A stretch of 64,000 nucleotides of DNA from a virus, in IMG/VR virus record IMGVR_UViG_3300027747_001390, positions 1-64,000 of that record; one strand, written 5' to 3'. The notes below the pieces were generated by a model. The model searched no databases and had not been told where the DNA came from. It saw only the letters and a program-made list of their open reading frames with translations. Both the position numbers and the translations under genes were made by a program. Of this stretch, positions 1 to 64,000 are shown piece by piece (the first letter of the stretch is position 1; every line of letters starts with the position of its first letter).

Positions 1-1517
1 CTGAGAGTGCCGGTAAGCTTGCCGCCTCTGTTACCAAAGCCGCCAAGCAGATGGGCGTAGACATGGCGATCGTCCAGATTGATGGCTCCACAGACGGCTC
101 GCACGTCGGTGCTTTTCAGGACGCTGGCTACTCGTACTCGCTCAGTAACGACGCCACTCAAGTCACGCTGACTAAGGACATCCCCAAGTCCAGTTCTCGC
201 CGCTCCTACGAAGAACTGATGAGGTTCTACGAGAGCCGTGGCTTCTGCCCCACAGGTCAAGGCAACGGCATCGACAACTCGTGCGGCGCGAAGGTGATGA
301 TGGCTCCAGACAGGGACGGTGGCGGCGGAAAAGCTCTCGACGCCAACGACCCGGTCGCCGTCAAGGCGTTCATGGAGAAGATGGCACGCGAGACTGGCAT
401 GGACATCACTGGGAGGCCGGTTGCACAAAAAAGCGTGAACACCGCAGTCGGAGGAAAAGCCGCAACTGCCCCGTCAGATGCACCTAAGTCTCTGGAGCAG
501 CAAAGGCTTGAGGCTGCTGGCTTATGGGATGACAAGATCGATCCTGCCGTTAATGCTCCGTATGACGACATGGGCCACGGCGGTTACGTGCCTGACCTTC
601 AAAGAGAAGTGACAATTCCGGGCACGAATCAGAAAACAAAGATCAACGTGGACGACCCTGATCAAGTCAAGGAATACATAACGCTGGCTGCGAAGACTGC
701 TGGTCAGACCACGGATGAGTTTATGAAAAGCCAGCGTTTCGGCGGGACGCTCATGAAGCTAACGCCTCACGATAAGGTCAAGCTGTTCGGAGGAGCGAAC
801 CATCAATACGCTCACAAGGGTAGCAGGAGCGGCGGATGGGGGAATAAAGAATACGACGAAGCCGCAAAAAGAATTGGATCAACTCTTCGTGCGGCAGGAG
901 TTGACCCGCAGAAATTATCTCACGCCGTGCGAGAGTACGCGAAGGCCAACAAGCTTGACCCAAAGAACGAGATGTACTCAGGGCTGAGGACTTACCAGCG
1001 AGACCCGCGAGAGTTTATGCAGTGGGCGTATAAGCGACTTGACCATTATGGTCAGGGCTATAGGTCTAACTACGAAGAACTGATGAAGTTCTTCGAGAGC
1101 CGTGGCTTCTGCCCTACGGGAGAGGACGGCGGCGTCGACAACTCGTGCGGCGGCGGCAAGTACATGGAGTGGAGCAAGGGCAAGGACAAGGAAGCTCAAG
1201 ACTTCATCGACAAGGCTCGCCAAGATCAACTCTCGAAGGGCGGCAAGGACGGAGGCAAGTCTGACGAGGGCGGTGGCGTCCAGACGTGGAGCAAGGGCGA
1301 TCACTTCCCGTGGACTGTCAAGCAAGTCGGCGACAAGGACGGCCACGTTCAGGGTCAGCACCCGGACGGCAGCAAGACCGAGAAGTACCCGTTCAAGGAC
1401 GGCAAGACGTCCGACGCTCTGAAGAAAGTCTCTGACGAGATCAAGCGTCGCAAAGACTCACGTGCCGATCGGGTTGTCGCTGACACTCTCAAGTTCCTCA
1501 TGGATCGACGTGCATGA
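1..1517 (+). CDS. Partial multidomain phage protein with two Cys-boxes
   Basis: The reading frame (codons from base 3) is open at the left edge, so the gene starts outside the window; 504 residues are visible. The first ~65 residues look like the C-terminal strands of an acetyltransferase-like fold, by pattern only. Two copies of a cysteine box follow, at visible residues 81-95 and 369-383, each preceded by a short helix (YEELM.F.ESR) and each reading FC-P-T-G ... G-I/V-D-N-S-C-G. Between the boxes is a helical domain of unknown function. The tail is Lys/Asp/Gly-rich. It overlaps the next gene by 4 bases (ATGA). The place before the capsid gene suggests a portal-associated or virion-packaged protein; this is inference. 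Confidence 0.7.
   Translation, partial: ESAGKLAASVTKAAKQMGVDMAIVQIDGSTDGSHVGAFQDAGYSYSLSNDATQVTLTKDIPKSSSRRSYEELMRFYESRGFCPTGQGNGIDNSCGAKVMMAPDRDGGGGKALDANDPVAVKAFMEKMARETGMDITGRPVAQKSVNTAVGGKAATAPSDAPKSLEQQRLEAAGLWDDKIDPAVNAPYDDMGHGGYVPDLQREVTIPGTNQKTKINVDDPDQVKEYITLAAKTAGQTTDEFMKSQRFGGTLMKLTPHDKVKLFGGANHQYAHKGSRSGGWGNKEYDEAAKRIGSTLRAAGVDPQKLSHAVREYAKANKLDPKNEMYSGLRTYQRDPREFMQWAYKRLDHYGQGYRSNYEELMKFFESRGFCPTGEDGGVDNSCGGGKYMEWSKGKDKEAQDFIDKARQDQLSKGGKDGGKSDEGGGVQTWSKGDHFPWTVKQVGDKDGHVQGQHPDGSKTEKYPFKDGKTSDALKKVSDEIKRRKDSRADRVVADTLKFLMDRRA
243..287 (+). repeat. Cys-box unit 1
   Basis: Encodes FC-PTG-QGNGIDNS-CG, with 11 residues between the cysteines. Followed by MMAPDRDGGGG-type linker. Confidence 0.85.
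1107..1151 (+). repeat. Cys-box unit 2
   Basis: Encodes FC-PTG-EDGGVDNS-CG in the first giant protein. The helix before it (YEELMKFFESR) nearly repeats the one before unit 1. Confidence 0.85.
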
Positions 1518-4500
1518 ACGCGGCACGTTACGCGTCGCTGATTGCGTTTGCTCAGGCTCGCGGATTCTGTCCGACTGGTCTCGGCAACGGCATCGACAAC
1601 TCTTGCGGCGCGAAAGTAATGTCCGCGCCGGATGGGGGCGGTGGCGGTGGCAGCACAATTGGTGGGTCTGCGGCGAGCTACGCGATCGTTTCCGACGCGA
1701 TAACTCAGTCGATTCCAGAAGCGGACCGCAACGCCGTTAGGCTTGGATCACAGAGGGCGATATTCGGACGCGATCAGCTTGAGAATGGCATTCCATTCAA
1801 ATCGACAACCAAGGTTGCTGACCTTCAGATCAGGCGTCCCGAGGAGTTGCTTGAACGTGCTAAGTCTTACGGAATTAAGAATCCGTCAGACATTGCCGTG
1901 ATTGGCTGCGGCACTATCCCTGACTCGAAGGTTGTGATGGTGCCTCGCATTGGCGGCATAGAAGTGAAAAGCACTATTCCTTTCGGAGACGATCCTCTTT
2001 CTACGGCTACTGTCGAAGCTGGCTTCAACGGCGAGCCTGACTCGGCTGTCAAGTACGGATACTTCCAACTGACTTCCCAAGCAAGAGAGAAGATTAACAG
2101 CGGAAGCATCAGCTTGAATCTTGTTTCGGCGACTATCATGTCAGCCATGTCTCAATCGCTTGAGGCAGCAGAGAAGAACGGATTGTCCAAGGCTGTCACG
2201 AACGCCGCCGGAAACGGCATCGGTCGTTTTGTGAGTGGACCAAGCGATGCCTTGCAGGGATATCGCCTGTGGCCGAAATTCGGGTTTGATGCCGACGTTG
2301 GCTCGATGATCACGGAGCGTTTCCTGAACGCCGTGAACGAATCGACAGGAAAGAAATTCAGCGACGGACTACCCCCGGCGGCGAAAGTACATCTTGGTCG
2401 TCATGGAACTCTCCGCGTACAGCACATCATCGAGACAAAGCAGGGCGAGGAGTGGTGGAATAAGAACGGCTCTGGCACCGTGATGACTCTCGACTTCTCG
2501 GACAAGTCGAGCCTCGGCTATCGGCGTTACACAGAGATGCTGTCGTGGGGAAAGAAGATGGCGGCGAGACTTGATAGGCAAGGACGGTCTGCCTTCGAGT
2601 TCTGGCTTTGGGCTTCGGAAGAGACTGGAATGCCGGAGTTCCGTAACTGCGAGATCGCGTTGTTCCCCGAGCAACGCGTCTTCTGTGCAACCGGAGTCGG
2701 CGGAGGGGTGAAGAACGACTGCGGCCCCGGCCAGACCGAGAGGTCATTCCCTGAAGGCTCGCAGAACCTACGAGACGCCGTCGATTCAGTATCCCCCGAT
2801 CCGGAGAAAGTCTGGGATCGCTCGAAGGGCTTGGCTGAGACTCCTGCACCTAAGCAGATGGACGACATCGCCAACGAGCAGACCAGCCACTCAGGTGCCC
2901 CTCTCACGCCAGAGGCAGAGGCGTCATACGGATCACTCGTCGATGAGATCGGCAGGCAGTACGAGGCACTCACTGCCGCCGGGCTGAAGGCCAGAGCGTG
3001 GCGTGGAGAGGGCGAGCCATACGGCGATCCGCCGGGCAGCACGAAACCCAACTCGGACAAGATGCGTCAAGAGGTCGCCAAGACTGGCGAGTTCTCTTTC
3101 TTCATGACCGACAAGGGGTTCGGCACGGGCGATGCTACGCCCAACCACCCGATGCTTCGCGAGACGAAGTACAAGACTGCCGACGGCGAGCCGATGATCG
3201 CCAACGACTTGTTCCGGGTCGTCCACGACATGGTCGCACACGTGCGAGGCGGCTACTCGTTCTCTACGAATGGCGAGTACAACGGAATGCTGACGCACGC
3301 GTCTACACTTCCAGAAGCGGCGTGGCCTGCCCTGTTCGCTGAGACGTTCGGCCAGAACGCCGTCTACGAGAAGACGAAGAACTACGCGCCGCAGAACGCC
3401 TACGCCTCGAAGGTCGGCCCAGAGATCATCCGCAGCGAACTGAAGAAGCAGTCTAAGAGCAGTCGAGCAGCAAAGGCTGAAAGTGACGAGCCGCTTGGCT
3501 ACCAGCACATCAAGTCGAGGCCTTGGCTACTCAAGTCGCTTGTCGAGAAGCGAGGCTTCTGTGCAAACGGCCCCGGCGGCGGCGTAACGAACACGTGCGG
3601 AAAGGGCGTTGGCATAAACGACTCTGATCAAGACTTTACCGGCCAGATTCTCTCTGGCGAGAAGACTATCGAGACTCGCCCGTCGAACTCGCTCAAGTCA
3701 TTCATCGGCAAGACAGTTGGAATCGTTCGCACTGGCAAGGGCAAGGCCACGCTCGTCGGCGTGATGAAAATTGGTGAGCCGAAGTTCTACAAGACGCAGG
3801 AGGAGTTCGACGCCGACTTCGACAAGCACAGGGTTGGAAAAGACTCTAAGCACTACATCGGCCCGGAAGGAAAGTACGGATACCCTCTGTCTGAGGTTAA
3901 GCCTACCGTCCCATTGCCGCTCGACACAAAGCATTACGTTGCGAGAGTTATTCCAACGTCGGTTCAGTTGCGAGAGCTTGCGATCTGGTTCGACCTTAGC
4001 GGCGTCGAGATTCGCGGCGACGCTCCCGCCCCAAAGAAGGACAAGATCAAAGGCAGCGACGTCAACGACGAAGGCTCCGCTAAGAACAAGTCTGGCGACA
4101 TCTCGCTGAACGAGAGCATCGTCGCCTCGCTGAAGTCGAAGGCCGAAGAACACAACGCTGCGATGCGAAAGGCCAAGAAGCCGTCGTGGACTCACGTCAG
4201 CCTGCCCGCACTGAAGGCAGTCTATCGTCGAGGTGCTGGTGCTTTCTCGACGAGCCATCGTCCGGGCATGACTCGCGACCGATGGGCATTGGCGAGGGTA
4301 AATGCGTTCCTAACCTTGGCCCGGAGAGGCAGGCCAGAGAACGCGAAGTACACGACCGACAACGACCTTCTCCACTCCAGTCATCCGAAGCACAGCACGC
4401 AGGCTCGTGCCTTTTGCCCTAGAGGCGAAGGCAACGGTATCGACAACTCGTGCGGCGCGAAGACTATGTCCGCGCCGGATAAAGATGGCGGCGGCGGTGC

Positions 4501-6778
4501 CATGCCCAGCAAGGTTTCTCCGGGCTCATCGCAGTGGGGTGAGAACGAAAAAGAAATCGGACGCGGAGAAGACACGGTCTTCTTCCGTCCGGAAGAGCCT
4601 ATGTTCGACGGTGCTGATCGGCTTGGGGTGATCACGATCAAAGACCCAGACGCCACCAAAGCTGCGCTCAAGTCTCTTGGCATGTCCGTTGCTGACGCAA
4701 TCGCCGCCTCTGGCGTGTGCCTAGACTCCATAGGGCGTCTTGGCATTTCGCCCCCCCGCGTGACGATCTCGCCAAACTACGGCAACGAGTCTGATCCGCT
4801 TGGAACAAGGGTTGCCCTGTTCCATGTTTGGTGGAGTTCTGCTGCGACTCAGGGAGATGACAACGACGATTCTCCGCCGTCGGTCGTGGGCGGCGAGAGG
4901 TCTTTCTACAGATCGACAGACGGAAGTGGCTTCTCGATCGTAGCTCAAACATTTCATATCAACTTGCGATACCGAGGAAAGGGAATCGCACTTGAGATGA
5001 TGGAGAACATGATCAACTCTGGCGCAACAGAGATCGTCATGAGGGAGGCTTCAAGGGATGACGCCGGAGGAAACTCAAGGTACGCTCTGACCGGATATTC
5101 CGAGTGGCCCAAGTACGGATACGACTGCCCGCGATCGGAGTTGCGGAGGGCAGCGCAGAGGCGCGGCCGAGAGGTTCCGCCCGAGTACAGTCGCGCTCGC
5201 AGTCTCCTTGACGTCTACGCGACGCCGGGAGGCCGCGAGTGGTGGAAGGAGTCTGGAGACTCTGTGCCGCTTCGCTTTGACTGCACCCCCGGCAGCAGAA
5301 GCATGCAAGTCTTCGATGCGTACCGCACCGCTGCGAGAGCGAAGCACGATCGTCGCAGCCAGATCGAAGCCCGCCCGGCTGAGGACGCTTCGGACTGCGA
5401 CTTCGATCCGGTGCTTGACAAAGTGTGGGATGAGATCGAGAAGGCTGGGAAGTTGCCGGGCAAAGTGGCGACCGAGTCCCGCTCCGCCGACTGCGGTCGC
5501 GAAGACGACGGCCGCTTCGCCTCCGGCAACAAGTGCGGCGGCTCTGTCGATATGCCGAAGGAAGACCCTCGTGGCAGGATGCGGTACGACAACGGTGTGC
5601 AGACAGACGCAGCCCGGAAGCTCTACCAGATGGGATCGTCAGAGAAGAGACTCAAGAGTCTCGTTGACGTGATGGGCGGCGATCCGAAAAGCACGCGAGT
5701 CGACATCAACCCGCCAAGCCTGAACATCTCCGTCGCCGACAAGGATGGAAATAAACTATTCCACGTCGATCTTGAGAACGGTAGAGCGAGGCTCTACCCC
5801 GCCAAAGACTTGACCCCAGCCGAGGCTGCAAAGATCAAGGAAGCGGCTGGTGCAGCGTTTGGCGGACGTCAGTCTGACACTACAATTAAGGTCTTCGGCA
5901 AGGCTGAAGACATGAAGAAGTGGGAAACTGAGAACGCTGCCAAACTCCAGAAGTCGGAAGACAAGTACAAGTTCTCGACGCTTCTCCCGCCGCACCAGAG
6001 GCCGAAGAAATGGGAGCGGTCGATCGACGCCCGCCACGCCAGCCTCCTCGCCTTCGCCGAGTCTCGCGACTGCGGGCAAGAGAAGGACGGCAAGTTCTCG
6101 AAGGGCAACACGTGCGCGGGTGGCATCGCTGCCGACGCCGCAAAAGGGGCTGCGACCGGGGCTGTGTTCGGTGCCGTCTCTGGCCTTGCTAAGACGTTCC
6201 TTCCACAAGGTGCCGCGTCAGGGGCAGCGGCTGGTGCTGTCGCCGGTGCAGTCAAGGGAATCTACGACAACCAAATGCGTCCGACTCGTGTCTCTGCTCG
6301 AATCGAGAGAGTTGGCATGACAGACAAGAGCGTCGCTGCCCTCGTGAAAGGCCTCGGAGGCACGAGCAAGTCTCTTGCTTCAACCAACGGACGATCCGGC
6401 CTTACTCTGACGATCCGGGCGAAGGGCGGAAAAGTCTCGCACGTCGTGGACGTCACCGACAAGAAGGTCTTGATCTATCCAGTTTCCGGTCGCAAAGAGA
6501 TGACCGACGACCAGATCGCGAAGATCAAAACAATCGCGTCAGAGAACGCTCCGAAAGAGACGACCGTCGTCGTGAAAACTAACTCACTCAGCTACGCGTC
6601 TCGGCTTGCCAAAAAGGGCTTCGCCGTTGCTGCCAAGGAGGCTGGCGTTTTGACTGCAACCGCCATCGCGTCTGCATACGCACCGGCTGTTCCAGACTTT
6701 GTTCTGGGAGTCACAGACCTCGTTTTAGATACGCATTTCACTGACTCTTTCTATAGGAAGCCAGATGCAAAGCGGTGA
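1514..6778 (+). CDS. Giant modular protein: GNAT-like, ASCH and other domains separated by Cys-boxes
   Basis: A 1754-residue protein made of modules divided by six Cys-boxes (near residues 18, 390, 682, 967, 1326, 1519). In order: a GNAT-like module with GYRLWPKFGFD (~249-261); a module with VHDMVAHV (~570-577), like a conserved phage His/Asp domain; an ASCH/PUA-like domain (~698-816, ILSGEKTIETR); a short conserved phage module (YRRGAGAFSTSH, ~901-958); a second GNAT-like module (RYRGKGIALEMM ~1151; GYSEWPKYGYD ~1193); a domain present twice (~1356-1482 and ~1590-1696); and a Gly/Ala-rich hydrophobic stretch (~1536-1586). This resembles polyvalent or MuF-like phage effectors delivered with DNA, which is inference. 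Confidence 0.75.
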   Translation: MNAARYASLIAFAQARGFCPTGLGNGIDNSCGAKVMSAPDGGGGGGSTIGGSAASYAIVSDAITQSIPEADRNAVRLGSQRAIFGRDQLENGIPFKSTTKVADLQIRRPEELLERAKSYGIKNPSDIAVIGCGTIPDSKVVMVPRIGGIEVKSTIPFGDDPLSTATVEAGFNGEPDSAVKYGYFQLTSQAREKINSGSISLNLVSATIMSAMSQSLEAAEKNGLSKAVTNAAGNGIGRFVSGPSDALQGYRLWPKFGFDADVGSMITERFLNAVNESTGKKFSDGLPPAAKVHLGRHGTLRVQHIIETKQGEEWWNKNGSGTVMTLDFSDKSSLGYRRYTEMLSWGKKMAARLDRQGRSAFEFWLWASEETGMPEFRNCEIALFPEQRVFCATGVGGGVKNDCGPGQTERSFPEGSQNLRDAVDSVSPDPEKVWDRSKGLAETPAPKQMDDIANEQTSHSGAPLTPEAEASYGSLVDEIGRQYEALTAAGLKARAWRGEGEPYGDPPGSTKPNSDKMRQEVAKTGEFSFFMTDKGFGTGDATPNHPMLRETKYKTADGEPMIANDLFRVVHDMVAHVRGGYSFSTNGEYNGMLTHASTLPEAAWPALFAETFGQNAVYEKTKNYAPQNAYASKVGPEIIRSELKKQSKSSRAAKAESDEPLGYQHIKSRPWLLKSLVEKRGFCANGPGGGVTNTCGKGVGINDSDQDFTGQILSGEKTIETRPSNSLKSFIGKTVGIVRTGKGKATLVGVMKIGEPKFYKTQEEFDADFDKHRVGKDSKHYIGPEGKYGYPLSEVKPTVPLPLDTKHYVARVIPTSVQLRELAIWFDLSGVEIRGDAPAPKKDKIKGSDVNDEGSAKNKSGDISLNESIVASLKSKAEEHNAAMRKAKKPSWTHVSLPALKAVYRRGAGAFSTSHRPGMTRDRWALARVNAFLTLARRGRPENAKYTTDNDLLHSSHPKHSTQARAFCPRGEGNGIDNSCGAKTMSAPDKDGGGGAMPSKVSPGSSQWGENEKEIGRGEDTVFFRPEEPMFDGADRLGVITIKDPDATKAALKSLGMSVADAIAASGVCLDSIGRLGISPPRVTISPNYGNESDPLGTRVALFHVWWSSAATQGDDNDDSPPSVVGGERSFYRSTDGSGFSIVAQTFHINLRYRGKGIALEMMENMINSGATEIVMREASRDDAGGNSRYALTGYSEWPKYGYDCPRSELRRAAQRRGREVPPEYSRARSLLDVYATPGGREWWKESGDSVPLRFDCTPGSRSMQVFDAYRTAARAKHDRRSQIEARPAEDASDCDFDPVLDKVWDEIEKAGKLPGKVATESRSADCGREDDGRFASGNKCGGSVDMPKEDPRGRMRYDNGVQTDAARKLYQMGSSEKRLKSLVDVMGGDPKSTRVDINPPSLNISVADKDGNKLFHVDLENGRARLYPAKDLTPAEAAKIKEAAGAAFGGRQSDTTIKVFGKAEDMKKWETENAAKLQKSEDKYKFSTLLPPHQRPKKWERSIDARHASLLAFAESRDCGQEKDGKFSKGNTCAGGIAADAAKGAATGAVFGAVSGLAKTFLPQGAASGAAAGAVAGAVKGIYDNQMRPTRVSARIERVGMTDKSVAALVKGLGGTSKSLASTNGRSGLTLTIRAKGGKVSHVVDVTDKKVLIYPVSGRKEMTDDQIAKIKTIASENAPKETTVVVKTNSLSYASRLAKKGFAVAAKEAGVLTATAIASAYAPAVPDFVLGVTDLVLDTHFTDSFYRKPDAKR
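1565..1609 (+). repeat. Cys-box unit 3
   Basis: Encodes FC-PTG-LGNGIDNS-CG near the N terminus of the 1754-residue protein, followed by a SAPDGGGGGG linker like unit 1. Confidence 0.85.
2681..2725 (+). repeat. Cys-box unit 4
   Basis: Encodes FC-ATG-VGGGVKND-CG. It ends the first GNAT-like module and precedes the VHDMVAHV module. Confidence 0.8.
3557..3601 (+). repeat. Cys-box unit 5
   Basis: Encodes FC-ANG-PGGGVTNT-CG, directly before the ASCH-like domain. Confidence 0.8.
4412..4456 (+). repeat. Cys-box unit 6
   Basis: Encodes FC-PRG-EGNGIDNS-CG followed by a SAPDKDGGGG linker. Precedes the second GNAT-like module. Confidence 0.85.
5489..5539 (+). repeat. Cys-box unit 7 (longer subtype)
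   Basis: Encodes DC-GREDDGRFASGNK-C, with 13 residues between the cysteines instead of 11. Introduces the first copy of the duplicated domain. Confidence 0.75.
6068..6118 (+). repeat. Cys-box unit 8 (longer subtype)
   Basis: Encodes DC-GQEKDGKFSKGNT-C, again with 13 intervening residues and preceded by a LLAFAESR helix. Leads into the Gly/Ala-rich stretch. Confidence 0.75.
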
Positions 6779-6950
6779 TAAGTGCCCGTGCAGTGGATGC
6801 AGCGGACGGATGATCACTCGAAGCAGTCGCCAAAGCGGCGATCTTCAGGTGAGGTATCTCCGCTGCCAAGTCTGCGGTCGTCAGGACCGCTGTATCGTCT
6901 CTGCAAACGACGTGCGATCCATTTGCTGGCGTCGCACCAGTCCAAAATAG
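6765..6950 (+). CDS. Small zinc-ribbon protein
   Basis: A 61-residue protein with CPCSGC near the N terminus and CQVC about 25 residues later, the spacing of a small zinc ribbon. The arrangement (CxxC, arginine-rich strand, CxxCG) resembles small phage or bacterial nucleic-acid-binding ribbons. It begins 14 bases inside the end of the giant gene, so it is probably translationally coupled. Its stop codon lies in the first stem of a terminator hairpin, making it the last gene of that transcript. The partner is unknown. Confidence 0.6.
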   Translation: MQSGDKCPCSGCSGRMITRSSRQSGDLQVRYLRCQVCGRQDRCIVSANDVRSICWRRTSPK

Positions 6951-6975
6951 TGTTGTTTCATACAACACTTTCTTT
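6949..6975 (+). terminator. Rho-independent terminator after zinc-ribbon gene
   Basis: A perfect 8-bp stem, AGTGTTGT / ACAACACT (6949-6956 and 6962-6969), with a 5-base loop and a TTTCTTT tail. It overlaps the TAG stop of the zinc-ribbon gene. Confidence 0.75.
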
Positions 6976-7004
6976 GACCCTCTTCTTCGGGTCATTCGTT
7001 CTTT
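6975..7004 (+). terminator. Second hairpin in tandem before the capsid gene
   Basis: TGACCC (6975-6980) pairs with GGGTCA (6989-6994), followed by TTCGTTCTTT. With the hairpin just upstream it forms a double stop or attenuator between the giant genes and the capsid gene. The remaining bases to 7075 hold the capsid leader; I see no clear promoter there. Confidence 0.5.
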
Positions 7005-7075
7005 GACCGTAGTTTGAACGTGTCGCCACGCATCGCGTGGCCGCATCGTCAAACCACTAGCAAGGAACACGAAGC

Positions 7076-8539
7076 ATGGAAGCCTCGGCCAAAGTCAAGA
7101 AGCTCCTCGACGAACTCGCCGCCGTCCTCGCAGAGATGGGCGCGGTTCAGGAGACCGACACCGAGACCGCTGACCAGAACGAGGACATGGCCGAGCAGAA
7201 CGGTATGCCACCCGCCGCCGCTGACGACGAAGCGGCAGACCAAGTCGAGGACACTCAGGAGGTCGAAGGCGAGAAGCAGAAGAAACTTCGCTGCCTGTGC
7301 GAGCGTGCTGAGAAGCTCCGCGACCAGATCACCTTCTACGAGAACGTCGCTGCCAAGGAGCTTGAACTCCGAGCGGTTCTCGACAAGTCCACCCCCGCCA
7401 AGATCGAAACTCGCAACTCCAAGGAGAGTACAGTGAAGATTTCCCCTATCGCCCTTGCGGGCGCAGGCCGACTCAAGAATTTCAAGGGTCCGAATGCCGA
7501 AGAGCGGGCCTACCGCGCTGGTCAATTCTTCCGGGCCACGCTCCTGAAGGACACCGAGGCTCAGCGGTGGTGCAACGACCACGGCGTGACCGAGTCGCGT
7601 GCCCTCAACGAAGGCGTCAACGCTCAGGGCGGCATCTTCGTCAACGAGGAAATCCTCAACGAGATCATCGTCCTCGTCGAAGAGTTCGGTGCGTTCCCGG
7701 CCAATGCCCGCAACCTCCAGATGAAGTCTGACACCCTCATCGTGCCTCGCAGGGTTGGAGGTCTCAAAGCGTATTTTGTCGGAGAAAATACGAGCGTGAG
7801 CGAATCCGACGCCAGTTGGGACCGTGTCCAGCTTGTCGCCAAGAAGGCTGCGGTTGCGAGTCGCATCTCTTCGGAGATTTTGGAAGACTCGTCCGTCCTG
7901 AACCTCGCCGATTATCTGACGGGTGAAGTGTCGAGGGCCATCGCGGAACTCATCGACGTGTGTTCGTTCGTGGGGACTGGCAGCGGCGACCACGGCGGTA
8001 TCGTCGGTGTGGTCAACAAGATCACCGACGGCACTCATGCCGCTGGCGTGATCACGGCTGGCAGCGGCGAGACCGGGGCGCAGTCGCTGACCCTGAACTC
8101 GCTGATCGCTGCGGCTGGTCGTCTCCCGCTGTACGCGAGGGCCAACGCCAAGTGGTACGTGAACCCCGCCGTCTTCGCGGCCAGCGTTCAGCGTCTGGGT
8201 CTCGTCAACAACGTCGGCATCGCTGGCGGCAACACGCCCGCGACCCTGTCGGCGGGAACCGAGATGCGACTTCTCGGATATCCAATTGTTTTCGTGCATA
8301 CACTTTCCAACAACGTGTCGGCTGACCCCGGCGTCGTGAAGTTCCTCTTCGGCGACCTGTCGCTGAGTTCCTTCTACGCGACCCGTCGCGGCCTGACCAT
8401 CAAGCAGTCCACCGAGCGTTATGCGGAACTCGATCAGACGCTGCTCGTCAGCACGATGCGGTTCGACGCGGTCACCCACGACTGCGGTGACGCGAACCGT
8501 GCCGGTCCGATCGTTGCTCTCAAGACTGCGGCCTCCTGA
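7076..8539 (+). CDS. Major capsid protein, HK97 fold
   Basis: A 487-residue protein. The first ~110 residues are acidic and coiled-coil-like (DETADQ-rich, then EKLRDQITFYENV), as in the delta or scaffolding domain of HK97-type capsid precursors. The remainder shows the HK97-family pattern: an early GGIFVNEEI segment, a central LIVPRRVGG region, the spine-helix SSEILEDS, a GTGSGDHGGIVG stretch, and late YPIVFVHTL and FGDLS strands. No protease gene is visible downstream, so it may lie to the left of the window. SD AAGGA sits before the ATG. It builds the icosahedral shell. Confidence 0.9.
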   Translation: MEASAKVKKLLDELAAVLAEMGAVQETDTETADQNEDMAEQNGMPPAAADDEAADQVEDTQEVEGEKQKKLRCLCERAEKLRDQITFYENVAAKELELRAVLDKSTPAKIETRNSKESTVKISPIALAGAGRLKNFKGPNAEERAYRAGQFFRATLLKDTEAQRWCNDHGVTESRALNEGVNAQGGIFVNEEILNEIIVLVEEFGAFPANARNLQMKSDTLIVPRRVGGLKAYFVGENTSVSESDASWDRVQLVAKKAAVASRISSEILEDSSVLNLADYLTGEVSRAIAELIDVCSFVGTGSGDHGGIVGVVNKITDGTHAAGVITAGSGETGAQSLTLNSLIAAAGRLPLYARANAKWYVNPAVFAASVQRLGLVNNVGIAGGNTPATLSAGTEMRLLGYPIVFVHTLSNNVSADPGVVKFLFGDLSLSSFYATRRGLTIKQSTERYAELDQTLLVSTMRFDAVTHDCGDANRAGPIVALKTAAS

Positions 8540-8542
8540 TAG

Positions 8543-8551
8543 TACGGAAAC
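8543..8551 (+). promoter_or_regulatory. TACGGA-type intercistronic element
   Basis: TACGGAAAC directly after the capsid stop codon, 46 bases before the next start. Member of the recurrent family described in the findings. Confidence 0.45.
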
Positions 8552-8588
8552 ACTTGCCCCTCTCAACTCCCTTAACAAGGACTAGAAC

Positions 8589-9047
8589 GTGAATCACATT
8601 GAAGGTACGAAGACGGTTGCGAAGGTTTCCGTGGCGGTCGCCACGAGCGGCACTCACTCGCATGAGATCGACACTCTCGGTGCCGACTACGCGAGCATCG
8701 ACGTGGTGTTCAGCCAGTTCACGGCTGCGACCACGAGCTACGCCAGCATCCTGAAGCTCCAGCAGTCGGACTCGTCTGGCAGCGGTCAGGCTGACGTCAG
8801 CGGCTACACCATCACCGCCGGTGCTGGCGCGACGACTGGCGGCACGGGTGCTGTGGCACGGTTCAACGTCGATATGCGTGGGAAGAAGCGTTACTTGACG
8901 GTCGTCGCGACCCCCGGCAACGCAGCCACGATCTCGACCGTTGCTCGCCTGAGCAAGACGGAAGATATGCCGATCACCGCTGCCGCGATGGGTGTCAACG
9001 ACCTCGTCCCGTCGGTCACGATCAACAAGCAGTTCCAGACCTACTAG
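8589..9047 (+). CDS. Probable capsid decoration or minor head protein
   Basis: A 152-residue protein right after the major capsid gene. It is Thr/Ala/Gly-rich and beta-strand-like throughout, with no Cys and no enzymatic motif. Small beta-rich proteins in this place are often head decoration or fibre-like capsid accessories. The GTG start is chosen because AAGGA lies 8 bases upstream. I do not recognise a named family; the role is inferred from position and composition. Confidence 0.55.
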   Translation: MNHIEGTKTVAKVSVAVATSGTHSHEIDTLGADYASIDVVFSQFTAATTSYASILKLQQSDSSGSGQADVSGYTITAGAGATTGGTGAVARFNVDMRGKKRYLTVVATPGNAATISTVARLSKTEDMPITAAAMGVNDLVPSVTINKQFQTY

Positions 9048-9117
9048 TCCACGGACGGACACGACGGGCAAGGATGCCCAAGCCTATTTTCACTTCAGGA
9101 GGGGCTTGGAGTGTCAG

Positions 9118-9873
9118 ATGCGGATTCTCGTCGGCAACGTGGAACATGATGTAAAAGTCGCGGCGTGCTTGAGCATGCCGCGACTTGCTTTTACAGACAA
9201 CTTTTTCACGGTCACCAGCACGTTTGCCCCTCATGGCATTCAGGTCGTGAAAGGAACTGGGGCTTTCTGGGATCAGACAATGACCCGGATTCTCACAGAC
9301 CTGTCTAAGGAAGAGACCGGCAACGATTTTATCTGCACTCTCGATTACGATAGCGTCTTCGAGCCTGAGTGCCTGCCTCGTCTCTTGTCTGCGATCTTGA
9401 TCTCAGGAGTCGACGCGATCGCGCCGCTTCAAATGAAGCGAGACGACAAGCAACTCATGTTTACCCCCGAAGGCCTCGGCGGTAAGGGCGAGCAGACTGT
9501 CACGATGCCAGCCGACTGGTGGGAGAAGCCCGCCCAGATCGTTGATACGGCTCACTTCGGCCTGACTCTGATTCGGACGGCGGCTCTTCGCAGGATGAAG
9601 AAGCCGTGGTTCCTCGGCGTCCCCGGCGAGGACGGCGACTGGGGATCAGATCGGCAAGACCCTGATATCTACTTCTGGCACAAATTCCGTGAGTGCGGCA
9701 ACAAGCTGGCAGTCTGCCCGCAAGTCGCGATCGGCCACGCGGAGCTTGTCATTAACTGGCCTGATCAGAGGTTGAAGACCATCTATCAGTACCCGACTCA
9801 TTTCTGGAACAGCGGCGGACGGCGACCACCGGAGGCATGGGGATCGCAGGAACACGCGGAGAAATCCAAATGA
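9118..9873 (+). CDS. Glycosyltransferase-like protein within the head cluster
   Basis: A 251-residue protein. It starts with a beta strand (MRILVGNVEHD) and carries a DYDS motif in FICTLDYDSVFEPE, which fits the DxD metal/sugar-nucleotide site of GT-A glycosyltransferases. A later stretch (EDGDWGSDRQDPDIYFWHKF) resembles the acceptor-side acidic region of GT2-like enzymes. The ATG at 9118 is preferred over an upstream in-frame start because AGGAGGGG lies at 9097-9104 and the domain begins at once. It sits between capsid and connector genes and overlaps the next gene by 4 bases, so it may decorate virion proteins. Donor and target are unknown. Confidence 0.65.
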   Translation: MRILVGNVEHDVKVAACLSMPRLAFTDNFFTVTSTFAPHGIQVVKGTGAFWDQTMTRILTDLSKEETGNDFICTLDYDSVFEPECLPRLLSAILISGVDAIAPLQMKRDDKQLMFTPEGLGGKGEQTVTMPADWWEKPAQIVDTAHFGLTLIRTAALRRMKKPWFLGVPGEDGDWGSDRQDPDIYFWHKFRECGNKLAVCPQVAIGHAELVINWPDQRLKTIYQYPTHFWNSGGRRPPEAWGSQEHAEKSK

Positions 9874-10052
9874 AGATCAAGATGCTGAGGGACTGGGGCT
9901 GGCACAAAGAAGGCGATGTTGTCGAAATCTTCGACGTCACTGCCAAGGGCTGGATTTCTGACGGCATTGCCAAGCCAATCACTGAAGAATCGAGGTCGAT
10001 CAAGGTCGAGCAGGCGACGATGACCGTCGAAAAGCGGAAAGTGAAGCCGTGA
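9870..10052 (+). CDS. Small head-region protein
   Basis: A 60-residue protein starting at the ATG that overlaps the previous stop (ATGA). MKIKMLRDWGWHKEGDVVEI followed by a GIAKPI strand is a pattern I recognise from small phage proteins encoded between capsid and connector genes, where the second half marks the floor of a small beta-barrel. The tail is Lys-rich. Function unproven. Confidence 0.6.
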   Translation: MKIKMLRDWGWHKEGDVVEIFDVTAKGWISDGIAKPITEESRSIKVEQATMTVEKRKVKP

Positions 10053-10675
10053 AATACTACGAACTGATTCAGCGTGGGAACCTCCGCTACCGATCTCTCC
10101 GAAGGATCACGGAGCCTGTCGTTGAGCCAGTCTCGCTGGCGGAGGCCAAGTCTCACCTCCGCATCGATCCGGACTTCGACTCTGACGACCTGTACGTGAT
10201 GAGTCTCGTGTCTGCCGCGAGGCATCACGTCGAGACGGTGTGCGACCGCACGCTGATCCGTTCGCAGTGGCAGATGAAGCTCGACTTCTTTCCAAGCTGG
10301 GACATCGAGCTTCCCCGCCCTCCGGTCACGACTGGCGACATCGTCGTGACCTACGTACCAAGTGACGGCGTCTACGCTCCCGTGCCGTTCACGGACTTTC
10401 GGCAGGACAGGGACGCTACGCCTGCCGTGATCCGGCCGCAGTGGAACCGCACGTGGCCCCCGTGCCGTGGTGCGGAGAACGACGTTACTGTGACCTACTG
10501 GGCAGGCTACGGCGACAACACCCGCGCGGTGCCCACCCCCGCGCGTCACGCGATGCTCATGCTCGTCGGTGGGTGGTACGCAAATCGCGAGTCGATCGTT
10601 CAGGGCGCGTTGAATCCCGCCCCGATGGCTGTGGATATGCTCCTAGGATCGATCAACTGGGGGCAGTACCGATGA
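10049..10675 (+). CDS. Head-tail connector protein (gp6-like)
   Basis: A 208-residue protein starting with GTG overlapping the previous stop. The core EAKSHLRID, then a helix ending VETVCDRTLI, then paired strands and WAGYGD is typical of the phage head-tail connector family of HK97 gp6 / phiE125 gp8 type. Such proteins form the ring below the portal that joins head to tail. It sits exactly where that gene is expected, between capsid and head-closure genes. Confidence 0.8.
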   Translation: MKYYELIQRGNLRYRSLRRITEPVVEPVSLAEAKSHLRIDPDFDSDDLYVMSLVSAARHHVETVCDRTLIRSQWQMKLDFFPSWDIELPRPPVTTGDIVVTYVPSDGVYAPVPFTDFRQDRDATPAVIRPQWNRTWPPCRGAENDVTVTYWAGYGDNTRAVPTPARHAMLMLVGGWYANRESIVQGALNPAPMAVDMLLGSINWGQYR

Positions 10676-11010
10676 CAATCCGGGCGGGAGACTTGCGAGA
10701 GTCTGTGACCATTCAGGTCGCGACTCAGGCAACCAACGCCTACGGCGAATCGACTGCCACGTGGGGTGTGTTCGCTACTCGCCGCGCTGCGGTCGAGGGT
10801 CTGACGGCGAGCGAGGCGATGCTCAGCCAAGAGCTTGCCACGATCGCCACCCATACCGTCCGCTTCCGCTACGTGCCCGGCCTGACGTCAGGAATGCGTG
10901 TTGTCTGGACTAGCCGGTCCCCAGTCCGCACGCTCGACATCGTATCGGTGACCGAGAAGAACAATCGAGAAGAACACTCGCTTGTTTGCAAGGAGCGGCT
11001 TACGACATGA
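10672..11010 (+). CDS. Head closure / head-tail adaptor protein
   Basis: A 112-residue protein beginning at the ATG that overlaps the upstream stop. IRAGDLRESVTIQ, a GESTATWGVFATRRAAVEGL core and a late RFRYVPGLTSGMRVVW strand match the head-tail adaptor (SPP1 gp16-like) stopper family. It closes the filled head and presents the tail-docking surface. Neighbours on both sides are coupled by ATGA overlaps. Confidence 0.8.
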   Translation: MTIRAGDLRESVTIQVATQATNAYGESTATWGVFATRRAAVEGLTASEAMLSQELATIATHTVRFRYVPGLTSGMRVVWTSRSPVRTLDIVSVTEKNNREEHSLVCKERLTT

Positions 11011-11411
11011 GTGGCGTGAAGGTCACAGGCCTGAGCAAGGTTATCGATGAGCTTCAAAAGCTCCCCTCGGTGATCGATAGCGACCCTGTGCTAAGGGAGG
11101 CCTCTCAAATCTTTGCCGCCCGGCTCCGCGCGGCTACCCCGAAAGGGTACAGCGGAAAGCTCAAGGAATCGGTGATCTACAAGTCTTCGGACGAAGGTGC
11201 GTTCGTCGGCTACGAGCGAGAGGTGGAGACTGCTGGAAACCCAGACCTCGACAGTGTTACTCGCCCAAGGACGAAGGGCAGGAGTGTCATTAGGTGGGTC
11301 TCTGCGGACGAGCTAGGCACGGTTCTCGAAGAGACTTTCGACGCCTACGCGGCGGAAGGCGTTTTGTTCATAGAAGAGCGTCTCGCGGAGCAGATTAATG
11401 GCGGCACCTGA
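11007..11411 (+). CDS. Neck/minor tail protein (HK97 gp10-like)
   Basis: A 134-residue protein with GLSKVIDELQKLP at the N terminus, an ATPKGYSGKLKESV segment and a long C-terminal helix, the pattern of the HK97 gp10 family of tail-completion or neck proteins. Starts at ATG in an ATGA overlap and itself overlaps the next start by 14 bases. The family assignment is by eye. Confidence 0.7.
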   Translation: MSGVKVTGLSKVIDELQKLPSVIDSDPVLREASQIFAARLRAATPKGYSGKLKESVIYKSSDEGAFVGYEREVETAGNPDLDSVTRPRTKGRSVIRWVSADELGTVLEETFDAYAAEGVLFIEERLAEQINGGT

Positions 11412-11793
11412 AAAGTGGCTTCGCGAGAGGCTTGACTCAGCGACGACGGCTGGCATCTATCCGGTGCTTGCCGTCCAGAATGCCCCATTCCCTCTTGTTG
11501 TCTACCGCCGCACGGGCACACGTCGCGAGCGAGGACTGACGGGCAATTTCGGCGTCCCCGTGGCGACGTTTTCCGTCGCGATCGTGTCGGAGACTTACAG
11601 CCAAGCCAAGGACATCGCCGACTCGATTCGCATCGCTTGCGACAACTTTACGGGCGACACGCAGGGCGTGAAAATAGTAACGACGGCCCTCGTCTCCGAG
11701 CAGGACAACATGGAGCGTCCGTTCGAGGGGCAGGCCAAACCACTGTACAGGGTTGATCAGGTCTACGAGGTCCGTTTCACAGAATTCGTCTGA
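11398..11793 (+). CDS. Tail terminator (DUF3168-like)
   Basis: A 131-residue protein: KWLRERLDSATTAGIYPVLA then PFPLVVYRR, SETYSQAKDIADSIR and a C-terminal RVDQVYEVRF strand. This is the layout of DUF3168 / tail-terminator proteins that cap the tail tube next to the neck. It starts within the end of the gp10-like gene and precedes the tail-tube genes, as expected. Confidence 0.7.
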   Translation: MAAPEKWLRERLDSATTAGIYPVLAVQNAPFPLVVYRRTGTRRERGLTGNFGVPVATFSVAIVSETYSQAKDIADSIRIACDNFTGDTQGVKIVTTALVSEQDNMERPFEGQAKPLYRVDQVYEVRFTEFV

Positions 11794-11814
11794 CGTCCGA
11801 GGAGGGACGGCACA

Positions 11815-12186
11815 ATGGCTTACGAAGCATCGCAGGGTATTGGTTTCTCTTTCTCGGGCACGAAGTTCACCGCCACCCAGATTTCCGTCTCCAAGAAGAC
11901 GCCTGAGATCGACGTCACGTCGCTCGAAGCTCCCAACGGAAGCTATCGCTCGTACCGTCTCGGCTCGATCCGCGACGGAGACGAACTGAAGGTGGATTTC
12001 ATCGGCCTCACGCTGCCGCAGATGACGTCGACTGGCTCGATCACGTGGGCGATCGACGGCACTGGCTCGAACGCCGGGTTCACTGCCGGTCTGCCCACCG
12101 CAGCCCTCGTGACTTCGGCGGACGTGACGGCTCAGGTCGGCGAGTTGATCAAAGGCAGTATGTCGCTCCGATTGACCCAGAACTAG
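11815..12186 (+). CDS. Major tail (tube) protein, paralogue 1
   Basis: A 123-residue beta-rich protein with KKTPEIDVTSLEAPNGSYRSY near the N terminus and a C-terminal KGSMSLRLTQN strand. The EIDVTS.E signature and the small single-domain size fit phage tail-tube proteins. The next gene is a diverged copy. Tail-tube assignment also rests on position between terminator and chaperone genes. Confidence 0.65.
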   Translation: MAYEASQGIGFSFSGTKFTATQISVSKKTPEIDVTSLEAPNGSYRSYRLGSIRDGDELKVDFIGLTLPQMTSTGSITWAIDGTGSNAGFTAGLPTAALVTSADVTAQVGELIKGSMSLRLTQN

Positions 12187-12190
12187 TTCA

Positions 12191-12625
12191 ATGGCTTTCG
12201 TAGAACCATTCTCGTCTCACTGCTTAAAGCTGTATTGGGGCGAAGATGTTTTCTATGCGAACTCCATCAAGCGAAGCGCGTCGTCGGCCACTGAGGTAGA
12301 TATCACGAGCATGGATTCTAGGGTCACGCAAGACCCTAGGAACACACAGAGGAAGATGATTTGGAAGGAAGTCGACTCTTGCCTCGCCGATCCCGGCGAG
12401 GTTTCAGTTGACTTCTGGGCAGTCGCGGCTGATTTGTACTCACTTCCGGATGCAATTGGGTACAAGAAGCTCTTGACTGTCAAAGAGCTAGATCAATACG
12501 GAGCAGACACAGGCAACATACTGCTTTCGTATCAGTGCATCCTGACTAAGGTCGATCTCGATGCGAGTGTTGGTGAATACGTGAGGGGAAGCGTCACGTT
12601 TAAATTGTCTGGATACAAGGAGTAG
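12191..12625 (+). CDS. Major tail protein, paralogue 2
   Basis: A 144-residue protein sharing TEVDITSMDSR with the EIDVTSLE of the gene before it, and a matching C-terminal YVRGSVTFKLSG strand. The middle is different, with more aromatic and acidic residues. Two tube-like proteins side by side may form a mixed tube, or one may be a tube-tip or initiator. It is less GC-rich than its neighbours at the wobble position in places. Confidence 0.6.
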   Translation: MAFVEPFSSHCLKLYWGEDVFYANSIKRSASSATEVDITSMDSRVTQDPRNTQRKMIWKEVDSCLADPGEVSVDFWAVAADLYSLPDAIGYKKLLTVKELDQYGADTGNILLSYQCILTKVDLDASVGEYVRGSVTFKLSGYKE

Positions 12626-12627
12626 GC

Positions 12628-12972
12628 ATGGCTCTCAGTAAAGCGGCGATTCTGGCGGCGAACGACAAGAAGATGGTCGACATGGAAGTTCCTGAGTGGA
12701 ACGGCTCTGTGAAGATCAGGGTGATGAGCGGCACCGAGCGTGACCGTTTCGAGGCGGAGTTCGTCGGCGGCAACAAGTCGGTCGACATGGTCCGCGCGAA
12801 GCTCGTGGCGAAGTGCTTGTGCGACGAGGACGGCACACGTCTTTTCACAGAAGCTGAGATTCCTCAGCTTGGCGAGAAGTCGGCGGCGGTCCTCGACAAG
12901 CTCTTCACGGCTTGCATGAAATTGAATCGATTCACGAAGGACGACGTTGAGGAGATGGCGGGAAACTCCTGA
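12628..12972 (+). CDS. Tail assembly chaperone, short form (gpG-like)
   Basis: A 114-residue helical protein immediately before the tape-measure module. Position and size match the gpG-type chaperone that coats the tape measure during tail assembly. The last codons read GCG GGA AAC TCC TGA, so the zero frame contains the slippery heptamer GGGAAAC. Most ribosomes would stop here; a fraction should shift to make the longer form. Confidence 0.75.
   Translation: MALSKAAILAANDKKMVDMEVPEWNGSVKIRVMSGTERDRFEAEFVGGNKSVDMVRAKLVAKCLCDEDGTRLFTEAEIPQLGEKSAAVLDKLFTACMKLNRFTKDDVEEMAGNS
12960..12966 (+). promoter_or_regulatory. Programmed -1 frameshift site GGGAAAC
   Basis: Slippery heptamer in the correct phase (G GGA AAC) two codons before the stop of the short chaperone. 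The -1 frame then stays open through to 13259. It is the direct counterpart of the GGGAAAG site in phage lambda G-T. Confidence 0.8.
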
Positions 12973-13259
12973 GCCGTCCGAGGCGGCGTTTCGAGTTTCG
13001 ACTGGCACTGGCCCTCGGGATGACGCACAAGCAACTCTTGGAGTCTTGCGACGCCGAGGAGTTGGCGGAATGGGAGAGCTTTTGGCTCATAGAGCCGTGG
13101 GGAGACGAGTGGCGACAGACCGCTCGCCTTACCACGGCTCTTTGCACGGCGTGGGGCAGCAAGAACCTCGAAGAGGAGATGATCATGCCGTCGAGTCGAA
13201 AGCCACCGCAGACGAAGGAGCAGATGATCGCGGAACTCCGAAAGGCATCCGGAGGCTAA
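12966..13259 (+). CDS. Frameshift extension of the tail chaperone (gpT-like)
   Basis: This frame has no good start of its own apart from an internal ATG at 13020. Read after a -1 shift it continues KLLSRPRRRFEFRLALALGM then THKQLLESCDAEELAEWESF and LIEPWGDEW. A basic FRLALALGMT stretch followed by EWE..W.IEPWG is classic for the C-terminal extension of G-GT-type chaperones. The fused product would be 210 residues. It ends 3 bases before the tape-measure start. Confidence 0.8.
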   Translation, partial: LLSRPRRRFEFRLALALGMTHKQLLESCDAEELAEWESFWLIEPWGDEWRQTARLTTALCTAWGSKNLEEEMIMPSSRKPPQTKEQMIAELRKASGG

Positions 13260-13262
13260 GCG

Positions 13263-16200
13263 ATGGCAACAATCGGAAGCATTGTCGCCCAGTTCACCGC
13301 CGATACAGGTGGACTACAGAAAGGCGTCGAGGATGCCGTCAGCTACTTTCAAGGTCTTCGCGATCAGATCGCTGGAGCGACTGAAGACATCAAGCAGTTC
13401 AACGCTGTTCTCTCGGCGCAGATTGCTGTAGCGAACGCGGAACTGAACAAGCTGGACGTCGAGAAGTCGATTCGCATCGATGCTGATGTGAGCGACCTGA
13501 AGACGTCGATCGAGGAGGTTGACAAGCTCGCCTCAGTTTCTTTCGACGCAGACACGTCTTCCGTATCGTCCGCCGTCGAAGAGATATCCAAAGAGAAGCC
13601 AGCCGAAATCGAGGTGAAGGCCGACACCACAAACCTCTCTACGGCCACTGGCGTTATCAAGCAGTTTGCAAGCACGTCAAAAGAACTTTTCTCTCAGTCT
13701 GGAGAAGAAGTCGTAGAGGGAGCGGAGAAGTTTGACACGTTTCGCACCTCCGCCGCAGTAATGGCGAGCGGAGTGACGAAGGCCTACTCCGATATAAAAA
13801 ATGCGTCGAACCAGACTGCCAACGCAATAAATGCAATCGGTGTTGCCGCTAGTGCGATATCGAAGACTGGTCAGGATGGGTTCAAGGGCTTCTCAAGCGC
13901 AGTCGAAGCGACAGTCATCGCCACCGGAAGGGCTTACGACGCGACAGAGACTCTCGCCAAGACTTACAAGGAATCTCTTCCCGCCGCAGCGTCGGCCTCG
14001 ATTGCTGGCTTTAGGGCGTTTGTTGGTCAGCTTGGCGGCATAGACACACTCGGTCGCGCCGCAGGCGGCAGCGCGGCAGCGACCGCCATAACTGTAGGGA
14101 GCCTCGGCGGCGCGTTTGCGTCAGCGGCAGCATCTGTTGGCACATACGCAGCCGTGATCACGGCTGCGAAGGTGGCTTCTGCGGGGATGAGCGAGGAGGC
14201 TCAGGCCTATGTTCAGAGAGGTGCTGAATACGCGGGAGCATTTGCCGGTGTTGCCGCAGGCGCGGCTGCGACAACGTCGGCATACAATCTCGTGGCTGGC
14301 GCGTTGTATAAGTCTTCGACGGCCACACAGTTCTTTCAGAACGTGCTTCAGGGGCTGGGCGGCGGCATCACGACAGCCGTTGCTAGCTCGGCCAGCTTGG
14401 TTAAAAGTCTGACGCAAATCAATACCGTCATGAGTCTGGTTTCCTCGGCTGCGAACGAGAAAACAACCGGCTTGGGCTTTGTGTCACTCGCGGCTCGCGT
14501 TGCCGTAACATCTGTAATGTTTGGCGCGCTCGCCGGAGGCGTGCGTGCCTATGCGGCTGGCACGGCAGTGGCTGCGGGGGTGACTGGCGGAGCGTCTGCG
14601 GCGATCACCGGCCTAGCTGCCACGTTCCCTCTTGCTGCCGTCGGTGCTATGGCAGCAGCGGTAGCGACAGGGAAGTTCTTCCACGCACTTGAGCATCTCA
14701 GTGTTGCCACTCAGTCGCTCGATCAGATGGCTGAACGGTTCGGCACGACCACTCAGGAGATGGAGAAGCTAAAGCTCGCCGCCGACAACACTCAGGTGAG
14801 CATGAGAATGCTGGGCAAGGCACAGCAGTCTTTCTATCAGAACCTGAGCAAGATTAAATCAGGCCAGTTCAACACAGAGAGCGTTCGCGAAGCCAAGATT
14901 GCTTTCGATAAGCTTGGCATCTCAACAGAAGAACTCAAAAACAAAAGACCTGACGAAGCCTTCCGCCTAGCGGCAGCAGAACTGTCTAAGGTCGAAGACG
15001 CCGCCAAGCGAACGTCCATCGCGATGGACTTGTTTGGGCGAACTGGCGGAATGATCCTTCCAGCCTTGAAAGAGCTTGAAGAAATCGATCAGGACTTCGC
15101 GAGACTTGGCGGTGCCTTGAATTCTCTTGATACGAAGAGGCTCCTTGACGTCGAGGCTTCGTTCGACAGGCTTTCAGCGTCTGGGAAAAGCCTTGGCAGA
15201 ACTCTCCTCATTCCGTTCGTCGAGCTTCAGAGAGCGTTCAACAATTTTTCCGCAGAGGTGAAGGGCGGCTTGTCCACTGCGCTGGCACCGCTTGCGAGTA
15301 TGCTCGCAGACGTCAGCAAGCCGCTTTCGATCATCATTGAGATGGTCGGAAGAGTGATCGGCATCTTCCTGAGAATGGTTGCGGTGATTTTTCAGATTGC
15401 CGCCTCCTTGCAAGCGTTCGCCGCCTTTGCTGCCATATTTGAAGGCATTCGGTACGGCTTCGACATGATGATGAAGCCGATTGAGGATTTTATTGCCGGT
15501 GCTGCGGAGCTTGCGTCTGCATTTGCTGCTGCAATGAGGCCAGCCGCAGAGTACACGGGCATCCTTAGTCTTTTCGGAGTCGGCCTTCGGGCAATTGGAA
15601 CCGCTGTAGGCGTCGTCTTGGCTTTTATAGGGCAGCTTGCGATTTACGTAGGAGTAGGAGCCGCTGCGTGGGGGATTTACACGGTCGCTATCTCGCTCGC
15701 CAGCGCGACGTCTCTGCTCGCTGCCGCTAACTTCGCACTAGCATGGGCTGCGGCACTCGGACCAATTGCCGTCGCGGCCCTCGCGCTTGCGGCAATCGGC
15801 GGCGTATTAACTGTCTTGGTCAAGGGACTGGTTGAAGCTGGAAAGTGGGTCTACGGACTCGCAAAGTCGTTCATTGGCTTTAAGTCCGCACCTGAGAAAA
15901 TCGACGCCACCCGCGCTTCTGTCGACGAACTTGCCGAGGCTTCGCGCGCGGCCTCTGCGTTCAAGGGCGGTAAGTCTCCTGCGTTTGATGAGGTCAAGAA
16001 GTCAGTTACTGAAGCAAAAGAAGAGATCAACTCGCTGACGATCGAGTCGGCGAGGTATGGCTCCGAGGGGTCTGCCGCTGCGAAGGCTGCTCAGGAGGGC
16101 TTCAGCGAGCTTCAGCAAAAGCTTGCCGACGGAAGGATCACGCTCGAAGAGTTTGATGAGCAGACAAAAAAGAACGCCGAAAACCTCCGCGAAAACCTGA

Positions 16201-18527
16201 AGTCATACAAAGACGACAGCCCGGCTATCGCGCTCAAGAAAAACCTCGAACTCTACAAGCAACTCAACGACGCTGCGAAGGCAGCAACGAAGTCCACCAG
16301 AGACATTGGTGCCGGTACGGTGATCGAAGACAAGTTCTTTCCGACTTCCGAAAAGATCAAGACTAAGGCGGCAGAGTATAAGGCCGAGTACATAAAGGCT
16401 CTTGAGGAGATCAAGAAAAAGCAGCAGGAGGGCTTTTTCGCCGACGAGATCAAGCAAAAGAAGGAAAAAAATCAGTCAGACTTCGACAACAATCTGATCT
16501 CGAAAGATCAGTTCGAGACGGTCAAGCTTGAACTTGACTCGACGAACGCTCAAGAGGAAGCATCAATCGCGGCCGAGGAGGTCAAGAGAGAGTTTGATCG
16601 CAATAACAAGATCAACATCGAGCTTGACACTTCGTTTGCAGAAAAGATTCGCAAGGAACTCGAAGACGCTTTCATGAGTCCGGTCGACAAGTTCGAGGAC
16701 GAGCTTGACAAGATCAAAAACAACAAGTCGCTGACCGACACTGAAAAAGCACTCGCAAGGGCGAACCTGACCAAGAAAACAAGAGAAAGCCTCGTCGGCA
16801 AGTCTGCCCAGACTCAGTTTCAGGAACGCACCCGTGACGTTAAGCAGGCTGCTGCGGCTGGCCTGATCAGCACAGGCGAGTTGAACGCGGAACTCAAGAA
16901 GGCCTCTGAAGACTTTGCGTCAGCCGTCGGCGTGACCAAGACCCCGTTCGAGACGTTCTCTTCGTCTCTCAACAACATTGCCAAGCAGTTTGGCTTCGCA
17001 GGCCAGCCTATCGACGTCGTTCGTGAGAAGCTCAAGGGCAATGCCGAGCAACTTGCGATGTTTGATCGGGCGGTCAAGGAGTCTCGCGACAATCTCCTCG
17101 CGTCACTGGGCATCGAGAAGACTCCTCAGCAAGTCTTCGATGAGCAGATCGAGAAGATCGAGGAGGCCGCGAACTCGAAAGACCCAAACAAGAGCATCAC
17201 CAGCGAGCAGGCCGATCAGGCGAGGGCCGCAGCGAGACGCAAGCGAGACGAGGCTCTCGGTGCCGGTGCAGACCTCGCGGGGCAGTTTAGCGATCGTCAG
17301 GCGAAGATCAACGAGGCCTACGGCGGTGGAAAAGACCCGGCAAAACTTGCGGTGGCACAGAACAAGCTTGACATGGACAAGAGGTCTGCCGCCGGTCTTG
17401 ATGCTACGCCCGCTCAGGCACTGAAGGCCGGTATCGATAAGGTAAACGACGCGTTCGGCGTGACAGGAAAGTCGCTGGCTGAGATTCAGTCGTCTCTCTC
17501 GCCAGCAGAGTTCGAGGAGTACCAAGAGGCGATCAAGAAAAACAAGACCGCCGTCGAGGAGTCTCTTGGAATTCAAAAGCCGTCGATCGTGAAACTGCAA
17601 GAGGCTCAAGACAAGCTCTCCGACGCCGTCGGAGAGAACGTCATCTCTCAGCAACAGGCTAGCTCTGCGGCTAGAAAACTTCGAGACGACTTTATGTCTT
17701 CTATTGGCGTCGCCAAGACTCCGTTTGAGGAGTTTTCGGGTGCCATCGACAACATCGCAGAGCAGTTCGACATGGCGGGCCAGCCTCTCGAAACAATTCG
17801 AGACAAGCTGAAGGGCAACGCGGATCAGCTTGCGTTGTTTGACCGTGCCGTAAAGACAGCACGTGACAATCTTCTGTCATCCCTCGGCATCGAGAAGACT
17901 CCTCAGCAAATCTTCGACGAGCAGATGAAGAAAATCGAGGAAGCAGCGAACTCGACTGACCCCAATAAGAAAATCACGAAAGAGCAGGCTGAGCAGGCAA
18001 GGACAAACGCCCTAAGAAAGCGAGATGAGGCTCTCGGTGGCGAGAGTGCGGCAGACTTCGGCGGCAAGATCAAGGAACAACGCGCGAAGATCGAGGAAGC
18101 ATACGGCAAGAACGGCGCGAACGATCCTGAGAAGTTCAAGTCTGCCATGCGGAAGCTCAACGAGTCTATCCCCGGTGCTGAGCAGCAAAGCCCAGTCCAG
18201 AAGTTCCAAGAAGACCTTGAGAAGCTCAAGGCAGCTTTCGGCGAGGGAACTCCCGAGTTCGAGCAGGGCAAGAAGAACCTTCAGGCTCAACTTCAAGATG
18301 AACTGAAGCCCGCCCTCGATGCGACTAAGGAGGACCGCAGAAGCGTCGATGCCTCTGATTCTCGAAGCAAAGGCGGCGTCGACACGTTCTTCCGTATCCT
18401 GCGAGGCAACGACAACCCGTCTCTCAAGGCTCAGCTTGAAGTCGCACGCAACACGAAGTTTCTCGCCGATGCGGCGAGGGATAGGGACGCAGCACCAGTC
18501 ATCGCTCAACTCTCAGCACCACGGTAA
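13263..18527 (+). CDS. Tape measure protein
   Basis: A 1754-residue protein. The N-terminal ~250 residues form coiled coil, followed by Ala/Gly-rich hydrophobic segments (roughly nt 14030-14680 and 15350-15830), which in this family insert into the host membrane. A KLAADNTQVSMRMLGKAQQS region is typical of tape measures. The C-terminal third is charged and contains two copies of a ~135-residue block. The length sets tail length; as a rule of thumb 1754 residues predicts a long, siphovirus-like tail. Confidence 0.9.
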   Translation: MATIGSIVAQFTADTGGLQKGVEDAVSYFQGLRDQIAGATEDIKQFNAVLSAQIAVANAELNKLDVEKSIRIDADVSDLKTSIEEVDKLASVSFDADTSSVSSAVEEISKEKPAEIEVKADTTNLSTATGVIKQFASTSKELFSQSGEEVVEGAEKFDTFRTSAAVMASGVTKAYSDIKNASNQTANAINAIGVAASAISKTGQDGFKGFSSAVEATVIATGRAYDATETLAKTYKESLPAAASASIAGFRAFVGQLGGIDTLGRAAGGSAAATAITVGSLGGAFASAAASVGTYAAVITAAKVASAGMSEEAQAYVQRGAEYAGAFAGVAAGAAATTSAYNLVAGALYKSSTATQFFQNVLQGLGGGITTAVASSASLVKSLTQINTVMSLVSSAANEKTTGLGFVSLAARVAVTSVMFGALAGGVRAYAAGTAVAAGVTGGASAAITGLAATFPLAAVGAMAAAVATGKFFHALEHLSVATQSLDQMAERFGTTTQEMEKLKLAADNTQVSMRMLGKAQQSFYQNLSKIKSGQFNTESVREAKIAFDKLGISTEELKNKRPDEAFRLAAAELSKVEDAAKRTSIAMDLFGRTGGMILPALKELEEIDQDFARLGGALNSLDTKRLLDVEASFDRLSASGKSLGRTLLIPFVELQRAFNNFSAEVKGGLSTALAPLASMLADVSKPLSIIIEMVGRVIGIFLRMVAVIFQIAASLQAFAAFAAIFEGIRYGFDMMMKPIEDFIAGAAELASAFAAAMRPAAEYTGILSLFGVGLRAIGTAVGVVLAFIGQLAIYVGVGAAAWGIYTVAISLASATSLLAAANFALAWAAALGPIAVAALALAAIGGVLTVLVKGLVEAGKWVYGLAKSFIGFKSAPEKIDATRASVDELAEASRAASAFKGGKSPAFDEVKKSVTEAKEEINSLTIESARYGSEGSAAAKAAQEGFSELQQKLADGRITLEEFDEQTKKNAENLRENLKSYKDDSPAIALKKNLELYKQLNDAAKAATKSTRDIGAGTVIEDKFFPTSEKIKTKAAEYKAEYIKALEEIKKKQQEGFFADEIKQKKEKNQSDFDNNLISKDQFETVKLELDSTNAQEEASIAAEEVKREFDRNNKINIELDTSFAEKIRKELEDAFMSPVDKFEDELDKIKNNKSLTDTEKALARANLTKKTRESLVGKSAQTQFQERTRDVKQAAAAGLISTGELNAELKKASEDFASAVGVTKTPFETFSSSLNNIAKQFGFAGQPIDVVREKLKGNAEQLAMFDRAVKESRDNLLASLGIEKTPQQVFDEQIEKIEEAANSKDPNKSITSEQADQARAAARRKRDEALGAGADLAGQFSDRQAKINEAYGGGKDPAKLAVAQNKLDMDKRSAAGLDATPAQALKAGIDKVNDAFGVTGKSLAEIQSSLSPAEFEEYQEAIKKNKTAVEESLGIQKPSIVKLQEAQDKLSDAVGENVISQQQASSAARKLRDDFMSSIGVAKTPFEEFSGAIDNIAEQFDMAGQPLETIRDKLKGNADQLALFDRAVKTARDNLLSSLGIEKTPQQIFDEQMKKIEEAANSTDPNKKITKEQAEQARTNALRKRDEALGGESAADFGGKIKEQRAKIEEAYGKNGANDPEKFKSAMRKLNESIPGAEQQSPVQKFQEDLEKLKAAFGEGTPEFEQGKKNLQAQLQDELKPALDATKEDRRSVDASDSRSKGGVDTFFRILRGNDNPSLKAQLEVARNTKFLADAARDRDAAPVIAQLSAPR
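16932..17340 (+). repeat. Tape-measure internal repeat, copy 1
   Basis: Residues ~1224-1359. Begins KTPFETF and runs through GIEKTPQQVFDEQIEKIEEA to QAKINEAYG. About 65% identical by eye to copy 2. Confidence 0.75.
17709..18131 (+). repeat. Tape-measure internal repeat, copy 2
   Basis: Residues ~1483-1623. Begins KTPFEEF, runs through GIEKTPQQIFDEQMKKIEEA to RAKIEEAYG. Offset from copy 1 is 777 bases (259 codons). Confidence 0.75.
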
Positions 18528-18529
18528 TC

Positions 18530-19387
18530 ATGGCAGTAGTAGATTCTAGAGAGATGTATCGCGGCCGGAGTCGCCAGACGACCTACGGCGACGTGCCAAC
18601 GTACACTCGCATTTTTCTTGTGCGTGTCGACGACCCCAACACGGACCTTCAGGCTATATCCGAAGAGCCGGGCATCGACTGGCTGGACCCTCACCCGGAG
18701 GACGAGAACGCTCTGCTCGTTGACTCGAACATTCAGCAGGACGGCGACTCGCCGTTTCACTACAGGCTGACGTTCACATACAAGTCTGCAACAGACCTCG
18801 ACAAAGACCCGCTAAACCGTCCCGCTCAGTTTTCGTTCAGCGGGGGACTCGCGTCCGCGCCAGCGTTTTGGCACTTCCCCAACAGCAACGACAACAGCAC
18901 GAAGCGGATCATCATCAACACAGCCGGAGACCCGATCGGAGGGCTCGACCGAGACGAGGGTGAGTTCACGGTGTCGATCACGATCAACAAGGCTCCGCCG
19001 TTCAACTACGCGAAAGCGCAGGCGTATGTCGGTGCGATCAATTCTGACTCGTGGAGCGGCGGTGCCCCCAAGACGTGGAAGTGTATGTCCATCACGGGGA
19101 ACCGAAAAATCGAGGACGTCCAAGCTGAGCAGTATATCTACTGGGAGACAAGCACAACTCTCGCGTATCGAGGCACCGGCTGGGACTTGCAGACTTGGGA
19201 CGTCGGTTTCAATCAGATCGTCGGCGGGAAACGGAAAAAAATTATGGCTGGGTCTGAGCCTGTCAGTGAACCAGCCGCACTTAGCAACGGTCGAGAGAAG
19301 ACTCCGGGCCAGCCGCCTGATCTCCTGTCGTTTCGCGTCTATCCGATGCTGCCTTTCACCGATACTTTCCCGCCCCTGCCGTCGTGA
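18530..19387 (+). CDS. Virion tail protein downstream of tape measure
   Basis: A 285-residue protein starting 2 bases after the tape-measure stop. Beta-rich with many aromatic residues (QYIYWETSTTLAYRGTGWDL) and an unusual N terminus rich in Arg/Tyr. Position corresponds to the distal tail / tail-tip initiator of siphoviruses. I do not recognise a specific family, so the role is positional. Confidence 0.55.
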   Translation: MAVVDSREMYRGRSRQTTYGDVPTYTRIFLVRVDDPNTDLQAISEEPGIDWLDPHPEDENALLVDSNIQQDGDSPFHYRLTFTYKSATDLDKDPLNRPAQFSFSGGLASAPAFWHFPNSNDNSTKRIIINTAGDPIGGLDRDEGEFTVSITINKAPPFNYAKAQAYVGAINSDSWSGGAPKTWKCMSITGNRKIEDVQAEQYIYWETSTTLAYRGTGWDLQTWDVGFNQIVGGKRKKIMAGSEPVSEPAALSNGREKTPGQPPDLLSFRVYPMLPFTDTFPPLPS

Positions 19388-19395
19388 GGTGATGC

Positions 19396-20019
19396 ATGAG
19401 TTATGGACCGTCGAGGCAGGACCGTGGTGCTGGCAACTCTGGTGAGCAGCCGGTGCAGTTCAAGCTGGCTGACGCTCAGCGTATTGCGAACGTCGTCGGA
19501 ACGGTCGAGGGGGCGAGGAGAGATCGAAAGAACAGCTTCCTGTCGAGGGCCGTTGGACAGTCGTCGCATTACCTGAGCAAGACGACGGCTACGTGGACGA
19601 TTGGAACAAGCCAGACGTTGACTCTGTACGTTGGTGACCCCGGCAGCGAAGCGGCGTCGAGCGGCGATACTGTTGACGCGTGGAACAAGACCGGCGGCGA
19701 TATTGCCAGTGGCAAGTGGGTGCTGCTCGCTCGGGCTAACGGAAATTTTTACCTTGCCGAGCCGGAGGTAGTTGAGCAGGAAGTTTTGACCGGCGTAACG
19801 CTTGGCCCGTCTGGTCTAGTGTTTACGAAAGAAACGGTCTACGTCATCGGCAAGAAGTCGCCGTCGCCGTCTGACATAACGATCTCGCCGGTGGATGCCA
19901 GCGTGATAACGCACGTGTCGCTTGGAGCGGGTGGCCTTACCTTTACGAAGCGAGGCATTAAGGTGCTTGCCACCTCGACGGCATCGGAGGTAACTATCGG
20001 AACAACGACCTGCCCATAA
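19396..20019 (+). CDS. Minor tail or tip protein
   Basis: A 207-residue protein. The N-terminal half carries a YVGDPGSEAASSGDTVDAWN segment; the C-terminal half contains a repeated strand pair, GVTLGPSGLVFTKETVYVI and HVSLGAGGLTFTKRGIKVL. Such repeated GL.FTK strands suggest a beta-structured adhesive or fibre-like domain. It shares a base with the next start (TAATG). Confidence 0.5.
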   Translation: MSYGPSRQDRGAGNSGEQPVQFKLADAQRIANVVGTVEGARRDRKNSFLSRAVGQSSHYLSKTTATWTIGTSQTLTLYVGDPGSEAASSGDTVDAWNKTGGDIASGKWVLLARANGNFYLAEPEVVEQEVLTGVTLGPSGLVFTKETVYVIGKKSPSPSDITISPVDASVITHVSLGAGGLTFTKRGIKVLATSTASEVTIGTTTCP

Positions 20020-20435
20020 TGCCACTCGCAATAAAAAACGGCTTGTTGGTTCTGAAAAGTGGCCTTCTTGCGCAGAACTGCGCGTGCTGCGGAAAGCAGT
20101 GCGACTCCAATGTTAATTTTTATGAATGCGACGACATGGTGACTTATGAATTCTTGGATATGACGAACTATCCGGGAAACGTCGTAAAAGAGATTGTTGC
20201 AAGCCGCCAGTTGATTACCATCCCAGCAAGCTATTCTCTGCCAGTTACGGTAAAGTTTTGCGGTACTGCTGACGACGGATTCTTGATTGATGGTGCTTTG
20301 CTGGCAATGTTTGGAGTTAACCCGCCTGACCGTACATTGAACACAAGGACATTTACGATAAGTGTTTACAACGCTGGCGGGCCGATTGCCGGTAACTTGA
20401 AAATGTGCTTTGCTTCTGTGAACCCACTTCCGTGA
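20019..20435 (+). CDS. Minor tail protein with N-terminal cysteine cluster
   Basis: A 138-residue protein. Repeating hydrophobic residues at the start (IKNGLLVLKSGLL) lead into NCACCGKQCDSN, a CxCCxxxC cluster that could bind metal, then a beta-rich body. Phage tail-tip proteins sometimes carry metal clusters; here the idea is only suggested by the motif and position. Confidence 0.5.
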   Translation: MPLAIKNGLLVLKSGLLAQNCACCGKQCDSNVNFYECDDMVTYEFLDMTNYPGNVVKEIVASRQLITIPASYSLPVTVKFCGTADDGFLIDGALLAMFGVNPPDRTLNTRTFTISVYNAGGPIAGNLKMCFASVNPLP

Positions 20436-20875
20436 TTACATGCCACCGCTCACACCTTGAAGCCCGTTGCACTGAGCGTGGCTACACGCTCAAAGAGGTG
20501 CTGCCGTGCGTTGTATCGCAAGACGGCGACGAGTGGACTATTGACGTTGAGCATCCGGCGTATCCGCGAGTTTCTCGGCTACCGGAGCCGCCAGCCACAC
20601 CAGCGAGCGGCCCCGGCACCGAGCTAAAGAAGCTCCTCGCCAAGGTCGGCATCACCGCCACGCCCGACTGCGCGTGCAACGATCGCGCCGCAGAGATGGA
20701 CCGCCGCGAGCAGGAGACGCCCGGCTGGTGCGAGGCCAACCTAGACACGATCGTCGGCTGGCTCCGCGAGCAGGCCGAGGCTCGCGGGCTGCCGTTCATT
20801 GATCTGGCGGGCAGGATGCTCGTGCGGCGGGCGATCAAGAATGCACGCAAGGAGGCGGGCAAATATTCTATCTGA
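20432..20875 (+). CDS. Conserved phage protein with CxC motif
   Basis: A 147-residue protein, start taken at the GTG overlapping the upstream stop. The middle is a Pro-rich linker (PEPPATPASGPG). The C-terminal half, TELKKLLAKVGITATPDCAC then NDRAAEMD and WCEANLDTIVGWLREQAEAR, is a pattern I recognise from phage and planctomycete hypothetical proteins encoded after tail genes. Function unknown. Confidence 0.6.
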   Translation: MITCHRSHLEARCTERGYTLKEVLPCVVSQDGDEWTIDVEHPAYPRVSRLPEPPATPASGPGTELKKLLAKVGITATPDCACNDRAAEMDRREQETPGWCEANLDTIVGWLREQAEARGLPFIDLAGRMLVRRAIKNARKEAGKYSI

Positions 20876-20901
20876 GGCTGCGTTATTTTCGAGAAACTAT
20901 T

Positions 20902-21183
20902 TTGCAACCAAGCGACCACCACTTCCAAATAGACAACCAGAAATGGCTCTGGCGTTACTCACCGCTCAAGGGCCGGGCCGACGGCTGGACTGAGTTCGAC
21001 AAGAGAAAAGTGTTGATCCATTCGGAGCTACAGGGTAGAAAGAGGCTCGAAATCGAGCTACACGAAGGGCTTCACGCCAGCCTTGGCCCTACGATCTCGG
21101 AAGAGTCGGTCACGCAGACGGCTCGCGATCTTGCCAAGATTCTCTGGTCTCTCGGCTACAGGATTCAGGAGGAATCTAAGTGA
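20902..21183 (+). CDS. HEXXH-motif protein, putative small metallopeptidase
   Basis: A 93-residue protein with H54-E-G-L-H58 in RLEIELHEGLHASLG, the zinc-binding HEXXH motif, followed ~10 residues later by E in ISEESV. Small phage proteins with this LHE.LHA helix and a following DIARLLW.LGYR-like segment are common. The start is TTG because no ATG or GTG is in frame before the conserved part. Substrate unknown; a role in virion or host protein processing is possible. Confidence 0.55.
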   Translation: MQPSDHHFQIDNQKWLWRYSPLKGRADGWTEFDKRKVLIHSELQGRKRLEIELHEGLHASLGPTISEESVTQTARDLAKILWSLGYRIQEESK

Positions 21184-21770
21184 TCAACGAAAGTACGGAT
21201 ACTATTGCCAGCGACGACGATGACGATGAGATCGCCGACGATCTCGAAGCGTCGGTCGATATGGACTGTGCAAACCCGCTGCCGGGCGTGTTCTCTGTGA
21301 GCAGCGGCGTCATCGAGGCATGGAAGACCATGACCGAGACCTCGGCGGCGGTCTCAGAGCCAGACAACCCAAAAGACATCGTCGGCACCGACAAGCTCCC
21401 GTTGCACCTCTGGCCGACTACGGCCACGGCAATGGGCTCTATCGCTCTCCTGAACGGTGCGTTGAAGTACGGCAGATCGAACTGGCGGCACACCGGAGTC
21501 CGCTCCAGCGTCTACGTGGACGCGTGCCAGCGGCATCTGGCGGCGTGGTTCGAGGGTGAGGAGTCGGACGAGGAGGGAGTGCCTCATCTGTCTGCGGCTC
21601 TCGCCTGTCTCGCGATCATCGTCGACTGCCAAGCGGCCGGGAAGCTAAAGGACGATAGGCAGTTCCCCGGCGGTCATCGGAAGTTGATCGACTCGCTCAC
21701 GCCGCACGTGAAACGGCTGCGAGAGTTGCACGCCGACAAGTCTCCGACGCACTATGACGCCAGAACTTGA
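21180..21770 (+). CDS. dATP/dGTP diphosphohydrolase-like protein (DUF5664 family)
   Basis: A 196-residue protein, GTG start overlapping the previous stop. After an acidic N terminus it shows NPKDIVGTDKLPLHLWPTTA, then GALKYGRSNWRHTG, DACQRHLAAWFEGEESDEEG and PHLSAALACLAI. This is the all-alpha DUF5664 pattern, a MazG-like fold; some relatives hydrolyse dATP/dGTP in phages with modified adenine. The paired acidic residues (ExxDE/H...D) could bind metal. Next to a dCMP deaminase, it points to control of the nucleotide pool. Confidence 0.7.
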   Translation: MINESTDTIASDDDDDEIADDLEASVDMDCANPLPGVFSVSSGVIEAWKTMTETSAAVSEPDNPKDIVGTDKLPLHLWPTTATAMGSIALLNGALKYGRSNWRHTGVRSSVYVDACQRHLAAWFEGEESDEEGVPHLSAALACLAIIVDCQAAGKLKDDRQFPGGHRKLIDSLTPHVKRLRELHADKSPTHYDART

Positions 21771-22239
21771 CATCCTGAAGCAGGCCTGCCACATCGCCAG
21801 ACAGGAGTCTCACGATCCCCGCACGCACGTCGGTGCGATTCTTGTGTCTCGTCGTGGCATCCCGGTCTACGCTGCGAACCAACTCCCGCCGGGAGTGTTT
21901 CGCACGCTCTCCAGACTGGAGCCGCCACGCAAATACAAGTACATGGAACACGCTGAGAGAGCCGCGATCTACGCGGCTGCGGCGGCTGGTATCTGCACTC
22001 ACGGAGCGATTCTTTACGCCCCGTGGTTCTCGTGTGCAGACTGTGCTAGAGGCATCATCTGCGCCGGAATCAAAGAGGTCGTCGGTCTCGCATCGCTTCG
22101 AGCGGCAACGCCTGAGAGGTGGGAACGCGATATCGCGATGGCGGAGCAGATGATGAACGAGGCCGGGATCGCCACGAGGTGGCTCGCTGGCACCGTTGGT
22201 GAAACCATCCGGTTCGACGATCGAGACATCTCAGTCTAA
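21754..22239 (+). CDS. dCMP deaminase-family protein
   Basis: A 161-residue protein with H66-A-E68 (zinc ligand and proton shuttle) and PWFSC94-A-D-C97, the two zinc cysteines of the cytidine/deoxycytidylate deaminase fold. It should convert dCMP to dUMP, feeding dTMP synthesis, although no thymidylate synthase is seen in the window. It overlaps the DUF5664 gene by 17 bases and ends just before a large convergent terminator. Confidence 0.85.
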   Translation: MTPELDILKQACHIARQESHDPRTHVGAILVSRRGIPVYAANQLPPGVFRTLSRLEPPRKYKYMEHAERAAIYAAAAAGICTHGAILYAPWFSCADCARGIICAGIKEVVGLASLRAATPERWERDIAMAEQMMNEAGIATRWLAGTVGETIRFDDRDISV

Positions 22240-22241
22240 GT

Positions 22242-22299
22242 CCTGCCGAGGGAGGGCGGCGTGACGCCCAGCCTACCCCGTCACGCCGCCCCCGGCAGG
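22242..22299. terminator. Large hairpin between convergent genes
   Basis: GGGCGGCGTGACG (22254-22266) pairs with CGTCACGCCGCCC (22279-22291), and the outer CCTGCCG (22242-22248) pairs with CGGCAGG (22293-22299). It lies between the rightward deaminase and the leftward integrase and could end transcription from both sides. Confidence 0.75.
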
Positions 22300-22305
22300 C
22301 ACTTC

Positions 22306-23178
22306 TCAGCCGATCTTCGGAAGCACGTCACAGGGCTTCGGCCCCGTTTCAATGAAACGCAAATCGATGTAGGCCTTTGTGACACGTGGCGAACTGTGAT
22401 CAAGCAACGCCGTAGGGTCGCCTCCTCCAGCAAGGAAGTGAGTCGCTGAACTTCTGCGGATCATGTGAAATTTAGTCTTGCGTCCGCCGTCTAGGCCAGC
22501 ACGCTTGACGATCCTTCCAAACGAATGCCAGAGCAAGGTCTTGACCTTGTCCCACGAGAAGATCGCCTGCGACGGCTTCTTACCCCGACACACCTGTTCG
22601 ACAAGGTGCTGGGTCTCAAGTGACAGGCTGTAAAGCTTGTCACGCTTGCCGCCCTTCCTGTGTTCAGCACGGACGAGCAGTTGTCCCTGCTGATAGTCGA
22701 GGACTTGAACCCCCATTATCGCGCCGATGCGTTCCGCCGACTCCCAGAGAACACTCACAAGTGCCCTAAAATAGAGACTCGTCGGAACCCCATCAACAGT
22801 GCCGACTTCCTTGTCAGTCGCACGAATCAAAGATCGAATCTGATCGATCGTCCACGCCGTCGGAATTCTTTCCGGCAGCGTTGCAGGCGGCACGCACGGT
22901 CGTGTCTTGACTAGACCTCGATCGTGAGCGAAGCGAGCCAGACTCAAAAGTTGAGTTCGTTCCTTCTCTGCCGTAAACGCGCTCCTCTCGCTTGCTCGCT
23001 TCGTCAAAAAACGAGCGAGTGAGAGATCGTCGAGGTCAGCCAACGTCGGCTGACGCTGGAGAAACTTAGCAAGCGATCGAAGAGTGCAGTGGTAGAGGCG
23101 AACGGTGTTCTCGCTTTTCCCACGCAGTTTCAGCGGAGCGTAAATCGTCTCGAAAAACTCAACCAGCGTCATCGTCAT
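22306..23178 (-). CDS. int: Tyrosine recombinase (phage integrase)
   Basis: A 290-residue protein on the minus strand. The catalytic domain has R150 (ESAERIGAIMG), a likely lysine in HRKGGKRDK (K175 or K178), H238-x-x-R241 in HMIRRSSATH, H261 in LLDHSSPRV and nucleophile Y270 in TKAYID: the complete tyrosine recombinase set. The N-terminal ~100 residues form a SAM-like core-binding domain. The start at 23178 has AAGGAGGA 9 bases upstream; a longer in-frame start would place a 16-bp inverted repeat in the coding region. It would integrate and excise the phage. Confidence 0.92.
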   Translation of the reverse strand: MTMTLVEFFETIYAPLKLRGKSENTVRLYHCTLRSLAKFLQRQPTLADLDDLSLARFLTKRASERSAFTAEKERTQLLSLARFAHDRGLVKTRPCVPPATLPERIPTAWTIDQIRSLIRATDKEVGTVDGVPTSLYFRALVSVLWESAERIGAIMGVQVLDYQQGQLLVRAEHRKGGKRDKLYSLSLETQHLVEQVCRGKKPSQAIFSWDKVKTLLWHSFGRIVKRAGLDGGRKTKFHMIRRSSATHFLAGGGDPTALLDHSSPRVTKAYIDLRFIETGPKPCDVLPKIG

Positions 23179-23201
23179 GGTGGTGTGTCCTCCTTCATTT
23201 G

Positions 23202-23245
23202 CCACCAGATCGAGGTAGCTCACCACGAGTACCTCGATCTGGTGG
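23202..23245. repeat. 16-bp inverted repeat in the integrase leader
   Basis: CCACCAGATCGAGGTA (23202-23217) and its exact reverse complement (23230-23245), separated by 12 bases, immediately upstream of the integrase Shine-Dalgarno. It may be an operator, an mRNA hairpin hiding the ribosome site, or a recombinase site. Confidence 0.8.
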
Positions 23246-23264
23246 GCAGAGTACACATCCGTGC

Positions 23265-23300
23265 AAAAAAGTTGACCCCCATGAGTACCTTACTTGGGGG
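23265..23300 (-). terminator. Terminator of the small leftward gene
   Basis: On the minus strand CCCCCA / TGGGGG form a stem (plus positions 23295-23300 and 23276-23281) followed by TCAAC and six T. Lies between the small leftward gene and the integrase. Confidence 0.6.
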
Positions 23301-23321
23301 GCAAGACTCGCCTCGTGCGCG

Positions 23322-23561
23322 TCACAGTTCGGATAGTCGGCAAGATTTCCCATTTCCAAACAGGTCCGCCAGACCGTCGGCCAAGACCTCAGCCGCCTTG
23401 CGGCGAGTCTTCACACGACCCGCAAAAATGTCGTCGATGAGCCAGACGACAATCTGGTCGACGATCACGTCGGCCTTCTTGTCGACTCCTCGATAAAACC
23501 TCTCGCGGACGGCTCTGCGGATCGACTGCACAGACTTGGGGGCTACTTCCTTGGTTGCCAT
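23322..23561 (-). CDS. Small basic/helical protein in lysogeny module
   Basis: A 79-residue protein on the minus strand, start chosen for the GGAGGA just upstream. It begins MATKEVAPKSVQSIRRAVRE, then has hydrophobic IVDQIVVWLIDDIF and a basic VKTRRKAAEVL helix. It is the only leftward gene besides the integrase, which suggests a role in lysogeny control or excision. I do not recognise a helix-turn-helix or a known family. Confidence 0.6.
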   Translation of the reverse strand: MATKEVAPKSVQSIRRAVRERFYRGVDKKADVIVDQIVVWLIDDIFAGRVKTRRKAAEVLADGLADLFGNGKSCRLSEL

Positions 23562-23655
23562 GTCTTCATCCTCCGTGGTGCCTACCTTCAGCCTTCCGGA
23601 ACACCCTTCAGGCCCACCATCAGAATCCTGTCCCCGCCATTTTTTTTCAAGTCCA

Positions 23656-23688
23656 CAGCGGGTTTCACGGTGAAACCCGCTGTTTTTT
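23656..23688 (+). terminator. Strong rightward terminator
   Basis: CAGCGGGTTTCAC (23656-23668) and GTGAAACCCGCTG (23670-23682) form a 13-bp perfect stem followed by six T (23683-23688). It would insulate the rightward early operon from readthrough across the antisense side of the lysogeny genes. Confidence 0.85.
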
Positions 23689-23698
23689 GAGTGGTTTG

Positions 23699-23707
23699 TA
23701 CGGAAGC
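23699..23707 (+). promoter_or_regulatory. TACGGA-type element before double-HTH gene
   Basis: TTTG followed by TACGGAAGC, 11 bases after the terminator T-run and 22 bases before the ATG at 23721. Since a terminator precedes it, something here must start transcription, which supports a promoter role. Confidence 0.5.
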
Positions 23708-23720
23708 AAGGAGGACTCTG

Positions 23721-24191
23721 ATGTATTTCAGGCCAATTTCGATCGAAGAGGCAGCAAAGGCGACGGGGCTGACCAAGTCGGGCGTCGTGAAGGCGATCAA
23801 CTCGAAGAGACTTGTGGCGGTGCCGCTCAGCGGCAGGGGGCTGATGCTCTGTCTGGAGCAGTGCAAAGGCCAGTCGTTCGACGCGGCTGAGTTCCGGAAA
23901 CTTTGCAAGAGGTGGATTTGCGTCCCCGAGGCCTGCGACATTGTCTGCAAGACAGACGCTTCGGTGATGCGAGACCTGAGAAGCGGAAAGATTAAGGGTT
24001 TCAGGCTGAACGGCAGGGCTTGGGCGGTCGAGAAGGCCTCGGCAGAGGAGGAGTTTCGCGACTACCTCGCGAACCCCGGCCGTCGGGGACAGCCACGGCA
24101 GATCGGCACGAGCCGGTCGCCGCGTGTGATCCGGAAAAAATCCTTGCACGCCAAGAAGTCGAAGGTACGATCACGCCCCGGCAGCAAGTGA
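23721..24191 (+). CDS. DNA-binding protein with two helix-turn-helix motifs
   Basis: A 156-residue protein starting at an ATG with AGGAGG 8 bases upstream. Two MerR/excisionase-like helix-turn-helix segments: ISIEEAAKATGLTKSGVVKA (residues ~6-25) and ICVPEACDIVCKTDASVMRD (~67-86), each followed by a short wing. The C-terminal tail is very basic (RRGQPR, RKKSLHAKKSK). It is the first gene of the rightward operon and directly faces the lysogeny module, so it is a candidate excisionase or early regulator. Confidence 0.7.
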   Translation: MYFRPISIEEAAKATGLTKSGVVKAINSKRLVAVPLSGRGLMLCLEQCKGQSFDAAEFRKLCKRWICVPEACDIVCKTDASVMRDLRSGKIKGFRLNGRAWAVEKASAEEEFRDYLANPGRRGQPRQIGTSRSPRVIRKKSLHAKKSKVRSRPGSK

Positions 24192-24217
24192 TTGCTGCCT
24201 CCTCCTGCTCGCCATAG

Positions 24218-24226
24218 TACGGATAC
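24218..24226 (+). promoter_or_regulatory. TACGGATAC element close to a start codon
   Basis: ATAG followed by TACGGATAC, only 4 bases before the ATG at 24231. Confidence 0.4.
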
Positions 24227-24230
24227 GCTG

Positions 24231-24467
24231 ATGAGCAACGTCGATCACCCGGACCACTACCAGTCCGATCAGTTCGAGTGCATCGACGTCATCGAGTCTC
24301 TTGGGCTTGGCTCAGGGTTCTCAATTGGGAACGCGATCAAGTACCTATGGCGAGCGGGGAGGAAGGGCAACGACATCGAAGACTTGGAGAAAGCACGATG
24401 GTATCTGGACCGGGAGATCGAACGAAGAAAGAGATGCTCGACTTCGCAGTCGCCGCCACCGTCGTGA
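24231..24467 (+). CDS. DUF3310 protein
   Basis: A 78-residue protein: VDHPDHY, then FECIDVIESLG, GNAIKYLWRAGRKG and IEDLEKARWYLDREIE. This is the complete DUF3310 pattern, which in phage T7 forms part of gp1.7, a nucleotide kinase; here only the DUF3310 domain is present. The start is the ATG right after a TACGGATAC element. It overlaps the next gene by 34 bases. Confidence 0.8.
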   Translation: MSNVDHPDHYQSDQFECIDVIESLGLGSGFSIGNAIKYLWRAGRKGNDIEDLEKARWYLDREIERRKRCSTSQSPPPS

Positions 24468-24643
24468 TCGCGTGCTTCGCTCTGGAGACGTTCTTGTTCA
24501 GTATCGGATGGAACCTCGCATTGCCGTCGATCTTCAACATGAAGCAGATCACGATCGCCGAGTCTCTGGGGCTGGTCATTTTCTTGAAGATTGCCGGGCT
24601 TCAGTTTTTCCCAGTCGGTGCGTTGAAGAGAGCGATCAAATGA
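24434..24643 (+). CDS. Small membrane protein
   Basis: A 69-residue protein with two hydrophobic segments (FAVAATVVIACFALETFLF and ITIAESLGLVIFLKIAGL). The ATG at 24434 follows GAAGAAAGAG. Small two-segment membrane proteins are common in phage early operons; the role is unknown. Coupled to the next gene by an ATGA overlap. Confidence 0.6.
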   Translation: MLDFAVAATVVIACFALETFLFSIGWNLALPSIFNMKQITIAESLGLVIFLKIAGLQFFPVGALKRAIK

Positions 24644-24834
24644 AGCCACGTGCGTTCCATTCTGACCTGTTCGTCGTGCGTGCCGAGTGCGTCGTCTCTG
24701 AGGACGGCGAGCGAACGGTCGACACGTCGATCGACCTATTCGACGACGCGACGACGGCGGACGATCTCAAGCGATACGGTCAGTGGTTAATCAAAGCGAG
24801 CAAATGGCTCAAGGAGAAGAAATGCGATGATTGA
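24640..24834 (+). CDS. Hypothetical protein
   Basis: A 64-residue acidic protein (MKPRAFHSDLFVV, then a TSIDLFDDATTADDLKR segment and a basic KWLKEKK tail). Start overlaps the upstream stop (ATGA). No family recognised; supported by tight coupling on both sides. Confidence 0.6.
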   Translation: MKPRAFHSDLFVVRAECVVSEDGERTVDTSIDLFDDATTADDLKRYGQWLIKASKWLKEKKCDD

Positions 24835-25030
24835 CTGGCTATTCAATCGTCACGAGGTTCGAGAGCTTCGTGCTGAAGTTCAGCGTCGTCGTGCCTCGTA
24901 TGTCGAACGCGAGACTCGCATTCACATGCTGACGAAAGAGAATCAACAGCAAAGAGTCCTCATCGAAGCCTTGCGGGACGTGAACAAGTCTCTCGATGAG
25001 CGACTGATCGCAATGGAGCGAGACAAGTGA
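24827..25030 (+). CDS. Small coiled-coil protein
   Basis: A 67-residue protein that is almost wholly a charged helix with heptads (EVRELRAEVQRRRAS to IEALRDVNKSLDERL). It overlaps both neighbours. It resembles spanin-like or DUF-type phage helices only in general form; function unknown. Confidence 0.6.
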   Translation: MIDWLFNRHEVRELRAEVQRRRASYVERETRIHMLTKENQQQRVLIEALRDVNKSLDERLIAMERDK

Positions 25031-25386
25031 GCCCCGAACTCGAAGAGAAGCTGTACAGCGACTTTCCTGCCTTGTTTGCGAATCGCGAGCATCGTCACAG
25101 CCCGATGATCTTCGGCTGCGAACACGGCGACGGCTGGCACGCGATCCTCCGCGATGTGTGCGAGAAGATCGACGCACACAAGTGCGAGTCGCCGTTTCTC
25201 TTCGTTCAGATCAAGGAGAAGTGGGGCGCACTCCGCGTGTATTACTCTGGCGGCGACGAATACACGTCTCGCGTGATAAAAAAAGCAGAGACCAAGAGTG
25301 CCAAGACGTGCGAGGGTTGCGGCCAGCCGGGTACGGCAAGCAAGAGCGGATGGATTACGACTCTCTGTGAGGGGTGCCGCAAGTGA
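25027..25386 (+). CDS. Zinc-ribbon protein with conserved phage core
   Basis: A 119-residue protein starting with GTG in a GTGA overlap. FGCEHGDGWHAILRDVC, then QIKEKWGALRVYYSGGDEY and a C-terminal ribbon CEGCGQPG ... LCEGC. The combination of GDGW.....C, KEKWG.LR.YY and a final zinc ribbon is a pattern I recognise from phage and bacterial hypothetical proteins. The molecular role is unknown. Confidence 0.65.
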   Translation: MSPELEEKLYSDFPALFANREHRHSPMIFGCEHGDGWHAILRDVCEKIDAHKCESPFLFVQIKEKWGALRVYYSGGDEYTSRVIKKAETKSAKTCEGCGQPGTASKSGWITTLCEGCRK

Positions 25387-25613
25387 CGCTCCCCTACGAA
25401 CGCACTCGTGCCGTCATCAACGCGAGAGAGTTTCTCTTCCGTCTGTCGACGCCGTACATCGAGAACGGCATCAAGAGAGTCCCGACGGCGGTCCGTGACG
25501 AGGCAAGGCGACTCTTGCGGCACTATCCAAACGTCGTCGATCTAAAACACGCGGGGGCGTCGTTCTCTGCCGACGAGGCTGACAAGATCATGGAGGAACG
25601 CTATGGATCGTAG
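25383..25613 (+). CDS. BPSL0761-family protein
   Basis: A 76-residue protein starting with GTG over the previous stop: TLPYERTRAVINAREFL, then RVPTAVRDEARRLLRHYP. This matches the small BPSL0761 family found in bacteria and phages. The tail (SADEADKIMEERYG) is an extra helix. Function of the family is not known to me. Confidence 0.7.
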   Translation: MTLPYERTRAVINAREFLFRLSTPYIENGIKRVPTAVRDEARRLLRHYPNVVDLKHAGASFSADEADKIMEERYGS

Positions 25614-25956
25614 AGGCTTTCTTGGTTCGTTGATGGCGGTGACGACGGCGATCTCCTCTGGCGTGAAGCTGCCGACGGGTGCCGAGGTCGCGACTGGCAA
25701 GGCACTGCCGAAGTCACTCGCTGTTCAGAACGATCTGCTCGCGATACTCAATGAGTGTCACGTCATCTCGATTTTGTGTCATCAGACCTACGACGGCCCG
25801 ATGCACTACGAGGTCGAGTACGTTCACGCCCCCGGCGGCAAGAAGGGTGAAGACACTCTGATGGTTGAGACATACACAAAGAAGCTGCGTCCAGTTGACG
25901 TGAGCTACGCGATGACTGCGAGCGAGCTTATGCGGGTCACGGTGACGTGGGCATGA
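25603..25956 (+). CDS. Exported protein with Tat-type signal
   Basis: A 117-residue protein beginning MDRRGFLGSLMAVTTAISSG. The twin arginine, F-L and following hydrophobic run match a Tat export signal. The mature part is mixed alpha/beta without a known motif (LNECHVISILCH, HYEVEYVHAPGGKKGED). A phage protein sent folded across the host membrane is uncommon; alternatively the start mimics a common phage leader without export. Confidence 0.6.
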   Translation: MDRRGFLGSLMAVTTAISSGVKLPTGAEVATGKALPKSLAVQNDLLAILNECHVISILCHQTYDGPMHYEVEYVHAPGGKKGEDTLMVETYTKKLRPVDVSYAMTASELMRVTVTWA

Positions 25957-26207
25957 AACGTCTCGCCACCGTCGTCGGATTCGTCCTTCTATGCCTCGGC
26001 GTATGCTTGGTGGCGTGGCCCGCCCCGCTGTTCACGCTCAATCAGCCGTACCTAGACTGGTATGTCATTAACGTACTCTCGTGCCCGATCGACAAAGACT
26101 TGAGTGCCGGTGCTGGATTGCCGCTCGTATGGATGTTTCTGTCCATGCCCGTCGGCTTGCTTTGCTTTTGCGTCGGCGTCCCGTTGTTTCACTGGGGTAA
26201 GTCATGA
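25953..26207 (+). CDS. Small membrane protein, two segments
   Basis: An 84-residue protein with hydrophobic segments LATVVGFVLLCLGVCLVAW and LPLVWMFLSMPVGLLCFCVG, separated by a loop with one Cys. Start at the ATG of an ATGA overlap. Coupled downstream as well. Role unknown. Confidence 0.6.
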   Translation: MKRLATVVGFVLLCLGVCLVAWPAPLFTLNQPYLDWYVINVLSCPIDKDLSAGAGLPLVWMFLSMPVGLLCFCVGVPLFHWGKS

Positions 26208-26413
26208 CCACTCGCGACCCACTTACCTCGTACACGTTTGCGTTCATGCTGATCACAGTCGGATTCTGTGTCGTTGCGGCACTGAGTGACATCAACAAGT
26301 CACTTCGGGAAGTAGCAAGCGAGATTCGGCTACAGACGACTCAGCAAACTTGGCTCGTCGAGCATTACTCGAAACCAGTGCGGCCGATCCTACCGTGGAA
26401 GGACGATAAGTGA
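26204..26413 (+). CDS. Single-pass membrane protein
   Basis: A 69-residue protein with one hydrophobic segment (FAFMLITVGFCVVAAL) followed by an amphipathic helix and a Pro-rich end. It belongs with the two upstream membrane or exported genes as a small envelope-directed group. Confidence 0.6.
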   Translation: MTTRDPLTSYTFAFMLITVGFCVVAALSDINKSLREVASEIRLQTTQQTWLVEHYSKPVRPILPWKDDK

Positions 26414-26766
26414 ACGACTTCGAGCAACTCAAGAAGCTTGCAGAGCAACAGGCCGCGAGCCGACGGGCCTACGAGGGCGACATTGTCTCTCGCCTGAAGA
26501 ACTGGCGTGGCCTCCACCTCGCCCACGGCGGCGATCTGTTCGCGGAGGCGGCAGTCGAGATCGACCGCCTCCACGAAGCAGTCCGCCGACTCGCAGATCA
26601 GGACGCCACGCTCTCTGTGCAGGGCGGCAGCGTGACGGTGACGATGGACGCCACGCTCACCGACGAGGAGCGGGCGGCGATCAACGCTGCCAGCAAACTG
26701 CTTGCCATGGACGGCTACCAGACGATCGCCGCCACGCTCCGCTCGCTGCTGGAGCGACTGAAATGA
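26410..26766 (+). CDS. Helical phage protein
   Basis: A 118-residue protein, GTG start in a GTGA overlap. RLKNWRGLHLAHGGDLFAEA then AVEIDRLHEAV is a pattern frequent in phage early proteins (RN..G.HLAH...L..EAA.EI.RL). The second half, TLTDEERAAIN and TIAATLRSLLERL, forms a separate helical segment. No enzymatic motif is visible. Confidence 0.6.
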   Translation: MNDFEQLKKLAEQQAASRRAYEGDIVSRLKNWRGLHLAHGGDLFAEAAVEIDRLHEAVRRLADQDATLSVQGGSVTVTMDATLTDEERAAINAASKLLAMDGYQTIAATLRSLLERLK

Positions 26767-26852
26767 ATCGTGGCGTGTGCCATAGATGTGCGGGCCGATG
26801 GGCGCGGTGCTGGTGGTGCCAAGCCGCCACGCTACTGGAGCGACTCGCTTGA
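26763..26852 (+). CDS. Micro-protein with CxxC pair
   Basis: A 29-residue open frame starting at the ATG that overlaps the previous stop and ending in a TGA that overlaps the TTG start of the next gene. It reads MNRGVCHRCAGRWARCWWCQ then AATLLERLA. Two CxxC pairs 6 residues apart could hold one zinc. The ATGA/TTGA chain on both sides is what supports it as a gene. Confidence 0.5.
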   Translation: MNRGVCHRCAGRWARCWWCQAATLLERLA

Positions 26853-27442
26853 ACGCCGACATCCCAACGCTTCGATGCTGGGTAAGACTGCCTTACATCG
26901 CCGACTCAAGCGGCGTCGAGGAGGCCTATGCGTTCGCGATTCAAAGCATCGGCGGACGTGCCCTTGGATTTCACTGCATGATGATCAGCGGTGCCCACTA
27001 TCGCGGTGTGCCGATCCACGCTATCGCCCTGCGTCCTGACGCCGTCGAGACCACTTTGGGCGATTGCCAGTTGTGGGACTGCTTCTCTGCTCGTCCGGTT
27101 GTTCATGTGTTTGACTACCTTCGCGGCCACAGGTGCATCGCATACACTCGAAGCGGTTCGCAGAACGGACGGTATCTATTCACGGCAGACTGGCTTCCCG
27201 AGACTCAAGAGCGTCCGGGGTTCACGCTGACTCCTGAGCAGAACAAGTGTGCGCACGTGATCGCGTTGGACAACGGCAATCTCTGTGCGTTGCCCACAAA
27301 CCGCATCGCGTGGACGGACGCCTACTTCGTTGGTGGCAGGCCAAACCCACGGAGTCGCGGCTATCGAGTCCAGTCTGAGGTGTATCGGTGCGAAGGCGGC
27401 GACTGGGACGTGTCGAAAGACGAGAGGTATATGTATGAGTGA
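26849..27442 (+). CDS. Hypothetical protein
   Basis: A 197-residue protein; the TTG start overlapping the previous stop is chosen over a longer in-frame start because it continues the operon's overlap pattern. Beta-rich, with several Cys and Trp/Tyr residues (PVVHVFDYLRGHRCIAYTR, KCAHVIALDNGNLCALP). No family recognised. Confidence 0.6.
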   Translation: MNADIPTLRCWVRLPYIADSSGVEEAYAFAIQSIGGRALGFHCMMISGAHYRGVPIHAIALRPDAVETTLGDCQLWDCFSARPVVHVFDYLRGHRCIAYTRSGSQNGRYLFTADWLPETQERPGFTLTPEQNKCAHVIALDNGNLCALPTNRIAWTDAYFVGGRPNPRSRGYRVQSEVYRCEGGDWDVSKDERYMYE

Positions 27443-27923
27443 CATCGTCGCGGACGCCAAGACGTGGCTCGCCGACATCGGCAGCGGACAGCGGCTGCAA
27501 ACACATTCCGAGAACTGCCACCGGAGGCACTCGACGTGCCTCGTCCTCAAGCTGATCAGAGAGATCGGGCGGCTCCGTCTGCTTGTGCCTCCGATCGCCG
27601 GAACAGTTAACGAGACGACTGGCATGGACTTCATCCCGTGGAGTGTCGCGGCCTCGACGAGCCACGCCAGCTACTACTCTGCTCCGGTGCTTCCGAAGGG
27701 ATTTGAGCCGATCAGGCTCGACGGATGGATTCAAGTCAGCGACCGTCTCCCGCCAGACGGCGAGTGGGTGCTGTGGTGGAACCCTGACGACGACATCTGT
27801 CAGACGATCCTCGCTGAAAGAGACGGCAATAGCCTTGATTTCGGCGGCGACGTCAACTTACCACTCACTGGAATCACGCACTGGCGACCTCTTCCGGGTC
27901 CGCCGTCGTCGTCCGTAAAATGA
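27435..27923 (+). CDS. DUF551-containing protein
   Basis: A 162-residue protein. N-terminal HSENCHRRHSTCLVLKLIRE resembles a short conserved phage segment; the C-terminal ~60 residues, GWIQVSDRLPPDGEWVLWW through GITHWRPLPGPP, match the DUF551 domain common in phage accessory genes. Function unknown. Confidence 0.7.
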   Translation: MSDIVADAKTWLADIGSGQRLQTHSENCHRRHSTCLVLKLIREIGRLRLLVPPIAGTVNETTGMDFIPWSVAASTSHASYYSAPVLPKGFEPIRLDGWIQVSDRLPPDGEWVLWWNPDDDICQTILAERDGNSLDFGGDVNLPLTGITHWRPLPGPPSSSVK

Positions 27924-27929
27924 ACGTAG

Positions 27930-28619
27930 ATGCCCAAGCAACAGCGAGTGAAAAAGTCTCGACCGAAGCAGCCGGTAGCCATCGAGCCGCTTCGCGACGT
28001 CGAGATCGTGCCGCTCAACCGCCAGCAAGACGCGGCATTGAAAGCCGTTGCTCGCTCGTCGATCTCGTTTCTTATTGGACCGGCCGGAACAGGCAAGACT
28101 CACCTCGCGTGCGGTTACGCCGCGCGGTGCGTGGCTGACGGTCGCTTCGAGAGAATCATCTTGACGCGTCCGATCGTCGAGGCTGGCGAGAGTCTTGGAT
28201 ACTTGCCCGGCACGTTTGAGGAAAAAGCCGCGCCGTATCTCTTGCCGATTCACGACGCGCTCGACGCCGTCGCCGGTCGCACTGGTAGACGTCGCGAGCA
28301 ACTCAGGGCGATGCTTCAGGTCGCGCCGATCGCCTACCTTCGTGGAAGAAGTTTCAACCGCTCAATCGTCATCGTCGACGAGTCTCAGAACTGCACGCTC
28401 TCGCAACTCAAGCTTGTCATCACGAGACTAGGCCGAGACTCGCAGATGATCCTGACCGGCGACCTGTCGCAGAGCGATCTTCGCACTCACGAGCAAGCTC
28501 TTGGGACGGTAGTCAACAAACTTGAAGGACTGCCGGGAGTCACCGTCTTCCGGTTCGACTCGACTGGGATTGTCCGCCATCCGATTCTCGCGGGTGTGCT
28601 GGAACGCCTAGGAAACTAG
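27930..28619 (+). CDS. phoH: PhoH-family ATPase
   Basis: A 229-residue protein with Walker A GPAGTGKT at residues 50-57, Walker B IVIVDESQN around D150 and a later ILTGDLSQSD sensor segment, the signature of PhoH-like ATPases. An LTRPIVEAGESLGYLPGT stretch is also typical. PhoH is widespread in aquatic phages; its exact role (RNA metabolism, phosphate stress) is unsettled. It is the last gene before a terminator. Confidence 0.9.
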   Translation: MPKQQRVKKSRPKQPVAIEPLRDVEIVPLNRQQDAALKAVARSSISFLIGPAGTGKTHLACGYAARCVADGRFERIILTRPIVEAGESLGYLPGTFEEKAAPYLLPIHDALDAVAGRTGRRREQLRAMLQVAPIAYLRGRSFNRSIVIVDESQNCTLSQLKLVITRLGRDSQMILTGDLSQSDLRTHEQALGTVVNKLEGLPGVTVFRFDSTGIVRHPILAGVLERLGN

Positions 28620-28626
28620 GCCTTTT
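28606..28626 (+). terminator. Terminator overlapping the phoH stop
   Basis: GCCTAG (28606-28611), tetraloop GAAA, CTAGGC (28616-28621), then CTTTT. The stop codon is inside the stem. Confidence 0.65.
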
Positions 28627-28634
28627 CGTCTTCT

Positions 28635-28645
28635 GTGTCATAGCA
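28635..28645 (+). promoter_or_regulatory. GTGTCATAGCA box
   Basis: Exact GTGTCATAGCA, 12 bases upstream of the -35 box of the following promoter. Flanked by GACAC so that GTGTC/GACAC could pair. Confidence 0.6.
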
Positions 28646-28657
28646 GACACTTGACAC

Positions 28658-28686
28658 TTGACATTAGGCCTACGTAGGCCTATCTT
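28658..28686 (+). promoter_or_regulatory. Early promoter with full palindromic operator
   Basis: TTGACA (28658-28663), 17-base spacer, TATCTT (28681-28686). The spacer holds a perfect 18-bp palindrome TAGGCCTACGTAGGCCTA (28665-28682). About 49 bases separate the -10 from the GTG of the AAA ATPase gene. Confidence 0.75.
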
Positions 28687-28729
28687 ATGGGGGCAGTCGA
28701 TTTCAGCCTTCAACCAAAGGAACACACCA

Positions 28730-29815
28730 GTGAACACAACTCTCGCCGCCCCAGCATGGAAGTCCTACCGCGTCGGCACGATCGTCAAGCTCGACGACGG
28801 ACGCAGCTTCACGATCGACAGCATCTCGATCGTTCACACTGACCGTGGCTACAACTCCCGCCGCTTCACCCTGCGTGGCCCCGGCGGCAAGGAAGTCGTC
28901 AAGTCGAGCCGTGGCATCACCCTCTGGGTGGCTGGTCTCGAAAACGATCGCGGCGAGCCGACGCCCGCCGCCAAGCCTGTTGAGAAGCCGCCGGTCTCGC
29001 CGGTCGTCACGACGGCTGGCAAGATACAGCACGCCTACTTCGAGGCACTGCTGCGGATCGTAAGGGCACGCCGCAACTCGTGGCTTTGCGGCCCGGCGGG
29101 CAGCGGTAAGACGACGTCTGCCAGCGAGGTGGCGAAGCTTCTCGGGCTGCGATTCTTTGCTAAGTCTGTCGGTCCGCAGGTGACCGAGTCGAGCCTGATT
29201 GGCTATCAGGACGCCAACGGTAGGACTGTCCGGACTCAGCTTCGCGAGGCGTTCGAGTTTGGCGGCGTGTTCCTCCTCGACGAGGTCGATGCCGCCAGCC
29301 CGGCGGTTTTGGTCGTCATCAACGCCCTGTTAGCCAACGGCGAGGCTTCCTTCCCCGACGTCGTCGTCGAGAAGCATCCGGATTTCGTCTTGATTGCCGG
29401 TGCCAACACGATCGGCCTCGGCGCGGATCGCCAGTACGTTGGACGTCAGCAGATCGACGCTGCCACCCTCGACCGCTTCGTCCTGCTCGACTGGCCCTAC
29501 GATCCCCGGATCGAGGCGGCTGCGGCTGGCGTGGACGTGTCGGCTGTGTCGAAGTCGGCCTGCCCGTCCCCGTTCCGATTCGAGAGCGAGGACGGTGCTG
29601 AGGCTCGTTGCTACGAGTACGTTCAGAAGGTGGTCGCGATCCGCAATGCGGTCTCCACCTTCGGCAAGGCCGTCCGCGTGATCATCAGTCCCCGCGCCTC
29701 GATCAACGGAACGGCCCTGATCCGGCAGGGCTTCTCGATTAACGACGCCCTGACCCTTTGCGTCTGGAAAGGTCTGGATACGGACACCCGCTCGAAGATC
29801 GAGGGGGCTTGCTAA
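28730..29815 (+). CDS. AAA+ ATPase, MoxR/CobS-like
   Basis: A 361-residue protein. The N-terminal ~100 residues are a beta-rich domain followed by a Pro/Lys linker. The AAA core has Walker A GPAGSGKT (121-128), Walker B FLLDEVDA (D184-E185) and a later ATLDRFVLLDWPYD segment, typical of MoxR/CobS-type ATPases. GTG start with AAGGA upstream and the usual leader length from the promoter. The next gene may encode its partner; MoxR ATPases often remodel partners together with a vWA protein. Confidence 0.85.
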   Translation: MNTTLAAPAWKSYRVGTIVKLDDGRSFTIDSISIVHTDRGYNSRRFTLRGPGGKEVVKSSRGITLWVAGLENDRGEPTPAAKPVEKPPVSPVVTTAGKIQHAYFEALLRIVRARRNSWLCGPAGSGKTTSASEVAKLLGLRFFAKSVGPQVTESSLIGYQDANGRTVRTQLREAFEFGGVFLLDEVDAASPAVLVVINALLANGEASFPDVVVEKHPDFVLIAGANTIGLGADRQYVGRQQIDAATLDRFVLLDWPYDPRIEAAAAGVDVSAVSKSACPSPFRFESEDGAEARCYEYVQKVVAIRNAVSTFGKAVRVIISPRASINGTALIRQGFSINDALTLCVWKGLDTDTRSKIEGAC

Positions 29816-29837
29816 TCCGCCGACGTCCGCTTATACT
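29809..29837 (+). promoter_or_regulatory. Promoter before the vWA-like gene
   Basis: TTGCTA (29809-29814), 17 bases, TATACT (29832-29837). It overlaps the stop of the ATPase gene. The spacer starts ATCCGCC like its relatives but lacks the CCTAGG core. Confidence 0.6.
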
Positions 29838-29871
29838 CAACAGCCACCACCAACCCCCCGGAGACTTACCA

Positions 29872-30696
29872 GTGAAGAAGATCACAACCGCTCGATTCGA
29901 TTCTTGGGAAGAGTTCGTCGCCTCAGCCGAGAAGAGTTCCTATCGAGGATGGGACGCAGGCCACAGCAAAGGCAACGAGCCTTTCTACGGTACCTACAGT
30001 TTTGGGGAAGCCGCGAAGCTGGCCCGCGACGGCTGGGCCGAGGGTGCCGCCAGAGTTCAGAGCATCCGCGCCAGTCTGGGCGAGGTTATCAGCACGCTCG
30101 TGGCGGCTCGCGCCGAGTCGATCGGCTATGACGTCGCAGGAGACTACGTGGACGTCGGTCGATTTCTCGGAGGGGAGCCGGAGTGCTTCGGGGTCCGGGT
30201 GTGCGACGAGTCTCAGTCGAAGCCAGTCGTCAGGATCAACGTCAACACCGCAGTCAGTGCCTCCGTCTCGGCGTCTGCCATCTTCGGTCGCGGTGCGGCG
30301 ATCCTTGCCGCGATCGACGTGATCGAGGCCACTGGGAGCCGCGTCGAGGTCTGGGCGGTCAACGGCAACGTGAACAACAAAGGCAATCACGTCCACGAGA
30401 CCTACGCGTTGATCAAGTCTGCGAGCCAGCCGCTCGACATCGACCGCCTTGCGTTTGCGTTCTGCCACCAGAGCAGCCACAGGAGGTTGGCGTTCTCTGT
30501 TTTTGAGCATTACGGCATCAGGGCTGGCGAGTCATGCCCTCACGACGTGAGCATCACTGAGGGTATCAACACCCGCCCAGCCCGCCGCTCGCAGACTTTC
30601 ACCCGTCAGGAATTGCTCGAAGAGATCAAGTGGATTTGCGATCAGGCCGGAGTGTGCATCTCGCAGGAAGAGATCGACGCTCTGGCTGTTGCCTGA
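29872..30696 (+). CDS. Conserved phage protein, possibly vWA-like
   Basis: A 274-residue protein, GTG start after GGAGA. It has SSYRGWDAGHSKGNEPFYGT near the N terminus and RINVNTAVSASVSASAIFGR then AAILAAIDVIEATGSRVEVW in the middle. The strand-loop-helix-strand order resembles a von Willebrand A domain, but the usual DxSxS metal site is not intact. Beside a MoxR-like ATPase this would complete a common ATPase/vWA pair. I am fairly sure it is a conserved phage family and less sure of the fold. Confidence 0.55.
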   Translation: MKKITTARFDSWEEFVASAEKSSYRGWDAGHSKGNEPFYGTYSFGEAAKLARDGWAEGAARVQSIRASLGEVISTLVAARAESIGYDVAGDYVDVGRFLGGEPECFGVRVCDESQSKPVVRINVNTAVSASVSASAIFGRGAAILAAIDVIEATGSRVEVWAVNGNVNNKGNHVHETYALIKSASQPLDIDRLAFAFCHQSSHRRLAFSVFEHYGIRAGESCPHDVSITEGINTRPARRSQTFTRQELLEEIKWICDQAGVCISQEEIDALAVA

Positions 30697-30699
30697 TTG

Positions 30700-30708
30700 T
30701 TTGGATAC
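30700..30708 (+). promoter_or_regulatory. TACGGATAC-type element (TTTGGATAC)
   Basis: Follows the TGA of the preceding gene and is followed by CATCACCC, as in several other copies. 37 bases to the next ATG. Confidence 0.4.
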
Positions 30709-30736
30709 CATCACCCCCAACGAAAGAGACAGTGGA

Positions 30737-30865
30737 ATGAGCCTGATCAAGTTCATCGAAGCCGCTGAGTCTCACGGCTGGCATCACGAGCCAAGCGGTG
30801 CCCGCAGCGAGACTGGCGGCTGGACGCCAAACCCGGCAGCGATCACGTGGGGTTGCGGGCACTAA
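30737..30865 (+). CDS. Small protein upstream of, and in frame with, the GNAT gene
   Basis: A 42-residue frame: MSLIKFIEAAESHGWHHEPS then a GGWTPNPAAITWGCGH end, closed by TAA. It is in the same frame as the next gene, only four codons after the stop. Either a real small protein or the N-terminal part of a longer ancestral acetyltransferase cut by a nonsense change. Confidence 0.5.
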   Translation: MSLIKFIEAAESHGWHHEPSGARSETGGWTPNPAAITWGCGH

Positions 30866-30874
30866 CCGACGCTC

Positions 30875-31231
30875 GTGCGTGGTGCGGTGCGTGTCGCGAT
30901 CGAGAACATCGACCTCTACTACCACAACGGACGCGCGTGGCGTGGAGACCCAACCGTGCAGCCTGACGATCGAGTCACGCTGGCAGCGATCATCGTTGAC
31001 GGCGAGAGCCGGAGGCAAGGGCTGGCGACGGAGGCGATGAAAGACTTGCAGTCGATCGCTGCGAGTCTAGGCATGGAGATCAATCTCGAAGTCGCACCGA
31101 TGGGTGCGTTCAAGGCGAAGGGCAAGAGGACGATCGAGACGCGAAGTCTGATTCGGTGGTACAAGTCCCTTGGGTTCCAGCCAGCGTGGCCGGGCGAGGG
31201 CGAGACCATACTCGTATGGAGGGCAACGTGA
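30875..31231 (+). CDS. GNAT-family acetyltransferase
   Basis: A 118-residue protein with VTLAAIIVDGESRRQGLATE, the acetyl-CoA-binding motif (RRxGxA) of GNATs, then a long helix and SLIRWYKSLGFQP, the typical motif B end. The start is GTG at 30875; the N-terminal strand is short, which fits an ancestral start further upstream across the TAA at 30863. Substrate unknown; phage GNATs can modify host proteins or toxins. Confidence 0.75.
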   Translation: MRGAVRVAIENIDLYYHNGRAWRGDPTVQPDDRVTLAAIIVDGESRRQGLATEAMKDLQSIAASLGMEINLEVAPMGAFKAKGKRTIETRSLIRWYKSLGFQPAWPGEGETILVWRAT

Positions 31232-31479
31232 TGCACCAGATCAAACCGACGACATCGTTCGCAGGGACGCCGCGTGACCGGATGGCAGACGCACTGGCGT
31301 CAGTCGCGAACGCTCTCGAAGCGGCTCAGCGGCTCATGGGAGAGGCAACTCCCAACGGGCGAGACTACCATGATCAATCGCAGTGGGCGATCGATCGCAA
31401 GGAGTCGGATCGTCGCATCCGGCTCGTCGAGGAGTTGGCGAGGCAATACTGGACCGAGGCCATGGAGGTGCAAGAATGA
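31231..31479 (+). CDS. Hypothetical helical protein
   Basis: An 82-residue protein. The ATG at 31231 shares its first base with the preceding TGA and has GGAGGG 8 bases upstream. Helical (RDRMADALASVANALEAAQR), acidic C terminus. No family recognised. Confidence 0.55.
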   Translation: MHQIKPTTSFAGTPRDRMADALASVANALEAAQRLMGEATPNGRDYHDQSQWAIDRKESDRRIRLVEELARQYWTEAMEVQE

Positions 31480-31703
31480 TCAAGAGTCAAGCGACGATCT
31501 GCAAGGAGGTCTACGAATACTTCCTGAAGCACGGCCTCGTCTGCGAGAACGGCGAACGCCGCACTGCCAGCATGGGGACGGCGAGCAACGCGTTTGTCGT
31601 CGCCTACGAGACGGGCAAGATTCACATCGCGGTGCGGAAGGGATCGGCGGCTCACGCGGCGGCACGGGCCGGGCTCAAGCTGAGGAAGGAGGCGCAAGAG
31701 TGA
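31476..31703 (+). CDS. Hypothetical protein
   Basis: A 75-residue protein starting in an ATGA overlap. TICKEVYEYFLKHGLVC forms a helix, then a basic C terminus (AGLKLRKEAQE). Function unknown; coupled to both neighbours. Confidence 0.55.
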   Translation: MIKSQATICKEVYEYFLKHGLVCENGERRTASMGTASNAFVVAYETGKIHIAVRKGSAAHAAARAGLKLRKEAQE

Positions 31704-31915
31704 GAAAGACTGGAGACGCCGTCGACTGCCACCTCTGCGGGCGTGCCGTGACGGTCGTCCGCAGCGGCGTGAGCGGCAGACTGGCAAGGCACAAGTGCCC
31801 GCACGGCACGTGGTGCCAAGCCAGTCTCAGGGGGTGCTGGAGCAAGCGGCGATCGACCGTCTGCCGGGAGTGTCGACAGACCTGTCCGGGGGCAAGCCTC
31901 GAAAAACAGGCCTAA
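31700..31915 (+). CDS. Cysteine-rich zinc-binding protein
   Basis: A 71-residue protein starting with GTG in a GTGA overlap. CHLCGRAV, then KCPHGTWC, CW and CRECRQTC give eight or more cysteines plus His, enough for two zinc sites. Basic overall, so nucleic-acid binding is plausible. Its stop begins the stem of the downstream hairpin. Confidence 0.6.
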   Translation: MRKTGDAVDCHLCGRAVTVVRSGVSGRLARHKCPHGTWCQASLRGCWSKRRSTVCRECRQTCPGASLEKQA

Positions 31916-31942
31916 AAATCCGTGTGTCATAGCAGGATTTTT
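31914..31942 (+). terminator. Hairpin with GTGTCATAGCA in its loop
   Basis: AAAAATCC (31914-31921) pairs with GGATTTTT (31935-31942); the 13-base loop is GTGTGTCATAGCA, containing the recurrent box (31924-31934). A weak stem but with a T-run, just before a promoter. Confidence 0.5.
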
Positions 31943-31946
31943 CCCC

Positions 31947-31975
31947 TTGCCAATCCGCCTAGGTTGCCCTATACT
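31947..31975 (+). promoter_or_regulatory. CCTAGG-type promoter
   Basis: TTGCCA (31947-31952), 17-base spacer containing GCCTAGGTTGCCC, TATACT (31970-31975). The GTGTCATAGCA box ends 12 bases upstream. The -10 is 49 bases from the ATG at 32019. Confidence 0.8.
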
Positions 31976-32018
31976 GCAAGGGCACAGACGAGACACCAGC
32001 CACAAAGGAGCCGCCACA

Positions 32019-33008
32019 ATGACCAACCTCAGCAACCTCTCGCCGGTCGCCGCCGACACGCTCTACGTGGAGCGGCTCGCCGCCCGAAGCACGGCTGCAT
32101 TCTACGCCAAGCAGGATGAAGACTCTCTGGTGTACCTCTTCGGCCGGGGAGTCTACGTGAAGGGCGACCGTCGCTCTGGACCGACGCACGTCTACGTTCA
32201 CCCAGACGCCCCGATCGCCGCCGGAGATGGCTGGCACCACAACCCCCTGCCGACTCTGGGGGACGTTCAGCCGCTCAAGGCCTATCAGGTCGTCGAGGCC
32301 TTCATCACCGGCCATCCCAAGGCCGCAGGCTACGGCGACCTGATCAAGGCCTACGGCAACGCCGAGGGGCGTCTCGCCGAGGCACGTCTTGCCGTCCAAG
32401 AGTCCGAAAACGACTACCGAAGCCGCCCGTGGGCACGCTACTTCCTCGTGACCTCCAGCGACGGCCACATTCACGCCTCGACCGGCTGCTCGACGTGCAA
32501 CAAGGGCCGGGAGCCGACCGGCTTCGCCCTCGTCCCCTACCTCAGCGGCGCGGCCCCAGCGGACGCCGTCGCAGACCTTGGCCCGGCTCTGTGCAGCGTG
32601 TGCTTCCCAGAGGCTCCCGTCGAGGACAAGGAGCAGGCTACGATCCCGGCCCGGCTTGCACTGGCTCTCAAGGAGCAAGGCTCCGAGGCCTTCCAGCAGG
32701 CCCGTCAGGAGGCCTCCGCCAAGGCCAAGTCCAAGGCGGCTGATCGCTGCCCCGGCAGCGGCGAGCGGGTCCAGATCGGCAAGCACGGCTACGTGAAGTG
32801 CCCGTCCTGCGGCTGGTCGTGCCGCTCCTCGACCGGGAAGGTCGCCGCCCACCGCCGCCCCCGGTTCTACGCCGTGCAGGCGGTCGAATACGGCAACGAC
32901 AAGTTCTGGACCGGCACCGGCTGGGGGCCGTCGACCAAGAAGGTCGCCTTCGAGAGCCGGGAGGCGGCTCTGGCGATCGAGGGTGCGACGGAGGCCCGGA
33001 AAGACTGA
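32019..33008 (+). CDS. Conserved phage protein with zinc-binding motifs
   Basis: A 329-residue protein, ATG with AAAGGAG upstream. Central part: YFLVTSSDGHIHASTGCSTC with CNKGREPTGFALVPYLSG and ALCSVCFPEAP, a HxH...CxxC...CxxC arrangement I recognise from actinobacterial phage proteins. A second ribbon follows (RCPGSG ... VKCPSCGWSC). The end, FWTGTGWGPSTKK, resembles a small beta domain. It is probably DNA- or RNA-associated; function unknown. Confidence 0.65.
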   Translation: MTNLSNLSPVAADTLYVERLAARSTAAFYAKQDEDSLVYLFGRGVYVKGDRRSGPTHVYVHPDAPIAAGDGWHHNPLPTLGDVQPLKAYQVVEAFITGHPKAAGYGDLIKAYGNAEGRLAEARLAVQESENDYRSRPWARYFLVTSSDGHIHASTGCSTCNKGREPTGFALVPYLSGAAPADAVADLGPALCSVCFPEAPVEDKEQATIPARLALALKEQGSEAFQQARQEASAKAKSKAADRCPGSGERVQIGKHGYVKCPSCGWSCRSSTGKVAAHRRPRFYAVQAVEYGNDKFWTGTGWGPSTKKVAFESREAALAIEGATEARKD

Positions 33009-33011
33009 TCC

Positions 33012-33022
33012 GTGTCATAGCA
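33012..33022 (+). promoter_or_regulatory. GTGTCATAGCA box
   Basis: Exact copy, one base upstream of the -35 of the next promoter. Confidence 0.6.
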
Positions 33023-33023
33023 T

Positions 33024-33052
33024 TTGACAATCGGCCTAGGTTGCCCTATACT
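33024..33052 (+). promoter_or_regulatory. CCTAGG-type promoter
   Basis: TTGACA (33024-33029), 17 bases with GGCCTAGGTTGCCC, TATACT (33047-33052). 50 bases to the ATG at 33097; leader contains GAGATCGAGACACCA. Confidence 0.85.
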
Positions 33053-33096
33053 TGGGGCTCAGAGATCGAGACACCAGACACGAGGAGACGCGAGAC

Positions 33097-33459
33097 ATGA
33101 ACGAGAACAAGACCAGCCAGCAATCGATCCACGAGGGCATCGAAGCCTACAACCGCGAACACCGCGAGCGTGAGAAGCGTGAGTTTTTTGCTTGGGCTTT
33201 GCCAAGACTGCTGGCGAGGCTTGGCGAAACCGACAAACTTTTGGGGCAGGCGGGCGGCGATCGCCCGGAGGTTGCCCGCCAGCAAGCCCGCAATCGCGAC
33301 GCTATCGCCGCCGCCGGGGCGGACGCCGAAGGGCTTCTCGCAAGGCTGCGGGAGTCAGACAAACTGCTCTGGAAGATTCGCCCGGCCGACCGTCGCAGCA
33401 GGCTCAGGCTCGCCATTCTGGGGCAGTGCCAGCGAAACGAAAGCTTGATTGAATATTGA
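33097..33459 (+). CDS. Helical protein with internal repeat
   Basis: A 120-residue charged, helical protein. LLARLGETDKLL and LLARLRESDKLL are an internal duplication ~65 residues apart. Ends ...CQRNESLIEY. No family recognised. It has its own promoter and is expected early. Confidence 0.6.
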   Translation: MNENKTSQQSIHEGIEAYNREHREREKREFFAWALPRLLARLGETDKLLGQAGGDRPEVARQQARNRDAIAAAGADAEGLLARLRESDKLLWKIRPADRRSRLRLAILGQCQRNESLIEY

Positions 33460-33486
33460 ATGACCCGTCTTTCACCGTCCAACTTG

Positions 33487-33495
33487 TCCGGATAC
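33487..33495 (+). promoter_or_regulatory. TACGGATAC-type element (TCCGGATAC)
   Basis: CTTG followed by TCCGGATAC, then ACTCGCCACCC; 45 bases to the GTG at 33532. Confidence 0.45.
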
Positions 33496-33531
33496 ACTCG
33501 CCACCCCCCCAAGACTCAAGGAGACTCACCA

Positions 33532-33762
33532 GTGAAGAACAAAAGCAGCCAGCAACGGATCGCGGAAGCCGCCCTGAAGTACGCACACAACACGACCAAC
33601 GGCATCCTTCACGACAGCCTCTTGGAGAGCATTGCCCTTGGGCAAGTCTCAGTGTGGGTCGAGCAGCAGGACGATTGCATCTCGCCAGAGCGGATCGTGT
33701 TCGTCGCCCGCGAGGCCTGCAAACTGATTCGCAACCACTACCGGATTCTCGCCAGTCTCTAG
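33532..33762 (+). CDS. Small helical protein
   Basis: A 76-residue protein; GTG start in the recurrent CACCAGTGAA context with GGAGA upstream. All-helical by appearance (AALKYAHNTTNGILHDSLLE, REACKLIRNHYRIL). Unknown function. Confidence 0.6.
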   Translation: MKNKSSQQRIAEAALKYAHNTTNGILHDSLLESIALGQVSVWVEQQDDCISPERIVFVAREACKLIRNHYRILASL

Positions 33763-33771
33763 TCTGGATAC
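33763..33771 (+). promoter_or_regulatory. TACGGATAC-type element (TCTGGATAC)
   Basis: Directly after a TAG stop, followed by CATCACCC; 32 bases to the GTG at 33796. Confidence 0.45.
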
Positions 33772-33795
33772 CATCACCCGAAAGGAACCCAACCC

Positions 33796-34143
33796 GTGAA
33801 CACCATCAACAAGCCAGACGGCAGAGTGCATCGTCATCCCAACGGCGGCTACACGCTCGCGTGTGCGACATTCCTCGACGGCAAGCTTGCCACTGTGAAC
33901 TACCGGACGATCAAAGGCCTCTGCGGAGGAGGCCAAAGACCCTACTGGGTGACTGAGGCCACCGTGGCCTTCTACGAAGGCGACGGGACTCAGTACCCGG
34001 TTCACACGAGCAAGCACGGCCTGCGGACGGTCAAGAACGGATTCACCAAGAAGCAGGCACTCGACGTGTTTCACATCGGTCACGAAGGCTTTGTACTGCG
34101 GGGCGACGTCGCCGTGCGGGCAAAGTTTGCACACCCAGAATGA
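33796..34143 (+). CDS. Hypothetical protein
   Basis: A 115-residue mixed alpha/beta protein: HRHPNGGYTLACATFLDGKL, a GLCGGGQRPYW turn, then AFYEGDGTQYPVHTS. GTG start with AAAGGA upstream. No known motif. Overlaps a possible ATG of the next gene. Confidence 0.6.
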   Translation: MNTINKPDGRVHRHPNGGYTLACATFLDGKLATVNYRTIKGLCGGGQRPYWVTEATVAFYEGDGTQYPVHTSKHGLRTVKNGFTKKQALDVFHIGHEGFVLRGDVAVRAKFAHPE

Positions 34144-34157
34144 AAGGAACCCCACCA

Positions 34158-34331
34158 GTGACGCTCTTCATCAAGATCGATACCGACAACGCAGCGTTCG
34201 AGAACCCGCGAGAGATCGAGCGGTGCCTCGCGAAAGTCTACGACGACATCAGAGAACAGCCGGGCGTAGCTCAGAGCGGAGCCATCCGCGACTACAACGG
34301 CAACACCGTCGGCCAGTGGCAGCTTCAGTAG
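34158..34331 (+). CDS. Small protein
   Basis: A 57-residue protein: MTLFIKIDTDNAAFENPREI, then helix and IRDYNGNTVGQWQ. The GTG at 34158 is preferred because AAAGGAACCC stands upstream as for neighbouring genes; an ATG at 34140 would add six residues. Resembles short phage proteins of the same form; function unknown. Confidence 0.55.
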   Translation: MTLFIKIDTDNAAFENPREIERCLAKVYDDIREQPGVAQSGAIRDYNGNTVGQWQLQ

Positions 34332-34340
34332 TACGGACTT
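34332..34340 (+). promoter_or_regulatory. TACGGA-type element (TACGGACTT)
   Basis: Directly after a TAG stop; AATCACCCGAAAGGAACC follows. 29 bases to the ATG at 34361. Confidence 0.45.
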
Positions 34341-34360
34341 AATCACCCGAAAGGAACCCC

Positions 34361-34765
34361 ATGACACACAAACAAGCCAAGCTGCACGCGGAACACTTCT
34401 CGTGCGTGACGCGTTCGGACTACGGCATCGCAAGGAACGCGTTCGGAGGATGCTCCGTCTTCATCCTGCCTCCCGAGAAGGACAGGAGCGGATCGGAGCT
34501 TCTCTGCGAGGTCGTTCGCTACGCCGATATCGGGCCGCAGACTCGCGAGAAGCATCTGTCGCTCGATCAACTTCACGGAGATCACTGGAGTTGGCACTGG
34601 CACGTCCCCGAGACTCTCGGCGAGTCTGCGGACCTGAACCAGACCGACATCCCCGGACTGTGCCTGACGGCGGTCTGCCAGTTGCTCGACGAGGGCAAGA
34701 TCACGATCGCCGACGTGGATGGTGCATACACCCGATCGAAGGAGCGTGCATCTTCAAAGTTGTGA
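34361..34765 (+). CDS. Hypothetical protein
   Basis: A 134-residue protein with several His and Trp residues (HGDHWSWHWHVPETLGE) and two or three Cys. ATG with AAAGGA upstream. No family recognised. Ends in a GTGA overlap with a micro-gene. Confidence 0.55.
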   Translation: MTHKQAKLHAEHFSCVTRSDYGIARNAFGGCSVFILPPEKDRSGSELLCEVVRYADIGPQTREKHLSLDQLHGDHWSWHWHVPETLGESADLNQTDIPGLCLTAVCQLLDEGKITIADVDGAYTRSKERASSKL

Positions 34766-34848
34766 ACCCGGAACTCCTGAGACTTGCCACCGTGGCGACA
34801 GTCCAACTTCGACAGGTCACTCTCAAGAAGAAAGAGGTGCTGAAGTGA
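34762..34848 (+). CDS. Micro-protein, 28 residues
   Basis: GTG start overlapping the previous stop and a TGA overlapping the next GTG start. Reads MNPELLRLATVATVQLRQVT plus LKKKEVLK, an amphipathic helix with a basic end. Supported by coupling on both sides and by AAAGAGG near its end serving the next gene. Confidence 0.45.
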   Translation: MNPELLRLATVATVQLRQVTLKKKEVLK

Positions 34849-35123
34849 AACCATTCTGCGTCAGTTCAAATTGGATCGCCTACGCTCACGGCCCGGCAGC
34901 GGACGACCGCCAGCCGTCGGCAGTCGAACTCTGCGACTTGATCACGGAGCGAGACTATGTGCTGGTGCCCGGCGACCGGCTCGACCTCATCAGGGAGATC
35001 ATCGACGTGGCAGGCCTCTACACGTCTGCCTACGGCGGCGACCGCGAGGAGAAGCTTCAGGCGGCACGGGCGAGGCAGTTGATTCAACGGGCGTGCAAGT
35101 ACATCGAGGAGACAAGCAAATGA
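34845..35123 (+). CDS. Hypothetical protein
   Basis: A 92-residue protein, GTG start in a GTGA overlap. Helix LVPGDRLDLIREIIDVAG and a basic C-terminal helix. No known family; operon position is the main support. Confidence 0.55.
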   Translation: MKPFCVSSNWIAYAHGPAADDRQPSAVELCDLITERDYVLVPGDRLDLIREIIDVAGLYTSAYGGDREEKLQAARARQLIQRACKYIEETSK

Positions 35124-35401
35124 CTCAGATCGACATCGGTCAGGTTGTAGCCACTCGCGGAGTGGCGGAGTGGGTCGAGGAAAAGCCGGTCGAGCGGCGG
35201 ATTGGCGCGGGCCGGGCGTTGCAGCAGCACCAGTCTGGAGACTGGGGCAAGGTCTGCCAAGAGGACAAGGCGACAAACGACGAGGCATTGAGTGAGGGCA
35301 ACCGTCTGCTCTCGTGCTACGAGATCGACGGTCGCGACGTGTGGGTGATTACCGAGTGGGATCGCAGCGTGACCACCATTCTTTTTCCGGAGGAATACTG
35401 A
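35120..35401 (+). CDS. Conserved plasmid/phage small protein
   Basis: A 93-residue protein. GQVVATRGVAEWVEE, then HQSGDWGKVCQEDKATNDEA and DVWVITEWDRSVTTILFPEE. The HxSGDWG...ED...N and W.ITE.DRS.TT.L.PEEY pattern is common to small proteins on plasmids and phages, sometimes annotated misleadingly as restriction subunits. Function unknown; often near DNA-transfer or defence genes. Confidence 0.75.
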   Translation: MTQIDIGQVVATRGVAEWVEEKPVERRIGAGRALQQHQSGDWGKVCQEDKATNDEALSEGNRLLSCYEIDGRDVWVITEWDRSVTTILFPEEY

Positions 35402-35841
35402 TGACCATCAACAGCGTGATCGAGCGGCTGATCGCCGTCGTCACCCGCGACGGGCAGGAAGTCGAGTGGTTCGCGAGCGAGAAGGACGCGTCAGCGTTTG
35501 TGCAGCACGTCTACGGCCTGTCTCCCTACGATCTGATCGGCCACCCCAGCGTGGCGATCGGCGGGATCAGGGAGCCCCGCGCGGGTGATCTGGTCAAGAC
35601 TCTGGAGGGGATCGCGATGCTGTGCGGAGACGGGCGGGCGACACTCAACGCCCGGACGTTCCGCGCGGGGGCGCGAGTCTCGTGTTCAGGAGGCCCGGAC
35701 GTGCCCGTAGACGTCGATCGGCTGCGGCTGGTGGGTCTGGAGAGGGTCCAAGTCTGGCGGTGGGCAGACGGCTACCCAGCGGCTCACAACGACGGCTACT
35801 ACGGCGTCACGGTGCCCGTCTGGGAGGAGGCAAAAACATGA
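35401..35841 (+). CDS. Hypothetical protein
   Basis: A 146-residue protein beginning at the ATG that shares its A with the previous TGA. Mixed alpha/beta with EWFASEKDASAFVQHV and a C-terminal WRWADGYPAAHNDGYYG. No motif recognised. Confidence 0.55.
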   Translation: MTINSVIERLIAVVTRDGQEVEWFASEKDASAFVQHVYGLSPYDLIGHPSVAIGGIREPRAGDLVKTLEGIAMLCGDGRATLNARTFRAGARVSCSGGPDVPVDVDRLRLVGLERVQVWRWADGYPAAHNDGYYGVTVPVWEEAKT

Positions 35842-35960
35842 ACCGGATCATCGAGACCTTGCTCCTGATCCGGCTGGGGCAGGAACTGGGGACGGACAGC
35901 CCGCTTGCCCGAGCCGTTGCAGAAGTGCTGGAGTTGGCCGTAAAACAGGGCTTTTTCTGA
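35838..35960 (+). CDS. Micro-protein, 40 residues
   Basis: ATG in an ATGA overlap. MNRIIETLLLIRLGQELGTD then ARAVAEVLELAVKQGFF: one amphipathic helix pair. Ends just upstream of a GTGTCATAGCA box. Confidence 0.5.
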   Translation: MNRIIETLLLIRLGQELGTDSPLARAVAEVLELAVKQGFF

Positions 35961-35963
35961 ACT

Positions 35964-35974
35964 GTGTCATAGCA
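35964..35974 (+). promoter_or_regulatory. GTGTCATAGCA box
   Basis: Exact copy, one base upstream of the -35 of the next promoter. Confidence 0.6.
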
Positions 35975-35975
35975 C

Positions 35976-36003
35976 TTGCAATTCGCCTAGGTTGCCCTAT
36001 AAT
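35976..36003 (+). promoter_or_regulatory. CCTAGG-type promoter
   Basis: TTGCAA (35976-35981), 16 bases with CGCCTAGGTTGCCC, TATAAT (35998-36003), the best -10 of the set. 50 bases to the GTG at 36048. Confidence 0.8.
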
Positions 36004-36047
36004 GCAGGGGTCGAGACGAGACACCACGAACCACGAGGAGATCACCA

Positions 36048-36788
36048 GTGAACGCCACCGCCACCAACTACACCGTCGATCAGGCCTTCGCCGCCCTTGA
36101 CGCTCTCAAGGCAATCAAGCCCAAGCACGATGCCATCTCGTCCGAGAGGGGCGGGTTTGTGTTCTGCCCGGACGCTCAAGTGTCTGCCGCTTATGTTGCC
36201 GCTGGCAAGCGGCTCTTCGAGGTCGCCAACTACTTCTACGCCACTTTGACCGGCTTCAAGACTCTCAACGATTGCCTCGACGCTCAGGGGCACGGCTACC
36301 GTCCGACCTTCAACGAGGACGGCGGCAAGGATCGCGAGACGGTGTTTCTCGCCGAGGTCTACGATCTCATCGCTGAGGCTCGTGGGCTGGCTCTCCGGGC
36401 CTACCGTCCGCAGCAGGCCAAGCCGGAGCCCAAGCCCGCCCTGACGCTCCAGTCGCTCAAGGCGAACCTCAAGCACCTCCGAGACGAGGCCCATCGCGAC
36501 ACCAAGTCGATCGACGCACGGTTCTTCCGTTCGAGCGGCACCGAGGTTCGATTCGGCGGCGATGCCGACGTCGACTACTGCTTCGTTGGAGAGTGGAATG
36601 GCACTCTCAAGCAACTCAAGAGTCTGGCCGAGGACTGCCGGAGCCGGGGCGGCAAGGTCGTGAGCCTCAGCGGGCACTGGAAGTGCGGCGACAACCTCGA
36701 AGACATCTTCGACCCGACCGACTGCGAGTGGGAAGTCAACCTGACCCCGGACGAGATTCTGAACATCGGCAGGCGGTCTGCGTCATAG
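36048..36788 (+). CDS. Hypothetical protein
   Basis: A 246-residue protein. Helical first half (AFAALDALKAIKPKHDAIS), a Lys/Pro linker (QQAKPEPKPAL), then a second domain with FRSSGTEVRFGG and VDYCFVGEWNGTLKQLKSLA. The second half resembles a small alpha/beta domain. GTG start in the CACCAGTGAA context, own promoter. No family recognised. Confidence 0.6.
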   Translation: MNATATNYTVDQAFAALDALKAIKPKHDAISSERGGFVFCPDAQVSAAYVAAGKRLFEVANYFYATLTGFKTLNDCLDAQGHGYRPTFNEDGGKDRETVFLAEVYDLIAEARGLALRAYRPQQAKPEPKPALTLQSLKANLKHLRDEAHRDTKSIDARFFRSSGTEVRFGGDADVDYCFVGEWNGTLKQLKSLAEDCRSRGGKVVSLSGHWKCGDNLEDIFDPTDCEWEVNLTPDEILNIGRRSAS

Positions 36789-36819
36789 CACTTGCCAATC
36801 TGCCTACATCCGCTGTGAC
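36780..36819 (+). promoter_or_regulatory. Degenerate CCTAGG-type promoter with box
   Basis: GCGTCATAGCA (36780-36790), then TTGCCA (36792-36797) and TGCCTA in place of CGCCTAGG. The -10 is poor (TGTGAC at 36814-36819). It looks like a decayed or weakly active copy. Confidence 0.5.
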
Positions 36820-36885
36820 CAAGACCTCTCGTCATGGATCGATTCCTGAGCATTGCCCATCACCACCAACCCGAGGAGACGACCA

Positions 36886-37233
36886 GTGAACATCATCACC
36901 CCCGAGATCGAGACCGAAGCCGCCCTTTACGCTGAGGGCACGAAGTACACCAAGGCGGACATCATCGCTGAGTATCGCGCGCACGTCCGACGCGCCGCCG
37001 AGGACGGCGTCGAGCATCTCGACATTCAGCGGTTCTGCGAGGGCGTGCTGTGTATCGGTCAGCGTGAGTATCAGATCGCGTTCGTGAAGGCGGACGGATC
37101 GTTCGACGTGGTTCAGACGCTTCTGGCTGGCAACGACGAGGAGGCAAACGACTACGCCTCGCACGCCTACGCCGGTCGCGAGTGGTTCGTGTTGGACGAG
37201 AACGGCAACAACATCAACGGAGGTGACCAGTGA
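36886..37233 (+). CDS. Hypothetical protein
   Basis: A 115-residue acidic protein, GTG start after GAGGAG. TKADIIAEYRAHVRRAAEDG then EYQIAFVKADGSFDVVQ. No family recognised. Its end holds the Shine-Dalgarno of the next gene (GGAGGTGA). Confidence 0.55.
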   Translation: MNIITPEIETEAALYAEGTKYTKADIIAEYRAHVRRAAEDGVEHLDIQRFCEGVLCIGQREYQIAFVKADGSFDVVQTLLAGNDEEANDYASHAYAGREWFVLDENGNNINGGDQ

Positions 37234-37436
37234 ACACCAGCGAAACCAACGACGACATCGCGTGGCGGCTCCTGCGGGAGGCCCGCTACGCCAAGCCGAG
37301 CCGGAAGGTCGAGGCGTGCCACCGGGCGGCGGCTTGGCTCGACGAGGGGCCGTGCGACGACGCCGGGCTCCTCGACGAGATGCACAAGGAACTGGCGGAG
37401 ATCGAGTCAGCAATTCCAGAGTGGCAAAGGAGGTGA
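37230..37436 (+). CDS. Small helical protein
   Basis: A 68-residue protein, GTG start in a GTGA overlap: DIAWRLLREARYAKPSRKVE then an acidic C-terminal helix. No family recognised; supported by coupling. Confidence 0.55.
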   Translation: MNTSETNDDIAWRLLREARYAKPSRKVEACHRAAAWLDEGPCDDAGLLDEMHKELAEIESAIPEWQRR

Positions 37437-37439
37437 CCC

Positions 37440-37682
37440 ATGCACCCCAACATCGAAGCCGCCGTGCGGTGGTCGATCGACGAGTTCGATCGCCGCACGC
37501 GGCTGCTCGAAGAAAACTCGCCCGAGGCGAGAGTTGACTGGATCAACCCGGACTATCGAGTCTCGTGGACCGACGTCTGTGCAAGGTTCTTCGACGACCC
37601 GCCCGTGCGGGACTTCGCTGGACTGCGGATCGATTACGACACGGCATTCAAACAGGAACTCAAGAGGAGGAACAGCAAGTGA
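37440..37682 (+). CDS. Hypothetical protein
   Basis: An 80-residue protein, ATG with AGGAGG upstream. AAVRWSIDEFDRRTRLLEEN, then DWINPDYRVSWTDVCARFF. No family recognised. Ends in a GTGA overlap. Confidence 0.55.
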   Translation: MHPNIEAAVRWSIDEFDRRTRLLEENSPEARVDWINPDYRVSWTDVCARFFDDPPVRDFAGLRIDYDTAFKQELKRRNSK

Positions 37683-37948
37683 ACACCATCTACACCCCTG
37701 AAGCACTTGAGCGAAGCGTTGCTAAGGGCAAGTACAAGACTTGCCTCTTGCGAGACTTCGGCAAGACCGACACCGACGACGCGTTTGTCTTCGTCTTTCC
37801 GTCGCCAGACTTGATCAACGCCGAGAACGGCGACGGCAACTTCCTCGAAGTCTGGGACTACGCCCGCGACCTGTCGAGCGTCACCACGAGCCGTGGCGAC
37901 ATCGCAACCAACCCCGAGACCGTCATCTACTACACGTGGGAGGACTGA
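37679..37948 (+). CDS. Hypothetical protein
   Basis: An 89-residue acidic alpha/beta protein (KTCLLRDFGKTDTDDAFVFV, EVWDYARDLSSVTTS). Start GTG in an overlap, ends YYTWED. No family recognised. Confidence 0.55.
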   Translation: MNTIYTPEALERSVAKGKYKTCLLRDFGKTDTDDAFVFVFPSPDLINAENGDGNFLEVWDYARDLSSVTTSRGDIATNPETVIYYTWED

Positions 37949-37950
37949 GC

Positions 37951-38154
37951 ATGAAAAAGTGGAACGTCCGTAGCTGGAAGACTCACGACCGCAGAACCCT
38001 TCGAGGGGCGGTGATCAAGCTCATGGTTCACCACGAGGTGATCGTGGCACAGATCAAGACCGATGCGTTGCGGTTTTTCTTCGAGAAGCACCCGGAGGAC
38101 CGCGACGGGCTGACCGTCACGGCGTCGCCGCTGAAGGTGAGGGCAGGGACATGA
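37951..38154 (+). CDS. Small basic protein
   Basis: A 67-residue basic protein: MKKWNVRSWKTHDRRTLRGA then IVAQIKTDALRFFFEKHPED. Net positive charge would suit nucleic-acid binding, but there is no motif. ATGA overlap downstream. Confidence 0.5.
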   Translation: MKKWNVRSWKTHDRRTLRGAVIKLMVHHEVIVAQIKTDALRFFFEKHPEDRDGLTVTASPLKVRAGT

Positions 38155-38423
38155 GCAATGAATTCATCACGACTGATCACGCCTACGAAACGCTCGATCT
38201 GCTTCGGCGAAGCATCGAGGACTTGACGTCGATCCGGCGGATTCTCCGCCGGGCACGGCGTCAGGGCAAAGGCGTTCACCCCGGCAAGTGTCGAGACACG
38301 CTCTCGTCGTGCATTGCCGACCTGATCGAGTCTTGCGCTCACCTGTCGCAGGGCGACGACGCTGATCGGATTGCACTGAGCAAGGAACTGGCGACGCGGA
38401 TCATCGAGGAGGACACCAAGTGA
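38151..38423 (+). CDS. Hypothetical helical protein
   Basis: A 90-residue protein with LLRRSIEDLTSIRRILRRAR and a CIADLIESCAHL helix. Start in an ATGA overlap. No family recognised. Confidence 0.55.
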   Translation: MSNEFITTDHAYETLDLLRRSIEDLTSIRRILRRARRQGKGVHPGKCRDTLSSCIADLIESCAHLSQGDDADRIALSKELATRIIEEDTK

Positions 38424-38662
38424 GCAACATGACGGGCGACGATCAGCAACTTCTGGACGATTGCGTCAACCACTTGCGAGGCACCATCCACATGAATGCG
38501 AAAGTCGCGCCGCGACTGCGGGTGCCGGTCAGCATCTGCGGCTCAGTACGCACTTGGATGCACAGGCATCTCGTCGGCGTGGGCTTGCTATGGGGCCACG
38601 CTGCCGAGACGAACGAATACGAAAGACTTGTTTCACTGGTCAAGGAAAGGGTCGAGCGATGA
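38420..38662 (+). CDS. Hypothetical protein
   Basis: An 80-residue protein: DDQQLLDDCVNHLRGTIHMN and a WMHRHLVGVGLLWGH core. GTG start in overlap. Unknown function. Confidence 0.55.
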   Translation: MSNMTGDDQQLLDDCVNHLRGTIHMNAKVAPRLRVPVSICGSVRTWMHRHLVGVGLLWGHAAETNEYERLVSLVKERVER

Positions 38663-39033
38663 GCATAATTAGCGACAAGAACGGCAGGCCTGTCTACGTA
38701 AGGCGAAACAACAGGTATGTCGTCTACAGGATCGGCAAGTTCGGAAACTACGAGTGCGACGACGAGCGTACCTACGGCTCAGTTGAAGACGTTCGTGCCG
38801 ACTACCCTGAAGCGGTCAAGCACGTAGACAAGAGAGCAACAAAGGCCAAGAAGCGACACCCAGACACGCACTACAGGCCTTCCGGCAAGGCGGCTCAATG
38901 TCTTGGAACACCCGGATCAACGCTGAGCAATGATCAATGGCTCAACTGCAAGGCGACAAGCGACATCTCGAAGGTGACTTGCAAGGAATGCCTGAAGCAA
39001 GTCCGCACACTCATCAACAGTAGGCTCGAATGA
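38659..39033 (+). CDS. Basic protein with cysteine motif
   Basis: A 124-residue basic protein: NGRPVYVRRNNRYVVYRIGK, then KRATKAKKRHPDTHYRPSGK and KVTCKECLKQV with one CxxC. Possible DNA-binding role; ATGA overlap upstream and downstream. Confidence 0.55.
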   Translation: MSIISDKNGRPVYVRRNNRYVVYRIGKFGNYECDDERTYGSVEDVRADYPEAVKHVDKRATKAKKRHPDTHYRPSGKAAQCLGTPGSTLSNDQWLNCKATSDISKVTCKECLKQVRTLINSRLE

Positions 39034-39332
39034 CACTCCCCCTCTACCCCGGCGCGTCGCCGTGCGTCGGCTCAGGCTATTGCTGCAAGGTGCGGCCGTG
39101 CCCGTTCGGAAAGGGGACGCCGTGCGTGCATCTCAAGCCGGTCGACGGCCTGCGGTACACGTGCGGCATCGCTGAGGAGATCATGACAAAGCCGGGATGG
39201 GAACTGTCGCCAGCGTTCGGCGCGGGCTGCTCATCGACACTCTTCAACGCTGACCGGGCCCGGATAATTCGCTTGGCTCGCGCGACCGGTACGGATACGC
39301 TTTCCACAACCATAGAAGGGATAATCCAGTGA
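39030..39332 (+). CDS. Cysteine-rich conserved phage protein
   Basis: A 100-residue protein: SPCVGSGYCCKVRPCPFG, then C at ~33, YTCGI and FGAGCSSTLFNADR. The C.G.GYCC....CPFG followed by CG and GAGC is a phage family I recognise; the cysteines suggest a metal or Fe-S site. A TACGGATAC element lies inside its 3' end before the next gene. Confidence 0.65.
   Translation: MTLPLYPGASPCVGSGYCCKVRPCPFGKGTPCVHLKPVDGLRYTCGIAEEIMTKPGWELSPAFGAGCSSTLFNADRARIIRLARATGTDTLSTTIEGIIQ
39290..39298 (+). promoter_or_regulatory. TACGGATAC element
   Basis: Inside the 3' end of the Cys-rich gene, 39 bases before the next GTG start, the same spacing as in other copies. Confidence 0.4.
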
Positions 39333-39721
39333 GAAAAAAACGCACAGTCGCCAAGCAAGTCAACGATCCGCTCAAGTACGTGAGGGAGTTTGCGCCCAGC
39401 CTCACGGTGGCGAGGGCGAGTCTCCTGCCGTTTGAAGACCTGATCGCCTCAGAGTCTGCCGGGCCACAAAACGGCGAATCCGATGAAGCCTACTTCGAGA
39501 TCATGGTTGACACTCACGAGTACGGCCCGGACACGAGAGTCGCGGCTCACGTCACTGCCGAAGACGTGACCATGTCCGTCTACGAGGTTCTGCTCGATGA
39601 GGACGGCGAGCCGGAGAGCGAGTTCGAGATCGACACGTGGAAGTCTTCCCTCGAAGGCCTTTGGGAATGGCTGCGACAACTCCCCCGCCCCGCTCGATCG
39701 TACCGTCGGCGAACTCGTTGA
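39329..39721 (+). CDS. Hypothetical protein
   Basis: A 130-residue protein, basic at both ends and acidic in the middle (DEDGEPESEFEID). GTG start in an overlap. It ends in TGA that forms part of the -35 box (TTGACA) of the next promoter. No family recognised. Confidence 0.55.
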   Translation: MRKKRTVAKQVNDPLKYVREFAPSLTVARASLLPFEDLIASESAGPQNGESDEAYFEIMVDTHEYGPDTRVAAHVTAEDVTMSVYEVLLDEDGEPESEFEIDTWKSSLEGLWEWLRQLPRPARSYRRRTR

Positions 39722-39746
39722 CATTGTTCCTATCTCACGCGATAAT
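39718..39746 (+). promoter_or_regulatory. Sigma70-type promoter of HTH gene
   Basis: TTGACA (39718-39723), 17 bases, GATAAT (39741-39746). It lacks the CCTAGG element, so the regulator may be controlled differently from the other early genes. Confidence 0.7.
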
Positions 39747-39766
39747 CCAGACAGAAGGAGAACCCT

Positions 39767-40066
39767 ATGTCCAAACCACTTGTTACGCCTCCAGAGATTC
39801 GGCTCGTGCTGACTCGTGAGGCCGCGAAAATCATCGGCTGCTCCATGCGTCAAGTTCGCTCTCTCGCAGAGCGTGGCGTGATCAAGAGTTGGTCGCTAGG
39901 CCCGAAGTCTTCCGCGTATGACATCGAAGAGATCAAGAAGTACAAGACCGAGAAGGAAGCCGGTCGCAAGGCAGGCACCGTTCGAGGTGCCCGTCCGCAG
40001 GGGTACAAGCGAGATGTGATGCCTCACGAGCGGGCGGCGGCAGCGGCAGCGGCAAAGAAGAAATAG
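39767..40066 (+). CDS. MerR/excisionase-like HTH protein
   Basis: A 99-residue protein with LTREAAKIIGCSMRQVRSLA and ERGVIKSWSLGPKSSAYDIE, a winged helix-turn-helix of the MerR/excisionase type. The C-terminal part is highly basic and Ala-rich. It has its own promoter and lies in the middle of the CCTAGG promoter set, so it is a candidate for the regulator that reads those sites. ATG with GAAGGAGA upstream. Confidence 0.75.
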   Translation: MSKPLVTPPEIRLVLTREAAKIIGCSMRQVRSLAERGVIKSWSLGPKSSAYDIEEIKKYKTEKEAGRKAGTVRGARPQGYKRDVMPHERAAAAAAAKKK

Positions 40067-40076
40067 TGTCATAGCA
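40066..40076 (+). promoter_or_regulatory. GTGTCATAGCA box
   Basis: Exact copy beginning at the last base of the HTH-gene stop codon and running into a terminator stem. Confidence 0.6.
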
Positions 40077-40077
40077 A

Positions 40078-40104
40078 AAAGCCCTTGTTTTTCAGGGGCT
40101 TTCT
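40078..40104 (+). terminator. Terminator after HTH gene
   Basis: AAAGCCC (40078-40084) pairs with GGGCTTT (40096-40102), then TCT. It separates the HTH gene from the next promoter. Confidence 0.6.
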
Positions 40105-40109
40105 GCCTG

Positions 40110-40138
40110 TTGACAATCGGCCTAGCTTGCCCTATACT
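40110..40138 (+). promoter_or_regulatory. CCTAGC-type promoter
   Basis: TTGACA (40110-40115), 17 bases with GGCCTAGCTTGCCC, TATACT (40133-40138). 51 bases to the ATG at 40184; leader GAGATCGAGACACCG. Confidence 0.8.
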
Positions 40139-40183
40139 AGGGGCTGAGAGATCGAGACACCGCGAACCAAAGGACGACGAACA

Positions 40184-40582
40184 ATGAAGACCACCAACAG
40201 CAATCAGAAGAACCCAGCCAGCTACCTGCTCGCCGCCACCGTCGGCTGCGGCTTCAACTACCGCACCACGTCCAGCAAGCTCCACCGCGTCGGAAGCAAC
40301 GGCGTCGGCGTTGTCGAAGTGCTGTACGACGCCGTCGCCGTCAGCAAGAACACCGGGCACGTGACGCCGCTGCTGTGCAGCACGAACCGTGCCGAGTGCA
40401 AGCGTGCGGTCGAAACGCACAAAGCTCGCCAATTGGTTCACAGTCTGGAAGCGACGCTTGAGACGTTCCGCAAGTGGCACGCGGACGGAGACACGACCGA
40501 CGCGGAACACGCGGACGCAGTGCGGACGACGGTTCGGCGGATCGCTGACGCCAAGGCGAGGCTCGACAAGCTGAACGGCTGA
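40184..40582 (+). CDS. Hypothetical protein
   Basis: A 132-residue protein. Beta-rich first half (TVGCGFNYRTTSSKLHRVGS, GVVEVLYDAVAVSKN), helical second half (VHSLEATLETFRKWH). ATG with AAAGGA upstream, from its own promoter. No family recognised. Confidence 0.6.
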   Translation: MKTTNSNQKNPASYLLAATVGCGFNYRTTSSKLHRVGSNGVGVVEVLYDAVAVSKNTGHVTPLLCSTNRAECKRAVETHKARQLVHSLEATLETFRKWHADGDTTDAEHADAVRTTVRRIADAKARLDKLNG

Positions 40583-40586
40583 TTTG

Positions 40587-40595
40587 TACGGATAC
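40587..40595 (+). promoter_or_regulatory. TACGGATAC element
   Basis: TGATTTG then TACGGATACCACCACCC, directly after a stop codon; 38 bases to the ATG at 40625. Confidence 0.5.
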
Positions 40596-40624
40596 CACCA
40601 CCCTCAACCAAAGGACAACGAGCA

Positions 40625-40909
40625 ATGGCAACGATCAGCAACTCCGACGGCTCCTGCAAGGTCCGCTCCTGCTTCGTGGACGGCAAGTGGGTGCCTTACG
40701 ACGAGATCATCGCGAAGACGAGCGAGCGGGTCTTGGGCCTGCTCTCCGACGGCCCTAAGACTCGCCGCTACCTAGGCAAGGCAATCGGCAGCAAGGCAGT
40801 GTTTATCGACGCTGCCCTCCGCAGCCTCTCGCGGTCAGGCCGCGCGGTGGCTTCGATCGGCCCAGTCCTGAACTGCCGTCGCGGACGGGTCTGGACGATC
40901 CTCGACTGA
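40625..40909 (+). CDS. Winged-helix-like protein
   Basis: A 94-residue protein: ERVLGLLSDGPKTRRYLGKA, then FIDAALRSLSRSGRAV and a RRGRVWTIL strand. Helix, helix, helix, then a two-strand wing is typical of winged-helix proteins. Could be a transcription or DNA-mimic factor; by-eye only. Confidence 0.55.
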   Translation: MATISNSDGSCKVRSCFVDGKWVPYDEIIAKTSERVLGLLSDGPKTRRYLGKAIGSKAVFIDAALRSLSRSGRAVASIGPVLNCRRGRVWTILD

Positions 40910-40913
40910 TTTG

Positions 40914-40922
40914 TACGGATAC
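40914..40922 (+). promoter_or_regulatory. TACGGATAC element
   Basis: TGATTTG then TACGGATACAACCACCC, nearly identical to the copy at 40587; 39 bases to the ATG at 40953. Confidence 0.5.
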
Positions 40923-40952
40923 AACCACCCCTAGCCAAAGGACGACGAACAG

Positions 40953-41177
40953 ATGAAGCGACTCTGGACAGGCAATACGGTTCGGCAAGAGGTGATCCGG
41001 TTTGCGTCGGTGCGGCGTGACTTCGCCCCCGGCGATGCCGTCGAAGCCGTGTGCGACGGCTGGGAGCGTTGCCCGGTCAACAGCATCAATCATCAGATAG
41101 GCCTTTACGTCCGCGACCTGTCGGACTGTGCTTGGAAGCGGCTGGTTCGGGACGTTAAAAAAGCGCGACGCGGCTGA
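40953..41177 (+). CDS. Small basic protein
   Basis: A 74-residue protein: MKRLWTGNTVRQEVIRFASV, a DGWERCPVNSINHQIG core and a basic tail (RLVRDVKKARRG). ATG with AAAGGA upstream. No family recognised. Confidence 0.55.
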   Translation: MKRLWTGNTVRQEVIRFASVRRDFAPGDAVEAVCDGWERCPVNSINHQIGLYVRDLSDCAWKRLVRDVKKARRG

Positions 41178-41180
41178 TTG

Positions 41181-41189
41181 TCCGGATAC
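41181..41189 (+). promoter_or_regulatory. TACGGATAC-type element (TCCGGATAC)
   Basis: TGATTG then TCCGGATACCACCC, 7 bases upstream of a CCTAGG-type promoter: the only place where the two elements adjoin. Confidence 0.45.
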
Positions 41190-41196
41190 CACCCAA

Positions 41197-41225
41197 TTGA
41201 CAATCCGCCTAGGTTGTCCTATACT
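41197..41225 (+). promoter_or_regulatory. CCTAGG-type promoter
   Basis: TTGACA (41197-41202), 17 bases with GCCTAGGTTGTCC, TATACT (41220-41225). 49 bases to the ATG at 41269. Leader and start region nearly repeat those of the gene at 32019. Confidence 0.85.
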
Positions 41226-41268
41226 TCACCCAGACGAGAACGACACCAACCGCAAAGGAGCCGACACA

Positions 41269-42189
41269 ATGACCAACATTCGCACCGACGTCCACGCCCC
41301 CTCTTCCGCCGCCTTCGATCCGAGCCTCTACGATTGCTACGGCTGCTGGGACGGTAGCCCTGAATTTGTTTGCGTCGGCTTCGATCCGCTCCAAGAGTAT
41401 CGCGAGCAAATCAAGTCTCTCGTCGCCCGTGGCTACACGTGCGGCAGGGGCTGCAAGGCAGTCTGCGGCCACTGCGGCGCGAACATCCGCTACTTCGCCC
41501 TGCTCGTCCGCGACGACGTCAAGCAGTTCATCCACGTCGGCGAGCAGTGCCTCGACAACCGCTTTCAGGTCGAGACTGCTGCCGAGTTTCAGAATCTCCG
41601 CAAGTCCGCGAAGCTGAACCGCGAGCGGGCTACCCGCGACGAGCGGATCGAGTCCCTCCGCCAGAACCCGGCGATCGCCCGTCTCCTCGACGGCGGAAGG
41701 GACGTCGAGGCCAGCGAGTTCCTCTACGACGTCCGGAGCAAGGCTCTCGAATACGGGCGTCTCAGCGACGGCCAGATCGCAGCCGTGGAGCGGGCCTTCG
41801 CGCAGATTGCCCGCCGGGAGCAGTGGGCGGCGGAGCGGCGTGCGGAAGCTCTCCGTCTGGCTGAGGCTGGCGTCAAGGCACCGGAGGGGCGTGTCGAGGT
41901 GACTGGCGTGGTGCTGTCGGCCAAGGAACACCAGAGCCAGTTCGGCACCGCGATCAAGATCGTGGTCAAGTCGGACGACGGCTGGAAGGTCTGGACGACC
42001 GCCCCGGCGTCGCTGTTGATCAACGTCGATGCCGCAGCCGTGAAGTCTGCCACGACGGTCATCGATGAGGTCCGCGAGGCTCTCGTCGGCAAGCGGATCA
42101 AGTTCGTGGCCGCTCTCACTCGAAGCCCTAGCGACGCCGCCTTCGCCTTCGGCAAGCGGCCCACGAAGGCCTCGTTCGTCGCGGCTTGA
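41269..42189 (+). CDS. Conserved phage protein with zinc cluster
   Basis: A 306-residue protein. DCYGCWDGSPEFVCVGFD, then GYTCGRGCKAVCGHCGANIR and HVGEQCLDNRF: a multi-cysteine region I recognise from actinobacteriophage proteins of unknown role. A long helical middle and a C-terminal OB-like half (RVEVTGVVLSAKEHQSQFGT, KIVVKSDDGWKVWTTAP) could bind single-stranded nucleic acid. Own promoter. Confidence 0.65.
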   Translation: MTNIRTDVHAPSSAAFDPSLYDCYGCWDGSPEFVCVGFDPLQEYREQIKSLVARGYTCGRGCKAVCGHCGANIRYFALLVRDDVKQFIHVGEQCLDNRFQVETAAEFQNLRKSAKLNRERATRDERIESLRQNPAIARLLDGGRDVEASEFLYDVRSKALEYGRLSDGQIAAVERAFAQIARREQWAAERRAEALRLAEAGVKAPEGRVEVTGVVLSAKEHQSQFGTAIKIVVKSDDGWKVWTTAPASLLINVDAAAVKSATTVIDEVREALVGKRIKFVAALTRSPSDAAFAFGKRPTKASFVAA

Positions 42190-42197
42190 CCAAATTG

Positions 42198-42206
42198 TCC
42201 GGACTC
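42198..42206 (+). promoter_or_regulatory. TACGGA-type element (TCCGGACTC)
   Basis: AATTG then TCCGGACTCGTTTACC, 8 bases after a stop codon; 46 bases to the ATG at 42244. Confidence 0.4.
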
Positions 42207-42243
42207 GTTTACCATCCCACCCCCAACGAAGGAGAGGTCACCG

Positions 42244-42672
42244 ATGAGCTTCACAGCATTCCACTGCACGTGCCAGAAGTGCCGCAAGCGGTTCTGGGCT
42301 TACCCCAACCGCAAGGGTTCGAGCGGCACCTATCCAAAGTTCTGCTCGCGTGCCTGCTACACGGCAGACGTCAAGCAGACGGCGGAGTGCAACCGTCTCA
42401 GGCGAGAGCGGAAAGAGCAGTCGACCGTTCGCGTCCCGGCAGCGTTCTTCGCGGATCACGAGTCGCGAGACTGCGAGCCGTACTGCGAGCCGGTCAAGCG
42501 TGCCGGTCGCTATGTCTGGCTCAAGCTCGACGACCCCGGCCTCGAAGAGTTGCTCAGCGATGCCCGTCACTACGCCGACCCGACGTGGACTCTCGACCCG
42601 TGCTACTTCGGCCTCAAGCGGTCCGCAGTGGCGACGGTCAAGGCGATCGAGGCGGCTCAGGTCAGCAAGTAA
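42244..42672 (+). CDS. Zinc-finger protein
   Basis: A 142-residue protein with CTCQKCRKRFWAYPNRKGSS then FCSRACYTAD, a treble-clef-type CxxC...CxxC. An HNH nuclease is possible in such contexts, but no HNH histidines are evident. The C-terminal half, DDPGLEELLSDARHYADPTW, is a different small domain. Function unknown. Confidence 0.6.
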   Translation: MSFTAFHCTCQKCRKRFWAYPNRKGSSGTYPKFCSRACYTADVKQTAECNRLRRERKEQSTVRVPAAFFADHESRDCEPYCEPVKRAGRYVWLKLDDPGLEELLSDARHYADPTWTLDPCYFGLKRSAVATVKAIEAAQVSK

Positions 42673-42698
42673 CACCACCAACAGCAAAGGGGCTACCA

Positions 42699-42953
42699 GT
42701 GAACAGCTACGCAATCATCAACGACACAGCGGTCCTCGATCAGGCTCTGAGCCTGTGCCGGGGCAGCTACCAGCGTGACATCCTCTTGGGTCGCGAGTCT
42801 CTGTCTGGCTCGACGCTCAGGGGCAAGGCCAAGAGTTACGGCGGCAAGTACAAGGCGTCTGCCGCCTCGATCCTGCGGAAGTGCCAGCAGGCCGGTCTCG
42901 CGGTTCGCGAGGAGGCTGGACTGCGGGGCAAGCGGCTCGTGGTCGTCGGTTAG
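42699..42953 (+). CDS. Small HTH-like protein
   Basis: An 84-residue basic protein. YQRDILLGRESLSGSTLRGK and SAASILRKCQQAGLAVREEA suggest a helix-turn-helix-type arrangement, weakly. GTG start in the ACCAGTGAAC context after AAAGGGG. Ends in TAG that begins a TACGGA element. Confidence 0.5.
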   Translation: MNSYAIINDTAVLDQALSLCRGSYQRDILLGRESLSGSTLRGKAKSYGGKYKASAASILRKCQQAGLAVREEAGLRGKRLVVVG

Positions 42954-42962
42954 TACGGACTC
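42954..42962 (+). promoter_or_regulatory. TACGGA-type element (TACGGACTC)
   Basis: Directly after TAG; ATTCACCCCCAACACCGAAGG follows. 38 bases to the GTG at 42992. Confidence 0.45.
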
Positions 42963-42991
42963 ATTCACCCCCAACACCGAAGGAGCTACCA

Positions 42992-43291
42992 GTGAACATC
43001 GTCCTAGACGCCGACACGAGCGACTGCCCCGGAGCGATTTGCAAAGTGCTGGACTCGACCGAGTCTCGCTCGATCCTTGTGCAGCAAGACACCGACGCGC
43101 CGGGCGTGGCTTCGGCTTTCGGATGGTCGCCCCGGTACGTGAGTTCGATCGCTGGGTGCAAGCACCTGACGACTGACGGCACGATCGACTGCCAAGAGTG
43201 CGGAGCGAAGGCGATCCAGTTCATCGAGTCTGCGGTGGAGTTCTTGAACGACAACGACGGGGCCGTCGCGGACGATCCCGGCTACTTCTGA
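42992..43291 (+). CDS. Hypothetical protein
   Basis: A 99-residue acidic protein with one CxxC (DCQECGAKAIQF) and an acidic C terminus. GTG start after GAAGGAG. No family recognised. Confidence 0.55.
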   Translation: MNIVLDADTSDCPGAICKVLDSTESRSILVQQDTDAPGVASAFGWSPRYVSSIAGCKHLTTDGTIDCQECGAKAIQFIESAVEFLNDNDGAVADDPGYF

Positions 43292-43305
43292 AAGGTAGGT
43301 GAGCA

Positions 43306-43653
43306 GTGGAGACGATCGACATCGGCAACGCGACGATCCTGCTCGATGCCGTGGACACTGACCGCGATGGGCGGACTGTCTACGGCTACTCGATCCGGAT
43401 CGATGGAGTCGAGCCGACGCATCAGGCTCGCGACTTGAGGAGCGGCTGTCAGGGCGGCACGGAGCGAGAGGGACTTGCGAGTCTCCTGTCGTTCCTGTCG
43501 GCAGCAGCAGAGTCTCGGCAGTACCGGGAGCGGACCGGACGAGAGGGCGACAACGAAGCATTTTTCCCGGCGGAAATCGTTGACTGGGCGTGCCAGTACA
43601 GCGAAGCGATTGCGGTGGCATCACTCGAACTTGAAGGAGGTGACCAGTGTTGA
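43306..43653 (+). CDS. Hypothetical protein
   Basis: A 115-residue protein: IDIGNATILLDAVDTDRDGR, then beta strands and a helix EIVDWACQYSEAIAVASL. GTG start after AGGTGAG. No family recognised. Confidence 0.55.
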   Translation: METIDIGNATILLDAVDTDRDGRTVYGYSIRIDGVEPTHQARDLRSGCQGGTEREGLASLLSFLSAAAESRQYRERTGREGDNEAFFPAEIVDWACQYSEAIAVASLELEGGDQC

Positions 43654-43901
43654 ATGTGCGAGTCGAACATACGGATACATTTGCCGGAGAGGCCAACTAC
43701 TCATGGGTGAATCGCCACGAGTTCGAGGCTCTCGACAACGCAAGCCGCAGAACACTTGTTCGGCGTGCGAAGGCGGAGTGCGGACTGACGAACGTCCCCT
43801 GTGACGTGACTGAATGGGGGGACGATATCACGATCCAGCCTCGTGGGCTGTGTCAAATCGTCTTCATCACTTGCGAGACGAAGGCGGAGGAAGACCAGTG
43901 A
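43647..43901 (+). CDS. Hypothetical protein
   Basis: An 84-residue alpha/beta protein with WVNRHEFEALDNASRRTLVR and ITIQPRGLCQIVFITCETK. GTG start overlaps the previous gene by 7 bases. Ends in a GTGA overlap. Confidence 0.55.
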   Translation: MLNVRVEHTDTFAGEANYSWVNRHEFEALDNASRRTLVRRAKAECGLTNVPCDVTEWGDDITIQPRGLCQIVFITCETKAEEDQ

Positions 43902-44260
43902 GCAAAAACCTGATCCATGTGATTCACCCCTATTGGGATCACGGCAGTCTCATGTTCGACGACCCGAGTGTTGGCCTTGAGAAGGAGCCGTTCGTTGCCG
44001 GTGCTGACATCGCCTTGTCGATGTTGGCATCGGCAGTGAAGGGATGCAAGAAGGAGTTCACGCTTCTCTTCTCGCATCTCGCGTTTCCCGGTCACCAGTT
44101 GAAGGCGACTCGCGGCAAGGCGGAGGCCGGGGGCTACTGGTATCACTGGGAGGCGTTGGGGGTCGATGGGTGGCTGTGCCCGGCGTTGTTCAAGTATTTC
44201 AAGACTGCACCGAAGGCGATCTACGTGCAGATCAAACCGCGACACAAGGGAGCGAAGTAG
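43898..44260 (+). CDS. DUF6717-like conserved protein
   Basis: A 120-residue protein: VIHPYWDHGSLMFDDPSVGL, EPFVAGADIALSMLA, a LFSHLAFPGHQ segment, YWYHWEALGVDGWLCPALFK. The order FDDP.VGL..EPFV.G.D and WLCPALFKYF is a conserved family I recognise from planctomycete and phage genomes. Function unknown. Confidence 0.6.
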   Translation: MSKNLIHVIHPYWDHGSLMFDDPSVGLEKEPFVAGADIALSMLASAVKGCKKEFTLLFSHLAFPGHQLKATRGKAEAGGYWYHWEALGVDGWLCPALFKYFKTAPKAIYVQIKPRHKGAK

Positions 44261-44559
44261 TGAAACTCATCAGGGAAGACACGTATCGTGTGAGTCCACG
44301 AGTGTTGATCACTCGTGGCGATCGATTCACGGCCACGGGAGGGCCGTATTGGAAAACGAGCGACGGCAGCAAGCTGCCGCTCAAGAGTTATGGACCGTAC
44401 ACGTTCCACTCTCACGTGAGGCGTGGTGCGGTTGAGTGGATCGAGTGTCTCGACAAGGACGGAGCGTTCGCCGTGCTGCACATCGCAGGACGCCGGAAGC
44501 GGATCGACGGTTCTCTCGTGGCAAGGCCGTATAAAATCGGTGCCAAAAAAAGAGCTTGA
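44260..44559 (+). CDS. Basic beta-rich protein
   Basis: A 99-residue basic protein: YRVSPRVLITRGDRFTATGG and a C-terminal RRKRIDGSLVARPYKIGAKK. It shares a base with the preceding stop. SH3-like fold is possible. Its TGA is inside the -35 box of the next promoter. Confidence 0.55.
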   Translation: MKLIREDTYRVSPRVLITRGDRFTATGGPYWKTSDGSKLPLKSYGPYTFHSHVRRGAVEWIECLDKDGAFAVLHIAGRRKRIDGSLVARPYKIGAKKRA

Positions 44560-44583
44560 CCTTACGGCCTAGGTAGGTATGAT
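44556..44583 (+). promoter_or_regulatory. CCTAGG-type promoter
   Basis: TTGACC (44556-44561), 16 bases with GGCCTAGGTAGG, TATGAT (44578-44583). 48 bases to the ATG at 44626. Confidence 0.75.
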
Positions 44584-44625
44584 TCGTCAACTGGTTTCAA
44601 TCACGTTTGAATAAGGAGCAGACAC

Positions 44626-45354
44626 ATGACCCTGATTCTTCATTGCGGTGCAACGAGTGCCAGCCGGGAAGAGGTAGACGCCGTCGTCACCCCGGAAGGT
44701 ACGGATACATGGACTCCGATCCGTCACGGCGAGATTGCCGATGCCGTCGAGCAATCGCTCATCGGCACGGGACTCTCTCCGAAGTCGGCGGACTACGGGC
44801 TGACAAAGGACGGTGCGAGGCTTTTTGGGCTGTACACCCTCGCGGGTGAGCATCCCGACTACGCCCTGACGGTTGGATTCAGAAACTCGCACGACAAGAG
44901 TTTCGCGGCGAGTGTGTGCTGTGGTTCGAGAGTGTTCGTGTGCGACAACCTCTGCTTCAGCGGAGAGGTGACGATCTCGTCGAAGCACACGAAGCATCTG
45001 CGGTCTCGCTTGACTCGGATCGTGTCCGAGGCTGTCGAGAAGCTGACAGTCAAGCGTCAGCTTGTCGAGCGTCGGATCGCTCTCTACAAGGAGACGGAGG
45101 TCTCGTCTCAGGCTCACCTCCACGACCTTGTTCTCAGGTCGTTCCGGGCCGATGCGATCCCCGCGCAGGCGATCTCGAAGGTCATCGCTGAGTTCGAGGC
45201 TCCGCGTCACCCTGAGTTCCGCGACTGGACCCTCTGGAGCTTGTCCAACGCCTTCACCGAGGTGCTGAAGGGCTACGGTGAGATCGAGCGTCGGACCATC
45301 CGGCTCAACGGCGTCCTCGACACTGAGATCGGCGACAAGCTCCTCGCGGTTTAG
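44626..45354 (+). CDS. DUF932 protein
   Basis: A 242-residue protein: ADYGLTKDGARLFGLYTL, then VGFRNSHDKSFAASVCCGSR, VFVCDNLCFSGE and KHT..L. The GFRNSHDKS.A and VCDN..FSG pattern is the DUF932 core, frequent in phages and plasmids near anti-restriction or recombination genes. A TACGGATAC copy occurs inside the gene at 44700. Function unsettled. Confidence 0.8.
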   Translation: MTLILHCGATSASREEVDAVVTPEGTDTWTPIRHGEIADAVEQSLIGTGLSPKSADYGLTKDGARLFGLYTLAGEHPDYALTVGFRNSHDKSFAASVCCGSRVFVCDNLCFSGEVTISSKHTKHLRSRLTRIVSEAVEKLTVKRQLVERRIALYKETEVSSQAHLHDLVLRSFRADAIPAQAISKVIAEFEAPRHPEFRDWTLWSLSNAFTEVLKGYGEIERRTIRLNGVLDTEIGDKLLAV

Positions 45355-45363
45355 TATGGAAGT
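45355..45363 (+). promoter_or_regulatory. TACGGA-type element (TATGGAAGT)
   Basis: Directly after TAG, followed by GTTCACCC and a GC-rich hairpin; 65 bases to the ATG at 45420. Confidence 0.4.
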
Positions 45364-45368
45364 GTTCA

Positions 45369-45398
45369 CCCGGCGGGCGGCACTTCGCCCCCGCCGGG
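45369..45398 (+). terminator. GC-rich hairpin between genes
   Basis: CCCGGCGG (45369-45376) pairs with CCGCCGGG (45391-45398). No T-run follows, so an attenuator or mRNA-stabilising hairpin is as likely as a terminator. Confidence 0.45.
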
Positions 45399-45419
45399 CA
45401 CCATCACGGAGGGACAATC

Positions 45420-45749
45420 ATGGCTCGACGAGACCCCAAATTGACCTACCAGAATTTCGGCAAGTTCCGCCATACGTGGATTCACGAGGCGGACCGGATT
45501 TTCAGCGAATGCGACGAGTTCGTCGCTCAGCCGCCGTCCGTCAGTCCGCAGTCTGCTCGCCACTGGAGACGTGCTGCAAAGCTCTACGAGCGGTCCGCAG
45601 ACTTCTACAGGCGTGCCGGGCTGGGCATCAAAGCGATCGAGAGTTGGAAGTCGGCCGAGAGGTGCTACGCAGCACTCGACATGACCGACGATCAGGAGCG
45701 TTGCAGGCTCAAGAGTGTTTCTATCCCTGTTTACTACGAGGAGGATTGA
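45420..45749 (+). CDS. TPR-like helical protein
   Basis: A 109-residue protein. HWRRAAKLYERSADFYRRAG then GIKAIESWKSAERCYAALDM has the antiparallel helix pattern of TPR or SNAP-type repeats. ATG with GGAGGGA upstream. Function unknown. Confidence 0.55.
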   Translation: MARRDPKLTYQNFGKFRHTWIHEADRIFSECDEFVAQPPSVSPQSARHWRRAAKLYERSADFYRRAGLGIKAIESWKSAERCYAALDMTDDQERCRLKSVSIPVYYEED

Positions 45750-45753
45750 AGAC

Positions 45754-46047
45754 ATGGAAGTTGGACAGGTGGTCTACACGGCGACTGTGTTCCCCGGCGA
45801 CAAGCCTTGGGTGCATTTCGCCACAAGAACGATCTCGGCAGTGCTGCCGACAGGCTATGTCGTCGATGCAAAGGGGCACCCGACGGTGGTCATGAAGGCA
45901 GACGACTTGCACGCGACTCAGGCTGATGCGGCTGCTCGTGCCGTCGACAGGCTCAGGGGCGAAATGGCGAAGATTATCGAAACCTATCTCAAGCAGATTC
46001 AGGCCGTCGAGAAAAATGGCTTGCAGGACTCAGGTCTGCCGGTATAG
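45754..46047 (+). CDS. Hypothetical protein
   Basis: A 97-residue protein: beta half (VVYTATVFPGDKPWVHFATR, GYVVDAKGHPTVVM) resembling an SH3-like barrel, then a helix (AVDRLRGEMAKIIETYLKQ). ATG after GAGGA. No family recognised. Confidence 0.55.
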   Translation: MEVGQVVYTATVFPGDKPWVHFATRTISAVLPTGYVVDAKGHPTVVMKADDLHATQADAAARAVDRLRGEMAKIIETYLKQIQAVEKNGLQDSGLPV

Positions 46048-46048
46048 T
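46021..46048 (+). promoter_or_regulatory. Possible sigma70 promoter before helicase gene
   Basis: TTGCAG (46021-46026), 16 bases, TATAGT (46043-46048). Lies over the end of the preceding gene. Confidence 0.45.
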
Positions 46049-46067
46049 CTCGGATCACTAACCAAAG

Positions 46068-46076
46068 TACGGATAC
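46068..46076 (+). promoter_or_regulatory. TACGGATAC element
   Basis: CCAAAG then TACGGATAC, only 6 bases before the ATG at 46083, similar to the copy at 24218. Confidence 0.4.
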
Positions 46077-46082
46077 ACAGAC

Positions 46083-47450
46083 ATGGCTCCAAGGATGGAG
46101 CCGTGGCCTCACCAAGGGGCTGCGGCGGCGTGGCTCTCTGCACGCAAATACGGTTTTCTGAATCACGAAATGGGCTGCGGCAAGACGCTTGTAGCCATTT
46201 TGGCGACGGCAGGATGCCGAAACACGCTCGTGGTCTGCCCGATTGCAGTCGGACCAGCATGGATTGCACAGGTCGCATCATCGGGCGACTCTCGCCGGGT
46301 CTGCCTAGCCGTCGAAGGATCGGCGGCTAGGCGGGCCGAGCGTATCAAAGAGGCTCTTTCTGGCGACGAGCCTACGATCGTAGTCATCAACTACGATTCC
46401 GTATGGAGGACTGAGATCGCGAAAGTGATCGCAGGGACTCAGTGGGACGCGATCGTTCTCGACGAGTCCCACCGGATAAAGAGTCACACCGGCAAGGCCT
46501 CGAAGTTTCTGTGCAAGCTGGCAGAGCGTCAGCCGCAAGCCAAGCGGCTCTGCCTGTCCGGTACTCCGACGCCGAAAGACCCGCTCGACTGGTACGCACA
46601 ACTCAAGTTTCTTGATCCTGAGATTCTTGGCTGTTCGTATCCGGCCTTTCGCAACAGGATCGCCAACACGCACCCGAAATACCCCGGTTGGGTCGTCAAC
46701 TTCAAGAAGGAGGGTCTCGACGCCCTTCGCGAGCGGATCGACCAGCACGTGCATCGAGTCCAGAGCGGCGACGTTCTCGATCTGCCCGAGGCGATCCACA
46801 CGGTGATCGAGGTCGAGATCACTGGCAAGACTCGCCAGTTCTACGACTCCCTTGAGAACGACATGGTCGCGTTCCTCGACGGCGAGCCGGTTACGGCGGC
46901 GAATCAGCTTGTCGTGGTAAGCAGGCTTCGCACAGCGGCAGGCGGCTACAGTCGCATCGACGGCGGCAGCGAGTTTCAGTTGATCGACGGGACTCCTGCC
47001 AAGTCTTCGACGTTCGCAGACTGGCTGGAGGACTTCCCGCAACGCACGCCTCTCGTGGTTTTCTGCTCGTTCGTCCGCGACATCGAAGAGGTCGTCTCCC
47101 AGTGTCGCAAGGCAGGCAGGAGCGTGTCTCAGCTTCGAGGCGGTACGAACCAACTCGCGGCGTGGCAGGTCGGTGAGACAGACGTGATCGTGATCCAGCA
47201 GCAGTCTGGCGGCGCGGGGATCGACTGCACCCGCGCGAGTCACTGCGTGTACTACTCCTGCGGACACAGCTTGGGCGACTTCGACCAAAGCCTTGCGAGG
47301 CTCCGCAGGCCGGGCCAGAAGCACACGTGCCGCTACTACCACTTTGTAGTCAGGAACACGGTCGAGGAGACGATCTACGAGGCACTGCAAAACAAGAGAG
47401 ACGTGGTTGAGGAAGTTTTATCAAGGCTTACACGGAGGGTTGGCAAATGA
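46083..47450 (+). CDS. SNF2-like superfamily 2 helicase
   Basis: A 455-residue protein, close to the minimal phage size for this family. N-terminal WPHQGAAAAWL (Q-motif-like), Walker A MGCGKT ending K34-T35, DESH at 127-130, SGTPTP motif III (~159), then second-domain motifs SGGAGIDCTRAS and QSLARLRRPGQ (motif VI, ~402-412). It should translocate on or remodel DNA. It leads the recombination/replication block and is followed by an overlapping exonuclease gene. Confidence 0.9.
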   Translation: MAPRMEPWPHQGAAAAWLSARKYGFLNHEMGCGKTLVAILATAGCRNTLVVCPIAVGPAWIAQVASSGDSRRVCLAVEGSAARRAERIKEALSGDEPTIVVINYDSVWRTEIAKVIAGTQWDAIVLDESHRIKSHTGKASKFLCKLAERQPQAKRLCLSGTPTPKDPLDWYAQLKFLDPEILGCSYPAFRNRIANTHPKYPGWVVNFKKEGLDALRERIDQHVHRVQSGDVLDLPEAIHTVIEVEITGKTRQFYDSLENDMVAFLDGEPVTAANQLVVVSRLRTAAGGYSRIDGGSEFQLIDGTPAKSSTFADWLEDFPQRTPLVVFCSFVRDIEEVVSQCRKAGRSVSQLRGGTNQLAAWQVGETDVIVIQQQSGGAGIDCTRASHCVYYSCGHSLGDFDQSLARLRRPGQKHTCRYYHFVVRNTVEETIYEALQNKRDVVEEVLSRLTRRVGK

Positions 47451-48268
47451 GTAATAGTCTGGAAGTGATTTCCGACATGAGCAACGACGCGTATCACGGG
47501 CGAAAGTCGCACGTGAGTCGTTCGCAGGCGAGTCGGTATCGAGGCGTTCGCGGCGGAAGGGCGCAGCGTTACGAGGAGGTGAAGGGCGGCAAGCTCTTCG
47601 AGGGCAACGCTGGCACGTCGTTCGGGACGCTCGTGGACGTGGCCTTCGAGGCTGAGGCGAGGGGTCTCGACTGGAGGAGCCGTTGTGCGGTCGCGCCGCC
47701 GGAGGTGCTGACATCGAACGGACAGAGGCGTGGCAATGCGTTCACGGCTTGGAAGGAAAGCCTTCCGGCCGGTGCGATCGAGTGCAGCGTGGCCGACTTC
47801 GTCAAGGTGGCCGACATCATCGAGTCGCTTCGTGAACACAAGATCGCGAATCAACTCTTGGAGTCGATCAAGCACACGCAATACAGCGTGTTCTGGACTG
47901 ACGAAGACGGGCATGATCGCAAGGCACGCCCGGACGGACTCAACGACGACGAGTGGTTCGATCTCAAGACGACGAGCAGCGAGTTCAGCAAGCTCAAGTA
48001 TTCGTTCCGCGAGTTTGCCTATAACTGGCAAGCGGCTTGGTACACCGACGCGGCGATCGCCGCAGGCTGGAAGCCGTTCAGGTTCCGCTTCATCGTTGTG
48101 CAGACCTTCGCGCCTTATGACGTGGCTGTGTTCAGCCTCGAAGACGAGGCGATCGAGAACGCACGCCACGAGATCAAGAAGACTCTGGCGGACATCAAGT
48201 ATCGCCGAGAGTCGGGCATCTACGTGCCTGACCAGTATCACGCGGAACAAGTGTTGCAGTTGGGTTGA
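47447..48268 (+). CDS. RecE-like / PD-(D/E)XK exonuclease
   Basis: A 273-residue protein. RSQASRYRGVRGGRA near the N terminus, GTSFGTLVDVAFEAEARG, then KARPDGLNDDEWFDLKTTSS and YNWQAAWYTDAAIAAGWKPF. The H/E...D-G...D-L-K pattern and QAA.Y motif match the phage PDDEXK_1 / RecE C-terminal family. With the next gene it probably forms a single-strand annealing recombination pair. ATGA overlap with the helicase gene. Confidence 0.85.
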   Translation: MSNSLEVISDMSNDAYHGRKSHVSRSQASRYRGVRGGRAQRYEEVKGGKLFEGNAGTSFGTLVDVAFEAEARGLDWRSRCAVAPPEVLTSNGQRRGNAFTAWKESLPAGAIECSVADFVKVADIIESLREHKIANQLLESIKHTQYSVFWTDEDGHDRKARPDGLNDDEWFDLKTTSSEFSKLKYSFREFAYNWQAAWYTDAAIAAGWKPFRFRFIVVQTFAPYDVAVFSLEDEAIENARHEIKKTLADIKYRRESGIYVPDQYHAEQVLQLG

Positions 48269-48271
48269 TAT

Positions 48272-48292
48272 CGAGTCGGACAGTCCGACTCG
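48272..48292. repeat. 10-bp perfect inverted repeat upstream of annealing-protein gene
   Basis: CGAGTCGGAC and GTCCGACTCG separated by one A (48272-48281, 48283-48292), 33 bases before the next ATG. No T-run, so operator or mRNA structure. Confidence 0.6.
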
Positions 48293-48324
48293 ACTGGTTC
48301 GGTAGGCTTAGGAGGATGATCACC

Positions 48325-49068
48325 ATGGCAAATGCCATTGCGACGGTTGGTTCATTCGGTCTCTCGGTGAATGGCGGCGATTTCCGCCGCAGCGAGCAGA
48401 CCTTCGTGAAGATTCCGGGGGGAGGTGTGACCAAGTGGAGTTGGTCGACCATCCTCGGAGATCAGGTTGAGAGCGAGATCACGGGTGTGATCGTCGCTCT
48501 GAGCGAGGTGCAGCACGACCTGTGGCCGCATCAGGGCACGGCTGCTGAGAAGTCGAGCCCGTACATGCGGAGCCTCGACGGCAAGACGGCGACGATCGTC
48601 GGCGACGATGCCGGTGATCTCGACGTCAAGGAGATCGAGGCTGCGAGGATCGCGGGTACGGATACCTACGATTGCTCGAAGATCAGCTACTTCCTCTGGG
48701 AGAAGCAGGGTGATCGCAACATCCCGCCGCGTGCCAACGCGACGAGCGTGATCGGCATCCTGCGTCCGGGCGAGTCGGCCCCCCTGTTCATTCGGCTCTC
48801 GAAGACGAGCAGTCCGAAGGTGCAGGAATTCGCCCGCAAGCTGCGTGGTCAGGGCGTGCAGCCCTACCAGTGCGTGGTCTCGCTGGGTCTGGAGAAGGTG
48901 ACGGGCGGCAAGGCGAACTACAGCCGTGTCGTGCCGAAATTCGTGTCTCCTGCCCCGGCCGAGATGGTCGAGGCGTTCCGGGCCTACTTCGTCGAAGTCT
49001 CGCCGAAGCTGCGTGGCTCGCTGGAGAAGTACGTGGGCAAGGCCTCGACCGACGCGGTGCCTTTCTAG
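48325..49068 (+). CDS. Putative ssDNA-binding or annealing protein
   Basis: A 247-residue protein between exonuclease and primase-polymerase. The start at 48325 has AGGAGG 9 bases upstream. Beta-rich with long hydrophobic-polar strands (TVGSFGLSVNGGDFRRSEQT, VIGILRPGESAPLFIRLSKT). No RecT, Erf or Red-beta signature is recognised; the assignment is by position beside a RecE-like enzyme. A TACGGATAC copy lies in the coding region at 48656. Confidence 0.45.
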   Translation: MANAIATVGSFGLSVNGGDFRRSEQTFVKIPGGGVTKWSWSTILGDQVESEITGVIVALSEVQHDLWPHQGTAAEKSSPYMRSLDGKTATIVGDDAGDLDVKEIEAARIAGTDTYDCSKISYFLWEKQGDRNIPPRANATSVIGILRPGESAPLFIRLSKTSSPKVQEFARKLRGQGVQPYQCVVSLGLEKVTGGKANYSRVVPKFVSPAPAEMVEAFRAYFVEVSPKLRGSLEKYVGKASTDAVPF

Positions 49069-49075
49069 TCGATAG

Positions 49076-49084
49076 TACGGACTC
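49076..49084 (+). promoter_or_regulatory. TACGGA-type element (TACGGACTC)
   Basis: Follows TAGTCGATAG and precedes a strong GC-rich hairpin; 92 bases to the next start. Confidence 0.4.
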
Positions 49085-49094
49085 GTGTTCTTTC

Positions 49095-49135
49095 GCCCGG
49101 CCGGATCGGGGCTGTCCCATCCGGCCGGGCATTTC
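49095..49135 (+). terminator. GC-rich terminator before primase-polymerase gene
   Basis: GCCCGGCCGGAT (49095-49106) pairs with ATCCGGCCGGGC (49119-49130), then ATTTC. A 12-bp perfect stem. Confidence 0.7.
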
Positions 49136-49167
49136 TCACCATTTTTCATTAATCCAAGGAGGGTTTC

Positions 49168-50766
49168 GTGGAATACCGCGCACAGGAAGTGTTTCAGGCG
49201 GCGGCGGCAGTCGCTCGCAAGGGTTGGAAGGTCGTCAGGCTGTTCGGAGTTCGAGACAACGCGACTTGCACTTGCCACAAGGGGAAAGACTGCGGCACGC
49301 CCGGAAAGCATCCGGCTGGTGGTGCAGACTGGCCCGCTCGTGCAACTGACGACGAGGACGAGATCAGCGACTGGTTTCACTACGGCGATGACAACGAGAA
49401 TATGCGTGTCAACGTCGGAGTGAGACTTGGCAAGGCCAGCGGCATTGTGGACGTCGAGATCGACGGCCCGGAGGCTGAGGAGACTCTCAAGAAATACGGA
49501 CTCGACGCGATCGAGACTCCGACATACCGGGCATCGCGAGGGTGTCACCGGATTTTCAGGTACGAGGACGATCTTCCTGACGTTGGCGTGGTGAAGGTCG
49601 ACCAGCTTGAGGTGAGACTTGGCGGTGGCGGCAAGGCCGCGCAGAGTGTCATGCCGTCGTCGTGGCACCGCACTGGAATCCAGTATCTCTGGCTCCCCGG
49701 CCTGTCTCCGGAAGAGGTCGAGCCAGCACCGCTTCCGGCAGAGTTTAAGGCGGCTGTTAAGGCGAACTCGAAGAAAGGCGGCTCCGGATCGATTGTTCAG
49801 GCTATCGACGTCGTCCGAGACGATCGTCAGGTCACTGCGGGTGGACGTCACGGGTTCCTAGTCGGCTACGCCTCGCGTCTGGCTCGCACGATCAAGGACT
49901 TCACCGACGCCGACCGGCGGGAACTGACCAACATCCTCTCAGCCTGCAACCAGCGTTTCTGCTCGCCTGCGAAGACGGAGGACGAGGTCGAGCGGATTGC
50001 CGGTGACCAGTTCAATCACTACCGGGATCGTGCCGCAGAGAGGCGTGCCGGGAGACTGTTCGAGCGTTACGGTCTGCGGTGGGACGCCGAGACTCGCGAG
50101 TACGAGGCTGGAGAATGGAAGGTCACTGTCGTTCACTCTGACCCGATCGAGTATCGGCTTCGGTTCCCGTTCGAGGGGCGGACGATCTCGGCCTCTCTCG
50201 ACGCTCGCCAGTTTCCAGAGTCGAAGGACGTCGCTGCGGCTGTTCTGGCGGCTTCTGGCAAGATCAACCTCAGAGACCCCCACAACTCACGCTGGCATGA
50301 AATCTGGGTTGGGTACACCATCCAGAACGACGACGGAGACAGGGACGTGAGGGGACTCATGTCGAAGCTCCTCGAAGAGGCTGACGAAGAATGGCCGTCG
50401 GTGGACGCTTGCTCGTGGAGCCAGCACGCCGCCTTCCTGATTGCCTATCTGAGGCCTTTCTCGCGGTCTGACGACGACGAGGAAGTCCTCCCCTGCCCCG
50501 ATGGCACCCCAAAGTGGATCAAGTCTGAGGATGGCACGTGGAGCCTTTATTTTAAATGGAACGAGTTGTGTGCCGCCGCGTGGCGATCTGCAAAGGCTGG
50601 CATCCCCACGCTCAAGGAGAAGACGAAGCTCAAGCGGCACATTCTTCACGAGGCTGGCCTCGAAGACTTTATTGACAAGAAGTTCACCGTGAATGCGAAG
50701 CCCGGTCGCTGGATCGTCTGGACTGATCAGCACATGGCCGCGCTCGATCGGCTGACCGGCGCGTAG
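49168..50766 (+). CDS. Bifunctional primase-polymerase
   Basis: A 532-residue protein; GTG start with AAGGAGGG upstream. The N-terminal ~250 residues match archaeo-eukaryotic primase-polymerase (Prim-Pol) domains: GWKVVRLFGV, a Cys cluster CTCHKGKDCGTPGKHP, VGVRLGKASGIVDVEIDGPE (acidic metal site), RASRGCHRIFR and EVRLGGGGKAAQSVMPSSWH. The C-terminal half has no clear helicase motif; it includes a typical VTAGGRHGFLVGYASRLARTI segment. It likely primes or copies phage DNA. Confidence 0.85.
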   Translation: MEYRAQEVFQAAAAVARKGWKVVRLFGVRDNATCTCHKGKDCGTPGKHPAGGADWPARATDDEDEISDWFHYGDDNENMRVNVGVRLGKASGIVDVEIDGPEAEETLKKYGLDAIETPTYRASRGCHRIFRYEDDLPDVGVVKVDQLEVRLGGGGKAAQSVMPSSWHRTGIQYLWLPGLSPEEVEPAPLPAEFKAAVKANSKKGGSGSIVQAIDVVRDDRQVTAGGRHGFLVGYASRLARTIKDFTDADRRELTNILSACNQRFCSPAKTEDEVERIAGDQFNHYRDRAAERRAGRLFERYGLRWDAETREYEAGEWKVTVVHSDPIEYRLRFPFEGRTISASLDARQFPESKDVAAAVLAASGKINLRDPHNSRWHEIWVGYTIQNDDGDRDVRGLMSKLLEEADEEWPSVDACSWSQHAAFLIAYLRPFSRSDDDEEVLPCPDGTPKWIKSEDGTWSLYFKWNELCAAAWRSAKAGIPTLKEKTKLKRHILHEAGLEDFIDKKFTVNAKPGRWIVWTDQHMAALDRLTGA

Positions 50767-50948
50767 GAATGTGCGATCTCCTATAGGGCAGTTTTTTTTT
50801 ACAACTCCTGTCAGACCAGATTCCTACATTCCTAAAAAAAGCTGAAACCGAAAGTCTTGTAAACAAAGAATTTAAGTTGCCCTATAGAGGGAATCTACTA
50901 AAAGCTCGCTCAGGTTCATCAGATTCCAAAAACAAGGAGATAGGCAAT
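50767..50948. other. Intergenic region with facing CTATAGGGCA copies
   Basis: 182 bases without a gene. CTATAGGGCA at 50781-50790 is repeated in inverse orientation as TGCCCTATAG at 50878-50887. The latter matches the GTTGCCCTATA end of the CCTAGG promoters, though -35 is poor (TTGTAA at 50857). Nine T follow the first copy. Possible divergent weak promoters or an origin-like AT-rich region; undetermined. Confidence 0.4.
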
Positions 50949-52616
50949 ATGCGGAGGGTAGAGAGGCATCTGGGCGGTCCCGGCACCGGAAAGACCCGTC
51001 TTATTCTCGATCGTTTGAGTGAGACTAAAGTCGAGTTCGGTCTGAGCGTCCACGAGATCGGGCTTTGCACGTTCACGCGGGCAGGGCGGCAGGAGCTTTC
51101 GGAGCGTGCGGCTGCTGAGTGGGGATGCGATCCTGAGACCCTGACCAAGCATGGCTGGTTCAGAACCGCGCACTCAATCGCTCACCGTCAGTGCGGCATC
51201 GAGGAGGGGCAGTTGCTCGAAGGCAGCGAGGGTGCTGAGTGGATCGGCAACGCTGTTGGAGGTAAGGTCGCCACCCGATTCGATCCTCGCAGCCGGGAGG
51301 TCAGCTTCGTCTCCGGTGACGGCGACGACGGCCTGACGCTGGGCCTGAAGGCATGGGACTTGGCGAGAGCCAACATGACCAGCCTGAAGAGCGTTCTGAG
51401 GCGGTGGGCGGTCGCTGGAGAGCGGGTGCCTGACGAGTCAGGTGTCCGCCGCTATGTCGAGCGGTACGAGCAGGCAAAGCGGCGGGAGGGCCGCGCGGAC
51501 TACACGGACATCATTGCGAGGTTTGCCGGGATCAGGTTCGCGATCGATGGGCCGCAGGAGGTCGATCCCGAGGGGGAAGTGCCTGCCAGCATCCGTGCCT
51601 TGGCGATCGACGAGGCTCAGGACTCGTCTGTTCTGGTCGATCGAGTCTGTCGGAGGATGGCCGAGAGTCCGTTCGTCGAGCGAGTGTTCCTGAGCGGGGA
51701 CGCTTACCAGAGTATCTACAGCTTCAACGGCAGCGACTACCGGCTCTTCCTGAACTGGGATGCCGAAGAGTTCGTGATGCCTAGAAGCTACCGATGCCCG
51801 CCGGTCGTGATGGAACTGGGAGAACGCTGCATTCGCAGAATGCGTCACGGCTACCGGGATCGCCACATTCAGCCAGCGTCACATTCCGGCCACGTCCGAA
51901 GGGCTGGCTCACCTGAGCAAGCGATCGCTGCTATCAAGCCTGACGAGTCTGTCCTAATCCTTGGAAGGTGCGGTTTCGCCCTTCACGAGTACGAGGACAT
52001 CCTCCGCAGCCGGGGCATCCCGTACACGTGGATCGATCGCGTCGGAAGTGCGGTCGAAATGTCTGGATACGGCTGCTTGTGGGCGTTGCAGCACGGCAAG
52101 GTCGTCCACCACGACGACTGGGCGAACGCTATTTCGATGATTCAGGTCGCCGACAAGGACGTCGGTCAGTTGCTGATTCGAGGCGAGAAGCAGGCATGGA
52201 AGAAAGGCCTTCGCTCTCAGGTCGATATCATCCGACCGGTCGATGAAGATTTCGCACTCGCGGGAGCCACCGAGACGTTTGCTCAGATCGTCCGCGAGGG
52301 ACGGTGGCCTGCCTTCCTCGACAAGTCTCACTCTCAGAAGGCAGAGAGGTGGGTCGAAGCGGCGAAGAAGTTCGGACCCGAGACAGCCTGCAACCCGAAA
52401 GTCAGACTCTCGACGATCCACGGCGCGAAAGGGTGCGAAGGCGACACGGTGATCCTGTCGACAGTCTCAAGCCCTGCGGTGGAGCGTGGGCGGCAGGCTA
52501 TCGACGAGCTTCACGACGAAGAGTGTCGCGTGAACTACGTGGCTGTGACACGTGCCCGGAGAGACTTGTGGATCGTGAATGACGGAGACAGGTACGCGAT
52601 GGAAATTCCAGCATGA
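50949..52616 (+). CDS. UvrD/PcrA-like superfamily 1 helicase
   Basis: A 555-residue protein, ATG with AAGGAG upstream. Walker A GGPGTGKT (9-16), motif Ia CTFTRAGRQEL, DEAQ at 221-224, FLSGDAYQSIYSFNGS motif III region, RSYRCP motif IV, STIHGAKGCEGDTV motif V and NYVAVTRARRDLW motif VI. All core motifs are present, so an active 3'-5' DNA helicase is likely. It probably supports replication or recombination with the Prim-Pol. Confidence 0.92.
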   Translation: MRRVERHLGGPGTGKTRLILDRLSETKVEFGLSVHEIGLCTFTRAGRQELSERAAAEWGCDPETLTKHGWFRTAHSIAHRQCGIEEGQLLEGSEGAEWIGNAVGGKVATRFDPRSREVSFVSGDGDDGLTLGLKAWDLARANMTSLKSVLRRWAVAGERVPDESGVRRYVERYEQAKRREGRADYTDIIARFAGIRFAIDGPQEVDPEGEVPASIRALAIDEAQDSSVLVDRVCRRMAESPFVERVFLSGDAYQSIYSFNGSDYRLFLNWDAEEFVMPRSYRCPPVVMELGERCIRRMRHGYRDRHIQPASHSGHVRRAGSPEQAIAAIKPDESVLILGRCGFALHEYEDILRSRGIPYTWIDRVGSAVEMSGYGCLWALQHGKVVHHDDWANAISMIQVADKDVGQLLIRGEKQAWKKGLRSQVDIIRPVDEDFALAGATETFAQIVREGRWPAFLDKSHSQKAERWVEAAKKFGPETACNPKVRLSTIHGAKGCEGDTVILSTVSSPAVERGRQAIDELHDEECRVNYVAVTRARRDLWIVNDGDRYAMEIPA

Positions 52617-53086
52617 ATTTTCTTTTCGACACGTCGCCGATCGAGGACAACGACGGCAAGAAAAAAAAGAAGTCTCGCCGCAAGGAGGAGCCTGTCGTGC
52701 AGGCTCTCGCCCCGGTGGTCGTCGAGGAGCTTCAGCCGATCACCGTCCTTGTCAGCATCGACGGGCACTACTCCTGCGACCGATGCGGACTGACGGTCCT
52801 CGACCTCCTCGACATTCGCAAAACCGAAGGCGGCACGAAGTGGCTCGTGTCCTGCGGCTGGTGGTGCCTGCACTCGTGGCTCGTCGATCCGATCCCCGGC
52901 CTGCTCGACAAGGAAGATCGCAAACAGGCTGCGGACGTCTTCAGGATGCGTGGCGGACGCTTCGACGGCAAGAGCTTCGACGAAATCGCTGCTGCTGACG
53001 CTCGCTGGTACATCGAGTCACTCGTGACGGTATCGAAGAGAACAGCCGTCTCGGACGCCGCGAAAAAATGGCTTGACACTCATTGA
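52613..53086 (+). CDS. Zinc-finger protein with DUF3820-like tail
   Basis: A 157-residue protein: a basic KKKKKSRRKEE patch, then SCDRCGLTV and SCGWWCLHSW as a CxxC...CxxxC site, and RGGRFDGKSFDEIAAADARW at the end, which resembles the G+Y.GK...I..Y..W pattern of DUF3820. ATGA overlap with the helicase gene links it to replication. Confidence 0.6.
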   Translation: MNFLFDTSPIEDNDGKKKKKSRRKEEPVVQALAPVVVEELQPITVLVSIDGHYSCDRCGLTVLDLLDIRKTEGGTKWLVSCGWWCLHSWLVDPIPGLLDKEDRKQAADVFRMRGGRFDGKSFDEIAAADARWYIESLVTVSKRTAVSDAAKKWLDTH

Positions 53087-53100
53087 TTTGTACGGATACT
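53073..53100 (+). promoter_or_regulatory. TACGGATAC element with -35-like box
   Basis: TTGACA (53073-53078), 16 bases, GATACT (53095-53100). The TACGGATAC element occupies 53091-53099. The one copy where a consensus -35 is correctly spaced; 41 bases from the element to the ATG at 53132. Confidence 0.5.
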
Positions 53101-53131
53101 CACCCACGCACTGCATTTCAAAGGAGTGAAA

Positions 53132-53599
53132 ATGCCCAAGCCTCTGCCCGGCGTCGTTGACGCGTTGAACGCTGGCCTCCGGAATCACTGGACTCAGATT
53201 CTGCTCTACGAGTCGCAGGCCGCTCACCTCGCCCGCTGGGGTTACAAGAAGCTTGGCGTCGAGTTTCTTGCCTACGCCGAAGAGGAACGCGAACACGCTC
53301 GCAAGGTCATCCAGCGTCTTGAGTTCTTCGACGCTCAGCCCGGATACGAGTTCGAGCAGCCGATCTGGCCTCGTCACGATTTCGAGGGCATCCTCGAAGT
53401 GAACTACACGCTAGACCAGACCGCCGCAAACGCCGAAAGGTCTGGATACCTTCTCTGCGTTGAACTTGGTGACGCTGATACCGCGACGATCTTCGCCGAT
53501 CTCTTGAGGGGCAGCGAGAACGGCATGGCCGAGATCGAGGCCGCTCGCCTCGTGATCGATCAGATCGGTCTCGACAACTATCTGGCGAACCAGACGTGA
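53132..53599 (+). CDS. Bacterioferritin-like protein with altered ferroxidase site
   Basis: A 155-residue four-helix protein. LNAGLRNHW...YESQAAHLARWG, AEEEREHARKVIQRLEFFDA and a C-terminal IGLDNYLANQT align by eye with bacterioferritin. E52-R-E-H55 keeps the ExxH pair, but the first ligand Glu appears to be H19 and the last-helix ExxH appears as S-E-N-G. The haem methionine position is Arg. It may store or bind iron differently, or be structural. ATG with AAAGGAG upstream. Confidence 0.7.
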   Translation: MPKPLPGVVDALNAGLRNHWTQILLYESQAAHLARWGYKKLGVEFLAYAEEEREHARKVIQRLEFFDAQPGYEFEQPIWPRHDFEGILEVNYTLDQTAANAERSGYLLCVELGDADTATIFADLLRGSENGMAEIEAARLVIDQIGLDNYLANQT

Positions 53600-54855
53600 T
53601 CATCATGGCATCGCAGAAGATCATCCAAAGCGACTGCCTAGACGGGCTTCGGACTCTTGCCGACGGCAGCATCCATTGCTGCGTCACGTCGCCGCCCTAC
53701 TGGGGCTTGCGTGACTACGGGCACGAAGGGCAGATCGGACTTGAGGGCACGCCTGACGCCTACGTTGCTCGCATGGTAGAGGTGTTCCGCGAGGTGCGGC
53801 GAGTACTGCGTGACGATGGGACTTGCTGGGTGAATTTGGGCGACTCTTACGCCGCAGCACCGGCAGGCAAGTGTTCCAACCCGCACGCCAAAAGCGGCTT
53901 GGCTGGAGTCAAGACTCAAGGCGTCGCTCGAAAGCACAAAGAATCATGGAACTCAGCAAAGGCGTCTGGACTAAAACAGAAAGACCTCGTCGGCATCCCG
54001 TGGCGTGTCGCCTTCGCCTTGCAGGCTGACGGCTGGTGGTTGCGGCAGGACATCATCTGGCACAAGCCAAACCCGATGCCCGAGAGCGTGCGTGACCGAT
54101 GCACCAAGGCACACGAGTACGTCTTTCTGCTGACGAAGAGCGGCCGATATTTCTATGACGCGGAGGCTGTGAGCGAGGAGTCTGTGACTGCTGCCGACGG
54201 TCGTGGATCAACAGAAGAGAGAAAGGCGTTGGGCCACCCCTCTCGATATGGAGACACTGCCGGTAAGGCCTCTCGTGGCGAGGGCTGGTCAATGCCGTCG
54301 CTCTCCCCAAAAGCGTCGGGCCGCAACCGCCGCTCTGTATGGAAGATCGCCACTAAGTCATACCGAGGCGCACACTTCGCCACGATGCCTCCTCAGCTTG
54401 CAGAAACGTGCCTGCGGGCTGGTACGAGCGAGGCTGGATGTTGCTCGCTGTGCGGCACGCCTCACGAGCGTGTCGTCGATCGCAAGCGAGTCGCGACTCG
54501 TCCCGGCACAGACACGAAAGTCACTGGCGACACGATGACTGACGGCAACCGCGACCCGGAGCGGCACGTCACCACGACCACAACGACAGGCTGGCGTCCG
54601 ACGTGTAGCTGCAACGCTTCAGTGTCGCCATGCACTGTACTCGATCCGTTCGGCGGCTCAGGAACGACTCTGGCAGTTGCTGCCGAGCTTGGCCTGAACG
54701 GCATCGGCTTCGAGTTGAACGATGACTACATCGGACTCGCAGAAGAACGTATCGCCAAGTCGCGAGACAAGGCTCCGCTATTCATCGGACCACCATGTCC
54801 GAAAGGTGCTGCGTTCATCGGCACCAGTGGTCGCCAAGCCGGGGGTGGCGTGTAA
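53596..54855 (+). CDS. DNA methyltransferase (N6-adenine or N4-cytosine type)
   Basis: A 419-residue protein. TSPPYWGLR (motif IV, residues 31-39) precedes DPFGGSGTTLAVAAE (motif I, 350-364) and GFELNDDYIGLAEERI, the beta-class order. KPNPMPESVRDRCTKAHEYV and FLLTKSGRYFYD are typical of phage members, and a ribbon (CCSLCGTP ... CSC) lies in the target-recognition part. It methylates DNA, probably phage DNA against host restriction. GTG start in a GTGA overlap; ATG at 53605 is an alternative. Confidence 0.9.
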   Translation: MIIMASQKIIQSDCLDGLRTLADGSIHCCVTSPPYWGLRDYGHEGQIGLEGTPDAYVARMVEVFREVRRVLRDDGTCWVNLGDSYAAAPAGKCSNPHAKSGLAGVKTQGVARKHKESWNSAKASGLKQKDLVGIPWRVAFALQADGWWLRQDIIWHKPNPMPESVRDRCTKAHEYVFLLTKSGRYFYDAEAVSEESVTAADGRGSTEERKALGHPSRYGDTAGKASRGEGWSMPSLSPKASGRNRRSVWKIATKSYRGAHFATMPPQLAETCLRAGTSEAGCCSLCGTPHERVVDRKRVATRPGTDTKVTGDTMTDGNRDPERHVTTTTTTGWRPTCSCNASVSPCTVLDPFGGSGTTLAVAAELGLNGIGFELNDDYIGLAEERIAKSRDKAPLFIGPPCPKGAAFIGTSGRQAGGGV

Positions 54856-54943
54856 CCAAGGCAGTCGAGGCTTGTGTTTAACCTCAAGGTATCTTTCCGC
54901 GAGTGACTCGACCGTCTGCCTCACGTTACGAGGCCCAATACAC
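54856..54943. other. Short intergenic region
   Basis: 88 bases between the methyltransferase and the next gene. GAGGCTTGTGTTTAACCTC can form a short stem. No promoter-like pair or conserved element seen. Confidence 0.4.
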
Positions 54944-55192
54944 ATGATGGACGAACTAGCAGAACTCAACCCTGACGCCCTGCTCGCCGACGGCCTAGAA
55001 AAGGCTTTCGTTGGCTACACCGTCAATCACCACCACGCTCACGTCGCCGTCTATGACGTGCAGAAGTGCATCGACATCCTCGTCGAGCGTGACGGCATGA
55101 CTCACGAGGGGGCGGAAGAATTCTTGTCGTTTAACACGCTATCGGCATTCGTTGGTCCGAATGGGCCGATTTACGTGAGGTTCACGCAGTAG
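54944..55192 (+). CDS. Conserved phage protein
   Basis: An 82-residue protein: LAELNPDALLADGLEKAFVG, YTVNHHHAHVAVYDVQKCID, ILVERDGMTHEGAEEFLSFN. A conserved small family known to me from phage and planctomycete genomes. Function unknown. Two adjacent ATGs; the first is used here. Confidence 0.7.
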   Translation: MMDELAELNPDALLADGLEKAFVGYTVNHHHAHVAVYDVQKCIDILVERDGMTHEGAEEFLSFNTLSAFVGPNGPIYVRFTQ

Positions 55193-55201
55193 GAAAACGC
55201 T

Positions 55202-55729
55202 ATGCAGAGGCGACTGATCTCACTGAGCGACGATCAAAAAAGTGCCCTGCACCTTGCCATTATGGTTTTGCAGTTCTTGGCAAGGAGGCCCGATGCGATT
55301 GGCAGGCTGATGACGGCTATTGGCGGATTTATTTTTGAAGAGTGGCTTGAGTCGCAGGCGCAAGAGGAAAAGCTTTCCTATCAAGATATGTCTCACTTGC
55401 ATCTTCCCTATGACTTCATCATCAACGGCCATCGAGTCCAAGCCAAGAGCAGTGGGAGCGTTAGTGGCTCCGTCGACGTGAGGCCTACTCGACCCGTAGT
55501 AGGATCGAATTGTCGAAGATATAAGCAGGAGAGCTTCGACGTTTTGGCGGTCCACTTGGCCGCATACGACGAGAAGTATTTTATTCCTGTCGAGGGCTTT
55601 AAATGTGAAGAGTTCGACGGAATGGTGAAGGGTTCTTTTGTGCGGGAGCGGTGCTTTCAGTGGAAGGACGCATGGCATGTGATAAACGGAGCGAGCGGGC
55701 CGCACGTAATCCAGAAGACGTTGTTTTAG
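55202..55729 (+). CDS. PD-(D/E)XK nuclease-like protein (1 of 4)
   Basis: A 175-residue protein. YD71FIINGHRVQ80-A-K82 gives the D...Q-x-K form of the PD-(D/E)XK core, followed by SFDVLAVHLAAYDEKYFIPV, the strand and helix after it in type-II-like endonuclease folds. AT-richer and with more varied codons than its neighbours, which may mean recent transfer. Substrate unknown. Confidence 0.6.
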   Translation: MQRRLISLSDDQKSALHLAIMVLQFLARRPDAIGRLMTAIGGFIFEEWLESQAQEEKLSYQDMSHLHLPYDFIINGHRVQAKSSGSVSGSVDVRPTRPVVGSNCRRYKQESFDVLAVHLAAYDEKYFIPVEGFKCEEFDGMVKGSFVRERCFQWKDAWHVINGASGPHVIQKTLF

Positions 55730-55757
55730 AAGCGGCACGCAACGGAAAAGAAGCCTC

Positions 55758-56510
55758 ATGTCCGTAAAATCACTCGCCCGAAAACACGTCACCTACAGCG
55801 ACCTCCTCGCCGACGGCGAAAACCCGTTTTCGTCGAACAAAGTCACCGGCCACTCTCTGAACGTCCCGATCATCGGCACATGCACGCCGTCGATTGTCTG
55901 TGCTGAGACGTGCTACTTCGCCAAAGGCCCATCCACGTGGACGGCATCTCTCAAGAAGCAGCACCGGCTGCTCAACTCGATCAAGGCCTCGCCGACGCAC
56001 ATGGCTGTGATCATCGCCGACTGGGTTCGCCGCCTGAAGCTCGACTACGTTCGTTGGAACGGTGGCGGAGACTTGTTCGCTGAGAGCGTCGACTGCATCA
56101 ACCGGGCCGCGCCCATGATGCCTGAAGTCCCGCAGTGGGTCGTGAGCAGGAAGCCCAAGCTGGCAGCGGCGATCGAGCCTGCCTCGAACGTCTACGTGCA
56201 TTTCTCGGTAGATAAGACGTCGTGGGATCGGCTCGAAGAGATGCAGAGCCTTGCTCCGGCCGGTCTGCAATGGTTCTGGAGTTACCAGTGCGACAAGGGC
56301 GAGACTCCGCCTGACCCGATGGTCGCGCCGGTGATCTTCCGCGACGGCTACGATCCCAAGGGCGGGGAATTGTACGGAAACGATTGCCCTTTGAATGCAA
56401 ACGAAGATATCGCAGGCGTCTGCGGCAAATGCCAGCGTTGCTTTAACGGCTGGGCGATCGAGATCGCAAAAGAATGTCTCCCATATCTCCGAGAGCGGCA
56501 GGAGAAGTAG
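55758..56510 (+). CDS. GP88-like protein
   Basis: A 250-residue protein. CTPSIVCAETCYFAKGPSTW, KQHRLLNSIKA, VRWNGGGDLFAESVDCINRA and a C-terminal CPLN...CGKCQRC. This resembles the phage gene product 88 family, with a CxxxxC-like cluster near the N terminus and RxxGGGD. The fold is suspected to relate to radical SAM enzymes, but I cannot prove chemistry here. It overlaps the next gene by 37 bases. Confidence 0.7.
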   Translation: MSVKSLARKHVTYSDLLADGENPFSSNKVTGHSLNVPIIGTCTPSIVCAETCYFAKGPSTWTASLKKQHRLLNSIKASPTHMAVIIADWVRRLKLDYVRWNGGGDLFAESVDCINRAAPMMPEVPQWVVSRKPKLAAAIEPASNVYVHFSVDKTSWDRLEEMQSLAPAGLQWFWSYQCDKGETPPDPMVAPVIFRDGYDPKGGELYGNDCPLNANEDIAGVCGKCQRCFNGWAIEIAKECLPYLRERQEK

Positions 56511-56890
56511 GACGTCTTCTGGCCTCGGCCGAGATGCTGATCAATGGCATTTCTCCGTCGAGGCCAGAGGACGATCACGGGTTCGACATCGTCTCTGTGT
56601 ATGGATCAAAGCTATGCCGCGTTCAAGTCAAGACTGTCTACATCCAGAAGCCGAGGCCTGTCACCCTGTCAGAGACGTTTCCAGTTCGTCGTCGAGCAGG
56701 GTGCAGGCGTCAGCGACCAGACGATCAGAACTCTCAGTATGCAGACGGCGAGTTGGACGCGTTCGTGTTTGTCAGTCTCGTCACGAGGTCTTTCTGGGTG
56801 ATGCCAATCAATGAGATCGAATTATCGAAGTATCGAGTGTCACTTCGCAAAGACTCGCCGTGGCACAACGCGTGGCACGTCCTGAAATGA
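56474..56890 (+). CDS. PD-(D/E)XK nuclease-like protein (2 of 4)
   Basis: A 138-residue protein: GEVGRLLASAEMLINGIS, then GFD38IVSVYGSKLCRVQ51-V-K53 and LDAFVFVSLVTRSFWVMP. Classic D...Q-V-K with a following hydrophobic strand, as in Holliday-junction resolvase-like or restriction folds. Overlaps the GP88 gene. Confidence 0.6.
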   Translation: MSPISPRAAGEVGRLLASAEMLINGISPSRPEDDHGFDIVSVYGSKLCRVQVKTVYIQKPRPVTLSETFPVRRRAGCRRQRPDDQNSQYADGELDAFVFVSLVTRSFWVMPINEIELSKYRVSLRKDSPWHNAWHVLK

Positions 56891-57186
56891 CACTCGAAAC
56901 CACCATAACGAAGTCGATCGTGACGCTCGCGAAAGCGAAGGGGTGGTGGACGTTCAAGATCGCTGGCGGACCTATGCAGATGGCTGGAGTTCCAGACTTG
57001 TTGACGGTGAAGCATGGCCGTGCTGTGTTCCTCGAAGTGAAGCAGCCGGGAAAGAAGCCTCGCCCGCTTCAGGTGCAGAGGATGAAAGAAATACGCGAGA
57101 TTGGCGGAGCCGTCGCGCAAGTGGTTACGAGCAGGGCTGAGGCAGAAAGGATTCTCGATGCGAACGATAACGCTCACTCTTCCTGA
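56887..57186 (+). CDS. VRR-NUC domain nuclease (3 of 4)
   Basis: A 99-residue protein, start in an ATGA overlap. KIAGGPMQMAGVPD37LLTVKHGRAVFLE50-V-K52QPGKKPRPLQ is the complete VRR-NUC motif (D...ExK). Stand-alone phage VRR-NUC proteins act as structure-specific nucleases. Overlaps the next gene by 29 bases. Confidence 0.85.
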   Translation: MTLETTITKSIVTLAKAKGWWTFKIAGGPMQMAGVPDLLTVKHGRAVFLEVKQPGKKPRPLQVQRMKEIREIGGAVAQVVTSRAEAERILDANDNAHSS

Positions 57187-57631
57187 GCAGTCAACAGCCC
57201 TAAACGCGGCGTGGCTCCGAATCATAACCAGCGCAGCGTCTGGCCTAAATCATAAGTCCACCTACCAGAGGCCAATGGTTCGCCGAATTCACGAAGAGTT
57301 TATCGGAGCGTGCGGAGAGCTTGCGGTCGCCAAGTCTGCGGGCGTGTTCTTCCTGCCAAGCGTGAACACGTTCCACCGCGTTCCAGACTTCCTGAGCGAC
57401 TACGAGGTGCGAAGCACCGACCTGCCTGACGGCAGTCTTATAGTCAGGGACAACGACTCCGACGACAGGCGATACATCTTGGCGACTGTGGTTGACGACG
57501 TGGTAAATCTGGTGGGCTGGATTAAAGGCGAAGACGCCAAGAAGCACGATTGGCTTCGCGATCCCGGCAACCGCCGCCCCTCGTGGTTCGTCCCACAAGA
57601 CCAACTGAGGCCTATCGAGGAGGTGCTGTGA
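57158..57631 (+). CDS. Nuclease-fold protein with ExR core (4 of 4)
   Basis: A 157-residue protein. FIGACGE54LAVAKSAG, VPD77FLSDYE83-V-R85ST and IVRDNDSDDRRYILATVVDD. The E...D...E-x-(K/R) layout fits a PD-(D/E)XK fold in which Lys is replaced by Arg, as in some phage putative endonucleases. Activity is less certain than for its neighbours. Confidence 0.55.
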   Translation: MRTITLTLPEQSTALNAAWLRIITSAASGLNHKSTYQRPMVRRIHEEFIGACGELAVAKSAGVFFLPSVNTFHRVPDFLSDYEVRSTDLPDGSLIVRDNDSDDRRYILATVVDDVVNLVGWIKGEDAKKHDWLRDPGNRRPSWFVPQDQLRPIEEVL

Positions 57632-57632
57632 C

Positions 57633-57758
57633 GTGGGATCAATAACAACACGTGAGACTTGGCCCCCTGAGCCTCCTAATAAACCTCCCAAACACTGGGA
57701 GTGGCAGATCGTTGACGGCGTCAAAAAACTCGTCCCGATCAAGAAAAAAACTACTTGA
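57633..57758 (+). CDS. Small protein, 41 residues
   Basis: GTG start with GAGGAGG 9 bases upstream; TGA stop just before a TACGGA element. Reads MGSITTRETWPPEPPNKPPK, then HWEWQIVDGVKKLVPI and a KKKTT end. Pro-rich, with Trp and Lys. Supported by the strong ribosome site; no family. Confidence 0.5.
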   Translation: MGSITTRETWPPEPPNKPPKHWEWQIVDGVKKLVPIKKKTT

Positions 57759-57764
57759 CGTTAG

Positions 57765-57773
57765 TACGGAAGT
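57765..57773 (+). promoter_or_regulatory. TACGGA-type element (TACGGAAGT)
   Basis: TTGACGTTAG precedes it, with TTGACG at 57755-57760; 18 bases to the ATG at 57783. Confidence 0.4.
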
Positions 57774-57782
57774 GATTACCTT

Positions 57783-58187
57783 ATGCGAGCGTTCACTACG
57801 ACGGTTCGGCAGCTAAGCCTCATCGATGCAGAGTGCATCATCACGAGGCTGACGAAGCCGAAGTCGGAGTTTCAGATCGAGGTCACAGAAAAGACTTCGA
57901 CGACTCCGGTGGCGATCGTGAGAACGGATCAGGAGAGAGTGGCGGCATGGACGGCAACGCACTTCTGGCGAGGAATGCAGACGCTGGAGGGATTCACGGA
58001 TTTATCTCTTCGGCGTCGCGGCTTTGCTCGTGTTGCAGCGAGTCTGCTCATCGCCGACTGCTCCATCGATCCACGCGAGACACTGGCAGTCTTCTCACCG
58101 CAGTGCGTTTCGATCGCAACTGCGTTGGGTTGTAGGGACGTTCGATTGTTCGAGCGTCAGGGTAAGGAGTGGGTTCGGAATTCATAG
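57783..58187 (+). CDS. GNAT-like acetyltransferase
   Basis: A 134-residue protein. DLSLRRRGFARVAASLLIAD gives the R-x-x-G-x-A acetyl-CoA loop of GNATs, followed by VFSPQCVSIATALGCRDVRL as motif B. The N-terminal part is variable. Substrate unknown. Confidence 0.6.
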   Translation: MRAFTTTVRQLSLIDAECIITRLTKPKSEFQIEVTEKTSTTPVAIVRTDQERVAAWTATHFWRGMQTLEGFTDLSLRRRGFARVAASLLIADCSIDPRETLAVFSPQCVSIATALGCRDVRLFERQGKEWVRNS

Positions 58188-58203
58188 AAGCCAAGGAGGG
58201 CTT

Positions 58204-58578
58204 ATGTTTTTTTTGCTGTTGATTGCGTTGATGGGCGATTGCACGAATCTGACTGAGTCGGAGTCGCAGGTCGTCGTAGAGACGAACTCTGCCCGTGCTG
58301 AGGCCGGTCTTCCGCCTCTGGTCATCGACTGCCGTTTGATGGGTCGCGCTCGTCGTCACGCCGCTCGCATGGCGAACGAGGGTTTCTTCGCGCACTCAAG
58401 TGGTGCGACAGAGAACATCGCTACTGGTCAACCTCACGCTGCTGCTGTGGTTCGCACGTGGCTAAACAGTCCCGGTCATCGGGCGAACATCCTCAGCCGT
58501 AGCAGCACTCGCATCGGAGTCGCTGGCTTCGTCGGCCGAGACGGAAAAACTTACTGGGTGCAGCAGTTCGCGCCCTGA
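58204..58578 (+). CDS. Secreted CAP-domain (SCP-like) protein
   Basis: A 124-residue protein. The N terminus MFFLLLIALMGDC looks like a short signal or lipoprotein-like leader. The mature part has the CAP order: NSARAEAGLPPL, H in RARRHAARMANEGFFAHSSG, ENIATG, VRTWLNSPGHRANILS and TYWVQQFAP. Bacterial CAP proteins are extracellular; substrates are unclear. ATG with AAGGAGGG upstream. Confidence 0.8.
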   Translation: MFFLLLIALMGDCTNLTESESQVVVETNSARAEAGLPPLVIDCRLMGRARRHAARMANEGFFAHSSGATENIATGQPHAAAVVRTWLNSPGHRANILSRSSTRIGVAGFVGRDGKTYWVQQFAP

Positions 58579-58683
58579 TCGTCCCCTCCGGTGGTCCTGC
58601 CGTCGCTTCGTCGGGTAGGCGAGGCGGCGGTGGGCCACTCTGGAAAGCACACATGATCTTTTCTTTTTTCTGGAGGTGGATTC
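58579..58683. other. Structured intergenic region
   Basis: 105 bases. Around 58590-58640 several GC stems are possible (GTGGTCC with GGGCCAC, and GCCGTCGC with GCGAGGCGGC, imperfect), then a T-rich run (CTTTTCTTTTTTC). It could be a terminator or a leader; not resolved. Confidence 0.35.
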
Positions 58684-59055
58684 GTGGACAAGGAAGTCAA
58701 GTACATCAAGAACCGGCTCGACATGACGACTCAGGACGCGACGGAGATGTTCGAGTACCTCAAGTTGAACTGGAGTTCGGCAAGAGTGTCGGACATGGCG
58801 ACGCACCTCAAGCTGTCGCCAACGACAGTCCGAAGCATCGCTCGAAAAATAAATCTCGGCCCAAGGCCCGAAAGGGCATCGCATCTCGACCCAAGTCTCG
58901 ACGAGATAAAGCGTCGCGCGGCAGCGATCCGAAAGACGTGGAGTCACGAGGAGAAGGCGAGAAGAGACCTTCTCGGAAGAAGCGAGGCCGGGGTGGGCCG
59001 TCGAGTGGTTAGTCTTGGCATCGAAGCACCTTCTTTTTCGAGGAACTGGCTATGA
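58684..59055 (+). CDS. HTH protein A bracketing the glycan cassette
   Basis: A 123-residue protein, GTG with GGAGG upstream. ARVSDMATHLKLSPTTVRSI and ARKINLG form a helix-turn-helix; a later DEIKRRAAAIRKTWSHEEKA helix ends the conserved part. The (S/T)W(S/T)xEE+ segment and HTH recur in the gene at 61157. Probably a DNA-binding regulator or terminase-small-subunit-like protein. ATGA overlap with the FkbM gene. Confidence 0.6.
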   Translation: MDKEVKYIKNRLDMTTQDATEMFEYLKLNWSSARVSDMATHLKLSPTTVRSIARKINLGPRPERASHLDPSLDEIKRRAAAIRKTWSHEEKARRDLLGRSEAGVGRRVVSLGIEAPSFSRNWL

Positions 59056-59645
59056 CTATCGTTGAGTTCTGGCTGACTGAGCCTGTGCTGAGCGGCATCA
59101 ATCGTCTGGAGAGCAAGTCTCTGGCGGTGGACGTCGGCGCGAACGTCGGGACGTGGGCTGCGACGCTGTGTCAGATGTTCGACGAGGTTCTTGCCTTCGA
59201 GCCAGACGAGCGAAACTACTCGCAGATTCCAGCCGCCGAGAACCTCACTGTCGTCAGGGCGGCTGTGTCTGACCAGACTGGCGAGACTCCGTTCTTCGTT
59301 CGCTCGTCGTCTGGGCACAACTCGATCCTCGAAGTGCATCCGATCGGCGGCGAGGGCATGGCTCCCGTCCCTGTCGTCGAAGAGAAGACCGTCTCGTGCT
59401 TCTCTCTGGACGACGCGTGCGGCAACGGTGCCGACTTCGTAAAGATCGACATCGAGGGGGGCGAGGTGCTGGCTCTTCAGGGGATCGTTGACGTCCTGAA
59501 ATGGTCTCGCACTTTGTTTGTCATCGAGTGTCACGACACTTTCCATGACGTCGAGCGTGAGCTTGCTCGCCTTGGCAAGCGAGTCACTCGCATTCCGCAC
59601 CCGCTCGTATCGCACCCCGGTCACTGTTGGGCAATCGGCGAATGA
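59052..59645 (+). CDS. FkbM-family methyltransferase
   Basis: A 197-residue protein. VDVGANVGTWA (residues 26-36, SAM-binding), AFEPDERNY, VVRAAVSDQTGETPFFV and DFVKIDIEGGEVLALQG, the full FkbM signature. FkbM enzymes O-methylate sugars or polyketides. With the two genes that follow it likely acts on a glycan. ATGA overlaps on both sides. Confidence 0.85.
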   Translation: MTIVEFWLTEPVLSGINRLESKSLAVDVGANVGTWAATLCQMFDEVLAFEPDERNYSQIPAAENLTVVRAAVSDQTGETPFFVRSSSGHNSILEVHPIGGEGMAPVPVVEEKTVSCFSLDDACGNGADFVKIDIEGGEVLALQGIVDVLKWSRTLFVIECHDTFHDVERELARLGKRVTRIPHPLVSHPGHCWAIGE

Positions 59646-60307
59646 TCCTAGTCTCGCAGTCGTACACGCCACAGTCTGAGCATCGAACCCGAGAGCTTCA
59701 GAAGGTGCGACTGCACAACGAGACTTCAGGCCTGTTCGATCGCGTCGAGTACCTAGACGCTGGAGATCGAACGATCTCTTTCAGTGAGCTTCACGAGTAT
59801 TGCGTCTCGAAGCACCGTGGGCAGTGGTGCGTGATCGCCAACAGCGACATCACGTTCAACGCGACGGCCTATATGATCAAAGGCCTGAGCAAGGCGGGCA
59901 GGCTCGTGGCATTGACTCGATGGGATAGCCACTACGGCCCACGCTTCATAGGTCAGCAGCATGAAGACAAGTTCTTCAGTGGCTCTCAGGACTCGTGGGC
60001 TTTTCTGGCGGGATCGCTGCCTCCCCTGACGATCGACATACCGCTCGCCGTCATGGGTTGCGACCAAGTGATAGTCGGTTGGGCGTGCATGGGGGGCATT
60101 GAGGTCATCAATCCTGCCCTGACGATCAAGACGACTCACGTCCACGAGTTGGACGACCGGCCAGCCGACAGACCGGCTGCGTCTGGATTCTTTGGCTACC
60201 CGCATCTCACGACGATGCACACGAGCGGAGAGGTTCTCTGCCACGAGTGGCCTCGCGGTGACGGCGAATGGGAATACGAATGGCAACTATATCGCTACGC
60301 GAAATAG
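59642..60307 (+). CDS. Glycosyltransferase-like protein
   Basis: A 221-residue protein. MILVSQSYTPQSEHRTRELQ, then WCVIANSDITFN, RLVALTRWD, SWAFLAGSLPP and VMGCDQVIVGWACM. The NSDI stands where a GT-A DxD would be, and DSWAF..G and C-D...W resemble GT2-like proteins of phage and bacterial capsular clusters. Start in an ATGA overlap. Confidence 0.6.
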   Translation: MILVSQSYTPQSEHRTRELQKVRLHNETSGLFDRVEYLDAGDRTISFSELHEYCVSKHRGQWCVIANSDITFNATAYMIKGLSKAGRLVALTRWDSHYGPRFIGQQHEDKFFSGSQDSWAFLAGSLPPLTIDIPLAVMGCDQVIVGWACMGGIEVINPALTIKTTHVHELDDRPADRPAASGFFGYPHLTTMHTSGEVLCHEWPRGDGEWEYEWQLYRYAK

Positions 60308-61260
60308 AGCAGCACCACCCGGACCTGTTGCTGCCACCGGACGAGGAGTTCGCGAACTACTACGGCGAGTTCGCTGACGTCGGGCTCGAACGAGCCAAGT
60401 CTCTCAGGGTGGCGTTCGTGGCGATCTGCCGCAACGCGATGCCGTTCCTGCCTTTCACGATGCAATACGTGAAGTCTGCCGGGGAGTGCTTCGAGGACTA
60501 CAAGGTCTTCATCTACGAGAACGACTCGAACGATGGCACGAAAGACTTTTTGTCTCAGTGGTCAGACGGCTCACGCAACTTCTGCTCGCTGAAAGACAAC
60601 GGCAGGCCTCACCTGAACTCGACCAAGCACGAGTCGAGAACGCTCGCTCTGGCCGAGTACCGCAACGCGTGCAGGCGGTGGGTGGACGGCGACTCGATGG
60701 ACTTTGACTACGTGGTCGTGTTCGACACAGACCCGTGGGGAGGGTTCAGCGTCGGAGGAATAATGAACACGATCGGACGGATGGAGGGTCGCAGCCATCT
60801 CTGGACGTCTGGCATGGCGAGCTACTCGTGGTGCGAATGGGGTCCGCCGGTCTGGTCGAGGCCGACTCTGTGCCAGTACGACGCTTGGGCCTGTCGCTGG
60901 ACTGGATGGAAAGAACGTAAGGATATGCTCTGGTTCCATCTCTGGCACCCGCCTGTCGGGTCGCCGCCCGTGAAGATGAACAGTGCCTTCGGTCAGCTTG
61001 CCGTCTACCGGGAGAAGAGCTTCCTGATGGGCGTTTACAGGGGCGACGACTGCGAACACGTGAGCTTTCACAGGACGATGGGGGGCGATCTCTATTTGAA
61101 CCCTGCTATGCGATGCGTTTCGTTTTGGATTCCAGAGGAGGGGGCAAGGATGCCCGATGGCTCGATCGACGACGGTAATTTGCACGACGACCTTCACGGC
61201 GTTGTGGATCGCGGGGACGCCGACCCGGATCATCAGTCAGACGCTGAAAATCTCGGCTGA
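60280..61260 (+). CDS. Glycosyltransferase, CAP59-like
   Basis: A 326-residue protein. RVAFVAICRNAMPFLPFTMQ, FIYENDSNDGTKDFLSQW and YVVVFDTDPWGGFSVGGIMN. The ENDS.D.T and D-x-D order is typical of the cryptococcal CAP59-like mannosyltransferase family found in bacteria and viruses. Starts at 60280 (ATG) or 60268; both overlap the previous gene. It probably adds a sugar in the same pathway as its neighbours. Confidence 0.7.
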   Translation: MATISLREIEQHHPDLLLPPDEEFANYYGEFADVGLERAKSLRVAFVAICRNAMPFLPFTMQYVKSAGECFEDYKVFIYENDSNDGTKDFLSQWSDGSRNFCSLKDNGRPHLNSTKHESRTLALAEYRNACRRWVDGDSMDFDYVVVFDTDPWGGFSVGGIMNTIGRMEGRSHLWTSGMASYSWCEWGPPVWSRPTLCQYDAWACRWTGWKERKDMLWFHLWHPPVGSPPVKMNSAFGQLAVYREKSFLMGVYRGDDCEHVSFHRTMGGDLYLNPAMRCVSFWIPEEGARMPDGSIDDGNLHDDLHGVVDRGDADPDHQSDAENLG

Positions 61261-61555
61261 CCGCTGCGACACGACTCGCAAACAGCTTGGACTCGCGAGA
61301 CGCGAGTCTTGGCACGGCTCGAAGACCGGCCACAGAAAGGCGTATCTGCCGAGTGAGTCCGAGATCAGGCAGAAGTGCCTTGAGTTTCAGGCGGGCTGGA
61401 CAGACGAAGAACGCGAGCGTCGTCGAGTCGGTGGAGTCGTCAAGCACGTCCCATACGAGGCTCCAGTCGTTCCGGAGAGCCTGTTCCGATTTTCTGACGA
61501 CGACGAGTCGGGTCCGCAGACTTATCTGGAAGGTCTGATCGATACTTCCGGGTGA
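61157..61555 (+). CDS. HTH protein B bracketing the glycan cassette
   Basis: Up to 132 residues from the ATG at 61157, but a start near 61202 (TTG) would coincide with the beginning of the HTH, ALWIAGTPTRIISQTLKISA. FQAGWTDEERERR matches the ending of the protein at 58684. It overlaps the end of the glycosyltransferase gene by about 100 bases, which is unusual for this genome and makes the exact start doubtful. Confidence 0.55.
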   Translation: MARSTTVICTTTFTALWIAGTPTRIISQTLKISADRCDTTRKQLGLARRESWHGSKTGHRKAYLPSESEIRQKCLEFQAGWTDEERERRRVGGVVKHVPYEAPVVPESLFRFSDDDESGPQTYLEGLIDTSG

Positions 61556-61583
61556 TCGCTGTCGCTTGCTAGGCTGAAAAGGT

Positions 61584-61805
61584 ATGGGCCAACTCCACGT
61601 TTACGCGAGGCTTTTCCTCGCCGCTGGCGACGACCGGGCACGGGCTCAAGTGTTCGCTGAGGCGGTGGAGTGGCTCGAACACACGGCTGAGACGACGATC
61701 GAAAAAGGCCTAAAAACCCGTATTTTTGCGATTCTTTGCACCCGCGAGGGTGAAGACTTTCTCCGCTGGGTGACCGCGAATGACGCTGAAAACGGCCACT
61801 CTTGA
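61584..61805 (+). CDS. Hypothetical protein
   Basis: A 73-residue helical protein: RARAQVFAEAVEWLEHTAET, then REGEDFLRWVTANDAENG. It precedes the lysis-type genes and overlaps the next by 26 bases. No family recognised. Confidence 0.5.
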   Translation: MGQLHVYARLFLAAGDDRARAQVFAEAVEWLEHTAETTIEKGLKTRIFAILCTREGEDFLRWVTANDAENGHS

Positions 61806-62142
61806 TCGAGTTATGTCTGGGATGCTGATCTCCGACAGGCTCTGGCTCAAGAGCATCTACGAATCCACGCGAGACGTCGTCAAGGCCGACGGTCTCGTTT
61901 GCGATCCGACCATCGTCACGATCAGCGACTGGCTGAAAATCCATCGATCCATCCAGAGGTTCATCTGGTCTGGCCTCTGTACCGTCTGCCCCGGAATCTA
62001 TCCGGACCTGATTGCAGCGATTGACAGGGAAATTGCCCTGTCTCTGGAGTCTTGCGACGGGAATGTCACGCCAAGCGTGCGACAGAAGCTTGTCGCGGCC
62101 CTCGACCGCGTGGCTTGGACGGGCCTTGGAGGTGACGAGTAA
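61780..62142 (+). CDS. Hypothetical protein
   Basis: A 120-residue protein: LISDRLWLKSIYESTRDVVK, then WLKIHRSIQRFIWSGLCTVC. No membrane segment or motif that I recognise. Ends TAATG over the next start. Confidence 0.5.
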   Translation: MTLKTATLDRVMSGMLISDRLWLKSIYESTRDVVKADGLVCDPTIVTISDWLKIHRSIQRFIWSGLCTVCPGIYPDLIAAIDREIALSLESCDGNVTPSVRQKLVAALDRVAWTGLGGDE

Positions 62143-62513
62143 TGGTCGCCGACTCTGCCATCATCGCCGCCAACGACGCTCCGGGCCTTGCCGAGAAGGT
62201 GAAGGCCTACGTGCAGCGTGCCAAGGAGCTTGCCTCCGACGGGCTAAGCGTGGCGGACTTCGCTGAACTGGCGACGTCGCTCTTGAGACTTGTTGTGTCG
62301 GCTCTTGACTCGATCCCGGCCGACGGCGAGCAGAAGAAGCTATGGGCAGTTGCGGCTGTCGCGACCCTGTTTGACGCCGTCGCTGACAAGTGCGTTCCGA
62401 TCTATTTCGTCCCCTTTTGGGTTGTCTTCCGGCCGACCGTTCGAGCGATTGTCCTGCTCGCTGCCGGGGGCGTAGTCCAGTCTCTTCTACCGATCGTGAG
62501 GGCCACAAAGTGA
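62142..62513 (+). CDS. Putative holin-like membrane protein
   Basis: A 123-residue protein with a helical N terminus and a C-terminal hydrophobic region (VPIYFVPFWVVFRPTVRAIV, LLAAGGVVQSLLPIV). Followed by two more membrane-anchored proteins, it fits a holin/lysis cassette, though no holin family is recognised. Start ATG shares its A with the previous stop. Confidence 0.45.
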   Translation: MVADSAIIAANDAPGLAEKVKAYVQRAKELASDGLSVADFAELATSLLRLVVSALDSIPADGEQKKLWAVAAVATLFDAVADKCVPIYFVPFWVVFRPTVRAIVLLAAGGVVQSLLPIVRATK

Positions 62514-62776
62514 TCTTCCTGCTCATCATCGCCGCCGCCGTGGCTCTCCTGATGTGGCCTGAGACGAAGGCTTCCGCTCCCAAGTCAGTGCCGCTTCCGT
62601 CGGTCGACGTGCCTGCGATTCCGCAGCCGCCAAAGACTCCTAGCTACAGAAGTGCTATCGAGAGTCTCGCGTCCGTCCGGAGTCGCTTGGTTGCGACTGG
62701 GAACCTCGACGAAAAGGCGACTGCGGCAATCAATGAACTCACTCTGTGTCTTGTGGCTGGGAGCGATAAGGAATGA
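62510..62776 (+). CDS. Membrane-anchored small protein
   Basis: An 88-residue protein: one N-terminal hydrophobic segment (MIFLLIIAAAVALLMW), a Pro-rich linker and a C-terminal helix. The arrangement resembles spanin-type or accessory lysis proteins. GTG start in a GTGA overlap. Confidence 0.45.
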   Translation: MIFLLIIAAAVALLMWPETKASAPKSVPLPSVDVPAIPQPPKTPSYRSAIESLASVRSRLVATGNLDEKATAAINELTLCLVAGSDKE

Positions 62777-63240
62777 CGACTCTTCAACGGCAGATCGCAG
62801 CGGGGTGCCTCGTAGCACTCGCGTTGCTCGTGTGGGCCTTTGATCGCGGCAGCGACGACGCTGCACCGAATCCCGGTCCAGTTCCTCCGGCGGGACTCGT
62901 TCTTCGCGGCCTGTTCATCGGGCAGAACGCCTCGTCGGACGCACAAATGCTTTCAGCCCTCACCGCAGAAGTCGGCGACTGCATCGAATACGACGGCACG
63001 AGGCCTGATCCTCGCTTGAAGACTGGCGTCGCGTTTGACGACCTTCGCATTGCTGCTCGCGAGGCACGTTTGCGTGGCGAGAGTCTTGGTGCCCGCCAGC
63101 CGAAGGTCAAGGAAGCGATTCACGCCTACCTCGACGAGGCCGTTGGTACATCTGGCGGACCTGTGACTCCTGCGGATCGAGCCAAGTGGGTCGCCGCAAT
63201 GCGAGACATCTCAAGGGCTTGTTCCGATGCCGCGAAGTAG
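62773..63240 (+). CDS. Membrane-anchored protein
   Basis: A 155-residue protein with an N-terminal anchor (LVALALLVWAF), a Pro/Gly linker and a helical domain (VGDCIEYDGTRPDPRLKTGV, FDDLRIAAREARLRGESLGA). Its end overlaps the next ATG by 14 bases. Possibly a periplasm-facing partner of the papain-like enzyme. No family recognised. Confidence 0.5.
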   Translation: MTTLQRQIAAGCLVALALLVWAFDRGSDDAAPNPGPVPPAGLVLRGLFIGQNASSDAQMLSALTAEVGDCIEYDGTRPDPRLKTGVAFDDLRIAAREARLRGESLGARQPKVKEAIHAYLDEAVGTSGGPVTPADRAKWVAAMRDISRACSDAAK

Positions 63241-64000
63241 AATCACAATCTCGGCTCTCGTCACTGTGATCGTCGTGTCGTTCCTCGGCGCGCTCGTGCA
63301 GTTGGCGACGTTCCGTCTGGCTAATCACCTTGAGAACAATTTCGGCTACCAGCCAAACCCGGCTGGTCTGAGAGAGTTCTTAGGTGAACTCAAGGAGCCG
63401 ACGTTCGCTCAGGCTGGGGCCGACGCGGTGAAGAAGGCGAAGGGGAAGGACGTGTACCTTTATCGGTACGCTGATCAGGCTCACCGCAAAGTGTATGGGA
63501 CGCCGTTCACTGCGTGGAATCAGGGCTCTGCGGGAACTTGTGTCAGTTTTGGGTGGGCTGTGTCGGCGTATTTCGGACAAGCGACGGATCACGCGACCGG
63601 CGAGCTACCAAATCCTCCTCTCGAAGTCGACACGTCCGGAATTTACGGCGGAAGTAGAACGGCGGGAAGAAATCCACCCGTAACCTTCGCCGGGTATTCA
63701 GATGGAAGCTTTGGGGCGGCGGCGGCGAGGTGGGTCTCTGGCAAGTGCAAGCAGCCCGGCGTAGGCGGAATTCTTTACAAGAAAAAGTACGGAAGCGTTG
63801 ACCTCACTGAGTATTCGATTCCACGTTCTCGTGAGTGGGGAGCGAACGGCGTGCCGCTCGATCTCGCAAAGGAAGCCAATAAGCACACGGCTCGTGCGGT
63901 GGCTCAAGTCTCGACGTGGGAAGAACTGAGCGCGGCACTGGAGTCAGGTTTTTGCGTGCCTATTTGCTCGAACGTGGGCTTCGCTGCGACGAACGTAAGA
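63227..64000 (+). CDS. Membrane-anchored papain-like cysteine peptidase-fold protein, partial
   Basis: The frame is open to the window end; 258 residues are visible. After an N-terminal hydrophobic segment (ISALVTVIVVSFLGALVQLA) comes NQ99GSAGTC105VSFGWAVSAY, the oxyanion-hole Gln and nucleophile Cys of C1/papain-like peptidases (NQGxxGxC). The His and Asn are outside the window. Next to membrane proteins it could be part of lysis or envelope processing; classic endolysin folds are not seen here. Confidence 0.75.
   Translation, partial: MPRSRITISALVTVIVVSFLGALVQLATFRLANHLENNFGYQPNPAGLREFLGELKEPTFAQAGADAVKKAKGKDVYLYRYADQAHRKVYGTPFTAWNQGSAGTCVSFGWAVSAYFGQATDHATGELPNPPLEVDTSGIYGGSRTAGRNPPVTFAGYSDGSFGAAAARWVSGKCKQPGVGGILYKKKYGSVDLTEYSIPRSREWGANGVPLDLAKEANKHTARAVAQVSTWEELSAALESGFCVPICSNVGFAATNVR

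Follow-up and report, generated by a model that had tools for sequence, protein, structure and literature searches.

A proposed glycan operon with exchangeable cargo between related helix-turn-helix genes and behind a covarying leader in probably temperate phages

A phage locus in which a methyltransferase gene and two glycosyltransferase (GT)-like genes lie between two helix-turn-helix (HTH) genes raises two questions: whether the group is captured whole or is a resident operon, and on which glycan its products would act. The locus lies in a window of 64,000 nt, the whole stretch of DNA analysed here, which is part of a 75,626-base IMG/VR virus record. The record encodes a tape-measure protein, a major head protein, helicases and a recombination exonuclease.

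Operon layout and gene products

A preliminary description of this DNA had drawn the layout HTH, FkbM, two GT-like, HTH at 58684-61555, and all five ORFs (A-E) are present there. They form one overlapping head-to-tail operon, which adjoins lysis and tail/LamG-like genes. The operon and its neighbours are as follows, in window coordinates.

57783-58187, (+): left neighbour, GNAT-like by eye, no Pfam match; in 29 of 30 loci
58204-58578, (+): left neighbour, CAP-domain protein, the region from 58258 matching PF00188 at 8.7e-19; present at 20 of the 30 loci compared
58580-58646, (+): leader, invariant CCCCTCCGGTGG, then a long hairpin of variable sequence closed by GCCA; 38 nt before gene A
58684-59055, (+): gene A, left bracket, HTH and C-terminal PxxxEI..W(S/T)xEE module; GTG start, SD GGAGG
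59052-59645, (+): gene B, FkbM-type SAM methyltransferase
59642-60307, (+): gene C, GT-A-fold glycosyltransferase-like by predicted structure
60268-61260, (+): gene D, GT2/CAP59-like glycosyltransferase, D153xD155 invariant; probably starts at 60280
61157-61555, (+): gene E, right bracket, HTH and the same C-terminal module as A
63227-64000, (+): right neighbour, papain-like by motif (QGSAGTC..H..NSWG), no Pfam match; extends to 64330 in the record; in 27 of 30 loci

Genes A and B overlap by 4 nt, B and C by 4 nt, and D and E by 104 nt. The tail of D that overlaps E is not conserved, and in L023 and L025, which have an extra gene between D and E, D stops soon past SFWIP/SFWVP. The start of C is most likely ATG 59642 and that of D is probably ATG 60280 (MATISL..). 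No match was found in a sigma70 promoter scan. A TAGTCTGGATA-like stretch at about 61570-61600, downstream of E, is conserved in several relatives and could be a promoter. An additional ORF (X, 58653-59012, (+)) overlaps A in the +1 frame. The codons at its start (M-I/F-x-W/F-L/F..RR) are found again in 13 phages and span the A ribosome site. We did not retain X as a constrained coding body, because substitutions follow the frame of gene A and the body of X looks unconstrained.

B is an FkbM methyltransferase (PF05050, 4.1e-16, 60 bits against a cut-off of 22.7, residues 27-177; phrog_8156, 4.7e-21). C gave no Pfam or PHROG match. Its predicted model is confident (pLDDT 91.6, pTM 0.89) and adopts the GT-A fold: Foldseek matched GT-A enzymes at E<1e-3, VIA gave Z up to 13.5, and the structural matches include 2p73 (PBCV-1) and mimivirus and STIV proteins. 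N67-x-D69, R93-W94 and H166/H168 are invariant in the alignment of C. From the fold, C is predicted to be a glycosyltransferase with transfer activity. D scored weakly, under the curated Pfam cut-offs, against GT2 models (PF13704, 4.5e-5; PF00535, 0.009), and its CAP59 score was weak too. The DxD of D is invariant in 27 sequences, in which the total of invariant alignment columns exceeds 80.

Hydropathy pointed to no flippase or membrane GT, with peaks below 1.6 in A-E and in the cargo of this phage group; the highest peak, 1.8, belonged to one GT2 of L043, from the second phage group described below. Pfam likewise gave no match to a membrane flippase or membrane GT in the cassette or in the cargo of its relatives.

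Genes elsewhere in the window

Three features outside the operon bear on the way of life of the phage and on its DNA.

22309-23256, (-): tyrosine integrase, phrog_1 at 1.4e-20
23691-24188: excisionase-like ORF, weak match
53596-54855, (+): DNA methylase, PF01555 at 5e-44, upstream of the operon

A tyrosine integrase was found in 6/6 large records checked, which suggests that phages of this family are probably temperate; the mention of lysogens in the preliminary description was thus reasonable. GcrA reads methylated DNA, so a link between the phage methylase and the GcrA-like HTHs of A and E (see below) is conceivable. The phage also has a dCMP deaminase match. Ferredoxin-family, PhoH-like and porphyrin-biosynthesis (CobS-like) matches were seen at 26786-27439, 27930-28619 and 28658-29815, respectively, all (+). 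A single tRNA-Thr (cgt) was called within a long ORF at 41600-41670 (-), and a small protein judged nuclease-like by eye is encoded at 56860-57186 (+), outside the bracket.

The two bracket proteins are homologous

Pairwise BLASTP between A and E was marginal (2e-4). When profiles of 29 A and 28 E sequences were compared with hhalign, the two families proved homologous (Prob 98, E ~1e-14), as had been proposed for the bracket, and the HTH and the C-terminal helix aligned together. At the proposed (S/T)W(S/T)xEE(K/R) signature of that helix, A carries TWSHEEK and E reads GWTDEER.

Both HTH proteins occur in 16/16 bracket-bearing records among the 18 virus records searched. Exactly two family members were found in 15 of these 16, and G017 has one more match, of 14.9 bits, bearing a stop codon. 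The remaining two records (L185, L044) gave one partial match or none. A search with E, independent of D, returned 45 loci, and D was present wherever upstream sequence was covered; in L076 the contig ends at E. Relatives of E were found neither among INPHARED phages nor among GTDB genomes, so no prophage was seen, and D had no relatives among INPHARED phages. The two proteins are unequally conserved, A being far more divergent than E (mean identity 0.36 against 0.67), and the HTH of E is nearly invariant. A is not always needed, since it is absent from L033 (4566-5247), where leader and E remain, and is interrupted by TGA in L059 (2803-3348).

Relatives of A match HTH models (PF13384/PF18024), and A matches PDB 2lvs (3e-4). 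The model of E is modest (pLDDT 71) and its Foldseek matches alone are not significant. The best match of its HTH is the GcrA DNA-binding domain (Z 6.7, which is below Z 8; rmsd 1.2; 45/49 aligned). By sequence, GcrA was reached with A only, at a PDB E of 1.3, and the PDB sequence search with C, D and E gave nothing useful.

The C-terminal module points to Planctomycetota

The C-terminal module of A and E has no model in Pfam or NCBIfam and, like the leader, was absent from the preliminary description. Its PTPxEI..W(S/T)xxER motif is also found in small Planctomycetota proteins without the HTH part of A. The module occurs in 13/294 Planctomycetota genomes and in 0/299 Pseudomonadota genomes, and the best cellular relatives of D are mostly from Planctomycetota. 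Taken together, these distributions suggest that the host is probably a planctomycete. Small Planctomycetota proteins with a PTPxEI..W(S/T)xER module were recorded as L253-L261. A literature search on phages of Planctomycetes found no paper under the phrases searched.

A covarying leader precedes gene A

The leader, a third fixed element of the bracket, starts directly after the stop codon of the CAP-domain protein. In an alignment of the regions upstream of A from 26 phages, the sequence of the hairpin varies freely and its pairing is kept: 10 of the 18 pairs show compensatory changes. Covariation was 0.497, against 0.226 +/- 0.017 after shuffling, with 75 against 29 double-change cells (0/500). 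G-U pairs are frequent, which suggests that the leader acts at the RNA level.

The leader model, R1, scores 68 bits in this phage and the leader has no Rfam match. Six large genomes each contain it once. When the viral collection was scanned for the DNA pattern, without use of the proteins, 69 contigs were returned, and every previously unfound match of at least 59 bits had A adjoining. Nothing above 14.4 bits was found in cassette-less relatives or in the host loci tested. Pattern matches below 33 bits, including L239 at 32.6 without A nearby, were judged to be chance. In the fold of the window, CCCCTCC pairs with the A ribosome site as an anti-Shine-Dalgarno. This pairing is found in only some relatives, and masking of the site is not claimed because of that inconsistency. 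The leader is best described as a structured RNA with a covarying helix upstream of the operon, with a putative cis-regulatory role.

Cargo varies within a fixed address

Relatives of D were found at 46 loci on about 30 distinct contigs. About 30 distinct phage contigs preserve the bracket, and the cargo between A and E takes at least nine forms, so that the group has the cassette character attributed to it. B-C-D is the content in most; the others are B-GTx-C-D, C-D, MT24-GT-C-D, MT-GTx-C-D, GTx-B-C-D-GT34-like, B-DUF3431-RGP-C-GT2-D-GTx, GT2-like-B-C-D and GT2-like-MT-MT-C-D. In L091, which is phage-like and was placed in the bin of a Planctomycetia MAG, the bracket encloses nuclease-MT24-GTx-D. 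GTx is a GT34-like family common to eight loci. B is missing in L017 and is replaced by another methyltransferase in L021, L032, L207 and L091, and extra GT34-like, GT2-like, RGP and DUF3431 genes come and go. A GT-like ORF of the L039 cargo lies at 6207-7376. All cargo enzymes belong to sugar or methyl chemistry (FkbM, Methyltransf_24, RGP, GT2, GT34-like). The small protein at 1183-1476 of L091, inside the bracket, is nuclease-like (Hjc, 5e-4).

In a second group of phages (L043, L044, L092), the gene after D encodes a less closely related HTH protein (Prob 90 with A), with rmlC-type epimerase and GT2 genes before it. The address is fixed, with the same left and right neighbours at the loci counted above, and in phages less closely related the right neighbour is present and the cassette absent. 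In a tree whose long branches leave the rooting unsure, the D proteins of phages group as a single clade (87/94; 90% of bootstrap trees), separate from a planctomycete clade. No long direct repeats were found as recombination ends. With no end repeats, a single D clade and a constant address, the earlier suggestion of a cassette acquired or duplicated as a unit is not supported. The locus looks instead like an old resident one with exchangeable parts, not repeatedly captured whole. In Planctomycetia chromosomes, relatives of C and D sit beside gmd, TylF and GT4 genes, a setting which indicates that C/D-type enzymes belong to a host-type glycan pathway.

Discussion

Our tentative preference, which we hold to be nearly an even chance, is for a resident glycan operon that regulates itself in probably temperate Planctomycetota phages and acts most likely on a host surface-glycan intermediate. 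Transcription would cross the hairpin leader, then A, then variable cytosolic glycosyltransferases and O-methyltransferases, and then E. C and D would transfer sugars, and the methyltransferase would cap or O-methylate them. A and E, encoded first and last, may be regulators with a GcrA-like HTH that set the output of the operon; of the two, E, whose HTH is nearly invariant, is the stronger candidate for recognising the invariant leader or its DNA. The acceptor would most likely be a cytosolic intermediate of a host surface glycan; rival or sibling phages would then no longer be bound by the lysogen or infected cell, and exchange of cargo genes would diversify the sugar.

This reading is supported by the bracket and fixed address in about 30 contigs, by the presence of both HTH proteins in all bracket-bearing records and of D with E wherever this could be seen, and by a covarying leader, single in each genome, that gives only noise in cassette-less relatives. 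The uniform sugar and methyl chemistry of the cargo, the chromosomal relatives of C and D, the integrase and the GcrA-like HTH fold also speak for it. The modest model of E, the loss of A in L033 and its stop in L059, the lack of a promoter match and the absence of E relatives from the GTDB genomes count against it. So does the absence of a membrane GT and of a flippase, which classical serotype conversion needs. Host surface is slightly favoured over virion because of the probable lysogeny of these phages and the host-type character of the enzymes.

Glycosylation of the virion is almost as probable. In that case the products of the operon would, in the cytosol, furnish a capsid or tail protein with an O-methylated glycan to shield or tune adsorption, as in PBCV-1 or some mycobacteriophages. 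Soluble GTs with a methyltransferase recall PBCV-1 A064R, a GT-GT-methyltransferase acting on the capsid glycan (PMC7826918), and the structural matches of C include PBCV-1, mimivirus and STIV proteins. PMC12619734 cites reports of glycans on mycobacteriophage capsid and tail tube. The site beside the lysis and tail/LamG-like genes suits late virion-modifying genes equally. However, a GT-A fold says nothing on the acceptor, and the integrase makes lysogenic roles plausible. The bracket might also be incidental, if two old phage HTH paralogs of unrelated roles merely flank a hot spot for moron insertion. The divergence of A, its loss in L033 and the variable cargo that a hot spot would yield agree with this. 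We consider it improbable, as E was always accompanied by D where upstream sequence is covered, each HTH gene shares 4-104 nt with a cargo gene, the leader is found together with this cassette only, and the divergent contig L091 has the same bracket. The suggestion that the enzymes modify DNA sugars, with the GTs acting on modified bases of the phage genome, fared worst and seems to us very improbable. Virus GTs that place diverse glycans on DNA exist (Pyle 2024, as cited in PMC12619734), and the phage has the DNA methylase and the dCMP deaminase match. Against this, no thymidylate-synthase-type gene (PF00303) was found in six large records, in a search whose positive control was detected; no Tet_JBP (PF12851) match was found in a search run without a positive control; and the cargo resembles surface-glycan genes.

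A and E might also found a new phage regulator family, in which a GcrA-like HTH is joined to a Planctomycetota-restricted PTPxEI..W(S/T)xEE interaction module. Together with the invariant leader RNA they would be dedicated to the control of a glycan cassette with exchangeable parts, E reading the leader and the module contacting a host-specific partner. We regard this reading as doubtful. The locus gives a testable handle on possible sugar reshaping by phages of Planctomycetes. It also offers a leader RNA that covaries and matches no Rfam family, and a small module, without a Pfam or NCBIfam model, common to phage regulators and small planctomycete proteins. Through the exchange of cargo between fixed regulators, the diversification of surface glycans could be tested directly.

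Comparison with known systems

Like PBCV-1 A064R and other chlorovirus virion-glycan enzymes, the operon encodes viral soluble GTs and a methyltransferase that would cap the glycan, with a GT-A fold match. Here these are separate genes of a bacterial phage, with paired HTH genes and an RNA leader. The HTH fold of A and E may be that of GcrA of Caulobacter and the GcrA homolog of phage phiCbK (Z 6.7 for E); phages can carry such homologs (PMC7987155). Their C-terminal module differs, two copies bracket the operon, and the sequence link is weak (A, PDB E 1.3). In the chromosomal cluster gmd-C-TylF-GT4-D of Planctomycetia, the relatives of C and D follow the order of the phage genes and are separated by methyltransferase and GT genes; identity is about 30%, and HTH bracket and leader are absent. 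With the gtrABC serotype-conversion cassettes the operon has in common a small exchangeable sugar cassette, integrase-bearing phages and a likely surface effect. It was rejected as a classical gtrABC cassette because the membrane parts, a flippase and a polytopic GT, are missing by hydropathy and Pfam; in contrast to gtrABC, it has soluble GTs and bracketing regulators.
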